Origin: Ustilaginoidea virens
Taxonomy: Eukaryota; Ascomycota; Sordariomycetes; Hypocreales; Clavicipitaceae
Assembly (NCBI RefSeq): GCF_000687475.1
Contig: NC_057318.1
Location: 1,736,001-1,800,000 of the forward strand
DNA length: 64,000 nt
Direction of reading: 5' to 3'
The notes beneath the pieces were generated by a model. The model was given only the letters and a program-made list of their open reading frames with translations. It had not been told where the DNA came from and did no database searches. Shown here one piece after another: positions 1 to 64,000 of this stretch. Both the position numbers and the translations under genes were made by a program. The first letter of the stretch is position 1, and each line of letters starts with the position of its first letter.

Positions 1-1169
1 CAATAGCGTAACTCTATTAGTAGGAATAATTCTTATAATAATAGTAATACTGTAGACTTACTACTAGGAATAATAGCTTTAGTAATAGTAGGTATAGGGA
101 TAGAGAGAGGGAGAAAGAAATATAAAAGAGAAATAAATAAAAAAAGAAGCCTTAATATAGATGGATTTCTAACTAACGGCTAGCGATAAAATTTTTCTGC
201 TCCGCGATAGCTATAATATAGTTTCTTCTAGCTAATAGTACTATAACCGGCTTTAATAAGATTCTATTATATCTACCTAAAGCATACCGATTTTAGCCCC
301 CGCTATATTTATATCGGTTATATATTAGTAGGTGTATACGCCCGATTGTTATCCTATATATCTAATTAAGGTTATTTTCGAGGGCTATAAGAGGTTTTAA
401 TTAAGGGGCGATATATATAGGGGATGATATCGGATGGTTTATTCTTCTGCCTCTAAGGAGGAGGAAGGGGGTATATTACGGGCTTAGGCTATGCCCGCGC
501 TATAATATAGCTAGGACTCGGGCTGCGCCTGTATCTAGCCTAAGAAGGGCAATAGACGGAGTTACGGGACTATACTAGAACTCCGATATACATTATGATC
601 GGGATATAAATAGACTAAATAGAAGGTTCCTATTTGGATCCTTTTCCTTCCTTTTTAGTCTATTTAATATATATTATTAACGCCTATTCGCAGCCGCCCT
701 AGGGCTAGTTCTTTATAAAGGGCTACTTTTAGTATATCCTCTATTATATTTAAATCTATAGCCGGTTAGTCCCTTATTAGGTCTAATCGGTCTTTTATTA
801 GGTCTTATTAGTCTTTCATTAAGTCTACCTCTAAAGTAGAGATAGATAGCAGCTTAAAGACTTAGCTAAATCTTAAAGCTATACTATTTGCTTTTTACTC
901 CTATTACGAAAAGGCATTAAGGCATTAGGCTTATAAGCTAGGCTGGTATTAAAAATAGAAGTTAAAAAGGGCTAGGATCTTAGCTTATTACGCTTAATAT
1001 TTTAAAATCTCCTTTAGTCGAGTAAAATACTTAAGGTTCTTATAGTCTATAAGGATTATAAATAGAGTAGTAATAGAATAGAGTTTAGCTAATTACGCCT
1101 TAAGGCATAAGATAATAATAAATAGCTCTTTATTATAAATAGTATAGTTTTATTTAGCTTTTATAAGCT
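1..1169. other. Unassigned AT-rich RIP-affected flank
   Basis: No gene, terminal repeat or LINE end motif can be assigned here. The dinucleotide skew (few TG/CA, many TA) matches the transposon DNA to the right, so it is probably another RIP-mutated repeat. Around 880-1140 a plus frame is interrupted only by TAA/TAG and includes a KLKRARILAYY-like stretch; the minus strand around 570-860 also gives a loosely protein-like frame. Neither resembles a family I recognise. The right limit is the (TTA)n tail of LINE A1. Confidence 0.5.
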
Positions 1170-1965
1170 ATTATTATTATTATTAAATTACGCTAGAGGC
1201 TATTTAGAGCTAAATAACCTATTTAGTACCTCTATTAAGATGATTCGGAAGGGAAAAACCTAATAGCCGGGAGGAAAACCCTTCCCATATTCTTGATTTC
1301 TATTTTATATCGCCCTATAGCGGGGGCGGTAGGTATCTAGTGTATAAGAGAGTAAGATGCATAACCGCTTAGGACTATATCTAGTGGTATTATATAGGAA
1401 GAGTGCGAACGAGAAGTCCTAGAGTATTAGGTCTAGGTTGGTATTCTTATTGGGCGAGAAGTAAGGGGAGGGTAAAGCTAAAGGGGTAGGGCTAGCAGCG
1501 CGCTTGCGATAGGCGTATTCTCACCGGGTGCATATCTATAGTAGCTTAAGCGTATCTCGGTATATATTAGTTTTTAGGTCGAAAGAGGAAGTAAGCTAAT
1601 TCTAAGGGTTAAAGCGGGCGGCCTTAGGCACTATATTAGTATATAGGTTAGTAATACCCCCCAATTTAGTGCTTTTTTTTCTTTTCTTTTTTTCCTCTAT
1701 AGCGCTAATTTTGAGGTATATAATGACCCCTTTATTGCGGTATAGGGCCGATACCAACCCCTATAGGAGAACGGTAGTAGTAGCAATAGAAGCAATAGTA
1801 ATAATAGCAACAGCAATAATAATAGTAATAATAATAATAATAATAGCGATAAAAGGCTTAAACGCTTAACTATATTAGATAAGGGGGTAAATATAAATCT
1901 TATATGCGATAAGGCTATAGCTGACCCTTATATAGTAGCTAGAGGAGCTATTTATATAGCCTTAT

Positions 1966-2184
1966 TGTCAAGGATTTGGGCTACGCCCGTATCATGCTAA
2001 GGGCAAGCTCAAGTATACGTGCAGCATAGTGCCAAGGGGATATAGGTATTAATTGTACCAAGTATGGTAACTTAGTATAATACGTATTCTTTTGTCTGGC
2101 CTAACGGTCAGACAGAAGATTAGGTTTTTACCTAGCGATGTGCGCAGACACCCGCTTAGGGCCCAATTGGGCCACATCGTTACA
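1966..2184 (+). repeat. TRIM-1 left LTR (219 bp)
   Basis: Direct repeat partner of 2328-2546. It contains a sequence resembling a Pol III A box (TGGCCTAACGG, 2097-2107), a GC-rich hairpin (GGGCCCAATTGGGCC, about 2160-2173) and GGTAACTTAGTATAA at 2066-2080, the partner of the primer-site sequence. Confidence 0.85.
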
Positions 2185-2185
2185 T

Positions 2186-2200
2186 TTATACCAAGTTACC
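2186..2200 (+). promoter_or_regulatory. Putative self-priming primer-binding site of TRIM-1
   Basis: TTATACCAAGTTACC starts two bases after the left LTR. Its reverse complement GGTAACTTGGTATAA occurs inside the LTR at 2066-2080 with one G/A difference. A primer site paired with the element's own RNA, rather than a tRNA 3' end, is the arrangement known from Tf1/sushi-type LTR elements. The inference assumes transcription begins near 2066. Confidence 0.6.
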
Positions 2201-2210
2201 TAAGGTCATA

Positions 2211-2221
2211 GGTTCAAATCC
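2211..2221 (+). promoter_or_regulatory. B-box-like sequence in TRIM-1 core
   Basis: GGTTCAAATCC matches the RNA polymerase III B-box/T-arm consensus, and the flank AAGGTCATAGG looks like a tRNA variable loop and T stem. With the A-box-like sequence at 2097 it gives split tRNA-like signals 114 bp apart. No closed cloverleaf could be drawn. Confidence 0.45.
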
Positions 2222-2327
2222 CACTTACGCGGAGCACGCACGGGCTATTCACCTAGGCTTATAGAGGATAGGACTGGCTTCTAGGGGGTGCGTGGTATTA
2301 TATGGCCGGCTGCGGAGAGGGGAGCTA

Positions 2328-2546
2328 TATTAAGGATTCGGGCTACACCTATATCATGCTAAGGGCAAGCTCGAGTATGCGCGCAGCATAGTGCCAAGGG
2401 GATATAAGTATCAATTGTACCAAGTATGGTAACTTAGTATAATACGTACTCTTTTGTCTGGCCTAACGGTCAGACAGAAGATTAGGTTTTTACCTAGCGA
2501 TATACGCAGATACCCGCTTAGGGCCCAATTGGGCCACATCGTTATA
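2328..2546 (+). repeat. TRIM-1 right LTR (219 bp)
   Basis: Same length as the left LTR with scattered C/T and G/A differences. It begins TATTAAGG (TGTTAAGG after RIP) and ends GTTATA, followed by the CTTAT duplication. Confidence 0.85.
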
Positions 2547-3169
2547 CTTATAGGCTATACCTTATACAATTAGAGGATCCTAATTATTAATGCTAGAGCT
2601 AATAAGATATAGGCCGGGTCGTACCCACTCTCGGGCGATACTAATATATATAGGGATTAGTATAGCATATTACCCTTATGCCTTTATAGGTAAGACTTAT
2701 ATACCATTTAAATAGACCCTAAAGAATTAGGTTTTAATATAAAAGCTCTTCAATACATAAAAGATACTAGCTAGAAGAATAAAGGTATATTTCCAATTTA
2801 TATATAGTATAGATTGCTAGTTAACTATCTTCTAGGTAGATAACTATAAGGACCTTTAGTAGAAGGCTAAATAAATATCTGCCTTTCGAAGGTATAATTA
2901 GATAGCAGCGATAATAGTAATAGCAGTAAAAGGCCTTAGCGCTCTTAGGGCGACATAAGAGATATTAGACTTAAAGGAGCGGAAGGTATTAGCTTTAAAG
3001 CATTAGGCTTATATGCAGGAGGATATTACTGTATCGTTATAAGTACTTTTAGCCTAAAAGGAGGGGGAGGAGGCTTTAGAGGGTGGGCAAAATAAAAATA
3101 AAAGGGGAAAAGGCAATAGGGGGAGTAAAAAGGGGGAAAAAGAGGAGAATACCCTTATTACTAATATAA

Positions 3170-5783
3170 TAACTATTAACTAGTTTTAGCCTATAAGGCC
3201 TAAGAGATTTACTTATTTCTAGTGCTCTTCGTTCCTACTATAGGATTACTATAAGTATTATATAGGGGCTATATAGGGGTATTCGGTAGCGCCTCTAACT
3301 ATATTATACTAAAGGGATTAAATAAACTAGAATTAATTAAATCAGTCGATATTAAGTATTTAATAAGCGATCGTTTATATAAAATATAATTTATCAAATG
3401 CAAAAGATATACTATATCGGTTATAAAGTAAGCTAAAGTTAAAACTAGACCTAAAGAGTATATACTTTTATTTATAGTATTTTAAGCAGGAGAGGATAAT
3501 ATAATAGAGGTTTTCTAAGCCTTCCTTATAGCGGTAAAAAGGTAATAATACTAAAAGAGCTTATTAGAGGTAAAGGAAAAAGTTAAGGCCAATTTTTTCT
3601 ATATAGAGTTAGGTAAATATTGCTAATTTATATTTTTATAAGTCTTTATATAATCGAGTTATTTTCGCTATAGATTAAAAGTCTAATACCCTTTCGGCCG
3701 TTAAGCTCTTATACTAAAGGCATCTCGCTTTTACTACTAATTAATTACTTTACTATTAGTTGTATTAATTTTTTACTAATTGCTTTTTTGCCGGAAGTTA
3801 GTTAGAGTTAAGATCGGGAAATAGTATATAGGCTAAAGGTCTTTAATAGCCCTTCATTTATTAGCATTAGAATATTACTACTACCGCTACTAATATACAG
3901 TTAATCCTCCTATTAGTTATACCTATTTCATCTATTCTTTTAAGGAACTATTAGTAGATATAATTAAGATAGAGGTTAATTAGGGTTATAGCCGCCTAGG
4001 TCTTAAGGGTATTAAGCAGTATAGCCTTAAAGGCCCTAATAACTATATAGAGGCAGGCTAACTATTCTATAGCTAAGGATTTTATAATACTTTTTACTAC
4101 CCCTCTAGGGGCGGTAGGGGTATATTATATCCCCATGCTAAAAGCAATAGAAGTCTAGATAACCTATATATAGACTAGGCGTATTTCCTAGTATTAACAG
4201 TCTTAAGTTAAGGCCGCTATTACTATAAGTGTAAGTCGCTACCGCTTAAGTTTCTTTATAATCTTAATATAGTATTCCTTCTATTTTAGCTTATAGTAGA
4301 TTTCAACTCTAAGGAATCTAGTATATTGCTTCGGCTAAATTATTACGATCTTAAGTTATACCTTAATCTCATCCGCTTTATATATATAGGTAAAGTAGAT
4401 AAGCTTACTTTTACTAGGGTTAAAATTAAATCTAACTTACTTAGACTAGCTATTGCAGATAAGCTATACTTTTTTAAGTAGCGCCTTTATCCCCCCTATA
4501 TCTCTCCTGTAGGCTATAATATTTATATTATTAGTAAAGCCTAATATAATAATTAAGGCTACCTCTTATAATCTCTTACAGAGCAGTATAATATAGATAA
4601 GAAAGAGGATAAAAGAAAAGGGGGACCTTTATAGGACCTTAATAGTAATTAATAGTTTATCTAAAAGCTATCTCTTAAAGTAGATTTATACTATTTGTAA
4701 ATCGGTAAAGCTATATACCTATACTATAAGCTATAGTAGGAGCCCTTTATTAAGGAGTAGGTAGATAAAGCGGGTATAATTAACTATATCGAATGCTGCT
4801 AATATATCTAGTTAAAAAAGCAAGGCGATCCCGCTATAGTATTAGGTTGAATATATAATCTCTACTAGCGTACTTAATGTTATATTAGTTAGTTAGTTTA
4901 CTTTATTACCTATTTAAAGGTCTGGGAGGAGGTTACCCCCTTTAAAGGTAGTAGTAAGCTACTTTACGACTATAGCTTTTATAACCTTCCCTACTAAATT
5001 AAGTAATAATATTAATCTCTATCCTCTTGCCTTTAAGTATTCTTTAAGCCTTTTCTTAAGCTTTTATAATATTACTATTTTAGCCTCCCGGAACTAGGCT
5101 AGGTAGTACTTAATGCAGTATATTTTATTAAGGAGGTATATAAAGGTTTAAACGAGTAGAAGGCTATAAGCTTTGAGGAATTCTACTAGGAGCCTATTAG
5201 GGCCTAATACTTTCCAGCCTATTATATTGCATAATATAGTATATACCTCTTCGTAAGTAAAAAAGTCTATAGAGGGGAATATAGTAGTAGTAAGCTAAGG
5301 GAATATCGGGTTAGGGATATTATTATAAGTGGCCTAAAAGGTAGGGAAGAACTATTAAGCAAGTATTTATGCCTTCTCTCTATATATTACTGCCTTTAGG
5401 CCTAGACCGCTTTATTTTAATAGGGGGATCTTTTTTAATTTAGGCAGAAGGCTACTATATAGGTAAGCCTATTTTTCTAGAGACTATAGATTAATGTTTT
5501 AGGCATTTACTTTATTAAAGGCTTCTCGCTATAATTAGTGTTATTTCTCCTAGATAATATAGGATTAGGTCACTCTTACTTCTTAAGCGGCACTAAGGTT
5601 CTCTAGAGTATAATATACTACCTATTTTCAGTAGGCCTTTTTTACTAGTATTTAGGCCATTTTAGCGCAAAAGTTCCACTAAGGCTCTATATTCAGAGCT
5701 TTAGGTGCCCTCTTTAATGCCGCAATATTAGTAATACTTTAGAATTAACTAGTAAGCTATTCGGTATATATATCTATTATTAG
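3170..5783 (-). pseudogene. LINE A1 ORF2 remnant (RT and C-terminal region)
   Basis: Minus-strand remnant of the LINE ORF2 polyprotein: reverse transcriptase fingers/palm and the C-terminal region, RIP-degraded. On the minus strand it aligns with the plus copies at 36-39 kb and 42-46 kb. The motif B region (GSPLSP equivalent) lies near 4620 and the catalytic-loop equivalent near 4530. The 'thumb', LDTLKTKAA...DLYLNYI-type segment and C-terminal Cys/His motif follow toward 3350. Many TAG/TAA stops sit at former Gln/Trp codons, so no functional product is possible. The AP-endonuclease domain is absent because the copy is 5'-truncated. Confidence 0.7.
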
Positions 5784-5955
5784 GGCCTTTAAGGCTATAC
5801 CGATAGATATTTTTAAGATTAAAGCGGCTATACCACCTATCGATTTATACTTAAACTATATCCGCTAGCGATTTTTAGAAAAGATAGTAAAAACTAAGAT
5901 AGCTAAGCGAATTAACTACGCCTTTACTGCAGTAGTAGTAATACTCTAATGCTAT

Positions 5956-6730
5956 TATTGCAATTCTCAAGGTCACTATAAAGCAAAGCCTTACTAGCTA
6001 GCTAGATGGCACGAGACTGTCTGCGACCTGTGAACTAATCTTAGTATAATACTAGATTTTTCACCAAGTCCTAAGACTATATAAGTGCTATAAAGCAAGG
6101 CAAGTATAAAGGCAAGGCAAATATAAGATAACCAGAAAACGCAGGGAAGGTAAGAAGTTAAGAGGCATATAGTGCATTAATAGATTCGATTGTGCTACCC
6201 TTCTACTATCTAGAAAGAAGGGGGAAAGCTATCCTATATATACACGAAGGAGGGGTGGGCCCAGGCATCCAAGGTAGCCAGTAAGAAAGCTCCTCGTAAT
6301 ACTCGCTTTGCCACGTATATAATACGTCAGCAGCCCCACTATATCGGGCCTTTTCAACCACCCTAACCACCGCACTAGTAACTAGTTACCGCACTAGTAA
6401 CTAGCCACCACGCTAGTGACTAACCACCACACTAGTGGACTAGCCACCATACTAGTAGGCCACCACGCTAATTTAGCAATGCCACACCACGCTAGTAGGC
6501 CGCCACCACGCTAGTAGGCAACCACGCTAATTTAGTAATGCCACACCTTTTTCAATAAGGCCTACCTTACTTGATATATAGTAAATAATCCACTGAAAAT
6601 CCTTAAGGTAAAAGGCAAAGGCCTAAGGTAATACTACCATAAGTCCAAGAGGCGGTATAAAGGCCAGAAGGTTAGTAGGCCAGTAGGGCATAAGGCCAGC
6701 AGCCTAATAGGCTACTATAGGATTTTAACA
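5956..6730 (-). repeat. Copia-1 3' LTR (775 bp, minisatellite-expanded)
   Basis: Matches 12614-13329 and both copia-2 LTRs. It is 60-85 bp longer than the others because of extra units of a CCACCACGCTAGTAGG-type tandem repeat at about 6430-6545. Confidence 0.92.
6360..6545. repeat. ACTAGT-centred minisatellite in copia-1 3' LTR
   Basis: About ten degenerate units of roughly 16-20 bp built on CCACC(G/A)C(A/G)CTAGT, several holding the palindrome CACTAGTG or ACTAGT. Orthologous arrays in the other LTRs (about 13020-13140, 23225-23340, 27575-27690) have fewer units, so copy number changed after insertion or by slippage during reverse transcription. Confidence 0.85.
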
Positions 6731-6738
6731 CCCCCTCT
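6731..6738 (-). promoter_or_regulatory. Copia-1 polypurine tract
   Basis: CCCCCTCT on the plus strand reads AGAGGGGG on the minus strand, directly before the 3' LTR start TGTTAAAATC. This is the expected plus-strand primer of reverse transcription. The identical tract is at 23517-23524 in copia-2. Confidence 0.85.
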
Positions 6739-6850
6739 GATTAGCTACTATAGTAACAAGCTAATCGTGTAAAGGATAGGGAAAGAAAATGCAGTAAAAA
6801 GTGCTAAGGAAAAACATAGGAAAAACCTTAGTAAAAATATATTAGTATAA

Positions 6851-8560
6851 GTTAGCAGGCCCTAAGGCCTAGTAACTCGCAGAACCTAGTAAATTTAGGG
6901 CCCAACAGTGGCTTAGTAAGACCGTCAGCAGGCATACTATTAGTAGGTAAATAGGTTATTTTAACCAAGCCCAGCTGGGCTTACTCTCTAATATACCGGA
7001 ATTTTAATAGAGTATACTTAGTGCGAGCATACTGATTAGGGTCGTTAGAATTTAAAATGGAGCCCTAATTATCGCAGTATAGCGGTATAGGGCGCAAAAT
7101 ATCAATTTCCAGCTCCTTATAAAGGTTAGAAAGCCACTATACCTTACGGATAGTCTCAAGTAATGCATCTGATTCAGCTTCTAAAGTAGATAGCACTACT
7201 AAAGAGGCTCGCTTAGAACGCCAGCTAATAGGACCACTATTAATAGTAGTAAAGAAGCCTCTAGTAGATTTAAAGGTTTCTTTACAGCCAGTAAAATCGC
7301 TATCAGAATAAGCGGTTATAATAGGCTGTTGGTTGCTTTTAGTAGTACTAAAGCAAATAGCTAGGTTCTCAGTGCCTTTAAGGTAGCTAAAGCTGCCTTT
7401 TGCAGTATTTAGATGCACATTAGTTGCCTTAGATATAAACCGAGAGAGGTATTGAGTAGGAAATGCTAGGTCGGGTCTAGTCATCATCATAAACCATATT
7501 ATAGTGCCAATAAGGCTCTAATAAAGGCTCTAATTAGTAGGGCTAAGGTCTTTTCCACTAGATTCATTTAGAATCCCTAGTTAAAGTAGAATAAGCTGAG
7601 GTTTAGTATCCTGTAAGCCGAATTTAGCTAAAACCTCTGCTATAAATTAGGCTTGGTGTAGCCACAATAAACCTTCCTTCCTATTTCGTATAATTTATAC
7701 GCTTAGGAAAAAGGAAGCCGGACCGCAGTCTTCTATAATATAGACCTTATAAAATTTCCTTTTTAGCTAGTTAATATAAGTTATATTTGGACCAACTAAT
7801 AGGCAATCGTCAACGTAAGTGACGATAAAAGTGCTAGTTTGCTTATTATAAAAGACGGCAGCATCAGAGGCTAAAGGTAAAAAACCTTTACTAGAAATCA
7901 GATCTTTTAGCCGGTATTGCTATTCGCAGGGTGCTTGTTTTAGCCTGTATAGGGCCTTCTTTAGTAAAATAGCTTGCTTAATAGAGGGATTAAAGCCGGC
8001 TTCTTTAAGTAAAGTTAGTAGCCGTTAGCGCTATATATTAGACCAAAGCTTATTATCAGTAAGTAATAAGCTCTCTATAAATTCAAGAAATCCGTTAGGG
8101 ATATCCATATAAATAGTTTCGGAAAGCTCGCTATTTAGAAAGGCACCTATAAAGTCAATTTGCTCTATTTCCCAATTATTACTAGCAGCTAAAGCCAGTA
8201 TAACCCTCTAGGTAGGTAGGATAAAGGTAGAAGCATAAGTATGCTAGAAGTCCTTTCCTTCGACTTACATAAAGCCCTTAACAACTAATCTAGCCTTATA
8301 TTTTATAGACTGATTATTAGTATCCTTTTTAACCCGAAAAACAGGCCTATTACGTATTATTTTCCTATCAATAGGAACGCTAGACTTAAGAATAAATTGG
8401 AAGACTTTGGTATCTAAAAGCTGCTCGAATTCCTTAAATAGTGCCTTTATCTAAAGGTCTTTTTCAGGGCTTTGTAGCACATTCTTCCAGCTATTAGGCG
8501 TACCATCAGGGGCCTTTTTAGCTAGCTTACGCTTAGCTATATAGTAGGAATCCCATATTA
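6851..8560 (-). pseudogene. Copia-1 reverse transcriptase and RNase H
   Basis: C-terminal part of the copia polyprotein on the minus strand. The RT starts near 8540 (PVFRVKKDT), carries the LVVKGF and IEQIDFIGAFLN segments around 8150-8330, and keeps the catalytic YVDD intact at 7806-7817 (TYVDDCLLVG). The RNase H part includes MMMTRPDLAFPTQYLS, AYSDSDFTGCKET and STLEAESDALLE; 7137-7490 is an open stretch. The end corresponds to LRAC-stop in copia-2. Several in-frame stops, mostly former Gln/Trp codons, break the reading frame. The RT core, which copia-2 has lost, is present here. Confidence 0.85.
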
Positions 8561-8999
8561 GGTTATATAAAGCCTAATTAAGGAATAAGTCGGCAGGGCT
8601 GGTAGGGTTGGTAGGACTAGCAGATATAGCAGGGCCAGTAAGGTCGGTAAGAGTAAGGCTGGTAAGGATATCTATAAGGTCATCCTTTACAGTAGCCGGG
8701 GACTGTAGTGTAATACCTTTTAACTTAGGAAGGTAATCCAAGGTAGCATTAGTATTAGTAACGCTAGTAAAATTAGTAGGGTCCGGCATGCTTTTTAGGT
8801 CATCCGGTATAGCATTAGTGTTAGTAATACTAGTAAGGTTAATAGGGTCAGAAATGCTTTCAAGGTCATCTAGTAAAATAGCAGGTTCTCTACCAGATAC
8901 CCCCTCTAAACCTGTATTTTGCCCTCTATGAAAGTCTCCTTCTAGGCCACTAGAAATAGGGCCTATACCTTCATTTTAATGAATAAAGGTAATAAAAGT

Positions 9000-9850
9000 T
9001 GTTTTAGTAACAACCTTCTTCTTTAGAAGGTAGACTAGATAGGTATTATTACCTAGAGTGGCAAGGAGCCTACCAGGCTCGGTACGGGGCGCTAATTTGC
9101 GGTTTTTTACACGCTTTTCGTGTGGTATAAGCACTTCAATAGCTGCTCCAATAGCCCTAAGGTTAATAAGGTCAGGGTAGTGTTCCGGTGTTATCTAGTC
9201 GTAATCCTTTAGTAGCTCCTGATAGGGGCTAGAAGGTCTGTTAGTAACAGCTGTTATATTTACTAGCATAACAACGCTAGTAATTACAGCAGACTAGAGG
9301 TTAGATGGTAGCCTTGACTAGGCCATAGTAGCACGTAGCCTGTCAGCTATAACCCTAATGGAACGCTCAGCTAGGCCGTTTTGTTCGTAAATATAGGGGC
9401 AAGAGGTATTAAAAGCTATACCCTGTTCAACAAGCCAATCACTAAGCATTTTGTTGATTTCATTTCTACTATTATAGTGGAATTCAACAGGCGTTTTACC
9501 ATATCTGACCTGTAGGCTCTGTATAAAGCTCTGTAATGCTTTAAAAACAACAGTGCCTTCCCTATTAGGCAGTAAGTAAAGCCAGCGGAATCGGGATTTT
9601 CTATCCACTAATATAAGGGCAACAGGTCGTTTGTTATATGGCATAGGTGATATAGCAAAAGTATCACCTTCTATAATATCCAGGCATTTAGCTGGATTAG
9701 GTATCGCATCTTTAGAAGGTCTTCTAACCTTCTTAGCCTGGATACAGGCTAGGCAGCGAAAATCAGCATCTTTAACCTTATTAAGGTTAGGAAGACTAGG
9801 GGTATTAGCACAGGTCTTTTTAAGTAGCTGAATACCTATATGCCCTAGCC
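9000..9850 (-). pseudogene. Copia-1 integrase core
   Basis: Retroviral-type integrase catalytic domain, minus strand; 9318-9644 is a 108-residue open stretch. Visible motifs are LILVDRKSRFRWLY (first Asp), FHYNSRNEIN, where the second Asp is replaced by Asn, and EQNGLAERSIR (catalytic Glu). The Asp-to-Asn change is the G-to-A type expected of RIP and should abolish strand transfer. Upstream, the pre-integrase region lies in the 9858-10373 frame. Copia-2 has deleted this whole domain. Confidence 0.85.
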
Positions 9851-9857
9851 GTACATG

Positions 9858-10640
9858 CTAAATGCCGGCTAATTGTAATAGCTTCTGATATTCTGTATCA
9901 GCTGCTATAGGGGCAGGAGTAGGGCTAGTAGCCACTGCAGGGTCTTCGCTAGTCGTAATAGCGGAAGGTTGGGTAGTAGGGCTAGTAGCCTCTATAGGGT
10001 CCTTGCTAGTCGTAATAGCAGGAACGTCGCTAGTCGTAATAGCGGGAGAGTTGGTATTAGGGCTAGTAGCCTCTACAGGTTCCTTACTAATCGCAGTAGT
10101 AGGAACGGGGGTAATAGTGGTATCCAGAGGATCACTATAATCAGCAGGGTTAGTAGGGCTGGGGACCTCTACTATTATACTATTAGTAACAGTATAATGG
10201 CTGCAAGGTTGATGCAGTAGTGGTGTGTCTATTCCTTTCTGTAGAAGGAAAAAGCCGTATTTTTCAAAGTTAAAAATGCCAATACATTTACGGCTTGCTG
10301 ACCAAAGCTGATTTTTAATTAGTACCCCTTTAGCGGCATAGTACTTTACACCGCTAATAATGTTAATATCCAAGGTAGGAATATATAGTGCATTCTTGAG
10401 CTCTATAATACCCCATTTGGTAGGATTAATGCCTTATAGAACAGTAAATTGTGCTGTGCCCCAACCAGTAGGGGAAATAGGGCCACCACCAGTAGTAATT
10501 ACCGGCTTATCATTCTTCTCAAAGTGGTGAAAAGTGGTAAAATGCTTCTTATCATTAACAATATGACAAGTAGAGCCTATATCGTAAAGTAGGGCATCCT
10601 TAGGGGTCCTACCGCCTGATTTAGCACTATAGCTTATATC
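9858..10640 (-). pseudogene. Copia-1 aspartic protease, gag-pre-integrase segment and Pro/Thr/Ser linker
   Basis: The minus strand encodes a retropepsin region near 10540-10600 (DIGSTCHIVND in copia-2, weakly mutated here), then LWSASRKCIGIFNFEKYGFF, typical of the segment preceding copia integrase. A low-complexity linker of repeated TSKEPVEATSPT units (about 9900-10140) follows. 9858-10373 is one open frame of 171 residues. The repeated linker is unusual and varies in unit number between the two copia copies. Confidence 0.75.
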
Positions 10641-10689
10641 AGTGGATATAGTGGAAGAAGAAGAGGAATAGGATATATCAGTATCCTAG

Positions 10690-11867
10690 GTATTATAATT
10701 GCCTATAATAAAGGACTCGACATCTTGCTGTTTGCTATTATTATTAGAGTCCTATTTCTTCTTCTATTGCTGCTTCTTTTTAGTAGAGTTATTCTTGCTA
10801 TTATTAGTAGAAGCGGCATTAGTAGACCCTTTATTCTTAGAGTCCTTAGAAGCCTTGAGCTGCTTAGGGTTATTATTAGCAGCTACCTTATTAGACCCTT
10901 TAGAACGCTGTTCTTCTAGTAGGTCAACCATAAAATACTGGAGGTTAAATTTGCTGCTGTTAATAACACCCTGGGCGCTATAAGCCCTAATCATAGAGCG
11001 TTGGCGTTCCGTCCAGCGGGTAAATACCCCCTCTATAGCCTAAAGATACTGGTTAACTTAGTCGAAAGAGTCGATCTTAGAACCTAAGATTCTAAGGCGA
11101 GAAATATAGCTGTTAAATTCGCTACTAAAAGCCTCCAAAGTGCCTTTATAACCGGTAAATATAAGGGTGTGAAAGGTAGGGTATAAGTGTGCCCGCTGTA
11201 CTTCTGGTGAGTGGCAGTACTGGGCTACTAGTAAAAGGTAGGCTTCCTCTGGGTCATTACACCAGTCTATAGCCTCTGCAGCTTCTTCACCACAGCTATT
11301 CTTTAGCATTAGTAGTAGAAGTGCCTGCTCAGACTCATCAAAGTGCCTTACTATAGAGGGGTCGTTAATAAAGTTAGCTATTTTAAAGGCCCTGAGTTGT
11401 ATAGTAAGGGCCTGCTTCTACTGGTCGAAATTATAGGGGCTTTTTAGCTTTTGAGATTCCTTAAAGCGGTTAGCAGTTTTAGCTAATTCTTTAATAGCCC
11501 CATCACTAATTTAGTTGGTGATAGTTGTTGGTCCTGTTGTAGTATAAATAGGCTCTTTACCCTTATATTTTATAGGGGTAGAAGGTTGGTCGATTTCCAT
11601 AACGTCAGCCTCATCATCATCCTTAGTGGTAGTCGCCTTAGTGGAAGGTCCAGCTTCAGTAGCTTTAGTAGGCTTCTTATTAGTAGCCTGGGTAGCCTGG
11701 GTAGCCTGGGAATCGTTATTTTGCCTACTAACTAGGCCCTGTATAAGGTTAGTAAGTATATTCATCTGGGACTTCATATCGTCCATATCTAGCTGCAGTT
11801 GTGCATTAGTATCAGCTTCAGTATCGGATTCAGGGACCTTATAGGAAGAAGACCCTGATTCTGCCAT
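10690..11867 (-). pseudogene. Copia-1 gag
   Basis: Capsid-like gag on the minus strand. The start chosen is the ATG at 11865-11867 (MAESGSSSYK), matching the copia-2 start MAQSRPSTYK. N-terminal coiled-coil-like segment (LQLDMDDMKSQMNILTNLIQ), a QAT/TKAT low-complexity region, a UBN2/copia-gag-like core at 11058-11309 (PEVQRAHLYPTFHTLIF, LEAFSSEFNSYISRLRILG), and a basic Asn/Lys/Ser-rich tail at 10764-10994. No CCHC knuckle is evident. A few stops separate the open blocks, so this copy cannot make full-length gag. Confidence 0.8.
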
Positions 11868-12109
11868 TATGGGCAAAAAAGGTTTAAAAATCCATTAAAA
11901 AATGGTGCCGATAGTTGTAAATACAGAGGAATAACTAGCTGAATAGCTAGCAAAATAGTCGAATAACTAGCTAGATAGCCAGTAAATATAGTGGCTAGTA
12001 GCCTACTATAAAAGGTAACCGCAGAATATAGCGGTAGGTCTCAGTATAAAGGCACAGATGCCGAAGGCGTTGTGCAAGTCCGTATTATAGCGTTGGTGTT
12101 TTAGGTGCT

Positions 12110-12210
12110 TATATAGTGCTGTAATATAAAGGTGCCGTAAGTGCCGTAGGTGCCGTGGGTGCCGTGAATGCTATAGGTGCCGTAATATAAAAGGTGCCGT
12201 AAGTACCGTA
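12110..12210 (-). repeat. GGTGCCGTA minisatellite in copia-1 leader
   Basis: Imperfect tandem 9-bp units (AGGTGCCGTA / GGGTGCCGTG) in the untranslated leader between primer site and gag. The same array occurs at 26670-26770 in copia-2. Related TGCCGTAGG words continue to about 12480. Confidence 0.8.
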
Positions 12211-12601
12211 CCAAAGGTGCTATAAGTGGGAGAGTATAACAGGTGCCGTATAGTGCAGTAGGTATCGTGCACTAGGTGTAAAGGTGTTATACAGTGGTAT
12301 AGTATGGTAGATATCACACTATAAAATCCGTAGGTGCCGTAGGTTACGCCGAAAATAACGTAAGGTTACGCTAAAAGTGCCGTGAGATTACGCCGTAAGT
12401 TGCTATTAGGTATGCCGTTGATTGCCGCAGGGTAATACCGTAGGTAATAAAAGGTAAGCCAAGGTGATAATAGGTAAGCCGAAGGTGATAAGGGTAAGCC
12501 AAAGGTGCTAAAGGATAAGCTATATTAATAGTACTAATAAGCAAAAGAGACCAAAGGGTGAACACAAAAAAGGTAGGGTAAAAACAAAGAAGTAAGAACC
12601 C

Positions 12602-12613
12602 GGGCTCATAACC
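12602..12613 (-). promoter_or_regulatory. Copia-1 primer-binding site: initiator tRNA-Met anticodon arm
   Basis: GGGCTCATAACC abuts the 5' LTR, so the minus-strand RNA reads GGTTATGAGCCC. That is complementary to the anticodon stem-loop of initiator tRNA-Met (anticodon loop CUCAUAA). Priming by a cleaved 5' half of tRNA-iMet is known for Drosophila copia. The identical site in copia-2 is at 27164-27175. Confidence 0.85.
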
Positions 12614-13329
12614 TGTTGCAATTCTCAAGGTCACTATAAAGCAAAGCCTTACTAGCTAGCTAGATGGCACGAGACTGTCTGCGACCTGTGAATTAATCTT
12701 AGTATAATACTAGATTTTTCACCAAGTCCTAAGACTATATAAGTGCTATAAAGTAAGGCAAGTGTAAAGGCAAGGCAAATATAAGATAACCAGAAAACGC
12801 AGGGAAGGTAAGAAGTTAATAGGCATATAGTGCATTAACAGATTCGATTGTGCTACCCTTCTACTATCTAGAAAGAAGGGGGAAAGCTATCCTATATATA
12901 CACGAAGGAGGGGTGGGCCCAGGCATCCAAGGTAGCCAGTAAGAAAGCTCCTCGTAATACTCGCTTTGCCACGTATATAATACGTCAGCAGCCCCACTAT
13001 ATCGGGCCTTTTCAACCACCCTAACCACCGCACTAGTAACTAGTCACCGCACTAGTAACTAGCCACCACGCTAGTGACTAACCACCATACTAGTGCACTA
13101 GCCACCACGCTAGTAGGCCACCACGCTAATTTAGCAATGCCACACCTTTTTCAACAAGGCCTACCTTACTTGATATACAGTAAATAATCCACTGAAAATC
13201 CTTAAGGTAAAAGGCAAAGGCCTACGGTAATACTACCATAAGTCCAAGAGGCGGTATAAGGGCCAGAAGGTTAGTAGGCCAGTAGGGCATAAGGCCAGCA
13301 GTCTAATAGGCTACTATAGGATTTTAACA
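12614..13329 (-). repeat. Copia-1 5' LTR (716 bp)
   Basis: Partner of 5956-6730. It retains the TGTTG terminus and is followed by the GCTAT duplication and LINE B1 sequence. Confidence 0.92.
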
Positions 13330-13334
13330 GCTAT

Positions 13335-13930
13335 TAGCGGAGTGACTATAAAGGACTTTAGATATATATCCCGTTCTTAGAATTTAACCTATAGTAGCTA
13401 ATAGCTGAAGAATACCTAGTAAAAGAGTAGCTTATTAGGTAATCTAAATACTAAGCCGCTATAAGAGCAAAATGGCGGCGATATAAGCCTATAGCGGCAA
13501 AAAAGGCCCTAGACTTCTAATCTATAGCTATAATAATTAAGCTCTATAATAGCCTTCTTAAATATAAATTAACTGTATTTACTTAGCTTTGTATAGAAAA
13601 GATCGGACTAAACTCCTTCTTTTATTAGTACTAATTCCCTATTATGCCTTCGCATCTCTGCTGATATAAGGAGGCCCCTAAAGACTATTACTATTTAATC
13701 TTCTCCTGCCTAAAATATAGACGATAGCGCTAATAGCTATATAAGACTAGCTTAAGCCTCTTTAGAGACCTCTAAAGGATTTTTATCGCCTTAAATAAGC
13801 TAAGCCTTGCCTACTGATTTATATACTAGATCTTTAGCCTTAATTATCTCGATTAGTTCTAGCTCGCCTAATTACTCTAGCGACCCACCCCTATAGAGGC
13901 CCTAGGTTGATCCTAACCGCTTAATACCGC
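13335..13930 (+). pseudogene. LINE B1 ORF2 C-terminus
   Basis: Continuation of the ORF2 frame broken at 5955 by copia-1. Plus-strand residues include the conserved tail of Tad1/R1-type ORF2: a Cys/His cluster ending SCLKYRR.RQQLYKTSLSLFRD (about 13700-13770) and a basic/hydrophobic C-terminus ending near RPTPIEALG. Stops fall at former Gln/Trp codons. The homologous uninterrupted region is 45250-45840 in B2. Confidence 0.75.
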
Positions 13931-14038
13931 CCCTAATATCTAATAATAATAACCTAACGCAGAAGAGAGGAGATATAGTAGGCAGATAAACGCAATTAAT
14001 TTTCTATTATTCTAAAGTTATAATATTAATATTAGAGC

Positions 14039-14960
14039 CCCCCTCCCCCCCCCCCTCCCCCTCCCCTATTGGCCCTTATAATAGCCCCCCCTCCTTTTCC
14101 CCTTTTTCCTTCTCCCCCTTTACCGCCCTCTTTTGCCCTTCAAAGATAAGCAGCTCTAATACGGCCTAAATACCCTCTAATGCCTCTATTTTATACTCCT
14201 TAAGGTCTAGTATTTCCTAGATTACCCTAGGAGTAATATTCCCCCCTATTATTACTACTATTACTACCGCCTTCCCCCTATTATAAGCAGTCGATACCTA
14301 CCGCGCCTTTAACTAAAAGGTATAATAATTATCGACCTACCTATATTAGTATCTATCCTATATAGCCCCTATACCTTATATATACCTCCCCCCCTATAGC
14401 TAATACCTCCTAGGCATATAGGAGGGTATAAATAGACTCCCGGTTTTTAGGCGTCTATTCTAGGGATTAGTAGGTCTTCCCTACCGTAATATATATAAAA
14501 TATGCCGCCCTAGGCCTTATATAGTATTATACCGTATTACTATCGTTTGAATATTAATTAGATTAGGGATCGATCAGTTAGGTTTTATTTTACTAAAAGT
14601 AGTATTGATAGTTAGGGTCTTCGGCCTATATTAAGTAAGGGTTATAGGGCTATCCCTGCGGCTTATTAGGCTAATAAAGATAGGTTAGTAATATTAGTAT
14701 AGTAGGAGCGAATAGTACCTACCCCTTTATCTAAAGACGCTGACTTTTTCGGTATACTACAATTATTATTATTATTGTTGCTGCTATAGCTACTGCTGCT
14801 GTTGCTGCTACTACTTCTGCTATTAATACCAATGCTGCTGCTGCTGCTATTGCTATTATTATTGCTATTATTGCTGCTATCGCTAATGCTGCTACTATTG
14901 CTATTATTACCGTTTTACCGTATGGGTTAGTATCGTCCCTATAGCGCTAGAGAATAGGGC
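14039..14960 (-). pseudogene. Antisense ORF of LINE B1
   Basis: Minus-strand gene convergent with ORF2. A (GCT/ATT)n tract at 14760-14915 encodes a Ser/Asn-rich stretch; it is followed by a short DKGV region (about 14700-14750) and the downstream frame with VD(N)YYALQ and LDLKERKV-like residues. The run ends in a pure C/T tract (14038-14070) that reads as a Gly-rich or G-run tail on the coding strand. Function unknown; conserved with copies A1, A3, A4, A2, B2 and B3. Confidence 0.6.
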
Positions 14961-15612
14961 TTAAAGGGATTATATATAAAAAAAATAATAGCCCTATAGA
15001 AAGAAAGAAAAAAGGATTAAAAAGTTAGGGGGCACCTATACTTTTATATCCTTATTAGACTAAAGGCCTTTATACCCTCTCTTTATACTCGGCTCACCCT
15101 ACCCCCTAACTTAATACCGCTTACCCTCTACTAAGTACCCCCTCTGCAGCCGATTTACTACTAATATAGCCCTAATAATAGAAAATTCCCTTACTCTTAC
15201 TCTGATGCCCCCGCGCGATATATATACTATACAGCCGGCGCGCATATTATGCAGCTAGTGCTATCCCGCCTATATAATCTCTATTTTACTTTCGATTTAT
15301 AGCGTACCGACTTAAGACCACCTCTCCCCTATAGATATTAGACCTAACTTTTTCTAGACCTACTTCTTTTAGATCGCTCTTATACTCCTCTTAATACTAC
15401 CGCTAGGTATAATCTTAAGCGATAGTATACCTACCCTTCCTATATACTGGAAAACTATTAGCCCCCTTAGGAGCCTGACTTCCTAATTGTTATAATTATA
15501 CTAGTAGGAAGGGTTTTCCCCCTAGTCCTTAGGTTTTTCCCTTCTGGATTATTTACTAGAGTACTAGATAGGCATTTCTAGCTTAGAATAGCCCCCTAGA
15601 GTAATTTAATAA

Positions 15613-16018
15613 TAAGCCTATTTTGCGATATTTTATTGCCGGTTTGCTATAAGATAGAGTTAAGATTAAGCTAGATAAGGTCCCTAATAGTTAAAGTAAT
15701 ACTCTCTTTTATTACTAATAATACTAAGGCAATTTTTATCTCTATTAGGGTATCTCTCCGTACTATACTATCCGCATCGAATAGTCTTTATATAATAGTT
15801 TATAATATATCCGAATTTAAAGTATTAATAGTACTAGTTTAGAAGATTATTTCGTTATATAGTTTAACCTTAAAGATTTCTGCTTAATAGATAACTTTAG
15901 TCTTACAGAGTTAATTTACTACTTCTATATTAGTTACTTTAATAATTAAAGGGGCTTTTATTACTTTTTTATAGGGTTTCCTTATAATAATTCTACTAAT
16001 ACTAAGGCTATTAGCTTA
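15613..16018 (-). mobile_element. LINE C1, interior fragment (left piece)
   Basis: Minus-strand ORF1 sequence of subfamily C, alignable with C2 at about 52060-52460 (CCGGTATTAGTAGAATTG-type blocks). The other piece is 50040-50949. The 16-bp TAAGGCTATTAGCTTA at 16003-16018 is repeated at 50024-50039, showing that A2 was inserted into C1. The left edge is the tail of LINE B1. The rest of C1 (ORF2, 3' end) is not visible on the left. Confidence 0.75.
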
Positions 16019-16199
16019 AAAAAAACTTTCGCGATTTCGCCCGCACCTAGGTAGCGGCATAGAACTGCCTTTAAAATTAATTATGATATTTTTAATCGCT
16101 TTTTCTCGTCCGTTTACCCCCCTCACCTATAGCGTATTACGCCTAAGGAGTAGGCATAGCGGGCGCAGATAAAGTAATAAATATCAATAGAGGGAATAA

Positions 16200-17560
16200 A
16201 GGCGGCATAGCATATAGCCGCTATAACCCTAATACTATGATTGCGAATAGCATATAGTATAACTAGGCCGAGACTAAACCTACCTAAAGGCAGAAGCGAT
16301 TAATAGCCGATATTATTACAGATTTTATAAAAAAGCTATAGGACTATATTCCCCTAGTAGTACTAGGAAAAGTGCGAAAGGCTATAAACTTTATAGTAGA
16401 GACTACCTAGCGAGAGGCCGACCTAGGCAATATCTATACCCCTATTAGAACCCTTATATAGACGATTAAGACCGCAATTAATAAGGCTATATAGAATCTC
16501 CTAAAAACTGCTATAGCCCCCGCTATATAGGCATCTATCGCGGTATAAAGACTTATAGCTACTATACTACCCTAATATAGCTTAACTCCCTTTATAGTAC
16601 CCCCTTATATCTACCGTAAAGTCTTTATTAAAGGAAATACTATTAGCAAAATCCTTTAGAACTATACCTTAATCGAAATCGTTAATATAGTTAATAGGGC
16701 TACCACTAAAAGAGTAGTAGTTATAGCCTATAGGCTCTATAGCGGCAATATAATTATTACCTTTAAAAAGAAAAAGCAAAGTATACTATAGATATAACTT
16801 AGGTATGCCCCGCCTTTAGCTAAAAGATAGAACTTAACCGATGCTTATTTAATATTATTATTAAAAGCTTCCCGATCTATTATACTATAAATGCTATAAT
16901 AGAGGATATTTAGTTGAATCTTATTAAAGCTAATAGAGAAGGCTTTACTAGGGTCTCCCTTTATTACCCTAAGGGGATTATAATATAGGCGCCCCTAATT
17001 ATAAAGGTAGATTCTATCGACCTTATAAATAAACTCTATAAAGCCGGCATTATATACTAAATAGAGATATTTAAAGCTGAACCCTATAATAATATTATAT
17101 ACCTTCGTTAGTACTATAATTACTTTAAATTCGGCTATATTACTGCGTACTATATAATAGCAGCCCGCTATAGCTGGTATAGCTCTAAATGCTATCTAAA
17201 TAGCAATTAAAGCTGCCTAGTTATTATATAAAATTAATGCAAATCCTATTTTAACTATTATAGATCTTATCTAGTATAGTCCTACCTCTATAAGATAGCG
17301 AATAAATAATAGGAAAAAGCTAGAAATTCTTATAGCAATAGACTAAAGCTTTTCGCCTTATATATAGTATTAGATGCTAATACTATCCTAATTATAGACT
17401 AAGGCTACCGCTATATAGCTAGCGGATCTCCCCTATATAAGCCCTCCCCCTAAAAATAAAGCCGCCCGGTTAAAAGTATTAATAGGACCTCCCGTATTAG
17501 AGCCGATAGTAGTATTATTACTTTCCTCTAAGCTGCCCCCGTATAAGATCTTAGTACAAC
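16200..17560 (+). pseudogene. LINE A2 ORF1 (gag-like, CCHC knuckles)
   Basis: RNA-binding ORF1 of a Tad1-like LINE. An ATG at 16237 is a possible start, but other copies have ATA there. The N-terminal half is helical and hydrophobic (DYIPLVVLGKVRKAIN), followed by a central domain (IYRKVFIKGNTISKIL). Near 17110-17240 a FKFGYI.AYY segment corresponds to C-X2-C-X4-H-X4-C knuckles in which Cys codons have become Tyr (TGY to TAY). The same knuckles are seen in A3, A5 and B2. Many TAG/TAA stops occur at former Gln/Trp codons. The gypsy element interrupts the DNA just downstream, near the ORF1/ORF2 boundary. Confidence 0.72.
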
Positions 17561-17621
17561 TGTATTTGCCCTAGATGCCTAACCTATAGCTACCTCTAAT
17601 ATGCCGCCACTACTAACCCCC

Positions 17622-17855
17622 TATAAGGCCCCGCCCCGCGACTATAGGATAGAATATAGGATAGGGCCCTATAGTCCTAGAAGAGGATACGAGGATAGTC
17701 GGCGACTATAGAAAAGGCGTAGACCCTACAAACCAGCCGCGAGTTATAGCAGACTCGCGCATATATAGCTATATAGTCCGGGATACTTTTAATCCCTCCT
17801 TAAGCTTTAGTCTAATATACTAGATTAACCCTACCTAGCCTTTCCAACCCTTATA
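17622..17855 (+). repeat. Gypsy 5' LTR (234 bp)
   Basis: Starts TATAAGGCCC (originally TGTAAGG) and ends CCCTTATA (originally CTTACA). It differs from 35843-36076 by scattered transitions. Confidence 0.92.
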
Positions 17856-17867
17856 ATTCTAAAGCTT
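17856..17867 (+). promoter_or_regulatory. Gypsy primer-binding site, probably self-priming
   Basis: ATTCTAAAGCTT follows the LTR end at once. Its CTAAAGCTT (17859-17867) is the reverse complement of AAGCTTTAG inside the LTR at 17802-17810. I see no match to a tRNA 3' end. Self-primed initiation from the 5' end of the element's own RNA is established for Tf1 and related chromoviruses. Nine pairs is short, and AAGCTT is palindromic. Confidence 0.5.
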
Positions 17868-17890
17868 CTTTTAGGCTCTCTAGGGTCAAA

Positions 17891-18960
17891 ATGGCACCCT
17901 ATATCACAAGATCTATAAGCGCCTCGTAGGAGAATATAGTATAATTAAGTATACAGAATATTACTACTAATACCCCAACTGAGGCAGCGACCCCCTTAGA
18001 TACTGCAGCAGTTGCGCTTATTATTCGTAAGCGTATCGCGTAGTTATAGGAATTACAATAGCTATAAGACTAAGAGGAAGAATTATATCGCCTACTTAGG
18101 CTAACTATAGCTAACCAGTTAAAGAGATCTTATTAATACTCTAGCGATTCTAGCGAGAGTAATAGGGCTAAGGTTAAAATTCGCAATATTAAGGAATTAA
18201 TATACCCTACTAACCCTTAGAAACATTAAATTTAGGTTAATAACCTTATATATGCCTTTAATAATGCTAGGCGTAAGTTTCGTAAGGACTATCGGAAAAT
18301 CTTTTTTGCCTTTAACTATATACATTAAGTATATTGGGCGAGGTAGGACTAATACTTTAACGAATAGACTGTAAAATATAAGCGATACCTAGAAGAGGAC
18401 TAAGATGAATTTTAATTATAGACCTTTATACTTCTTAAGGATGCAGCTAATAGGGAGGCCTAGATTGCTATTATACTTAAAAATATAAAATAGAGGGATT
18501 ACTAAAGCCCGATCGAGTTTAATATCTATTTTAACTCTTTAGAAAAATATTTAAAAAGAGCTAGTAAAAAAAGCTAAGTATTATCCTTTTTTGTAAAACT
18601 CTAACCCGACCTCTAGAATTATATAAATCTATATAAGTCTATTATAGGGAAATCATAAGAGGAAGTAATATAGATAGCCTAATAATTCTAGGATGCTATA
18701 GGTAGGAAAGATAAACGAAAACTAAAAAACCTATTTATATTACGCCCCTATAAAATTAGAAAATTAGAAAATTAGACTTTATACGCACCTCGCGCTATAC
18801 TAGTACCATAATTATTAGCCTAGCAACTACCCTAAATAATACTAAAGTAAAAGGCTAATGCTATTACTATAATTGTGGTAGTACCAACCACTTAAGATAT
18901 AACTGCGCTAAGCAACCGAAGGAGCCCCGAACTACTCTAGAAAATATATAGCGGTAGAAG
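17891..18960 (+). pseudogene. Gypsy gag with zinc knuckle
   Basis: The frame starts at ATG 17891 (MAPYITRSISAS) 35 bp after the LTR. It continues with stops only at TAA/TAG that were probably Gln or Trp. The centre is capsid-like with charged helices (NNARRKFRKDYRKIFFAF). A zinc knuckle at about 18862-18910 reads (C>Y)YNCGSTNHLRYNC, in which the first Cys is now Tyr. Product if intact: the structural gag polyprotein of a chromovirus. Confidence 0.8.
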
Positions 18961-21507
18961 TAAATGCCCTATCTTCTACCGCTAGACCAATAGTACCTAT
19001 AGGATATCGCTTTTATATCACTATTACTATTAGAAAAGGGCGAACCCCTATCAAAACGTTTGCAGATTTAAATAGCTATACTAATATTAACCTAATTAGC
19101 GTGCAATTTACGTGATACTATAAACTTTAGAAAATAATTATAAAAGCACCTACCTTCTATGCTATAAGGGCTTTTACCGTTCCTTAATATAGTATATATA
19201 AAGTCCCTATTGCGTTAACTAACTTCTAGGGCCAAAAAAGAGAACTTATTATAGTATATATTGCTATCAATAGGGATCTGAGGATCTAAAGAAGTCTTAT
19301 CTTATTAGGCATATATATACTAGCCTAAGAGCGGGTATACCTTTCCCTATATAATCGTAAATAGTAGTTCGAACTATAATAGAAAGACTTTATACTAATA
19401 AATACCTAGAAGTTTATTTATAAGTATAAAGGTATTGCAATCGTTTATTCGGTCTAGAGTCTTATAGATAATAACTTTATACCTCTAGAAGATAAAGAAA
19501 TAGTTAGCAAATATAGGAACCCCTAAGCTATTCTACTTAAGCTATATGCATTTTAGGATATATTCGCGGCCGATAAGGCTAGGATACTACCGTAAAGTAA
19601 GGCTATAGATTATACTATTGATTTGCAATCTAGTATAATACCGCCCTATAGACCTATCTACCTACTCTTGCTAAATAAGCTTAAAGAGCTCTAAGATTAT
19701 ATTAATAATAACCTAGCTAAAGGGCGTATTAAGCTATTTAAAAGCCCTATTAGGGCTCTTATCTTATTCGTACTAAAAAAGGATAGTATACTATAACTAT
19801 ATATAGACTACCGAGGATTTAATAAAGTAATAGTAAAGAATCGCTATATATTATTATTTATATTGGAGATATTTAACTAATACTAAAGAGCCCAATACTT
19901 TATAAAGATCGATATTAAGGATGCCTACTATTAGATCTATATTAAGGAAGGAGATAAATAGAAGACTGCCTTCTATATACGATATAGGCACTATAAGTTC
20001 CTTATTATACTTATAGGCCTAATAAATGCATTAGCTATATTCTAGAGTTATATATACTAAGCTTTATACGGGCTTCTCGATATTATATATATAGTATATT
20101 TTAGTAATATTTTAATCTTTTCTAAAAACCGGAAGTAATATATAGATTATATAAAGTAAATCCTTTAGTATATAAGAGATACGGAACTATATGCGAAACC
20201 CTCTAAGTATAGCTTTTACTAAGAATCGGTAGAGTTTTTAAGCTTTATATTCTCTACTAAAGGGATAGCAATAGATATAAAATGGGTAGCTACTATAAAA
20301 GACTAGGGCATGCCTTATACTTTTTGCGATATATAGGTCTTCTTAGGATTCTATAACTTCTATAGGAGGTTTATCTACTAATATTCTGCTATTATAGTAT
20401 CTTTAAATGCGCTCCTAAAGGGAAGCTAGAAAAGTATATATAAAGGACCGTTCTAATTTAAAAAGCGTGAAATATAAGTATTCCTCTAGCTAAAAGCCGT
20501 TTTTTAGATTACGTTACTCTTATAATATTATAACCTAAGGCAGCTAGTATAGATAGAAACCGATGCTTCTATATTTGCAATAGTAGGAATTATATTATAG
20601 CTGGATGATAAGGGCTGATACTATTTAATAGCCTTTTAGTCAAAAAAATTCATAGATATAAAGCGGAACTATAATACTGCAGACTAAGAACAATTTGCAA
20701 TTATAGAATTATTTAAATACTGGCAATACTACCTTAAATGGGTTGAGAACCTAGTAGAAGTATTATTAGATTATTATAACCTCTAATCCTTTATAAGATA
20801 ACTAAAGCTAAATGGCAGATAAGTATAGTGGTATATATTCTTAAGTCCTTTTAATTTTATTATTAAGTATAAGATGGGGAAAACTAATTTAGCTAATGCG
20901 CTATTAAGGCGGCCCGATTATAAGGGCGAACTAAATATAAATTAGGAGCTACTTTTAGACCTTTAAAAGAAATAAGACCCTATTATAATAGGAATAGATA
21001 CCGAAGGTATAGAAAACTATTTAATACATTAAGGAAGGCATAGTAAGATACTTTTAAGAGAGGAAAATGCTTTAGCCTTAGAAGGCTATAGCGAGATGCC
21101 TTTAGGAACTAAGAATATTCTAGCCTTATAGGACTCTAACCTTACTACTGCAGTAGATAAGGGGGACCCTAAGAGTTATAGCCTAGGTATAGAAAGTATA
21201 TAAAGGGAGGACTTTATGGTATTTATAGGCCGAATAGCCGTTAGGACGCTAGCGAGAAAATAGCTAAATAGTGCCGACCTAGTAGCGAGGGTAAGGATAA
21301 TTAAAAGTCTATTAGCTATAGAGATCTTAGCGGCTATTATATTATAAGATATCTACGCCTTAAAGCTAGGGGAGCTATTAGTCTAGCTGCTTAAAAAAGC
21401 CTAAGACTGGGACCTAAACTTCTAATAGTTAGGCTGCAAACTATAGGCGATAAGAAAGGGAAGTACTAAAGGAATATAAGAGTAATATATATATGGCCTT
21501 TAGATAT
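18960..21507 (+). pseudogene. Gypsy pol, part 1: protease, RT, RNase H, start of integrase
   Basis: Plus-strand pol. The aspartic protease region is near 19020-19300 (FADLNSYTNINLIS, with the active-site D-S/T-G altered). RT motifs: YIDYRGFNKVIVKNRY (about 19800), FIKIDIKDAYYQIYIKEGD (about 19900), and YIVYFSNILIFSKN (about 20090), where the catalytic YVDD has both Asp codons altered. RNase H: TDASIFAIVGIIL and NYNTADQEQFAIIELF (about 20560-20710). Dense TAG stops are present. The frame is cut at 21507 by LINE A3 and resumes at 32942. Confidence 0.88.
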
Positions 21508-21594
21508 TATTATTATTATTAAATTACGCTAGAGGCTATTTAGAGCTAAACAACCTATCTAGTACTTCTATAGAGATAATTCAGAAAGGAAAAA

Positions 21595-21607
21595 CCCGGT
21601 AGCCGGG
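21595..21607 (-). other. LINE 3' hairpin (intact form)
   Basis: CCCGGTAGCCGGG: a perfect 5-bp stem with a 3-nt loop, embedded in GGAAAAA...GGAAAACCC, about 80 bp from the (TAA)n tail. Counterparts: 40472-40484, 49923-49935, 47402-47414, 62976-62988 and 57836-57848. It may be the structure recognised by the LINE reverse transcriptase. Confidence 0.65.
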
Positions 21608-21985
21608 AGGAAAACCCTTCCTATAATCTTAATTTCTACTTTATATTGCCCCGCAGCAGGGGCGGCGGGTATCTAGTGCATAAGAGAGTAGGGTGCGCAA
21701 CCGCTTAAGACTATATCTAGCGGTATTACTTAGGAAGAGTACGAGTATAAATTCCAGGAGTATCGGGCCCGGGTTGAAGTACTATTGGGTATAAAGTAAG
21801 GGGAAGGTGAGGTTAGGGGGGTGGGATTAGCGGTATTCTCGCTAGGTGCGCGCCTTTAGGGGCCTAGGCGTATCTCGGGCGTATTAGTCTATAGTATATA
21901 GGCAAAAGTAAGCCGAATTTAAAGATAGGAGCGGCTAGCCTTAGGCACTATATTAGTATATAGGTCAATAATACCTCCTAATTTA

Positions 21986-22826
21986 GTGCCTTTTCTTTTT
22001 TTTTTTTCCTCTATAGCGCTAATTCTAAGGTGTATAATGACCCCTCTATCGCAGTATAGGGCCGATGCTGACCCTATTAGCAGATCGGCAGCAGCAGTAA
22101 TAACAGTAATAGCAATAGTTACAATAACAATAGTAAGAATAAGAATAGCAATAGTAGAAGCAAAAATGCCTCAATAGTCGGCAATACTAGATAAGGGGGT
22201 AAATATAGGTCTTATACGCTATAGAACCGCTTCTAACCCTTATATAGTAGCCCGGAGAACTATACGTATAGCCATATAGGCTATATCTAATATAATTAGA
22301 GGACCCTAAGTATCGATACTATAATTAATAAGGTATAGGCTGGGTCATACCCGCTCTCTAGCGAGGCTAATATAGGTAGGGACTAAGGCAGCCTACTATC
22401 CCTATGCCTTAATAGGTAAGATATATATACCCCTAGAGAGGACCTTTAAAAATTAGGTCTTAGTATAAAAACTCTTAGATATATAAAAGACTATTACTAG
22501 GGGAATAAAAATATATTTTCGATTTATATGCAGTATAGGTTATTAGCTAATTATCTTTACCTTTAGGTAGACGATTATAAGGCCCTTTAGTAAAAAGCTA
22601 AATAGGTATCTGCCTCTCGGGGGCATAATTAAGCGGCAGTAATAGCGGCAGCGGTAGTAATAGGGGGCCTTAGCACTCTTAAGGCAATCTAAGAGATATT
22701 AAACCTTAAAGAAAAGAAGGTCTTTACTTTAAAACGATAGGCCTATACCTAAAAGGATATTACTATATTACTATAGGTTTTTTTAGCCTAGGAGGGGGGG
22801 GAGGGGGCTTTAGAGGGGAAGTAAAC
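21986..22826 (+). pseudogene. Antisense ORF of LINE A3 (main part)
   Basis: Plus-strand gene opposite to ORF2 of its host LINE. An open block at 21986-22177 covers a hydrophobic stretch and the microsatellite and ends at a RIP stop (MPQ-stop, MPKRS in A2). Then come LDKGVNIGLIRYRTASNPYIVARR and, after a change of frame, NIGRD...LCLNR.DIYTPREDL, IYMQYRLLANYLYL.VDDYKAL and LNLKEKKVFTLKRQAYT. The Gly/Lys-rich C-terminus is split by copia-2 and continues at 27866-27960. Function unknown. The protein is shared with all other A and B LINEs. Confidence 0.62.
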
Positions 22827-23516
22827 TGTTGCAATTTTTAAGGTCACTATAAAAGCAGAGCCTTACTAGCTAGCTAGATGGCACAAGACTGTCTGGGACC
22901 TGTGAACTAATCTTAGTATAAATACTAGATTTTTCACTAAGTCCTAAGACTATATAAGTGCTATAAAGTAAGGCAAGTGTAAAGGCAAGGCAAATATAAG
23001 ATAACCAGAAAACGCAGGGAAGGTAAGAAGTTAAGAGGCATATAGTGCATTAACAGACTCGATTGTGCTGCCCTTCAACTATCTAGAAAGAAGGGGGAAA
23101 GCTATCTTATATATACACGAAGGAGGGGTGGGCCCAGGCATTCAGGGTAGCCAGTAAGAAGGCTCCCCGTAATGCTCGCTATGATACGTTAGCAACCCCG
23201 CTATATCCGGCCTTTCCAACCACCCTAACCACCGCACTAGTAATTAGTCACCGCACTAGTAACTAGCCACCACGCTAGTGACTAACCACCACACTAGTGG
23301 ACTAGCCACCACGCTAGTAGACCCACCACGCTAATTTAGCAATGCCACACCTTTTTAACAAGGCCTACCTTAAGGCCTACCTTATTTGATATACAGTAAA
23401 TAATCCACTGAAAATCCTTAAGGTAAAAGGCAAGGGCCTGGGTTGGTAAGACTACCGTAAGTCAAAAAGGCGGTAGGAAGGCTAGCAGCCTAGTAGGCTA
23501 CTATAGGATTTTAACA
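22827..23516 (-). repeat. Copia-2 3' LTR (690 bp)
   Basis: Starts TGTTGCAATT and ends TTTTAACA. It is almost identical to 27176-27865; the few differences near the start are C/T and G/A changes. Confidence 0.93.
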
Positions 23517-23635
23517 CCCCCTCTGATTAGCTACTGTAGTATCAAGCTAATCGTCGTATATAAAGGATAGGAAAAATGCAATAAAAGTGCTAAGGAAAAA
23601 ACATAAGAAAAAACCTTAGTAAAAGTTAGTATAAG

Positions 23636-24841
23636 TTAGCAGGCCCTAAGGCCTAGTAACTCGCGGAACCTAGTAAATTTAGGGCCCGGCAGTGGCTTGG
23701 TAAGACCGTCAGCAGGCATACTATTAGTAGGTAAGTAGGTAATTTTAACCAAGCCCAGCTGGGCTTGCTCCCTAATATACCGGAATTTTAATAGCGTATG
23801 CTTAGTGCGAGCGTGCTGATTAGGGTCATTAGAATTCGAAATGGAGCCCTGGTTATCGCAGTATAGCGGTATAGGGCGTAAGATATCAATTTCTAGTTCC
23901 TTACAAAGGTTAGAAAGCCACTGTACTTCACAGATAGTCTCAAGTAAGGCATCAGATTCGGCTTTTAAAGTAGAAAGCACTACTAAAGAGGCTCGCTTAG
24001 AATGCCAGCTAATAGGACCACTATTAATAGTAGTAAGAAAACCTCCAGTTGATTTAGAAGTTTCTTTACAGCCAGCAAAATCGCTATCAGAATAAGCGGT
24101 TATAATAGGCTGTTGGTTGCTTTTAGTAAAGCAAATAGCTAGGTTCTCAGTGCCTTTAAGGTAGCTAAAGCTGCCCTTTGCAGCATTTAGATGCACATTA
24201 GTTGCTTTCGACATAAACTGAGATAGGTATTGGGTAGGAAATGCTAGGTCGGGCCTAGTCATCATCATAAGCCACATTATAGTGCTAGTAAGGCTCTGAT
24301 AAAGGCTCTGATCAGTAGGGCTAAGGTCTTTTCCACTAGATTCATTTAGAATCTCTGGTTGAAGTGGAATTAGCTGAGGTTTAGTATCCTGTATAATCCG
24401 AAAAACAGGCCTATTGCGTATGATTTTCCTATTAATAGGAACGCTAGACTTAGGAATAAATTGGAAGACTTTAGTATCCAATAATTGCTTAAATTCCTTA
24501 AATAAGGTCTTTATCCAGAGGTCTTTTTCAGGGCTTTGTAGCATATCCTTCCAGCTATTTAGCGTGCCGTCAGCATTTTTAGCTAACTTACGCTTCGCTT
24601 TATAACAGGAATCCCATATCAGGTAGTATAAATCATAATTAGGAAATAAGTCGGTAGGGCTTATAGGGCCAGCAGGGCCAGCAAGGCTAGTAAGGATATC
24701 TATAAGATCATCCTTTATAGTAGCCGGGGACTGTAGCGTAATACCTTCTGACTTAGGAAGGTAATCTACGGTGGCATTAGTGTTAGTAGTACCATCCGGG
24801 GTAGCATTAGTAATGCTAGTAAAATTAGTAGGATCCGGCAT
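23636..24841 (-). CDS. Copia-2 deleted polyprotein: linker, RT N-terminus and RNase H (401 aa)
   Basis: Open frame from MPDPTNFTSITNAT to LRAC-stop. Residues 1-75 are a Ser/Thr/Asn-rich linker; DLYYLIWDSCYKAKRKLA and WKDMLQSPEKDLWIKTLFKE begin the RT. After NRPVFRIIQDTKPQ the palm, including YVDD, is missing: about 760 bp present in copia-1 were removed, possibly across a shared CCGA, and the frame stays open. RNase H follows (MMMTRPDLAFPTQYLSQFMS, AYSDSDFAGCKE, STLKAESDALLETI, LYCDNQGSI, HARTKHTLLKFRYIRE). It could be translated but cannot reverse transcribe, so any mobility would depend on enzymes from other copies. Fusion to gag is unlikely because a stop intervenes. Confidence 0.85.
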   Translation of the reverse strand: MPDPTNFTSITNATPDGTTNTNATVDYLPKSEGITLQSPATIKDDLIDILTSLAGPAGPISPTDLFPNYDLYYLIWDSCYKAKRKLAKNADGTLNSWKDMLQSPEKDLWIKTLFKEFKQLLDTKVFQFIPKSSVPINRKIIRNRPVFRIIQDTKPQLIPLQPEILNESSGKDLSPTDQSLYQSLTSTIMWLMMMTRPDLAFPTQYLSQFMSKATNVHLNAAKGSFSYLKGTENLAICFTKSNQQPIITAYSDSDFAGCKETSKSTGGFLTTINSGPISWHSKRASLVVLSTLKAESDALLETICEVQWLSNLCKELEIDILRPIPLYCDNQGSISNSNDPNQHARTKHTLLKFRYIREQAQLGLVKITYLPTNSMPADGLTKPLPGPKFTRFRELLGLRAC

Positions 24842-25174
24842 GCTTTTTAGGTCATCCGGTATAGCATTAGTATTAGTAATGCTAGTAAGGTTAGCAGAGT
24901 TAGTAGGGTTATAAATGCTTTCTAGGTCATCCAGTAAAATAGCAGGTTCTCTGCTAGATACCCCCTCTGAACCTGTATTTTGCCCTCTGTGAAAGTCTCC
25001 TTCTAGGCCATTAGAAATAGGGCCTATACCTTTATTTTGGTGGATGAAGGTAATAAAGGTCGTTTTAGTAATAACCTTCTTCTTTGGAAGGTAGACCAGA
25101 TAGGTATTAGCATAGGTCTTTTTAAGTAGCTGAATACCTATGTGCCCTAGCCGTACATGTCAAATGCCGGCTAA

Positions 25175-26422
25175 TTATAATAGCTTTTGATATTCTGTAT
25201 CAGCAGCTATAGGGGCAGGAGTAGGGCTAATAGCCACTACAGGATTTTCGCTAGGTATAATAGCGGGTATTTCGCTAGTCGTAATAGCGGAAGGTTGGGT
25301 GGTAGGGCTAGTAGCCTCTACAGGTTCCTTACTAGTCGTAATAGTAGGAACATCGCTAGTTGTGGTAGCGGGCTGATTAGTAGTAGGGCTAGTAGCCTCT
25401 ACAGGTTCCTTACTAGTCGCAGTAGTAGGAACGGGGGTAATAGTAGTAACCTCAGGATTACTATAATCAGCAGGGTTAGTAGGGCTGGGGACCTCTACTA
25501 TTATACTATTAGTAATAGTATAATGGCTGCAAGATTGATGCAGTAGTGGTGTGTCTATTCCTTTCTGTGGAAGGAAAAAGCCGTATTTTTCAAAGTTAAA
25601 AATGCCGATGCATTTACGGCTTGCTGACCAAAGCTGATTTTTAATTAGTACCCCTTTAGCGGCATAGTGCTTTACATCGCTAATGATGTTAATATCCAAG
25701 GTAGGAATATATAGTGTATTCTTGAGCTCTATAATACCCCATTTGGTGGGATTAACGCCCTGTAGCACAGTAAATCGTGCTATGCCCCAACCAGTAGGGG
25801 AAATAGGGCCACCACCAGTAGTAATAACAGGCTTATCATCCTTCTCAAAATGGTGAAAAGTGGTGAAATGCTTCTTATCATTAACAATATGACAAGTGGA
25901 GCCTATATCGTAAAGGAGGGCATCCTTAGGGGTCCTACCGCCTGATTTAGCACTATAGCTTATATCAGTGGATATAGTGGTAGAAGAAGAGGAATAGGAT
26001 ATATTAGTATCCTGGGTATTATAATTGCCTATAATAAAGGACTCGACATTTTGCTGTTTGCTGCTAGAGTCCTGTTTCTTCTTCTGTTGCTGCTTCTTTT
26101 TCCTATTATTAGTAGAATTATTCTTGCTATTATTAGTAGAAGCGGCGTTAGTATTAGTAGGGCTAGTAGCCTCTATAGGGTCCTTGCTGTTCATATTAGT
26201 AGGACCGGAGATAATAGGGCTAGTAGCCTCTACTAGTTTCTTGCTAATTATAATAGTAGGAACGTTACTATTTCGCCTACTAACTAAGCCTTGTATAAGG
26301 ATAGTTAGGGTGTTCATCTGGGACTTTATATAGTCCATATCTAGCTGAAGTTGTACAGTAAGATCAGCTTTAGAGTCGGAATCCAAAGTGGCCTTATAAG
26401 TGGAAGGCCTAGACTGTGCCAT
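25175..26422 (-). CDS. Copia-2 gag-protease fusion frame (415 aa)
   Basis: Open frame from ATG 26420-26422 (MAQSRPSTYK). N-terminal coiled-coil-like segment (LQLDMDYIKSQMNTL), a low-complexity EATSPT region, then a basic KKKQQQKKKQ patch. Compared with copia-1 the UBN2-like gag core is deleted and the join is in frame. The retropepsin-like site LLYDIGSTCHIVND follows near residues 170-185, then IARFTVLQG, NTLYIPTLDINIIS, and LWSASRKCIGIFNF of the pre-integrase segment. The C-terminal 120 residues are repeated TSKEPVEATSPT units. Ends at EYQKLL. The active-site Asp is present (DIGST; DTGS/A in the family), so protease activity is possible but unproven. Confidence 0.85.
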   Translation of the reverse strand: MAQSRPSTYKATLDSDSKADLTVQLQLDMDYIKSQMNTLTILIQGLVSRRNSNVPTIIISKKLVEATSPIISGPTNMNSKDPIEATSPTNTNAASTNNSKNNSTNNRKKKQQQKKKQDSSSKQQNVESFIIGNYNTQDTNISYSSSSTTISTDISYSAKSGGRTPKDALLYDIGSTCHIVNDKKHFTTFHHFEKDDKPVITTGGGPISPTGWGIARFTVLQGVNPTKWGIIELKNTLYIPTLDINIISDVKHYAAKGVLIKNQLWSASRKCIGIFNFEKYGFFLPQKGIDTPLLHQSCSHYTITNSIIVEVPSPTNPADYSNPEVTTITPVPTTATSKEPVEATSPTTNQPATTTSDVPTITTSKEPVEATSPTTQPSAITTSEIPAIIPSENPVVAISPTPAPIAADTEYQKLL

Positions 26423-26669
26423 TATAGTGGTTAAAAGTAGTTAAAAATGGTGCCAATAGCTGTAGGAATAGATGAATAACCAGCTGAATAGCTAGCAAAA
26501 TAGTCGAATAACTGGTAAAATAGCCAATAAATATAGTGGCTAGTAGCCTACTATAAAAGGTAACCGCAGAGTATAGCGGCAGGTCTTAATATAAAAGCAT
26601 AGATGCCGTAGGCGTTGTGCAAGTCCGTATTATAGCGTTGGTGTTCAAGGTGCTTATATAATGCCGTAA

Positions 26670-26770
26670 TATAAAGGTACCGTAAGTACCGTAGGTGCCG
26701 TAAATGCCGTAGAAGCCAGGTGCCGTAGGTGCCGTAGGTGCCGTAATATAAAAAGGTGCCGTAAGTGCCG
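26670..26770 (-). repeat. GGTGCCGTA minisatellite in copia-2 leader
   Basis: Nine-bp tandem units (GGTGCCGTA) with flanking degenerate units, in the transcribed leader between primer site and gag. Same array as at 12110-12210 but with a different unit count. Confidence 0.8.
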
Positions 26771-27163
26771 TACTAAAGGTGCTATAAGTGGGAGAGTATA
26801 ACAGGTGCCGTATAGTGCAGTAGGTATTGTGCACTAGGTGTAAAAGTGTTATATAGTGGTATAATGTAAAGAATATTACACTATAAAATCCATAGGTACC
26901 GTAGGTTACGCCGAAAATAACGTAAGGTTACGCTAAGAGTGCCGTAAGGTTATGCCGTAAGTTGCCGTAGGGGTACGCCGTTGATTGCCGCAGGGTAATA
27001 CCGTAGGTAACAAAGGGTAAGCCAAAGGTGATAATAGGTAAGCCGAAGTTAATAAGGGTAAGCCGAAGATACCAAAGGATAGCTATATTAGTAGTATTAA
27101 TAAGCAAGAGAGACCAAGGGGTGAACACAAAAGAGGTAGGGTAAAAACAAAGAAGTAAAACCC

Positions 27164-27175
27164 GGGCTCATAACC
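27164..27175 (-). promoter_or_regulatory. Copia-2 primer-binding site (initiator tRNA-Met anticodon arm)
   Basis: GGGCTCATAACC directly before the 5' LTR at 27176, identical to copia-1. It is complementary in the element RNA to the tRNA-iMet anticodon arm, as in half-tRNA priming. Confidence 0.85.
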
Positions 27176-27865
27176 TATTGCAATTCTCAAGGTCACTATA
27201 AAAGCAGAGCCTTACTAGCTAGCTAGATGGCACAAGACTATCTGCGACCTGTGAACTAATCTTAGTATAAATACTAGATTTTTCACCAAGTCCTAAGACT
27301 ATATAAGTGCTATAAAGCAAGGCAAGTGTAAAGGTAAGGCAAATATAAGATAACCAGAAAACGCAGGGAAGATAAGAAGTTAAGAGGCATATAGTGCATT
27401 AACAGACTCGATTGTGCTGCCCTTCAACTATCTAGAAAGAAGGGGGAAAGCTATCTTATATATACACGAAGGAGGGGTGGGCCCAGGCATTCAGGGTAGC
27501 CAGTAAGAAGGCTCCCTGTAATGCTCGCTATGATACGTTAGCAACCCCGCTATATCCGGCCTTTCCAACCACCCTAACCACCGCACTAGTAATTAGTCAC
27601 CGCACTAGTAACTAGCCACCACGCTAGTGACTAACCACCACACTAGTGGACTAGCCACCACGCTAGTAGACCCACCACGCTAATTTAGCAATGCCACACC
27701 TTTTTAACAAGGCCTACCTTAAGGCCTACCTTATTTGATATACAGTAAATAATCCACTGAAAATCCTTAAGGTAAAAGGCAAGGGCCTGGGTTGGTAAGA
27801 CTACCGTAAGTCAAAAAGGCGGTAGGAAGGCCAGCAGCCTAATAGGCTACTATAGGATTTTAACA
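27176..27865 (-). repeat. Copia-2 5' LTR (690 bp)
   Basis: Starts TATTGCAATT (TG to TA at the terminus) and ends TTTTAACA before the TAAAC duplication. Confidence 0.93.
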
Positions 27866-27999
27866 TAAACTAAAGATAATAAGGATAAAAAGGGGAAAGA
27901 TAATAAAAGGAGTAAAAAAGGGGAAGAAAAGGAGGGTACCCCTAATATTAAAATAATAACTATTAATTAATTTTAGCCTATAAGGCCTAAAAGATTTAT

Positions 28000-30900
28000 T
28001 TATTCTTAGGGCTCTTTATTCCTACTATAGGATTACTATAAATATTATATAGGGGCTATATAGGGGTATTTAGTAGCTCTTTTAGCTATACTATATTAGA
28101 GGGATTAGGTAAGCTAGAATTAATTAAGTTAGTTAATACTAAGTATTTAGTAGGCGATTATCTATATAAGGTATAGTTTATCAAATGCGATAGATATATT
28201 ATATTAGTCGTAAAGTAGGCTAGGGCTAAAATTAGATCTAAAGAGTATATGCCTTTATCTATAGTACTTTAAGCAGGAAAGAATAATATAATAAAGGTCT
28301 TCTAGGCCTTCCCTATAGTAGTAGAAAGGTAATAGTATTAAGGGTATTTAATAGAGGCAGAGGAGGGAATTAAGGCCGATTTTTTCTATATAGAGTTAGG
28401 TAAGTATTACTAACTTATACTTTTATAGGCTTTTATATAATTAAGTTATTTTCGCTATAAATTAGAAATCTAATGCCCTTTCGGCTGCTAAGGTCCTATA
28501 TTAGGGGCATTTCGCCTTTACTATTGCCCGATTGCTTTACTATTAGTTATACTAATCTTTTGCTAATTATTCTTCAGCTAAAAGCTAGCTAAGGTTAAGA
28601 CTAAAGAATAGTATATAGGCTAAGGGTCTTTAGTAGCCTTTCCTTTATTAGTATTAAAGTATCGCCGCTACTACTACTAATATAAAGTTAATCCTAGCGG
28701 TTATATCTATTTTATTTATTCTTTCTAGGAACTATTAGCAGATATAATTAAGATAGAGGTTAATTAGGGGTATAGCTGCCTCGGTCTCGAGGGTATCTAG
28801 CGGTATAGCCTTAAAGGCCTTAGTAATTATATAAAGGCAGACTGATTATTCTATAGCTAAGGATTTCGTAATACCTTTTACTATCCCCCTAAAGGTAATA
28901 AGGGTATACTATACCCTTATACTAAAGGCTATAGAGGTCCAGATAACCTATATATAGACTAGGTATACCTTTTAGTATTAGTAGCCCTAGGTTAAGGCCG
29001 TTATCACTATAAGTATAAATTGCTACCGCTTAAGTTTCTTTGCGATCTTAATATAATATTCTCTCTATTTTAGCTTATAATAGATTTCGACTCCTAAGAA
29101 TCTAGTATACTACTTCAGCTAAATTATTATAGTTTTAAGCTATACCTTAGTTTTATCCGCCTTATATATATAGGTAAAATAAATAAGCTCGCTTTTGCTA
29201 AAGTTAAAATTAAGTCTAGCTTACTTAGACTAGCTATTATAGATAAGCTATACTTTCTCAAGTAGTACCTTTATCTCCCCTATATCTCTCCTATAGGCTA
29301 TAATATTTATATCGTTAGTAAAGCCTAATATAATAGTTAAGGCTACCTTTTATAGCCTTTTGTAAAGCGGTATAATATAAATAAAGAAGAGGATAAGGGA
29401 AAGGGGGGACCCTTATAGTACCCTAATAGTAATTAGCAATTTCTTTATAAGCTATCCCTTAAAGTAGATTTATACTATTTGCGAATCGGTAAAGTTGTAT
29501 ACCTATACTATAAGCTATAGTAGGAGCCCTTTATTAAGGAATAGGTAGATAAAGCGGGTATAATTAACTATATTAAAAGCTGCTAATATATTTAATTAAA
29601 AGAGCGAGGCGATCCTACTATAATGCCAGATTATGCGAATAATCTCTATTAGTATACTTAGTATTATATTGGTTAACCGGTTTGCCTTATTATCTATTTA
29701 AAGGTTTAGGAGGAGATTGCCCTCCTTAAGGGTAATAGTAAGCCGCTTTATAATTATAGCGTCTATAACCTTCCCTATTAGGTTAAATAATAATATTAGT
29801 CTCTATCCTTTTGCCTTTAAGTATTCTTTAGGCTTTTTCCTAGGCTTTTATAATACTACTATTTTAGCCTTTTAGAACTATACTAGATAGTACCTAATAT
29901 AGTATATTTTATTAAAGAGGTATATAAGGGTTTAAACGAGTGGAGAGCTATATACTTTAAGGAATCCTATTAGGAGCCTATTAGGGCCTAATGCTTTTTA
30001 GCCTACTATATTATATAATATAGTGCGGACCTTTTTATAGGTAAAGGAGTCTATAGAGGGGAATATAGCGGTAGTAAGTTAGGGGAATATTAAGTCGGGG
30101 ATATTATTATAAGTAGCCTAAAAGATAGGGAAAAACCATTAGGCGAATACTTATACTTTCTCTTTATATATTATTACCTTTAGGCCTAAACTGCTTTATT
30201 TTAGTAGGGGGATCTCTCTTAATTTAGGCGGGAGGCCGCTATATAGGTAAGCCTATTTTTCTAGAGACTATAGATCGGCATTTTAAGCGGTTGCTTTATT
30301 AAAGGCCTTTTGCTATAACTAGCGCCATTCCTCCTAAATAATATAAGACTAAGTCGCTCCTACTTTTTAGGCAGTACTAAGGTTCTCTAGGGTATAATAT
30401 ACTACCTATTTTCGGTAAGCCTTTTTTACTACTATTTAGGCTATCTTAGCGCAAAAATTTTACTAGGGCTCTATATTAAGAGCTTTAAGTATCCTCTTTA
30501 ATGCCGCAATATTGGCGATACTCTAGAATTAGCTAATAAGCTATTTAGCATATATATCTATCTTAGCGGGAGAATAGAATAGGGCCCTAGCGTAATAAAT
30601 AGTAAATCGGTTTTTTATTTTAGCTTAAGTAAAATATCGGTTAAAAGACTTCTAGCTATTCTTTAAGAGGAAGGCTTTTATATAATAATTATCGGTCTCA
30701 ATATATATAAGCTAGGGGATATAATCGGACCTAATAAGATTAGCGTTTTTAAGATATTTGACTATAATATCTAGTATAACCTATATATAGTTGATAGTAC
30801 TACTTCTCTTTCTTAAGGCCCTCTTTATTACCTTACTATAAGGAATAACTAGCCTAAGCTATTATTATATTATAAATTTAAAGAGAGTATTAATATTAAG

Positions 30901-31480
30901 CGAGGTCTAATCTAGGCTATCCTAGAGAGGGTAATATATATTAAAGTCCCTAATAAAGGCACTATAGGGGTAGGGTAAGAGCTTAGCAAGTGCGATAAAA
31001 GGGGTTATCTAGTTTAGCTTATAGCCTAAAGAGTAGATAGAGTAGATATTAATATATAGTAGGGAAATCTTATACTAATCAGTTCCTTTATCGCTAAACT
31101 ATATACTAGGCCTATACCGCTTATAGATATATATCGCTGTTCTCCTGCTATATACTATTAATATATATCTTCTAAAGCTAGGGCTTAGCGGGGTCTATTT
31201 AGGCATAGTAGGTTTTTAGATCGCTATAATATTGGGCTCGCATTAGTAGTAAAATACTAGTCTTATAAGGATAGTTTTCTTCTATATATTCTAGTAAAAG
31301 ACTATTATTATATAGATAATTGCAAGGGGGTTAATAGCAATAGTATATTAGAGGTGGCTATAGGTTAGGCATTTAGGGCAGGTATGGTCGCACTATAATT
31401 TTATATAGGGGCGGTTTAAAGGAAAGCGGTAATACTACTATCAGCCTTAATACAAGAGGTCCTATTAATACTTCCGACCG
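28000..31480 (-). pseudogene. LINE A3 ORF2 (endonuclease, RT, C-terminal motif)
   Basis: Minus-strand ORF2. The AP-type endonuclease signature (RDFNIYYP, originally GDFN-type) is at about 30930-30960. RT follows with GSP-type motif B near 29410 and the FADD-equivalent near 29310. The thumb and LDTLKTKAA...IDLYLNYI-type region should lie around 28760-28900. The C-terminal Cys/His motif runs toward 28250. The copy is complete in length but saturated with Gln/Trp-to-stop changes. Confidence 0.72.
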
Positions 31481-31489
31481 GTTAGCTTT

Positions 31490-32760
31490 ATTTCTAAAGG
31501 GAGGGCTTACACAGGGGAGATCTATTAGCTATACGGTAGCAGCCCCAGTCTGCAATTAGGATAGTATTAGCATCTAATGCTATATATAAGGCAAAAAGCC
31601 TTAGTCTATCGCTATAGGAATTTCTAGCTTTTTCCTATTATTCGTTCGCTACTTTATAAAGGTAAGACTACACTAGGTATAATCTATAATAGTTAAGGCA
31701 GGATTCGCATTAGTTCTATATAGTAGCTAGGCAGCTTTAATTGCCATCTAGGTAGCATTTAGAGCTATATTAGCTATAGCGAGCTGCTGCTATATAGTAT
31801 ATAATAATATAGCCGAATTTAAAGTAATTATAGCACTAGCGAGGGTATATAGTATTATTATAACGTTCGGCTTCGAATATCTCTACTTAGTATATAATGC
31901 CAGCTTTATAAAGCTTATTTATAAGGTCAATAGAGTCTACCCCTATAATTAGGGGCGCTTATATTATAGTCTCCTTAGGGCGGCAAAAGGAGACCTTAGT
32001 AAAGCCCTCTCTATTAGCTTTAGTAAAATTCGACTGGATATCCTCTATTATAGCATTTACAGTATAATAAATCGGGAAGCTTTTAATAATAATACTAAAT
32101 AAATATCGGTTAGGTTCTGCTTTTTAGCTAAAGATAGGGCATATTTAGGTTATATCTATAGTATACTTCGCTTTTTCTTTTTTAAAGATAATAATTGTAT
32201 CGCTACTATAGAGCCTATAGGCTATAACTATTATTCCCTTAGCAGTAGCCCTATTAACTATATTAACGATTTCGATTAGGGTGCGGTTCTAGAGGATTTC
32301 GCTAATAGTATTTCCTTTAATAAGGACTTTATAGTAGATATAGGGAGGTATCGTAAGGGGGGCTAGGCTATATTAGGGTAGTATAGCGGCTGCAAATCCT
32401 TATATAGCGATAGATACCTATATAATAGGGGCTATAGTAGGTTTTAGGAGATTCTATATAGCCTTATTAACTACAGTCTCAATCGTCTATATAAAGGTTC
32501 CGATAGGGGTATAGATATTGCCTAGGTCGGTCTTTTGCTAGGCAGTCTCTACTATAAAGTTTATAGCTTCTCGCACTCTTCCTAATACCGCTAAGGGAAT
32601 ATAATCCTAAAGCTCTTTTATAAAGTCTATAATAATATCGGCTATTAATCGCTTCTGCCTTTAGTAGGTTCGGTCTCGGTCTGGTTATACTATATACTAT
32701 TCGCGATTGTAGTATTAGGGTTGTAGCAGCTGTATACTATACCGCCCTTATTCCCTCTAT
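31490..32760 (-). pseudogene. LINE A3 ORF1
   Basis: Minus-strand gag-like ORF1. The CCHC region is at about 31720-31860 and retains more Cys/His codons than A2. The helical N-terminal domain lies around 32200-32700, and the 5' leader with the CGCGATTTCGCC motif (minus) ends at 32925. Stops occur at former Gln codons. Confidence 0.68.
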
Positions 32761-32941
32761 CGATATCTATTACTTTATTCGCGCTTGCTACGCCTACTCC
32801 TTAGATATAATATGCTATAGGTGAGGGGGGTAAACGGACGAGAGAAAGCGATTAGAAATATCAGATTTAATTTTAGAGGCGGTTCTATGCCGCTACCTAG
32901 GTGCGGGCGAAATCGCGAAAGTTTTTATAGCCTTTAGATAT

Positions 32942-34265
32942 ATAATAACTGGGTATATATTTTTTAGGAGCCTACCTTATAGAACAAGCTTTTATGGCTT
33001 TACTATAACGATCTACTAGCGGGTTATTTTAGTATATATCGTATAATAGAGCTGATAAATCGTTACTTTTATTAGCCTTTATTAAAAGAGGCAGTAATAG
33101 ATTATATATTAAGCTATATGATATATTAGAGGGTTATAGCGCGGCGATATCGCCTATATAGATAGCTTGAGTTGCTATTAATATCTTAGCGACTATAGGT
33201 CGAGTTATCTATAAACTTTATTATAGGATTATCAATAGCATTTTATAGGGAATATAAGGTTGATATAATCCTTATTATTATTAACCGATATACTAAGTAT
33301 TCCCTTTTTATCCCTATAAATACTACTATTAATGCAGCTAAGTTAGTAGTAGTATTCTATTAAAAAATCGAGTTTTAATTTAAGGCCCCTAAGGGTATTA
33401 TTTTAGACTATAGTACTATTTTTACTAGTAAATTCTAGTCGGACTTATATTATTAGTTATAGATAAAAAGGAGGTTATCGACTATATTTCACCCTTAAAT
33501 AGATAGCTAAATGAAACGAATTAACTAGGTCTTAAAATACTATCTTAGATGCTTTATTTCTAAAAACTAGCTTCTATAGCTAGTATTACTAGTGTAAGTG
33601 CAATTTGCCTATAATAATATAGTAAACCGTTTAATAGGATACTCGCTATATTAGGTACTAATAGGCTATTACCCTAAGTTTCGCTTAGCTATTAATACTA
33701 CTTTAAGAGAAAATCGCTTACTAAGTATAAGTATATAATTCTAAAAACTCTATTAACTGCGGAAGCAGCTATAAGCTAATTGGCAATAGGCTACTATAGC
33801 GTAGGCAAAATATTATAATTAGCGATATATATTATATATATTCTAAAGGGGTGACTTAATATTACTATCGGCTAAGAATATTTAACTAAAAGCAATAACT
33901 AAGAAGCTAATACTAAGGTTTTTAGGGCCGTTTCGTATACTATATATAGTAGGAAAGCAAGTATATCGCTTAGCACTTTTCGAAAAATACGATTAGATAT
34001 ATAATATATTCTATATTATACTTTTAGAGCTATAGAAAGGGGATAACTCTATAGAAACTTTAGTAATCCTAGACCTTAAAGAAGAAGGGGAAGAATATAA
34101 AATTAAAGAAATTAAAGACTAAAGGATTAAGCGAAAAGGCATATATTTCCTTATAAAGTAGAAAGGCTAGCCTAGTGAATATAATTAATAAATAGCAAAA
34201 GATAATATTTACGCATTAGTACTTATCGCATTATATTAGCGAAGAGCTAAAGATAAGGGTTAGAT
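32942..34265 (+). pseudogene. Gypsy pol, part 2: integrase and chromodomain
   Basis: Continuation of pol after LINE A3. The HHCC region precedes DDLLAGYFSIYRIIELINRY (about 33020). Core: VELSINFIIGL, where the first catalytic Asp has become Asn, then ILDYSTIFTSKF (second Asp kept), then HPQIDSQMKRINQ, where the catalytic Glu is now Lys. All are G-to-A changes. After the GPFRILYIVGKQVYRLAL segment comes a chromodomain at about 34090-34190 (YKIKEIKDQRIKRKGIYFLI, with aromatic Trp codons turned to TAG). The chromodomain marks the chromovirus lineage, whose integrases target heterochromatin. Confidence 0.88.
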
Positions 34266-35842
34266 AAAAATACGGAAATAGCGCGGCTCTATCGGCACAC
34301 ATTAATAATACTTATATATTAAATAAGAAAAACTATTAAAACGCTAATGCCAAAACGCTAAAAACGCCAAAAAACAAAAATAATAAAAATAAAAAAAAAT
34401 TAAAAATAAAGGAAAAATATAAAGGAAAAAAATTAATGAAAGACACTACTACTCTAAAGAGGGGGTATAGGGATAGGATACCCCTATATAACGGAATATA
34501 TATAGGCGAGACTACCGTTAGAGTTGCTATCGGTATAAATAATATTACTTATTATCTAATAGTAGCGGTTGACCGCTACTGCCTATATTATATACCCTGC
34601 ATTATAGGAGAGAAGCCGCGGCTTTATAGTAGTTTTTTAGACCGTATATTGCTTTTAGTACTAAGTGAAGATATTAGTATCGCATAGTAATAGCAATAGG
34701 GACTTAGCCGGCTTATATTTTTACTCTCTAGAAGAGGCATAGGATTATACTAAGTTACTATAAGCTGCTCTTAGTAGAATGTAAATTCGCAGTAGGCAGC
34801 CTTTAATTTTTATACTAAAGTTAGTTAAGTATAATATATAAGCGAAGAGGGGGATATATATGCATTAGCTTAATATTTCTATTAAGCTTAAAACCCTTAT
34901 TATAGTCTGAGTTTGACTTATTAAAGCCTTAGATTAGTAAAATCGAAGAGTAGGCAATCCTTATATAAGTATTCTCTAAAAAGGTATAGTATATCTTAGC
35001 GCTATCCTCTTTATCTACTATTATATTATCGTCCTTATCCTCTACTTAGGTATCTAAAAGGGACTATAGCTAAGCAAAAATCACGAGGAGATCCTTAAAG
35101 TTTCTTATTATTAAAGGCTAATACTATACAACCGATATATTAGCGATAATTATACGAAAAGGTACTAATAGACTTACGGGGAGGTAAGTACGGTTATTAG
35201 TATTATAATAGGTATATTACACCGTTATACTATTTGCATCCTTTTTTTAAATTATAGCGCGCTCTCTATAAGAATAGCACTTTTTTTAAACTTATAATAG
35301 AATAACGGTAAAACCATCTCTACTAATAGATTATCTATATAATCTTTTACCTCCTAGCGGAGGCATATTATATATATTTGTCGTACTAATAAAATTGGTT
35401 GCATAATAATCGCGCGCTCCTCTATTATAAACGATAAGATATCGTTGCTAACTGCATTAGTATTAGGCGGCGGTATATCGGCATTAAAAGCCGGATCCTT
35501 AATGCTACATTAGGATCTAGCGTTACTCTATTTATCTGCGGAACTAAATATATTATAATCTTCTTCATTAGGATAAAACAATATAGTCGTACTGCAAAAA
35601 ATTATATTTCTTAATTGAAAATATAGAATAGCGATAGATGATATTAGAGGAAAAAAAGAGATAGTAATAGTGATAGGGAGGGGAAAAAATAACGAACTAT
35701 ACGCGATATATATGGGATATAGGGGCACATTGATAGTAGGGCCTACTAGAGGCAAAATAAATAATATGCATGCGATCGAAGCTATTGCCCTACAAGTTGT
35801 AAGTGAACCGGTCAAAAGCCCGGCTAGAAGAGGAGGGGCAAT
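34265..35842 (-). pseudogene. Extra region between gypsy pol and 3' LTR with a probable antisense frame
   Basis: A chromovirus normally ends shortly after the integrase; here 1.58 kb follow. On the minus strand, from about 35580 to 35235, one frame (starting NEEDYNIFSSADK, with LLVEMVLPLFYYKF) has stops only at TAA/TAG codons. After a shift near the T-runs at 35230-35300, a second block (VEDKDDNIIVDKEDSAK) runs to about 34820. I do not recognise the protein. Short open plus frames at 34436-34687 and 35670-35885 overlap it and are less convincing. The purine tract GAAGAGGAGGGGCA at 35827-35840 is the polypurine tract before the 3' LTR. Confidence 0.5.
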
Positions 35843-36076
35843 TATAAGGCCCTGCCCCGCGACTATAGGATGGAACGTAGGATAGGGCCCTATAGTTCTA
35901 GAAGAGGATATACGGATAATTAGCGACTATAGAAGAGGCGTAAACCCTGCGAACCAGCCGCAAGTCATGGCAGACTTGCGCATATATAGCTATATAGTCT
36001 GGGACACTTCTGATCTCTCCTCAAGCTTTAGTCTAATATACTAGATTGACCCTACCTAGCCTTTCCAACCCTTACA
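35843..36076 (+). repeat. Gypsy 3' LTR (234 bp)
   Basis: Same length as 17622-17855 with scattered differences. It keeps the intact CCTTACA terminus, followed by the CCCCC duplication and LINE A2 endonuclease sequence. Confidence 0.92.
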
Positions 36077-36081
36077 CCCCC

Positions 36082-38037
36082 TCGCAATTATCTATATAAT
36101 AATAATCCTTTATTAGAATATATAGAAGAAAACTACTCTTATAAGACTAATGCTTTATTACTAGCGTAAGCCTAATATTATAGCAATCTAAGAACCTATT
36201 GCGCCTAGATGGGCCCTACTAAATCCCAGCCTTAGAAGATGAGAATAGCAATATATATCTATAAGCGGCATAGGCCCGGCATATAGTCTAGTAATAAAGG
36301 AACCGACTAATATAAGATTTTCCTATTATATACTAATATTTACTTTATTTACTCCTCGGGCTATAAGCTAAACTAGATAACCCTTTTTACTGTATTTGCT
36401 AAGCTTTTATCCCGCCCTTATAGTGCCTTTATTAGGGACTTTAATATATATTACCCTCTTTAGGATAACTTAGATTAAACCTCGCTTAGTATTAATACTC
36501 TCTTTAAATTTACAATATAGTAGCGGCTTAAGCTAACTACCCTTTATAGTAAAGTAATAAGAAGGGCTTTTAAAAAGAGAAGTAGTATTATCGACTATAT
36601 ATAGGTTATATTAGATATTAAAGTTGAATATCTTAGAAATTCCGACCTTATTAGGTCTAATTATATCCCCTAGCTTATATATATTAAGACTAATAACTAT
36701 TATATAAAAGCCCCCTTCTTAAAGAATAGTTAGAAGTCTTTTAATTAATATCTTACTTAAGCTAAAGTAAAAAATAGGCTTACTACCTATTACGCTAAGG
36801 CCCTACTCTACTCCCCTACTAAAATAGATATATATACCAAGTAGCTTACTAATTAACTTTAGAGTATTATTAATATTGCGGTACTAAAAAGGGCACCTAA
36901 AGCTCCCAGTATAGAGCCCTAGTAGAACTCCTGCGCTAAAATAGCCTAAATAGTAGTAAAAAAGGCCTACCGAAAATAGGTAGTATATTATACCCTAGAG
37001 AATCTTAGCGCTACTTAAGAAGTAGGAGCGACTTAATCCTATATTATCTAAAAGGAATAGTACTAATTATAGCAAGAAGCCCTTAATAAAGTAACTGCCT
37101 AAAATACCGACTTATAGTCTCTAGAGAAATAAGCCCGCTTATATAGTAGCCTCCCGCCTAAATTAAAAGAGATCCCTCTATTAGAATAAAGCAATCTAGG
37201 CCTAAAGGCAATAATATATAAAGAGAAGGTATAAGTACTCGCCTAATAATTCTTCCCTACCTCCTAGGCTATTTATAATAATATCCCTAACCTAATATTC
37301 CCCTAATTTACTACTACTATATTCCCCCCTATAGACTCTTTTGCTTATAAAGAGGTATATACTATATTATATAATATAGTAGGCTAAAAAGCATTAGGCC
37401 CTAATAGGCTCCTAATAGGATTCCTTAAAGTATATAGCCCTCTACTCATTTAAACCTTTATATACTTCCTTAATAAAATATACTGCATTAGGTATTACCT
37501 GGCCTAATTCTAAGAGGCTAAAGTAGTAGTATTATAGAAGCCTAGGAAAAGGCCTAAGGAATATTTAAAGGCAGAAGAATAAAGACTAATATTACTACTT
37601 AACCTAATAAAAAAGGTTATAGAAGCTATAATCGCAAGGCGGCTTACTACCGCCCTTAAGGAGGGTAACCTCCTCCCAGACTTTTAAATAAGTAATAAGG
37701 CAAACCGGTTAACTAATATAGTATTAAGTATACTAATTAAGATTATACGTACGATTTAGTACTATAGTAGGATCGCTTCGCTCCTCTAACTAGATATATT
37801 AGCAGCATTTAATATAGTTAATTATACCCGCCTTATCTATCTACTTCTTAATAAAAGGCTTTTATTATAGCTTATAATATAAGTATATAGCTTTACCGAC
37901 TTGCGAATAGTATAAATCTACTTTAAGGGATAGCTTATAGATAAACTGCTAATTACTATTAGAATACTATAAGGGTCCCCTTTCTCTTTTATCCTCTTCT
38001 TTATCTATATTATACCGCTCTATAAGAGGCTATAAAA
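36082..38037 (+). pseudogene. LINE A2 ORF2, part 1: AP endonuclease and RT
   Basis: ORF2 resumes after the gypsy. The endonuclease carries RDFNIYYPLQD-type residues near 36440 (GDFN-type motif). A linker with PTKIDIYTK and APKAPSIEPQQNSCAKIAQI follows. RT starts near 37350 (KALGPNRLLIGFLKVYSP), motif A LDILAAFNIVNYT is near 37790, and motif B QGSPFSFILFFI at about 37970. It is then interrupted by truncated LINE A4 at 38038 and continues at 40588. Stops are TAA/TAG at former Gln/Trp. Confidence 0.78.
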
Positions 38038-40572
38038 CAGCTGAAACAGCATGCCAGGTTCTTAGGGGTCGAAATCTACTATAAGCTAAAATAGAGGGAA
38101 TACTATATTAAGATCGCAAAGAAACTCGAGTGGTAGTAACTCGCACTTACGGCGATAGCAGCCTCTACCTAGGACTACTAATATCGGGAAGTACGTCTTA
38201 TCTATATACAGGTTATCTAAACCTCTATCGCTTTCGGCGCAGGGGTATAGTATACCCCTACTACCCCTAGAGGGGTAGTAAAAGGTATTATAAAATCCCT
38301 AGCTATAGAATAGTTAGCCTGCCTCTATATAATCACTAGGGCCTTTAAGGCTATACCGCTAGATACCCTTAAAACTAAGGCGGCTATATCCCTAATCGAC
38401 ATCTATCTTAATTATATCTATTAGCGGTTCCTTAAAAGAATAGCTAAGATAGGTATAACCGATAGGATTAACTATATATTAATAGTAGTAATAGCGATGC
38501 TCTAATGCTAATAAAAGAAAGGCCACTAAAGACCCTTAACCTATATACTATTCCCCGATTTTAACTCTAGCTAGCTTCTAGCCGAAGAGCGACTAATAAA
38601 AGACTAATATAACTAATAGTAGAATAATTAGGTAGTAGTAAAGGCAAGATACCCCTAACATAAGACCCTAGCGGCCGAGAGGGTACTAGACTTCTAATCT
38701 ATAGCGAAAATAACCTAACTATATAAAGGCCTATAAAAGTATAAGTCGGTAATATTTATCTAACTCTATATAAAAAAATCGGCTTTAACTCCTTTTTTTG
38801 CTTTTAATAAGTACCCTTAGTGCTATTAGCTTTCTACCGCTATAGGGAAGGCCCGGAAGACCTCTATTATATTATCCTCTCCTGCTTAAAATACTATAAA
38901 TAAAGGTATATACTTTTTAAACCTAGTCTTAGCCTTAGCTTACTTTGCAACCGATATAGTATATTTATCGCACTTAATAAACTATGCCTTATATAGATAA
39001 TCGCCTATTAGATACTTAATATTGACCGATTTAACTAATTCCGGCTTGCCTAATCCCTTTAATATAGTATAGCTAAAAGAGCTATTAAACTCCCCCATAT
39101 AGCCCCTATATAATATTTACGGTAATCCCGCAGTAGGAATAAAGAGCCCTAGGAATAAGTAAATCTTTTAGGCCCTATAGGCTAAAACTAATCGATAGTT
39201 ATTATCTTAATATTAAGGGTATTCTCCTTCCCTTCCCTCTTTTTACTCCCCCTATTGCCCTCCCCCCCTTTATCCCTATCGTTCCTAATTTACTCCCCTT
39301 TTAAAGCCCCCTCCCCCCCCTTTTAGGCTAAAAAAACCTATAATAATACGGCAATATCCTTTTAGGTATAGGCCTATTATTCTAAGGCGAGGACCTTCTT
39401 TTCCTTAAGGTTTAATATCTCCTAGGTTACCCTAAGAGCGCTAAAGCCCCCTACTGCTGCCGCTACTATTACTACTGCCTATCTATACCCCTAAGAGGCG
39501 GACGTTTATTTAGCCTTCTACTAGAGGGCCTTATAATTATCTACCTAAAGGCAAAGATAATTAGCTAATAACCCATACTATATATAAATCGAAAACGCAC
39601 TTTTATCCCCCTAATAATAGTCTCTTATACGTCTAAGAGTTCTTATACTAAGACCTAGTTCCTAAGGGTTCTCTCTAGGGGTATATATATCTTGCCCGCT
39701 AAAGCGCAGGGATAGTAGGCCGCCTTAATCCCTATTTATATTAGCCTCGCTAGAGAATATGTACGACCTAGCCTATACCTTATTGACTGTAGTATTAATA
39801 CTTAAGGTCCTCCGAGCATATTAGATATAGCCCGTATAGCTATACATATAATTCTCTAGGCTACTATATAAGGGTTAAAAGTAGTTCTGTAGCGCGCTAA
39901 ACCCATACTTACCCCTTTATTTAGTATTACCGACCGTTTAGGCATTTTTATTTCTACTATTGCTATTGCTATTATTATTACTGCTGCCGATCTGCTAATA
40001 GGGTCAGTATTGGCCTTATATTGCGATAGAGGGGTTATTATATACTTTAGAATTAGCACTATAGAGGAAAAGAAGAAAAAGAAGAAAAAGCATAAAGCCA
40101 GGGGGTATTACTAACCTATATACTAATGTAGTGCCTAAGGCTAATCGCTCCTATCTTTAAATTCGGCTCACTTTTGCCTATATACTATAGACTAACGCGC
40201 TTAAGATACGCCTAGGCCCCTAAAGGCGTATACCCGGCGAGAATACCGCTAATCCCACCCCTTTAGCCTTACCTTCCCCTTACTTTATACCTAATAATGC
40301 TCTAACCTAAACCCGATACTCCTAGAATTTATACTCGTATTCTTCCTAAGTAATACCGCTAGATATAGTCTTAAGCGGTTATATACCCTACTCTCTTACG
40401 CACTAGATACCCGCCGCCCCTGCTGCGGGGCGATATAAAGTAGAAATTAAGATTGCAGGAAGGGTTTTCCTCCCGGCTATTAGGTTTTTCCTTTCCGAAT
40501 CATCTCTATAGAAGTACTAGATAGGTTATTTAGCTCTAAATAGCCTCTAGCGTAAATTCATAATAATATTAA
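38038..40572 (+). mobile_element. LINE A4, 5'-truncated insertion in A2 ORF2
   Basis: 2.5-kb copy that begins inside the RT thumb (LKQHARFLGVE-type residues) and ends in hairpin, CCTCTAGCG and a (TAA)n-like tail at 40545-40572. A perfect 15-bp duplication TAAGAGGCTATAAAA is at 38023-38037 and 40573-40587. It therefore looks like an internal deletion of A2 but is an independent 5'-truncated insertion. It contains the ORF2 C-terminus (38060-39170; AFKAIPLDTLKTKAA, SCLKYYK.R) and the antisense gene. Confidence 0.88.
39220..40059 (-). pseudogene. Antisense ORF of LINE A4
   Basis: Minus-strand copy of the unknown antisense protein. The open block 39856-40059 reads MLILKYIITPLSQYKANTDP through the microsatellite to MPKRSVILNKGVSMG and NPYIVA. 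Downstream, leftward, are IGRD...LCL-type and GDK/FSIYI residues, VDNYKAL-like and LNLKEKKVLALE-like residues, and a Lys/Gly-rich tail. The same gene as in A1-A3 and B1-B3. Confidence 0.62.
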
Positions 40573-40587
40573 TAAGAGGCTATAAAA

Positions 40588-40894
40588 GGTAGCCTTAACT
40601 ATTATACTTAATTTTACTAATAATATAAATATTATAGCCTATAGGAGAGATATAAGGGAGATAAAGGCGTTATTTAAAAAAGTATAGCTTATCTGCAATA
40701 GCTAATCTAAATAAGACGGACTTAACTTTAATCCTAGTAAAAGTAAGCTTATCTACTTTACCTATATATATAAGGCGGATAAGACTAAGGTATAGCTTAA
40801 AACTATAATAATCTAGCCGAAGTAGTATATTAGATTTTTAGGAGTTAAAATCTATTATAAGCGAAAATAGAGGGAATATTATATTAAGATTATA
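40588..40894 (+). pseudogene. LINE A2 ORF2, part 2 (RT palm/thumb fragment)
   Basis: Short piece between LINEs A4 and B2. It includes the catalytic-loop equivalent (FTNNTNI-like for FADDTNI, about 40607), FNPSKSKLIYFTYIYKADK, and QPKQYIRFLGVKIYYK. It continues at 47521 after B2. Confidence 0.75.
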
Positions 40895-41189
40895 GAAGAA
40901 GCCGAAAAAAAATTTTTCGCGATTTCGCCCGCACCTAGGTAGCGGCACAGAACCGCCTCTAAAATCAATTCTAATAATCCTAATCGCTTCCTCTCGTCTG
41001 TTTACCCCCCTCGCCTATAGCATATCGCGTCTAGGGAGTAGGCGCAGCAGGCGCGAACGAAATAATAAATATCAATAGAGGGAATAAGGGCAGTATTGCA
41101 TACAGCCGCTATAACCCTATTATTACGATCGCGAATAGCATATAGTATAACTAGACTGAAACCGAGCCTGCCTAAGAGTAGAAGCGACT

Positions 41190-42480
41190 TACTACTATTA
41201 TAATTAAAGAATCAATAAAAGAGCTTTAGGATTATATCCCCTTAGTAGTACTAGGATGAGTGCGAGAAATTATAGAAACTGTAGCCGATACGGCCTGCAG
41301 TGAGGCTACCCTAGATCCTATTAGCACCTTTACTAATATAATTTCGAAGACTATCGAAAAAGCCGTTAAATCGGCCCTTTAGGATATCCCGAAATAGGCG
41401 CCGGTTACTACCTAGGCAAATATCGCGGCATAAGGATATATTGCTGCTGCTATACTACCCTAATATACCATCGCCCCCCTTCCAGTCCCGCTATATATCT
41501 ATAGGGAAATTTTGATTAAAGGCAATAGTATTAGTAAGGTCTTATATAACTAAATACTAGTTAAAATTATAGATGCTATTAATAGAGCTACTATTAGGAA
41601 TACTACGGTCGCGGCATATAGGCTATATAGCGGCGATACTATTATTATCTTTATAGAAGAAGTAGTAAAAAGTCTTATTATTAATACGACCTAGGTCTGA
41701 CCTGCCTTTAGGCAGGAGGTAGAATTAAACCGATGCTTATTTAGTCTTATTATTAAGAATTTCCCTATTAGCTATATAGTAAATATTACAACTGAAGAAA
41801 TCTGCTAAAACCTTACTAAAGCGAATAGAGAAGGCTTTATTAAAGCCTCCCCCTACTACCTATATAGGACTACTATATATATGCCCCTAATTATAGGCGT
41901 AAATTCTATCGATTTTGCTAATAAGCTCTATAAGTCTAGTATTATCTATTAGGTAGAGATATTCAAAGCTAAACCTTATAATAACGCCCTATACCCTAAA
42001 TAGTGCTATAACTACTTTAAGTTTAGATATATCGCGGCCTATTGCGTAGTGGCTTTATAGTGCGGCCGATATAGTGCGGAAAGGCACCTAGAAGGGAAGT
42101 AGGCCTACTTAATAGTCTCTTATAGATAAAGAGAGTTATACTTTAACTATAAAGGCCTATACCTAGTATAGTCCTGCCTTTATAGAACCTTAAACGAATA
42201 GTAGGAGTTAGCTAAGAATTCTTATATTAGCCGACTTAGGCTCTTTATAACGCCTCCTATAATATCTATAAATGCTATTCTTATTGCGGAACCAAACCGA
42301 TATAGAGTAGTTAGTATTTTACCCCTAAGGGAACCGATTAAGTATATTATCTTAAGAGGATCCTCCCTATATAAATATAGCTGCCGCTTTAGCTAAAGGG
42401 GCTCTATCTCTAGAGGAATATTTAATACCAGACTAAACTATACCCTTATTGCGTTCTTATAACCGGTCCTAATATTAGGA
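41190..42480 (+). pseudogene. LINE B2 ORF1 (gag-like)
   Basis: Long plus frame broken only by Gln/Trp-type stops: ELQDYIPLVVLG, TFTNIISKTIEKAVKSAL, IYREILIKGNSISKVL, then the knuckle region at about 42000-42110 (QCYNYFKFRYIAAYC and CGRYSAERHLE; CX2CX4HX4C with some Cys/His turned to Tyr). The start is not determined. Role: RNA binding and ribonucleoprotein assembly. Confidence 0.72.
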
Positions 42481-42559
42481 TAGATTAGGACCCTATTGGC
42501 CCTAGAGCCTATACTTACTCTAGCCCCGACCTCTGCCTCTACTATAATTATTGATATAC

Positions 42560-45500
42560 TGCTGCTACCGACCCCTATATGCCTATCTATATAATATTAG
42601 TCTTTTACTAGAATATATAGAAGAAAACCTCTTTTATATAAATAGTGCTTTACTACTAAAGCGAATCTAATATTATAGCGATTTAAGAACCTGCTATACT
42701 TAGCCGCGCCCCGCTAAGCCCGAGCCTTAATAAGTATATATTAGTAGCCTATAGCAGACGAGCGGCGATATATATTTATAAGCGGTATAGTCTTAGTATA
42801 TAGACTACTAAGAAAGGACCTAATTAGTATAAAGTCTGCCTTATTAAAACCAATATTTACTCTATCTACTCCCTAGGCTATAAATATAATTAGACCACCC
42901 CCCTTATAGACCTTATAAGGCTCCCGCCCCGACCTTAAAGCATATTCGTTAGAGACTTTAATATATATTATCCCTTATAGGATAGCCTAGATAGAACCTT
43001 ACCTAATATTAATACCCTTTTCGACCTTATAATATAGTAGAGATTCGGCCTAGCGACCCCCTGTAGCGAAATTATATAGTAAGCGCTAAATAAAAGAAAT
43101 AGTACTATAGACTATACCTAGGTTATATAAGACCTTACTATTAAGTACCTCGGTAATATAGACCTTGCTAGGTCTGATTATATCCTATAGCTTATCTATA
43201 TCAATATTAGCAACCTATAAGCCGCTAAAGCCTACCTGAAAAATAGCTAGAAATCCCTCGACCGATATTTTACTTAGGTAGAAGCTAAAAACCGCCTTAT
43301 GCCTATTGCTACTACGGCCCCGCTTAGCTCCCCTAAAGAAATAGATATATATACTAAATAGCTTACTTACTAACTTTAAGAAATTATGGATATTATAGCC
43401 CTAAAGAAAACCCCTAAAGCCCCCGCTATAGAACTATAGTAGAATAACTATATAAAAATAGCTACTATTGCCGCGAAGAAAGTATACTAGAAGTAGGTAG
43501 TATACTATACCCCTAAAAACTATAAGGCCGCTTAAGACGTAGGAGCTATTTAAACCTAGGTTGTATAAGAAGAGCGATAATACTTTTAGAAAGAGGCATT
43601 AAGGAAAGCTATAGTATAAAATATAGACCTTTAGTCCTTAGAATAATAGGCTAGACTATATAGTAGCCTCCCCCCTAAGTTTAGGGAGATCCTATTATTT
43701 AAATACGCCGGCCTTAGCTACCTTTTAGCAATTATATATAGCGATAAAGTATAGGTCCTCGCTTAATATTTCTTCCCTTAGTCCTATATAATATTTAAGG
43801 ATATATTAGACCTAATCTTCCCCTAACTCGCTAATATAGAGTTCCTATTATATAAGAGATTTATATATAAAGAGGTCTATACTGCCTTTTACTATATAGC
43901 TAGTTGGAAGGCCCCTAGATCGGATAGGCTACTTATAGGATTCCTTAAGGCATATAGCCCCCCCTTAATTATAGCTTTTACCTACCTTCTTAATAAGTCT
44001 TACTATATTAGGCATTATTTAGCCTAGTTCTGGGAGGCCTATATAGTTATATTAAGAAAGCCGGGAAAAAAACTAAAGGAATACTTTAAAGCGGGAGGCT
44101 AAAGACTAATATCCTTATTTAACTTAATTAGTAAAGTCCTAGAAGCTATAATAGTATACTGGCTTACTACTGCCTTTAAGGAGGGTAATTTACTCCTAGA
44201 CCTTTAGATAGGAAATAGAGCTAATCGTTCTATAGATATAGCCTTTAGTACTCTTATAGAAATAGTTCATATAGTATAGTATTACAGTAAGATCGCTTTA
44301 CTCTTCTAGCTTAATATATCTGCAGCCTTTAATATAGTAAATTATATTTAATTTACCTATTTGCTTTTAGAAAAGGGATTACTACTATAAATTATAATAT
44401 AGGTTTGCGGCTTTACCGACTTTTATATAGTATAAATTCACTTTAAAGGCAAATTAATTAATAACCTACTTATTACTATTAGGGTCCTATAAGGGTCCCC
44501 TTTCTCCCCTATCTTTTTCCTAGTCTATATTATACCGCTCTATAAGAGGCTTAAAAAGGTAGCCTCTATTATCACCCTAAGGTTTATAGATAATACTAAT
44601 ATTATAGTATATAGGAGGAGTATAAGGGAGACTTAGATCCTACTCGAAAAGGCATAGATAATCTATAATGAGTGGTCTAAGTAAGCCAGGCTTAATTTTA
44701 ACTTAGGAAAGAGTGAGCTTATTTATTTTATATATACTTATAAGGCGGACGAGATGCCGGTCTAATTTAGGATTATAATAATTTAGCTAAAATAGTATGC
44801 CTATTTCCTAAGGGTTAAAATCTACTGAAAACTTTAGTAGCGTAAATACTGCATAAAAATAGCTAAAAAGCTTAAGTGGTAGCGATTCGCCTTTATAGCA
44901 ATAGCGGCCTCTATATAGGGATATTAATATAGGGAGGCCCGATTAGTCTATATATAGGTTATTCGCATTACTATCGCTTTTGGCATAAGAGTATAATATA
45001 CCCCTACTGCCCCTAGCGGGGTAGCAAAAGGTATTGCAAAATTACTAACTATAGAATAATTATCTTGCCTTTAAACTATTACTAGGGCCTTTAAGGCTAT
45101 ACTAATAGATATCCTTAAGACTAAAGCAGCTACCCTACCTATCGATTTATACTTAAATTATATCTGCTAATAATTTTTAGAAAGGATAATAAAGATTGGG
45201 ATAACTAAGCGAATTAATTGCGCCTCTATTATAGTAGCGGCGATACTCTAATGCTATTAGCGGAGTAATTATAAAGGACCCTAGATATATATCCTATTCC
45301 TAGAATTCGACCTATAGTAGCTAATAGCTAAGAAATGCCTAGTAAAAGAGTGGCTTATTAAGTAGTCTAAATATTAAGCCGCTATAAGAGCGAGACGGCG
45401 GCGATATAGGCTTATAGCGGTAGAGAGGGCCCTAGACTTCTATTCCTTAGCTATAATAATTTAGCTTTATAATAGCCTTCTTAAATATAAATCGGCTATA

Positions 45501-45890
45501 CTTATTTAGCTTTATATTGAAAAAATCGGATTAAACTCCTTCCTCTATTAGCGCTAAATCCCTATTATGCCTTTATCTTTCTACTAATATAGGGAGGCCT
45601 TTAAAGACTATTATTACCTAATCCTTTTTTGCCTAAAATATAGATAATAGTGCTAATAGTTATATAGGATTAGCCTAAGCCTTTTTTAAGACCGCTAAAG
45701 GATCTCTATTACCTTTAATAAGCTAAGCCTCGCCTACTAATTTATATACTAGATCCTTAGCCTTAACTGCCTCGATTAGTTCTAGCTCGCTTAATCGCTT
45801 TAGCGACCCGCCCCTATAGAGGCACTAGGCTAACCCCGACCGCCTAATACCGCCCCTAATATCTAATAATAATATCCTAATGCGGGAGAA
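42560..45890 (+). pseudogene. LINE B2 ORF2 (APE endonuclease, RT, C-terminal Cys/His motif)
   Basis: Plus-strand ORF2. The endonuclease signature is near 42950-42985 (RDFNIYYPL.D). RT motif A is LNISAAFNIVNY near 44310, motif B GSPFSPIFFL near 44490, and the catalytic loop FIDNTNII near 44583 (FADDTNII-type originally). FLGVKIY-type follows near 44810. Thumb: TRAFKAILIDILKTKAA and IDLYLNYI near 45080-45180. The C-terminal SCLKYR.R motif and RDL.RISITFNKLSLAY run to about 45830. The layout fits the Tad1 clade. RIP stops throughout. Confidence 0.8.
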
Positions 45891-45939
45891 AGGAGATATA
45901 GTAGGCAGATAAATATAATCAATTCTTAGCTACTCTAAA

Positions 45940-46830
45940 GCTATAATATTAATATTAAAGCCCCCCTCCCCCCCCCCTTCCCCCTCCCCTGCCGGCCCCT
46001 ATAGTGGCCCTCCCTCTTTTTCCCCCCTCTCCCCCTCCCCTTCTACCGCCCTCTTCTGCCCCTAAAAGACGAGCAGCTCTAAGGCGGCTTAAATGCCCTT
46101 TAATACTTCTACTTTACGCTCTTTAAGGTCTAGCGCCTTTTAGGTTATCCTAGGAGTAATACTCCCCCTTACTACTATTACCGCCGCTACTACTTTCCCC
46201 CTACTGCGGGCAATTAATACCTACCGCGCCCTTAACTAGAGGGCATAGTAATTATCGACCTATCTATATTAGCACCTATCCTATATAGTCCCTATACTTT
46301 ATATATACCTCCCCTCTTGCGGCTAGCACCTTTTAGGCACCTAGGAGGGTATAAATAGACTCTTAGTTCTTAGGAGTCTATTTAAGGGGTCGGTAGGTCT
46401 TCTTTGCTATAGTATATACAAAATACGCCGCCCTAGGCCTTATACGGTATTATGCTATATTACTATCGTTCGAACGCCGATTAGATTAAGGTTTAGTTAG
46501 TTAGGTCTTACCTTATTAAGAGTAGTAATAATACTTAGGGTCTTTAGCTTGCATTAGGCAAAGATTATAGGGCTAACCTTATAGCTTGCCGGGCTAGTAA
46601 TAAAGGGTTAGTAGCGCTAGTATAGCAGGAGCGGGTAGTACTTACCCCTTTATCTAAAGATACTGACTTTTTCGGTATACTATTGCTATTATTATTATTG
46701 CTATTACTATAGCTATTGCTACTACTGCTATTGCTACTGCTAATGCTGCTGCTACTGCTATTGCTAATGCTAATGCTATTACTAATATTACCGCCCTACC
46801 GTATAGGTTAGTATTATCCCTATAGTACTA
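45940..46830 (-). pseudogene. Antisense ORF of LINE B2 (unknown conserved protein)
   Basis: Minus-strand gene convergent with ORF2. The (GCT/ATT)n tract at 46680-46790 gives a Ser/Asn-rich segment; then comes the DKGV block (about 46590-46660) ending ARQAIRLAL.SLPNAS. After a frame change, VDNYYAL.LRAR and LDLKERKVEVL at 46100-46270, and a Gly/Glu-rich tail made by the C-tract at 45960-45990. Compared with subfamily A, aligned codons differ mainly at third positions or by K/R exchange, which is the mark of past selection on this strand. No known domain recognised. Confidence 0.65.
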
Positions 46831-47520
46831 GAGAACGGGGCTTAAAGGGATTATATACGGAAAAAATAATAGCTATATAGAAAGGAAGAAAAAGGGATTA
46901 AGAAGTCGGGGGGTACCTATACCTTTATATCTTCGCCTAATTAAAGGCCTTTACGCCTTTTCTTTATATTTAGCTTACCCTAACCCCTAATCCGATACCG
47001 CTTGCCTTCCACTAAATACCCCCCCTACAGCCGATTTGCCGCTAATATGGCCCTAATAATAGAAAATTCCCTTACTTTTACTCTAATACCCCCACGCGAT
47101 ATATACGCCGCATAGCCGGCGCGCGTACTATATAGCTGGCGCTGCCCTGCTTATATAACCCCTATTTTACTTTCGATTTATAGTGCACTAATCTAGGGCC
47201 ACCTCTCCCCTATAGATACTAGACCTACCTTTTTCTAGACCTATTTTCTCCGGATCGCTTTTGCATTCTTCCTAGTACTGCCGCTAGGTACGATCCTAAG
47301 CGATAGTATACCTACCTTTCTTATATGCTAGAAACCTGTCGGCCCCCTAGGGGGCCCGATTCCCTAGTCGTTGTAATTATATTAGTAGGAAGGGTTTTCC
47401 CCCCGGACCTCGGGTTTTTCCCTTCTGGATTATTTGCCGGAGTACTAGATAGGCATTTCTAGCTTAGAATAGCCCCCTAGAGTAATTTAATAATAATAAT
47501 AATAATATATTAAGATTATA

Positions 47521-48600
47521 AAGAAACTTAAGTAGTAGCAATTCGCACTTATAGTAATAGCAGTCTTAACCTAAGGCTGCTAATACCGGGAAGTATGCCT
47601 AATCTATATATAGATTATCTGGACCTCTATAGCCTTTAGCGTAAAGGTATATTATACCCCTACTGCCCCTAAAGGGGTAGCAAAAGGCATTATAAAATCC
47701 CTAACTATAGATTAGTCAGCCTGCTTTCGTATAATTACTAAGGCCTTTAAGGCTATACTACTAAATACCCTTAAAACCAAGGCGGCTATACCCCCGACTA
47801 ACCTCTATTTTAACTATATCTACTAGTAGTTCCTAGAAAGAATAAATAAAATAGGCATAACCGATAGGATTAACTATATATTAGTAGTAATAGCAATAAT
47901 ATTCTAATACTAATAAAAGAAAAGCTACTAAAAACCCTTAGCCTATATACTATTCCTTAATCTTAATAGTAGCTAACTTTTAGCCGAAAAGCTATTAATA
48001 AAAGACTAATATAACTAATAATAAAGCAATTAGATAGTAGTAAAGGCGAGATACCCTTAGCATAAGACCCTAGCGGCTAAAAGGATATTAAACTTCTAAT
48101 CTATAGCGAAAATAACTCGATTATATAAAGGCCTATAAAAGCATAAGTCGGTAATACTTACCTAATTTTATATAAAAAAAATCGGCTTTAACTCTTTTTT
48201 TTGCCTCTAATAAATACACTTAATGCTATTACCTTTCTACTATTATAGGGAAGGCCTAGAAGACCTTTATTATATTATCCTCTCCTGCTTAAAGTACTAT
48301 AGATAAAGGTATATACTCCTTAGATCTAGTTTTAGCTTTAACCTACTTTACGACCAATATAGTATATCTATCGTACTTAATAAACTATACCTTATATAAA
48401 TAATTGCCTACTAAATATTTAATATTAACCGATTTAACTAATTCTAATTCGCTTAATCCCTTTAATATAGTATAGCTAAAAGAGCTATTAATCACCCTTA
48501 TATAGCCCCTATATAATATTTATAGTAATCATAAAGTGCGAATAAGGAGCCTTAGCAATAAGTAAATCTCTTAGGCCTTATAGGCTAGAATTAATCGATA
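47521..48600 (+). pseudogene. LINE A2 ORF2, part 3 (C-terminus)
   Basis: Resumes after LINE B2 with KKLKQQQFALIVIAV, IAFSVKVYYTPTAP, SACFRIITKAFKAILLNTLK and PPTNLYFNYIYQQFLERI, then the Cys/His region (SCLKYYR.R near 48280) and the basic C-terminus. RIP stops throughout. Completes the A2 ORF2 begun at 36082. Confidence 0.75.
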
Positions 48601-48609
48601 ATTATTACT

Positions 48610-49525
48610 TTAGTATTAGAGGTATCCTTTTTCCCTTCCCCTTTTTTACTTTTTCTATTACCTTCCCCCCTTTTATCCTTATTATCTTTATCCTACCCCC
48701 CCTCTAAAGCCCCCTCCCCCCCCTTTTAAGCTAGGAAAACCTATAATAATATAGCAATATCCTTTTAGGTATAAGCCTATCGTTCTAAAGTAAAGACCTT
48801 TCTTTCTTTAAAATCTAATATCTCCTAGGTTGCCTTAAGAGTACTAAGGCCCCCTAGTACTACTACCGCTATTACTACTACCGCCTAATTATACCCTTAA
48901 GAGGTAGACGCCTATTTAGCCTTCTACTAGAGGGCCTTATAGTCGTCTATCTAAAGGTAAAGATAGTTAGCTAGTAACCTATACTATATATAAATCGAAA
49001 ACGTACCTTTATCCCCCTAGTAATAGTCTCCTATACATTTAAAAGTTTTTATATTAGGACCCGGTTCCTAGGGGTCCTTTCTAGGGGTATATATATTTTG
49101 CCTGCTAGGGCATAAAGATAGTAGGCCGTACTAATCCCTATATATATTAGCCTCGCTAGAGAGCGGGTATAACCTAGTCTATACCTTATTAGCTATAGTA
49201 TCTATATTTAGGATCCTTTAAGCGTATTAAATATAGCCCGTAAGGCTATACGTATAATTTGCCGGGCTACTATATAAAGGTCAGCTATGGTTTTACCGCG
49301 CATAAGATCCGCACTTACCCCCTTATCTAGTATTGCCGACCGCTTAGGCATCTTTATTCTTATTATTATTATTCTTATTATTGTTGTTATTGCTACTGCT
49401 ATTATTGCTGCTACTACTGCCGTTCTGCTAATAAGGTTAGTACTGGCCCTATACCGCGATAGAGGGGTTATTATATACTTTAAAATTAGCACTATAGAGG
49501 AAAAGAAGAAAAGAAGAAAAGGCAC
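48610..49525 (-). pseudogene. Antisense ORF of LINE A2
   Basis: Best open copy of the N-terminal half: 49208-49525 is open for 105 residues (MPFLLFFFSSIVLILKYIIT through an ATT-rich tract to MPKRSAILDKGVSADLM and VARQIIRIAL). Downstream, toward 48620, lie YKAL..KAKQASTS-like, LDFKERKVFTLERQAYT and a GGGGGFRGG tail, in a second frame. The hydrophobic N-terminal block may be a translated upstream region rather than part of the protein, since an ATG also precedes KRSAILDKGV. Unknown function. Confidence 0.65.
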
Positions 49526-50039
49526 TAAGTCGGGGGGTATTACTAATCTATATACTGATATAGTGCCTAAAGCTGCCTACTTTAACCTTTAAAGTTAGCT
49601 TACTTTCTCTTCTAACTAAAAAATCGATATATACCAAAAAGCGCTTAGGCTACTATAGATGCATGTTTAGTAAGAATATGCCTATTACGAGCGCGCTGCT
49701 GGCCCTATCCCCCTAGCTTTACCCTCCCTTTACTTCTCACCTGATAAGACTACCGACCTAGACCTAATATTCCGGGACTTCTTACTCGCACTCTTCCTAT
49801 ATAATACCGCTAGATATAATCTTAAGCGATTGCACACCCTACTCTCTTATGCACTAGATACTTGCCGCCCCCGCTGCAGGGCGATAAAAAGTAGAAATTA
49901 AGAATATAGGAAGGGTTTTCCTCCCGGCTACTAGGTTTTTCCTTTCCCAATTATCTTTATAGAAGTACTAGATAGGTTATTTAGCTCTAAATAGCCTCTA
50001 GCGTATTTTAATAATAATAATAATAAGGCTATTAGCTTA

Positions 50040-50949
50040 GGCTAGATTTAATTTAATATCTTTAATAGGGATATTCTTAGAGAATTAGGTAAAAAATCTT
50101 TTAATAATAATACTAAAAGTGCAGATATTTAATATAGCTCTTATGCCAAATATAATGGGGATCTATATAATTTCTATAATAAAATAGGATATAACTTCTG
50201 CAAAAATAACGACTATATCTCTACTATAGAGTCGGTAGGCGGCTATAGTATTAATACCTCTAGTAGTAGTATTTACCGCTTTTATAATCTTAATAGGGGT
50301 TCTCCATCGTAGGTTTTTAGTAATACTATCTCTTTTAATTATTATTTTGCAGTAGATTCTTAGCGGTATAAGTAGGGTAGTTAGTCTAAGTAGTATAGTT
50401 ATTAGTATACTTTTAGTAGTAATGCTAGCTTAAGTCGCTCTAGAGGGGGTCTTTAAGGCAAAAGCTTTATTTATAATACTTTCTACTACTTTTTCTAGAT
50501 TATTAGTTATAATAAGGTTCGAATTTGAATTTAGGGTAATATTAGTTCGGTTAATATATTTAATACTATCGACCAGGCTAATAATAATATTTTATATATT
50601 TTCTAGCGTAGCTGCCGGGATATAGTCTGCGATCTTTTAGTAATACTATTTAAGCAATTCAGTTTCTTTTTGGGTTCCTATATTAGTTTATACAGTATCG
50701 CCGCTAATTTATCTATAATTATTATTAGCGATAGTAATATAGTGGTTATAATGGCTTGACTTAAGTCTACCCCTATTTCCTCTATCTAAATCTATAATTT
50801 CTACCGCTTTAACTGCGCCTTCCTCTTAGTGCCGATATACTATTAGCGGATAGGGTAAGATAAGGTAAGGAATTAATCTAGTAACTTTTTAACTATTTTA
50901 GGGATATATTCGCGCCAGTACTAAAGTGCTGGCGAAATCGCGAAAAGCT
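50040..50949 (-). mobile_element. LINE C1, 5' end and ORF1 (right piece)
   Basis: Minus-strand 5' part of a C-subfamily LINE. The 5' motif (GGCGAAATCGCG, 50931-50942) is at the right end. ORF1 sequence aligns with C2 (51300-52060 on plus). It connects to 15613-16018 across LINE A2. Confidence 0.78.
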
Positions 50950-51109
50950 TCAGGTTCCTATAATTAATATATATGATATTAGTAAATAAAATAATTAAAA
51001 TATAAAATTCATTTATTTACTTTATTTTATTATTTCAAATTATTTTAGAGGTATATTTATACTAGTATTAAGATATAAGTAAAATTGCAAAAGTTTTTTA
51101 TAATAATAT
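50950..51109. other. AT-rich spacer between two LINE 5' ends
   Basis: About 160 bp, very AT-rich, with no similarity to the LINE, gypsy, copia or TRIM sequences here. It lies between the 5' ends of C1 (minus) and C2 (plus). It is the only stretch outside position 1-1169 not assigned to an element. Confidence 0.5.
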
Positions 51110-51269
51110 TATAAAGGACTGGCTAAAGGCAAAAAACTTTCGCGATTTCGCCCGCACCTTAGTACCGGCGCAAATACACCCCTAAAACAATTAAAAAGTT
51201 GCTAGATTAATTTCTTACCTTTTTTTACCCCGTCTGCTAATAGCATATTCATACTAAAAGGAAGGTATG

Positions 51270-52740
51270 GTTAAAGCGGCAGAAATTATAAATATAGATA
51301 GAGGAAGTAGGGGTAGACTCAAATCGAGCTATTATAACTACCGTATTACTATTGCTAACGATAACTACAAACGAATTAGCGGTAATACCATATAAACTAA
51401 TATAGGAACCTAAGAAGAAACCGAATTGCTTAAATAGTATTACTAAAAGATTGCAGATTATATCCCGGCAGTTATACTGGGAAATATGTGGAATGCTATT
51501 ACTAGCCTAGTCGATAGTATTAAATATATTAACCGAACTAACCCTATTTTAAACTTAAATTTAAACTTAAATCTTATTACGATTAAAAATTTAGAAAAAG
51601 TAATAGAAAGCGCCGTAAATAAAGCTTTTGCCTTAAAGACCCCCTTTAGAATAATTTAGGCTAGTATTACTGCTAAAGGTATATTAATAACCGTACTATT
51701 TAGACCGACTACCCTATCTATACCGCTAAGAATCTACCGTAAAATAATAATTAAAGAAGATAGTATTACTAAAAACCTATAATAGAGAACCCCTATTAAG
51801 ATCGTAAAAGCGAAAAATACTACTACCAGAGGTATTAATGCTATAGTAGCCCGCCGACTTTATAGTAGAGATATAGTTATTACCTTTATAGAAGCCGTAT
51901 TCTATTTTATTATAGAAACTATATAGATCCCCCTTATATTTAGTATGGGAGCCGTACTAAATATCTATACCTTTAGTATTATTATTAAAGAATTTCCTAC
52001 CCGATTCTCTAAAAATATCCCTTTTAAAGATATTAAATTAAACCTAGCTTAAGCTAATAGCCCCGGTATTAGTAGAATTGCTATAAAAAAAACCTTGCGA
52101 AGAAGCAATAAGAGCCCCTTTAATTAATAAAGTAACTAATATAAAAGCAGTAAACCGACTCTATAAGACTAGAGTTATCTATTAAATAGAAATCTTTAAG
52201 GCTAAACTATATAATAAAACTATTTATTTAAGATAGTGCTATTAATGCTTTAAATTTAGATATATCGCAAATTACTATAGGGAGACCCTTTAATATAGAT
52301 GGTATAGTATAGAGAGATACCCTAATAAAAATAAAGACTGCTTTAGTATTATTAGTAATAAAAGAGAGTACTATCTTAACTGCTAGGGACCTTATTTAGC
52401 TTAGTCTTAATTCTACCCTATAGCAAGCCGGCAATAGGATATCGCAAGACAGGCTTATAGCACTAGACTAATATAGTTTATAAATATTAGTATCTTATTA
52501 ATGCCTCCCCCCTTTATTTTAAAGGATAGGGGCTATAAATGCCTCGCTAGCAATTCCCTAAAAGAAGACTCTTTAAGAAAATAAATCGGCAGATTATATA
52601 AAAAAAGCTTTATCGCCCCTAAGAGGAGTAATAGTAGTAGTAATATTGCTATATTCTTCTAACCCGACCTATTTAAGCCTATTGCTATTAATATACCGAG
52701 AGCCCTAACCCCCTAGCTCTAATACTAATAATAGAGGTAT
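51270..52740 (+). pseudogene. LINE C2 ORF1
   Basis: Plus frame with a helical N-terminal domain and, near 52230-52310, a CYQCFKFRYIANYY-like knuckle region in which Cys/His codons are partly Tyr. Aligns with the minus-strand C1 pieces. Stops at former Gln/Trp. The start codon is not determined. Confidence 0.65.
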
Positions 52741-52859
52741 TATATTAAAATATATAAAAGAAATTACTACTAGCGTACCTCGCCTTTAATTTTAAATTAG
52801 AACTAAATATTATCGCCCTCTAGGAATTTATAGCTCTAAATAGACTCCTTTTATACTCT

Positions 52860-55800
52860 AGCCTTAGTAGATACTAAATAGCTGCCTATAGTAGATATGC
52901 AGCAATCTATATCTATAAAAGATATACTTTTAGCTTTTATGTAATAGATTTGTGTATAAATTAGTGTTATATTATACTTTATAATACCAATATTTATTCT
53001 ATTTACTTTTTAATCCTTTTTCTAAATCAATTTACCCCCCTTTAGGAATTTACTTAAACCTCCCCTTATTCTTATAGTACTTTTACTAGCGACTTTAATA
53101 TTTATTACCCTATATAGGACTACTTTTATAGAACCTCTTTAGGCTATAATACCCTCCTTAAACTTATATTAAAATAAAAGCTAACCTTTATAATACTATA
53201 GGGAGAGATAATTAGATAAGCCCTAAGTAAATATAATAGCACTATCGACTATATATAGAGTATAAACGACCTTAATATAGAGTTTATAGGGGCGGTAGAT
53301 ATTATTAGATCTAACTATATCCTTTAGGTAATCTAAATAGAAATAAGACTAAACGAGTTTTATAAACTACTATTGATATACTAATAGAAGAAACTTAATA
53401 AAATCCTCGCCTACGCTAAAGCTAAAGTAAGGATAGCTATCCTATATACCTCGTACCTACCCTAATCCCCTATAGAGATTAATACCTTTGCCTAATAGCT
53501 TACAACCTAACTATAGGCTATCGCTAATATCATAGCGCCTAAAAGAGGAACTAAACCGCTAAGAAAGGCCTTATAGTAGACCTAAGAAGTATAGTCGGCT
53601 ATAATAGCAGCCCATAAAGCTATAAGAAATTAAAGAAAAAACCGTATTAACTTTAACTAGTTAATAGTATAAAAAGTAGAGACAAACTAAATTAAGGTTA
53701 TGTAATAGGAAAGGTATTAGATATAGAGAGAAGCTATTAATAAGGCTATAACGAAAAACGCAGACCTATAGTCTCTAGAGAAATAGGCTTAGCTATATAA
53801 TAGACTCCTTCTAAAATTAAAAGAAATCCCTATACTTCTTAGAAGTAAAAAAGTATAAATATAAGAAGCAAAAATATACTCCTTTAAAGTAGAAATACTA
53901 ATAGAAAGATTCTTTCTAATATTAATAGCTATCCTTAATAATATTTTAGACCTATAATTCTTTTACCTTACAAATATAATATTCGCCCCTAATAATGAAT
54001 TCTTAAAAGCAGATATCTATAATGCCTTCCGATATATAGCTAGCTGGAAAGCATTAGGCCTTAATAGTATACTAGTGGGATTCCTTAAAGCCTATAAAAA
54101 ACCAGTTATTAAAGCCCTAATAATACTCCTTAATACTATATATAGAACTAGTTACTATCTAATATAATTTTATGAAGCTAAAGTCGTAATACTAAAAAAA
54201 CCCGGCAAAATACCTAAAGAATACTAAAGAGCTAGAGCCTAGCGATTAATATCCCTTTTAAACCTCTTTAGAAAAGTATTTAAAGCTATAGTAGCAAAAA
54301 GACTAATAATAATTGTAGAAGAATAGAAATTACTATTAGATATATAAATAGGCAATAGAGCAAATAGATTAATAGATATAATACTATATATCCTAGTAGA
54401 AGTAGTTAAAGCTACCTAGTAATATAAAGGAATAGTATTATTGCTATAATTGGAAATCTTTATAGCATTTAATACCGTTAATTATACTAGACTTATATAC
54501 CTCCTTCTCTAAAGTGATACCCCCCGATAGATAGCAGCCTAGGTCTAAAGCTTTAGTATATCGCATTTAGCTAAAATCTTTTTTAAAGGCTAACCTACCT
54601 AACAATTCTTAATTATAGTAGGAGTGCCTTAAAGCTCCTTAATCTCCTTAGTCTTTTTCCTCTTTTATATTATACCTTTATACTATAGACTTAAAGTAGT
54701 AGATAATTTACTAATCCTAGGATTCGCAAATAATACTAATATAATTATATATAGCAAAATAACGCGGGATATAATTGTAACCCTTTCGAAAGTATAGAAG
54801 ATCTACAAAAAATAGTCGGTAAAGGCTAAATTATAATTTAACCTAATAAAGAGTAAGCTAATACACTTTACTAAATAGTACTAACTAGATACTATAATAA
54901 TACGATTCGGCAAAACGACTATCTAGCCTATATAATACGCTTAATTCCTTAAAGTAGAGATTAATTATAAATTTAGCTAGTCTGACTATAGGGCCTAAAG
55001 AGTAAAGAAATTAGAAAGGTAGAAGCTCGCCCTTATTGCTCTAGCGGCCTCTATATAAGGTTATTAATTCCGTAAAGCCCAACTACTATATATATAGGTT
55101 ATTAGAACTATAATCGCCTTTAGAGCTAGAATCTAGCATACTCCTATTAAGCTAGGAAATATAGTAAGAGGCATTATATATAGTCTAACCGCTAAATAAT
55201 CGAAGTATCTCTTTATAGTTATAAGAGCCTACTAAGTAATATTTAATGCAATCGTAGAAACTAAAGTAATAATACCCTTATTTGACCTTTACCTTAATTA
55301 AGCCTAATAACGATTCCTTACTAGAACCTAAGAAAGTAGTATAGCCAACCTTATCTCTAATATATATATTATTATTTAAGCTTAGCTATAATAAAGACCT
55401 ACCTATAGATAAAAGCGACCGACCGAGAATAGAATACTAAACTATATAGCCTTTAAAGACTTACTTCTACTTTAAGATAACGAACTATCCCCTGCCTATA
55501 TTTTAGCTCTCGAATAGATAAAAAGATAGCAATCTAAATAGCGATTCGCCTAAATATAATACCCACTAAGAAGCCGCCTTACTACCGAATATACCCCTAA
55601 TTTTACCTCTATAAAAAAGATGCTAAACCTCTATAAAAACCTCTATAAATATAAATCCTCCCTCTTTACCTAACTTAGAATAGAAAAAATAGGCCTTATT
55701 AAGTTCCTATATAAAATAAAGGTCCTATCTATTTATTACCTATACTATTAATATAGACTTAATATAGAAAATATCGAATATATAATCCTAAAGTATAGTA

Positions 55801-56000
55801 ACTATCTTAAAAACCCTCCCCTTTATATCTAAAACCGTCCTATACTAAATAAGTATAATATTATCTAAGTACTTAAAAATAAAGATTTAGCTAAGTAGGT
55901 TATTAAATAGGTCATTAATACCCACTAGCTTAAATAATTCACTTTAGCTATTATACTTACCGCCTATATAGACTTTAGCTCTAATAGTAACCTAATACGA
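52860..56000 (+). pseudogene. LINE C2 ORF2 (endonuclease, RT)
   Basis: Endonuclease SDFNIYYPIQD near 53088. RT: KALGLNSILVGFLKAYK (about 54045), LEIFIAFNTVNYTRLIYLL motif A (about 54455), VPQSSLISLVFFLFYI motif B (about 54625), FANNTNIIIY catalytic loop (about 54725), QFLKVEINYKFSQSDYR (about 54945). Thumb: RAYQVIFNAIVETKVIIPLF and DLYLNQAQQRFL (about 55225-55310). The C-terminus is less clear. Same domain order as A and B, with many RIP stops. Confidence 0.75.
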
Positions 56001-57835
56001 TTATACCCTAACCCTAGAATATATATATATATATAGATAATTATAGATAATAATACAATTAAACTTTTAAATAGAAAAAATATATTCTTTCTATATAAGC
56101 TACCTATACTATTAATAGCTTTAGATCCCTAGCTTTCCTAATACCCCTAACTCTTTAGTTCTCTATTTACTCTATACTACCCTTACTATTACTATAACTA
56201 TTATTAGGAGCTACTTTTGCCTTCCCTTTTTCCTTCCCTTTCCCCCTTAGGGAGGGGGATACTATAGTTAAGTAAATCTTTTATTTAATTTTAGCATATA
56301 AACCTAATATCCCTTTTATAAGTAGTTTTACCGTCTTTAACTTTTCCTTTTTCCGCTTAAAAGGGGAAGGGATAGGGATATTAATTTAAAAGTGAAAGGA
56401 AAATAGCAATAGAACTACCAATTTAACTTATTTAAGCGGCGATAGTATAGTAGGCGGAAAGAGCTTTAATAATAGCAGTATAAATAGCGCCCTAAAGGCA
56501 GAAGCTACTAGCTGCGACTACGCTTAGGATTTTATAAACTTTAAAAACATAACTATTTACTATAATTCACTAGAAAAAGGCAATATAGGATTTTCTGATT
56601 AGGTTAGTAAGACCCCCTCGCTATAAGGCGGTTCCCCCCTAATAGCCGGCCTCAAAGCAGGCTTATTATAAATAACAATAATAAAACTAATAAGGCTTCT
56701 ATTGTTAGTAGTAATATTACTAGTAGTAGTAAGAGGCTAAGGTTCTTCAAATATAGAGAGGGGCAAAGGCCCCCCGCTATAGGCTTATTCTAAAGCTAAA
56801 ACTCCTCTCTTAATAAATCTAAGGAAATCAGCTAAAAGCGTAATTAAGACTATAGGTATTATTATTTATATTATAATGGTAAAGTTATTTTAGCCTTTTT
56901 AGGGAACCGAGGTGATTAGTATAATAGACTAATATATAGCCTATTAGACCTTATGGTACATATTTTTATCTACCTACTAAGGTTAGCTATTAAGTTAAGA
57001 AATACTAGTAAGCCGCTATACTTACTTCCTAATCGCAAGCGAAGGCCTTCTATAATACTAGCATACTTTCTATTAGTTTGCGGTTTATAGTATTACATTC
57101 GAGAATATAATAAGGCTTCTGCTTTAAAGTATAAGCGAAATAGGCACCCCTAAGCCCTACCTACTATTAGCAAAAGGCAGATAATAAATAAAAAGAACTT
57201 CTCACCCTATTAATTATAATAATAAACGGCTATATTAGCACTATAGCATATGCAGGGACGATATAGCCATTTATAGGCTAGACTAAGACCTAACTCTAGA
57301 ATATTCGGCATCTTAAAGAACAAAAGGCATATAAAAGCTTTAATAGCGCAATTGAAGCGGAGCTATATATAAGGGAGTGAAGGAAAATTTTTAATAACTT
57401 TTAATAAGGAGTAAGAAGGGAGGAGGAAAAAAAATAAAAAGGTAGGGCAGGTAAAAAAGACTTTATACCGCTATATGCCTATACTAGATTACTCGACCGT
57501 CTACTAACTGCCCCAACCTACATTAGACGAAGTTAATAATAATAAAACGCACGACTTATTGTATTACCGCCGCCTATCCGATATTGACGTTATTGCTACT
57601 ACCTCTACCTAATAATACTGCCTATGCCGAACCCGATGCATACCTACCCTAGAGCCAACCTAATGCCCACTAATGCATACTATTATACCCATCGAGGCGT
57701 TTCTACTATCTATACTTTCCCAGCCCTGCCGCCAGACCTAGTCTTATGCGATAGGACACCTCTTTGTAATATATAGTAAATCCCCTTTAGATTCAAAGGG
57801 ATATTACTAATTAAGGATAGTATATAGGTTTTCCT
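56000..57835. other. LINE C2 3' block, coding state unresolved
   Basis: The 1.8-kb 3' block corresponds in position to the antisense-gene block of A and B, but I could not align it to them. With RIP stops ignored, more than one frame on both strands looks protein-like (for example plus HLKEQKAYKSFNSAIEAEL near 57310; minus YYILECNTINRKLIESMLV near 57080). The short open minus frame 57710-57982 runs through the hairpin and (TA)n tail and is probably chance. Confidence 0.45.
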
Positions 57836-58987
57836 CCCGGCACTCGGGTTTCCTAAATAAATTAGGCATAAAGGTACTAGTATTAGGCTAGACGGGGACT
57901 TATTCCCTCTAGATAGCTTAGCTAGAGTAATATATATATATATATATATATAAAGGACAGACTCTTGCGATTTCGCCCGCACCTAGGTAGCGGCATAAAA
58001 CCGCCTCTAAAATCAATTCTAACATTTCTAATTGCTTTTTCTCGTCCGTTTACCCCCCTTACCTATAGTATATCGCATCTAGGGAGTAAGCGCGGCAGGC
58101 GCAAATAAAGTAATAGATATCAATAGAGGGAATAGGGGCGGCATAGTATACAGCCACTATAACCCTAATACTATAATCGCGACTAGTATATAGTACAACT
58201 AGACCGAGACCGAACCTACCTAAGGGCAAAAGCGACTAATAGCCGATATTATTATAGATTTTATAAAAGAGCTATAAGACTATATTCCCCTAGTAGTACT
58301 AAGAAGAATGCGAAAGGCTATAAATATTATAGTAGAGACCTCCCGGTAAGAGACCGACCTAGGCAATATCTATACCCCTATTAGAACCCTTATATAAACG
58401 ATTAAAACCATAGTTAATAAGGCTATATAGAACCTCCTAAAGACCGCTATGGCCCCTACTATATAGGCATCTATTACTGCATAAGGACTCGCCGCTGCTA
58501 TACCACCCTAATGCAGCCTAGCTCCCCTTGCGGTACCCCTTTGCATCCACCATAAGGTCCTTATTAAGGGAAATACTATTAGCAAAATCCTCTAAAACTA
58601 TACCCTAATCGAAATCGTTAATATAGTCAATAGGGCTACCGCTAAAGGAATAGTAATCGCGGCCTATAGGCTTTATAGTAGCGATATAATTATTACCTTT
58701 AAAAAGGAAAAAGCGAAGTATACTATAGATATAGCCTAGATATGCCCCGCTTTTAGCTAAAAGGCGGAACTTAACCGACGATTATTTAATATTATCGTTA
58801 AAAGCTTCCCGACCTACTATACTGTAAATACTATAGTAGAAGATATCTAGTCGAATCTTATTAAGACTAATAGAGAGGGCTTTATTAGGGTCTCCCTTTA
58901 CTACCCTAGGGGGATTATAATATAGGCGCCTTTAATTATAAGGATAGACTCTATCGACCTCGCAAATAAACTTTATAAGGCTAGCAT

Positions 58988-59208
58988 TATTAAGGATTCA
59001 GGCTACGCCCGTCTCCATACTAAAGGCAGGCAGCTCCCCGTGCGCAGATTGCTAAGAGGGGATATAGGTGTCAATTGTACTAGTTCATAACAACTTGGTA
59101 TAATACGTACTCTTTTGTCTGGCCTAATAGGCAGATAGAAGGTTAGGCCAATACCTAGACGATATGCGCAGATATCCGCTTAGGGCCCTTTAGGGCCACT
59201 TCGTTATA
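58988..59208 (+). repeat. TRIM-2 LTR copy 1
   Basis: 221 bp. Contains the LTR-internal partner ACAACTTGGTATAA (about 59087-59100) of the primer-site sequence. Confidence 0.85.
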
Positions 59209-59405
59209 TTTATACCAAGTTACCTAAGGTCGCAGGTTCGAATCCCATATACGCGCGCTATTTAGGCCAATATATGCTATTAGGAGGTGGCATTTAACCT
59301 AGGCTAACAAAGGATAGACCGGCCTCTAGGGGGTGCATAGTATCCTAGTAGGCGCTAGCTGTAGAATAAATGCAGCCAGCTATAGAGCAGCTAAGGAGGG
59401 AGCTA

Positions 59406-59626
59406 TATTAAGGATTCAGGCTACGCCCGTCTCTATACTAAAGGCAGGCAGCTCCTTATACGCAGATCGCTAAGAGGGGATATAGGTATCAATTGTACCA
59501 GTTTATAATAACTTAGTATAATACGTACTCTTTTGTTTGGCCTAATGGTTAGATAGAAGGTTAGGCTAATACCTAGACGATATGCGCAGATATCCGCTTA
59601 GGGCCCTTTAGGGCCACTTTATTACA
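59406..59626 (+). repeat. TRIM-2 LTR copy 2 (middle)
   Basis: 221 bp, flanked by the two cores. It keeps the terminal TTACA. Confidence 0.85.
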
Positions 59627-59823
59627 TTTATACCAAGTTACCTAAGGTCGCAGGTTCGAATCCCGTATATGCGCGCCATCTGGGCCAATGCGTGCTATTA
59701 GGCGGTAGTATTTAACCTGGGCTAATAAAAGATAGACCGGCCTCTAGGGGGTGCGTAGTATCCTAGTAGGCGCTAGCTATGGAATGAATGCAGCTAGCTA
59801 TAGAGTAGCTGAGAAGGGAGCTA

Positions 59824-60043
59824 TATTAAGGATTCAGGCTATGCCTGTCTCCATACTAAAGGCAGGCAGCTCCCTATACGCAGATTGCTAAGAGGGGATA
59901 TAGGTATTAATTATACCAGTTCATAACAACTTAGTATAATACGTACTCTTTTGTCTGGCCTAATGGTCAGACAGAAGGTTAGGCCAACACCCAGACGATA
60001 TGCGCAGACATCCGCTTAGGGCCCTTTAGGCCACTTTGTTACA
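59824..60043 (+). repeat. TRIM-2 LTR copy 3
   Basis: 220 bp, ends GTTACA before the AGCAT duplication. It carries the least altered A-box-like sequence (TGGCCTAATGG). Confidence 0.85.
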
Positions 60044-60639
60044 AGCATTATATATTAAGTAGAGATATTCAAAGCCAAACCTTATAATAATACGATATAC
60101 CCCTAGCAATACTATAATTGCTTTAAATTCAGCTATATCGCTATATATTGCGCAGCGGCAGCCTGCTATAGCTAGTACGGCTCCGAATGCTATCTAAATA
60201 ATAACTAAAGCTGCCCAGCCGTTATATAGAACTAACGTAAATCCTGCCTTAACTACTATAGACCTTACCTAGTATAGTCCCACCTCTATAAGGTGGCGAA
60301 TAAGCAATAGGAAAATGCTAGAAATTCCTATAGTAAGAGACTAAGGCTCTTTGCCTCGTATATTATATTAGCCGCGAATATTATCCCTATTGCAGACTAA
60401 GGCCGATACCGTATAGTTAATAGGTCTCCCCTATATAAGCTCTCCCCTTAGAAATAAGGCTATCCGGTTAAAAGTATTAATAGGACCCCTTACGTTAGGG
60501 CTAGAAGTAGTATTACCGCTTTCCTCTAAGCTGCTCCTACCTAAAACTATAGTGCGACTATACCTATCCTAGGCGCCTAACCTATAGCTACCTTAAATAT
60601 ACCGCTGCTATTAACCCCTATACGACTATCTATATAATA

Positions 60640-62880
60640 ATAGTCTTATATTAGAATATATAAAAGAAAACCACCCTCGTAAGATTAGCATTTTACTATT
60701 AGCGTAAGCCCGACGTTATAGCAATCTAAAAACCCGCCGCGCCTAAATAGGCCTTACTAAGCCCCAGCCTTAGAAGATATATATTAGCATTATATAGTAG
60801 GAGAGTAATAATATATATCTATAAGCGGTATAGACCTAGCATATAGTCTAGCAATAAGGGACCAAACTAGTATAAGATTTCCCTTTTATATACTAATATC
60901 TATTTTATTTACTCTTTAGGCTATAAGCTAAACTAGATAACCCCCTTTATTATATTCGCCGAGCTCTTATTCCGCCCCTATAATACCTTCGTTAGGGACT
61001 TTAATATATATTATCCTCTTTAGGATAATCTAGATTAAACCTCGCTTAGTATTAATACTCTTTTTAAATTTACGACTTAATAGCGGCTTAAGCTAGCTAC
61101 CCTTTATACTAAGGTAATAAGGAAGGCTCTAAAGAAGAGAAATAGTATAATTAACTATATATAAGTTACGTAAAATATTATAGTCGAATACTTTAGAAAT
61201 ACCGACCTTATAGGGTCCGACTATATCCCCTAGCTTATATATATTAAGACCGGTAATTATTATATAAAAGCCCCCCCCTTAAAGAATAGCTAGAAGTCCC
61301 TTAATTATCACCTCGCTTAAGCCGAAGCAAAAAATTAACTTACTACCTACTACGCTAAAGCCTTATTCTACTCCCCTATTAAGATAGATATATACGCTAA
61401 ATAGCTTACAGGCTAACTCTAAAGTATCGCCAATATTATAGTACCGAAGAAGGCACCTAAAGCTCTTAGTATAGAGCTATAGTAGAACTCCCGCGCTAAG
61501 ATAGCCTAAATAGCAGTAAAAAAGGCCTACCAAAAGTAGGTAATATATTATACCCTAGAAAATCTTAGCGCTGCCTAAAAAGCAAAAACGACCTAATCTT
61601 ATATTATATAGGAGAAATAGCGCTAGTTATAGCGAAAAGCCCTTAATAAAGCTATTGCCTAGAATGCTAATCTATAATCCTTAGAGAAATAGGCCTGCTT
61701 ATATAATAGCTTTTTACTTAAATTAAAAGAGATCCCCCCGCTAGAATAAAGCAGTCTAAGCCTAAAAGCAATAATATATAAGGAAAAGGCATAAGTCCTT
61801 ACTAAATAATTCTTCCCTACCTTATAAGCTACCTATAATAATATTCCTAACTTAATATTCCCCTAGCTTATTAATATTATATTCCCCCCTACCGACTCTT
61901 TTACCTATAAAAAGGTATATACCGTATTACGTAATATAGTAGGTTAAAAAGTACTAGGCCCTAATAGGTTCCTAATAGGATTCCTTAAAGTATATAGCCT
62001 TCTATTCGTTACCGCCCTTATATACCTCCTAAATAAAATATACTGTATTAGGTACTATTTGGCTTAATTTTGGGAGGCTAAAGTAATAGTACTATAGAAA
62101 TTAGGGAAAAAACTAAAGGAATACTTTAAGGCAGGAGGATAAAGACTAATATTACTATTTAACCTAGTAAAAAAGGTTATAAAAGCTATAGTTATATAGT
62201 AGCTTACTATTACTCTTAAAGAGGGTAATCTCTTTTTAAACCTCTAAATAGGCAATAAGGCAAACCGGTTAACCGATATAGTACTAAGCATACTAATCGA
62301 AATTATATGCACGACCTAGTACTATAGTGGGATTACTTTATTACTTCAACTAGATATCTTAGCTATATTTAATATAGTTAATTATACCCGCTTTATCTAT
62401 CTACTATTAGAAAAAAGGCTCCTACTATAGCTAGTAGCATAAGTATACGGCTTTATTGATTTGCGACTAGTATAAATTTACTTTAAAGGGTAATTTTTAG
62501 ACTAATTATTAATTACCGCTAAGGTCTCTTAAGGGTCCCCTCTCTTTTTTATCCTCTTTTTTATCTATATTATATTACTTTATAAAAGACTATAAGAGGT
62601 TGTATTAACTATTATACTAAGCTTCGCTAATAATATTAATATTATAGCCTATAGGAGAGATATAGGGGAGACTAAGGTACTATTTAAGAAAGCGTAGGCT
62701 ATTTATAATAATTAGTCTAAGCAAATAGGACTAAATTTTAACCCTAGTAAAAGCAAGCTTATCTACTTTACCTATATATATAAGGCGGATAAGACCTTAG
62801 TACGGCTTAAGACTGCTATAATATAGCCGAAATAATATACTAAATCCTTAGGGGTTAAAATCTATTATAAGCTAAAATAG
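60640..62880 (+). pseudogene. LINE A5 ORF2 (endonuclease and RT, 3' part cut by B3)
   Basis: Endonuclease RDFNIYYPL near 60985. RT: ALGPNRFLIGFLKVYSLLFV-like near 61945, motif A LDILAIFNIVNYT near 62350, GSPLFFILFFI near 62535, catalytic-loop equivalent FANNINII near 62622, SLGVKIYYKLKQREYC near 62850. It ends at 62893, where the B3 tail begins. Stops at former Gln/Trp. Confidence 0.75.
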
Positions 62881-62893
62881 AGGGAATATTGTA

Positions 62894-64000
62894 TTATTAT
62901 TAAATTACTCTAGGGGGCTATTCTAAGCTAGAAATGCCTATCTAGTACTCCGGCAAATAATCTAGAAGGGAAAAACCCGAGGTCCGGGGGGAAAACCCTT
63001 CCTGCTAATATAATTATAACGACTAGGGAGTCGGGCCCCCTAAGGGGCCGATAGGTTTCCGGCATATAGGAAAGGTAGGTACGCTATCGCTTAGGATCGT
63101 ACCTAGCGGTAATACTAGGAAGAGTGCGAGAGCGATCTAGAGAAAGTAGGTCTAAAAAAAGGTAGGTCTAGTATCTATAGGGGAGAGGTAGCCCTAGGTT
63201 AGTATACTATAAATCGAAAGTAAAGTAGGGGTTATACGAGCGGGGCAGTGCTAGCTGTATAGCACGCGTGCTGGCTGCGCGGTATATATATCGCGTGGGG
63301 GCATCGGAGCAAGAGTAAGGGAATTTTCTATTATTAGGGCCATATCGGCGGTGAATCGGCTATAAAGGGGGTGCTTAGTAGAAGGTAAGCGGTATTAGGT
63401 CGGGGGTTAAAGTAAGCTAAATATAAAGAAAGGGCATAAAGGCCTTTAATCGGGCGAAGATATAAAAGTATAGGTGCCCCCCGACTTTTTAATCCTTTTT
63501 TCTTCCTTTCTATATAGCCGTTATTTTTTCTATATATAATCCCCTTAAGCCCTATTCTTTAGCGCTGCGGGGATAATACTAACCCGTGCGGTAGGGCGGT
63601 AATATTAGTAATAGCATTAGTATTAGCAATAGCGGCAGTAGTAGTATTAGTAGTAGCAATAGTAGCAATAGCAATAGCTATAGCAATAGTAATAATAATA
63701 ATAGTAGTAGTATGCCGAAAAAGTTGGTATCTTTGGATAAAGGGGTGGGTACTACTTACTCCCGCTATACTAGCGCTACTAACCCTTTATTATTAGCCTG
63801 GCGAGCTATAAGGTTAGCCTTACAATCTTTACCTAATACGAGCTAAAGACCCTAAGTATTATTACTACTTTTAATAAGATAAGACCCGACCGATTAAACT
63901 TTAATCTAATTAGCATTCGAATAATAGTAATACAGTATAATGCCATATAGGGCCTAAGGCAGTATATTTTGCATATATTATAATGGGGAAGACCTGCCGA
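62894..64000 (-). mobile_element. LINE B3, 3' end, minus orientation, runs off the window
   Basis: The tail TTATTATTAAATTACTC at about 62894-62910 interrupts A5. The hairpin CCCGAGGTCCGGG at 62976-62988 and B-type 3' block follow. Only the 3' block is in the window. It is the least RIP-altered B copy, with more CG/TG kept. Confidence 0.85.
63600..64000 (+). pseudogene. Antisense ORF of LINE B3 (N-terminal half)
   Basis: Clearest version of the B-type antisense protein. The (AGT/AAT)n microsatellite at 63600-63715 encodes Ser/Asn runs, immediately followed by MPKKLVSLDKGVGTTYSRYT and NPLLLAWRAIRLALQSLPNT (63711-63840), open until a TAA at about 63845. A second frame then carries LSIITTFNKIRPDRLNF and LRQYILHIIMGKT to the window end. 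The same frame change occurs in subfamily A. Unknown function; not the LINE's ORF1 or ORF2. Confidence 0.65.

What the first reader, a model, noticed from the sequence alone, without database searches (positions are those of the whole stretch)
45940..46830. Conserved protein-coding gene antisense to ORF2 in the 3' block of Tad1-like LINEs
Seen: in A1, A2, A3, A4, B1, B2 and B3 the last 1.4-1.6 kb carries a gene on the strand opposite to ORF1/ORF2. Between subfamilies A and B the nucleotide sequences differ widely, yet aligned codons in the antisense frame differ mostly at third positions or by K/R exchange (VDDYKAL..KAK vs VDNYYAL.LRAR; LKEKKV vs LKERKV; MPKRSAILDKGV vs MPKKLVSLDKGV). Known: Tad1-clade LINEs encode ORF1 and ORF2 on one strand. 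Inference: an accessory, convergently transcribed gene inherited by the whole LINE lineage, with its promoter next to the tail. It could regulate the element, counter host silencing, or be a captured gene.
Basis: partly seen in the sequence, partly recalled or inferred. Interest (0 to 1): 0.88.

Follow-up and report, generated by a model that had tools for sequence, protein, structure and literature searches.

The report
Spliced antisense gene inside fungal LINEs
A family of jumping elements (LINEs) in a rice-infecting fungus carries, near its tail and on the opposite strand, what looks like a small gene split by introns that encodes a cysteine-rich protein, an unusual extra gene for this kind of element.

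Summary
The host is taken to be Ustilaginoidea virens (label of P0001). In the 3' block of four LINE lineages (A-D) the strand opposite ORF2 carries a small spliced gene: exons 33/82/131/24 nt in A and B, 106/131/30 in C and D, introns 47-72 nt. The protein is 88-89 aa with the motif C-x2-C-x10-C-x9-C-x2-C-x6-C. The model came from RIP-mutated copies; two pieces without RIP then matched it. L082 is stop-free over 88 spliced codons (stop not covered); partial L083 keeps the motif and one intron phase. Between them, over 45 codons, pN/pS is 0.37 in the gene frame and 0.67-1.93 in the other five. The gene lies antisense beside 38 of 41 ORF2 copies. A scan that ignored introns found no codon signal. 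Database searches found only a protein of the same genome, but the RIP-free 89-aa protein was not queried. Transcription and function are untested. Best guess: a zinc-binding accessory protein made from an antisense promoter near the tail.

The parts
46646..46678 (-). A1 copy: exon 1, ATG at 46678 (33 nt)
   Evidence: ATG columns A30, T30, A8G22 over 30 A copies; same exon in L082
46594..46645 (-). A1: intron 1, 52 nt, donor GTGGGT, branch GCTAAC, acceptor TAG
   Evidence: also 52 nt in B and in L082; absent in C and D
46512..46593 (-). A1: exon 2 (82 nt), first half of the Cys motif
   Evidence: 82 nt also in B, L082 and L083; in C/D it corresponds to the last 82 nt of a 106-nt exon
46440..46511 (-). 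A1: intron 2, 72 nt, phase 1; weakest junction, donor GTAGGA, no standard branch site close to the acceptor in A
   Evidence: 47 nt in B and L082, 49 in C/D, 103 in L083
46309..46439 (-). A1: exon 3 (131 nt), second half of the Cys motif
   Evidence: 131 nt in A, B, C, D and L082
46260..46308 (-). A1: intron 3, 49 nt, phase 0
   Evidence: donor GTAAGT in C, D and L081
46236..46259 (-). A1: exon 4, VDNYYAL/VDNYHAL and stop TAG
   Evidence: T in 30 of 30 and A in 30 of 30 copies at the first two positions of the stop; TAG also in L081
48927..49351 (-). B copy: gene, exons 49319-49351, 49185-49266, 49007-49137, 48927-48950
56944..57311 (-). C copy: gene, exons 57206-57311, 57026-57156, 56944-56973 (intron 1 absent)
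14313..14755 (-). second A copy of the gene
   Evidence: 78% to A1
63712..64000 (+). A copy of the gene, element in reverse, cut by the window end
   Evidence: 83% to A1
39521..39945 (-). second B copy of the gene
   Evidence: 81%
22166..22590 (+). third B copy of the gene, element in reverse
   Evidence: 81%
2547..2859 (+). partial B copy of the gene, element in reverse; a further piece matches at 1872-1939
42585..45926 (+). A1 ORF2 (RIP-mutated), sense strand; RVT_1 at about 44076-44744
   Evidence: (RVT_1, E 3.4e-11); codon periodicity 19/12/64
47395..47417 (+). A1 tail marker (CCCGG..CGGG inverted repeat) near the LINE 3' end
   Evidence: C3:1783395-1783417

Best explanation
The 3' end of this LINE lineage carries a convergent, intron-containing, protein-coding gene on the strand opposite ORF2. 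It encodes an 88-89 aa protein with a C-x2-C-x10-C-x9-C-x2-C-x6-C motif. Shown by sequence: gene structure, conservation, selection on one frame, linkage and orientation. Inferred from established knowledge: the introns survive retrotransposition because in the sense LINE RNA they are antisense and are not spliced; and a gene at the 3' end can be carried even by insertions truncated at the 5' end. Inferred: transcription from an antisense promoter between the ATG and the tail (0.6-0.8 kb). Inferred, about 0.35 likely: the protein binds zinc and nucleic acid and acts in trans as an accessory factor of the element (RNA or DNA binding, or interference with silencing).
For: Exon lengths 33/82/131/24 in A and B and 106/131/30 in C and D, coding totals divisible by three, while intron lengths differ. 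Intron 3 sits at the same place in A, B, C, D and L081, with donors GTATAT (2 of 30 A copies have G at the fifth base), GTGCGT and GTAAGT, branch GCTAAT, GCTGAC or GTTGAC and acceptor TAG. Removing intron 1 from A and B makes their exon 2 line up with C/D. L082, without RIP (GC 0.64) and fetched after the model was made, has the same exons and no stop in 88 spliced codons, with Q, W and Cys where B copies showed stops or Tyr. L083, divergent and without RIP, keeps the Cys spacing and the phase of intron 2. L082 against L083, 45 codons: pN/pS 0.37 in the gene frame, 0.67-1.93 in five other frames; differences by codon position 12/9/23, p=0.025. A-B transversions 12/8/25, p=0.005. Columns with a transversion among 21 C/D-type copies fall 9/7/21 by codon position over the exon stretches examined (sum; the last stretch runs past the TAG). 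Orientation: 38 of 41 ORF2 matches have the gene on the opposite strand, 0 on the same strand, 3 none.
Against: No transcript data. Selection looks weaker than in ORF2 (19/12/64 against 12/8/25). A-C and B-C transversions are not significant (p 0.26 and 0.35; compared over exons 2 and 3) nor C-D (0/3/5, p 0.09). L082-L083 transversions alone are 10/4/11. In C/D-type copies transversion columns are no rarer in exons (7.4-9.6 per 100) than in introns (5.8-8.0) or upstream (7.4). Intron 2 did not match the intron pattern in A, B, C or L082, and its donors in A and B are poor. Of the 2, 4 and 2 pattern matches in A, B and C, only 2, 2 and 1 are used in the model, and their number is not unusual in A (171 of 1000 shuffles reach it) or C (239 of 1000); B (21) and L082 (6) stand out. 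Exon limits were chosen while looking at the alignment; L082 and L083 are the independent check. No named domain was found, so the zinc role rests on Cys spacing alone. L083 has no exact tail marker listed on its contig near it, so it may not lie in a LINE.
Confidence: 0.85

Rival explanations
1. The block is a non-coding 3' UTR and the peptides are chance reading frames in low-complexity, RIP-biased DNA.
For: A frame-naive comparison of A and B shows no codon periodicity in any 200-nt window of the block, and many frame-breaking indels. Stops after de-RIP do not single out the frame. Transversion columns are no rarer in exons than in introns among C/D-type copies.
Against: The codon signal appears once introns are removed, two pieces without RIP match the model and pN/pS is 0.37 in one frame only.
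Confidence: 0.05
2. A host gene captured by the LINE long ago and carried as a passenger, with selection acting on a host role; L083 could be a host copy.
For: Intron-containing genes are typical of host genes. L083 has no RIP; no exact tail marker and no RVT_1 match (capped list) is listed near it.
Against: The gene is kept in at least four LINE lineages at one place and on one strand. Searches found no homologue outside U. virens, though these did not include the RIP-free 89-aa protein.
Confidence: 0.3
3. The selected product is the antisense RNA (regulator of the LINE or source of small RNAs) and the protein is incidental.
For: Antisense non-coding RNAs from transposons are reported in a powdery mildew (PMC10648671; title and start of abstract, passages).
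Against: Codon-position bias, exons without indels, a conserved Cys spacing and intron phases are not expected of a non-coding RNA.
Confidence: 0.08
4. The protein is longer: an in-frame open frame after the conserved TAG is joined to the first exons by a second acceptor (the TAG itself) or by read-through, giving a short and a long form.
For: TAG is conserved in A, B, C, D and L081, and the frame stays open for 199 codons after it in L081. Indels between L081 and the C copy within that frame are 9, 3 and (at its end) 6 nt. LKERKVLALER (B) and LIERGVLALER (D) match in the same frame.
Against: Transversions between L081 and the C copy in that frame are 11/3/6, with no excess at position 3. The opposite strand of L081 is open for 308 codons too, so openness there means little.
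Confidence: 0.4

Closest known systems
Primate L1 ORF0
   Same: Small protein (71 aa) encoded on the antisense strand of a LINE downstream of an antisense promoter (abstract and passages of PMC4908685).
   Different: ORF0 lies in the unspliced 5' UTR; here the gene lies at the 3' end, has 2-3 internal introns and is shared by diverged lineages.
Antisense homing-endonuclease gene with a spliceosomal intron in nuclear rDNA group I introns (Didymium squamulosum L2066)
   Same: A mobile element carrying an antisense gene that is interrupted by a 47-nt spliceosomal intron and expressed in vivo (abstract of PMC9548176).
   Different: A group I intron, not a retrotransposon; the product is a known endonuclease; ours has no known homologue and no expression data.
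Penelope-like elements of bdelloid rotifers
   Same: Intron retention is explained by use of an antisense template, where introns are not recognised (passages of PMC3846280).
   Different: There the template is proposed to be antisense; here the LINE template is sense and the gene itself is antisense.
Fungal Zn2Cys6 domain
   Same: Six Cys with C-x2-C and C-x2-C-x6-C parts (spacing of the family recalled, not from a call).
   Different: First loop x10 instead of x6; no Pfam match at E<=10 for the 89-aa protein.
HIV-1 ASP and HTLV-1 HBZ
   Same: Antisense genes of retroviruses (ASP: titles and abstract starts; HBZ and map positions recalled).
   Different: Retroviruses, not LINEs; no sequence relation was examined.

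Membership tests
LINE (non-LTR retrotransposon), as the carrier | Reverse transcriptase of the RVT_1 family in the sense ORF2 | tested here: met
   RVT_1, E 3.4e-11, in the read-through of window 42585-45929; three frames of the C copy (52502-55993) gave no family at E<=0.01
LINE (non-LTR retrotransposon), as the carrier | Endonuclease domain before the RT | tested here: inconclusive
   Exo_endo_phos_2 at E 0.01, 16.1 bits, below the curated 27.4
LINE (non-LTR retrotransposon), as the carrier | Common 3' end with variable 5' truncation, no LTR | tested here: inconclusive
   copies share the 3' end and B copies begin at different upstream points, but truncation was not told apart from interruption, and target-site duplications and LTRs were not looked for
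Tad1 clade | RT phylogeny places it in Tad1; RNase H in ORF2 (features recalled) | tested here: inconclusive
   no tree made; no Pfam match at E<=5 in window 44700-45929
Protein-coding gene | Purifying selection on one reading frame | tested here: met
   pN/pS 0.37 against 0.67-1.93 in five other frames, 45 codons
Protein-coding gene | Transcribed and translated | not testable with these tools
   no RNA or proteome data on hand
Zn2Cys6 (Zn_clus) | C-x2-C-x6-C-x5-12-C-x2-C-x6-8-C (recalled) | tested here: not met
   C-x2-C-x10-C-x9-C-x2-C-x6-C read from L082 and L083 (counted by eye); no Pfam match for the 89-aa protein
L1 ORF0-like antisense ORF | Located in the 5' UTR, unspliced | tested here: not met
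   gene lies 3' of ORF2 with introns

The most novel reading that the evidence does not exclude
A LINE lineage has evolved or captured a spliced gene on its antisense strand that makes a cysteine-rich trans-acting protein of its own. The gene uses the strand asymmetry of retrotransposition to keep its introns, so the element can express it only from integrated DNA and never from its own transposition RNA, and it may make two forms by using a conserved stop codon as a second splice acceptor.
Probability: 0.35. Interest if true: 0.88.

Novelty: new variant of a known kind. Interest (0 to 1): 0.74.

Why it matters
LINEs are described as carrying one or two sense ORFs; a conserved, spliced, antisense further gene would widen what non-LTR elements are known to encode. 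It would give a way to separate expression of integrated copies from the transposition RNA, since only the antisense transcript can be spliced. It also shows a practical point: in RIP-mutated genomes a spliced gene can look like non-coding DNA to frame-based tests until the introns are found.

Tried and rejected
Frame-naive codon-phase scan of A against B: no signal, and I noted the block as lacking periodicity; it failed because introns break the frame. A first model with a 167-nt first exon gave A-B transversions 13/8/10 in that exon and was replaced after a third intron was found. Alignment A1, used, rests on that superseded model for A and B and also runs past the TAG. Stop counts after de-RIP: uninformative, RIP is saturated even in ORF2 (18 of 454 codons still stops). 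First alignments were wrong because loci of minus-strand copies had not been turned; corrected, results of 12 and 14 dropped. Six-frame protein comparisons of the blocks did not single out a frame. L068, L070 and L078 were left out of the C and D consensus as intermediate; they are. Comparison of the C window copy with L081 after the TAG: 11/3/6, against a simple coding reading there. Intron-pattern counts against shuffles: not significant in A and C. Rfam: no match at the gathering threshold in the window. Homologues: three protein searches found one protein, UV8b_04403 of the same genome, or none; the queries were alignment A1, UV8b_04403 itself and a D consensus, so the RIP-free proteins of L082 and L083 were not searched against the large database (cap reached). 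Pfam, NCBIfam (bacterial and archaeal models) and PDB sequence searches gave nothing above a cut-off; best weak matches E 0.05-0.14. Papers: no paper of the library names UV8b_04403; listings showed no spliced antisense gene in a LINE, but they cover open-licence papers, a few rows each, and I saw titles, abstract starts and, for five papers, an abstract with outline or passages. Listings gave background only. Structure prediction was not tried.

Full report
What was asked. The finding claims a protein-coding gene antisense to ORF2 in the last 1.4-1.6 kb of Tad1-like LINEs, around window 45940-46830.

Setting. The window is G000:C3:1736001-1800000 of a 37.16 Mb genome in 8 contigs. The one database protein that matched is UV8b_04403 of Ustilaginoidea virens, on a contig of the same length as C3 (6,429,791), so the host is taken to be that fungus. 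The A block (45940-47496) gave 41 matches in the genome and the B block (48470-50030) 43 (lower bounds). Among 30 aligned A copies 65 of about 4500 differences from the majority are transversions, among 30 B copies 307 of about 5200, as expected of RIP.

First test, negative. With A and B aligned without regard to introns, transversions (which RIP cannot make) show strong codon periodicity in ORF2 (19/12/64 over 817 nt without an indel) but none in any 200-nt window of the block (all p above 0.1), and indels break the frame. On that evidence alone the gene would be rejected.

What changed the reading. Two further lineages, C (window copy near 55900-57945) and D, were found and 20 pieces fetched. 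A stretch of 43 codons aligns in A, B, C and D without an indel, with flanks that no longer align between A, B and C/D. Its end carries a splice signal: donor GTAAGT in C and D, GTGCGT in B, GTATAT in A (2 of 30 copies with G at the fifth base), then a branch site (GCTAAT, GCTGAC, GCTGAC, GTTGAC in A-D) and acceptor TAG, intron lengths 49-56 nt. A pattern scan then pointed to one more intron, 52 nt in A and B, absent from C and D; removing it makes A and B line up with C and D (LDKG|PGEL.GWPYDPC against LELGPGLARKWPYRPC). The scan did not find intron 2, whose donors are poor in A and B; that intron is inferred from phase, from the alignment and from L083.

Gene model. A: exons 46678-46646, 46593-46512, 46439-46309, 46259-46236; B: 49351-49319, 49266-49185, 49137-49007, 48950-48927; C: 57311-57206, 57156-57026, 56973-56944. 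Exon lengths are 33/82/131/24 (A and B) and 106/131/30 (C and D); introns are 52/72/49 (A), 52/47/56 (B) and 49/52 (C and D). Coding lengths are 270 and 267 nt. A-B transversions over 270 nt are 12/8/25 (p=0.005); C-D 0/3/5 (p=0.09); A-C and B-C, over exons 2 and 3, are not significant for transversions, p=0.26 and 0.35. Among 21 C/D-type copies, columns with a transversion fall 0/1/7, 2/3/5 and 7/3/9 by codon position in three exon stretches, but are no rarer there than in introns or upstream.

Independent check. L082 and L083 were fetched after the model was made. Both have high GC (0.64 and 0.66). L082 carries ATG, the three introns at the predicted places and a spliced frame without a stop over 88 codons; the piece ends inside the last codon before the predicted stop. 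L083 is divergent and partial: one exon, an intron of 103 nt with donor GTGTGT and a GCTGAC branch, and the start of the next exon, in the same phase. Both read C-x2-C-x10-C-x9-C-x2-C-x6-C; in the RIP copies several of these Cys read as Tyr. Over the 45 codons they share, pN/pS is 0.37 (dN 0.27, dS 1.32) in the gene frame; the other five frames give 0.67 to 1.93; transversions alone are 10/4/11.

Linkage to the LINE. Of 41 ORF2 matches, 38 have a match to the 89-aa gene within 1.5 kb of the ORF2 end on the opposite strand, none on the same strand and 3 none; the median distance to the first coordinate of the gene match is 383 nt (87 of 142 gene matches used). Of 82 exact copies of a tail marker, 67 have a match 0.3-1.9 kb inside on the opposite strand, 1 on the same strand and 14 none, against 4 of 82 on the outer side. 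Split by query: the 89-aa gene gives 26 opposite and 0 same; UV8b_04403, which is the frame beyond the TAG in C/D-type copies, gives 41 opposite and 2 same. So the tail count mixes the gene with the frame next to it. The L082 gene is on + and an RVT_1 match with a single stop lies 1.5 kb away on -.

A conserved stop. VDDYKAL-like (A, B) and VDEDEYHKV-like (C, D) ends are followed by TAG (TAA in some RIP copies) in all lineages and by TAG in L081, a copy without RIP. L081 is a fragment that, by eye, lacks the first exon and part of the next; it is open for 199 codons after the TAG. The same-frame similarity LKERKVLALER / LIERGVLALER and indels in multiples of three suggest that coding goes on, by a second acceptor or read-through; the transversions there (11/3/6) and an equally open opposite strand speak against leaning on it. 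This is left open.

How it probably works. Shown: structure, selection, orientation and linkage. From established knowledge: introns on the antisense strand are not recognised in the sense LINE RNA, so they persist through retrotransposition; a similar argument is made for Penelope-like elements (PMC3846280, passages). Inferred: an antisense promoter within the 0.6-0.8 kb between ATG and tail. Inferred from the Cys spacing alone: zinc binding, and from that a nucleic-acid-binding accessory role. No family library supports it.

Comparison. The nearest known cases that I saw are L1 ORF0 (antisense, 71 aa, 5' UTR, unspliced; passages of PMC4908685) and an antisense homing-endonuclease gene with a spliceosomal intron inside a mobile group I intron (abstract of PMC9548176). 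Neither is a spliced gene at the 3' end of a LINE. In the listings (open-licence papers, capped rows) I saw no such case; that is weak evidence of novelty.

Verdict. An antisense protein-coding gene, about 0.9 likely; its function is unknown, with a zinc-binding accessory protein as the working idea, about 0.35.

Noticed in passing
A 46594-46645, B 49267-49318, against C 57206-57311: One intron is present in A, B and L082 and absent at the same place in C and D: intron gain or loss within a transposon lineage.
   Followed up: partly
L081, base 506 (0-based) of the minus strand; window A 46236-46238, B 48927-48929: A TAG conserved in all lineages examined, in frame with a long open frame beyond it; could be stop, second acceptor or read-through site.
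   Followed up: partly
L083 (C1:5584603-5584846): Divergent copy of the gene without RIP; no exact tail marker and no RVT_1 match (capped list) near it; host gene, domesticated copy or old LINE end.
   Followed up: no
window 47395-47417 and 261 places in the genome: A CCCGG..CGGG inverted repeat near the LINE tail, 136 forward and 125 reverse matches with up to 3 mismatches and 0 in the reversed control; perhaps an RT recognition structure.
   Followed up: partly
window 23636-26440: Two long open frames (507 and 421 aa, minus strand) that look like a Copia-type element hardly touched by RIP, amid heavily mutated repeats (family name recalled).
   Followed up: no
C3:5529345-5529863: The database protein UV8b_04403 is an open frame inside a LINE 3' fragment with a tail marker at C3:5530408 on the opposite strand, so that gene model is transposon-derived.
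   Followed up: partly
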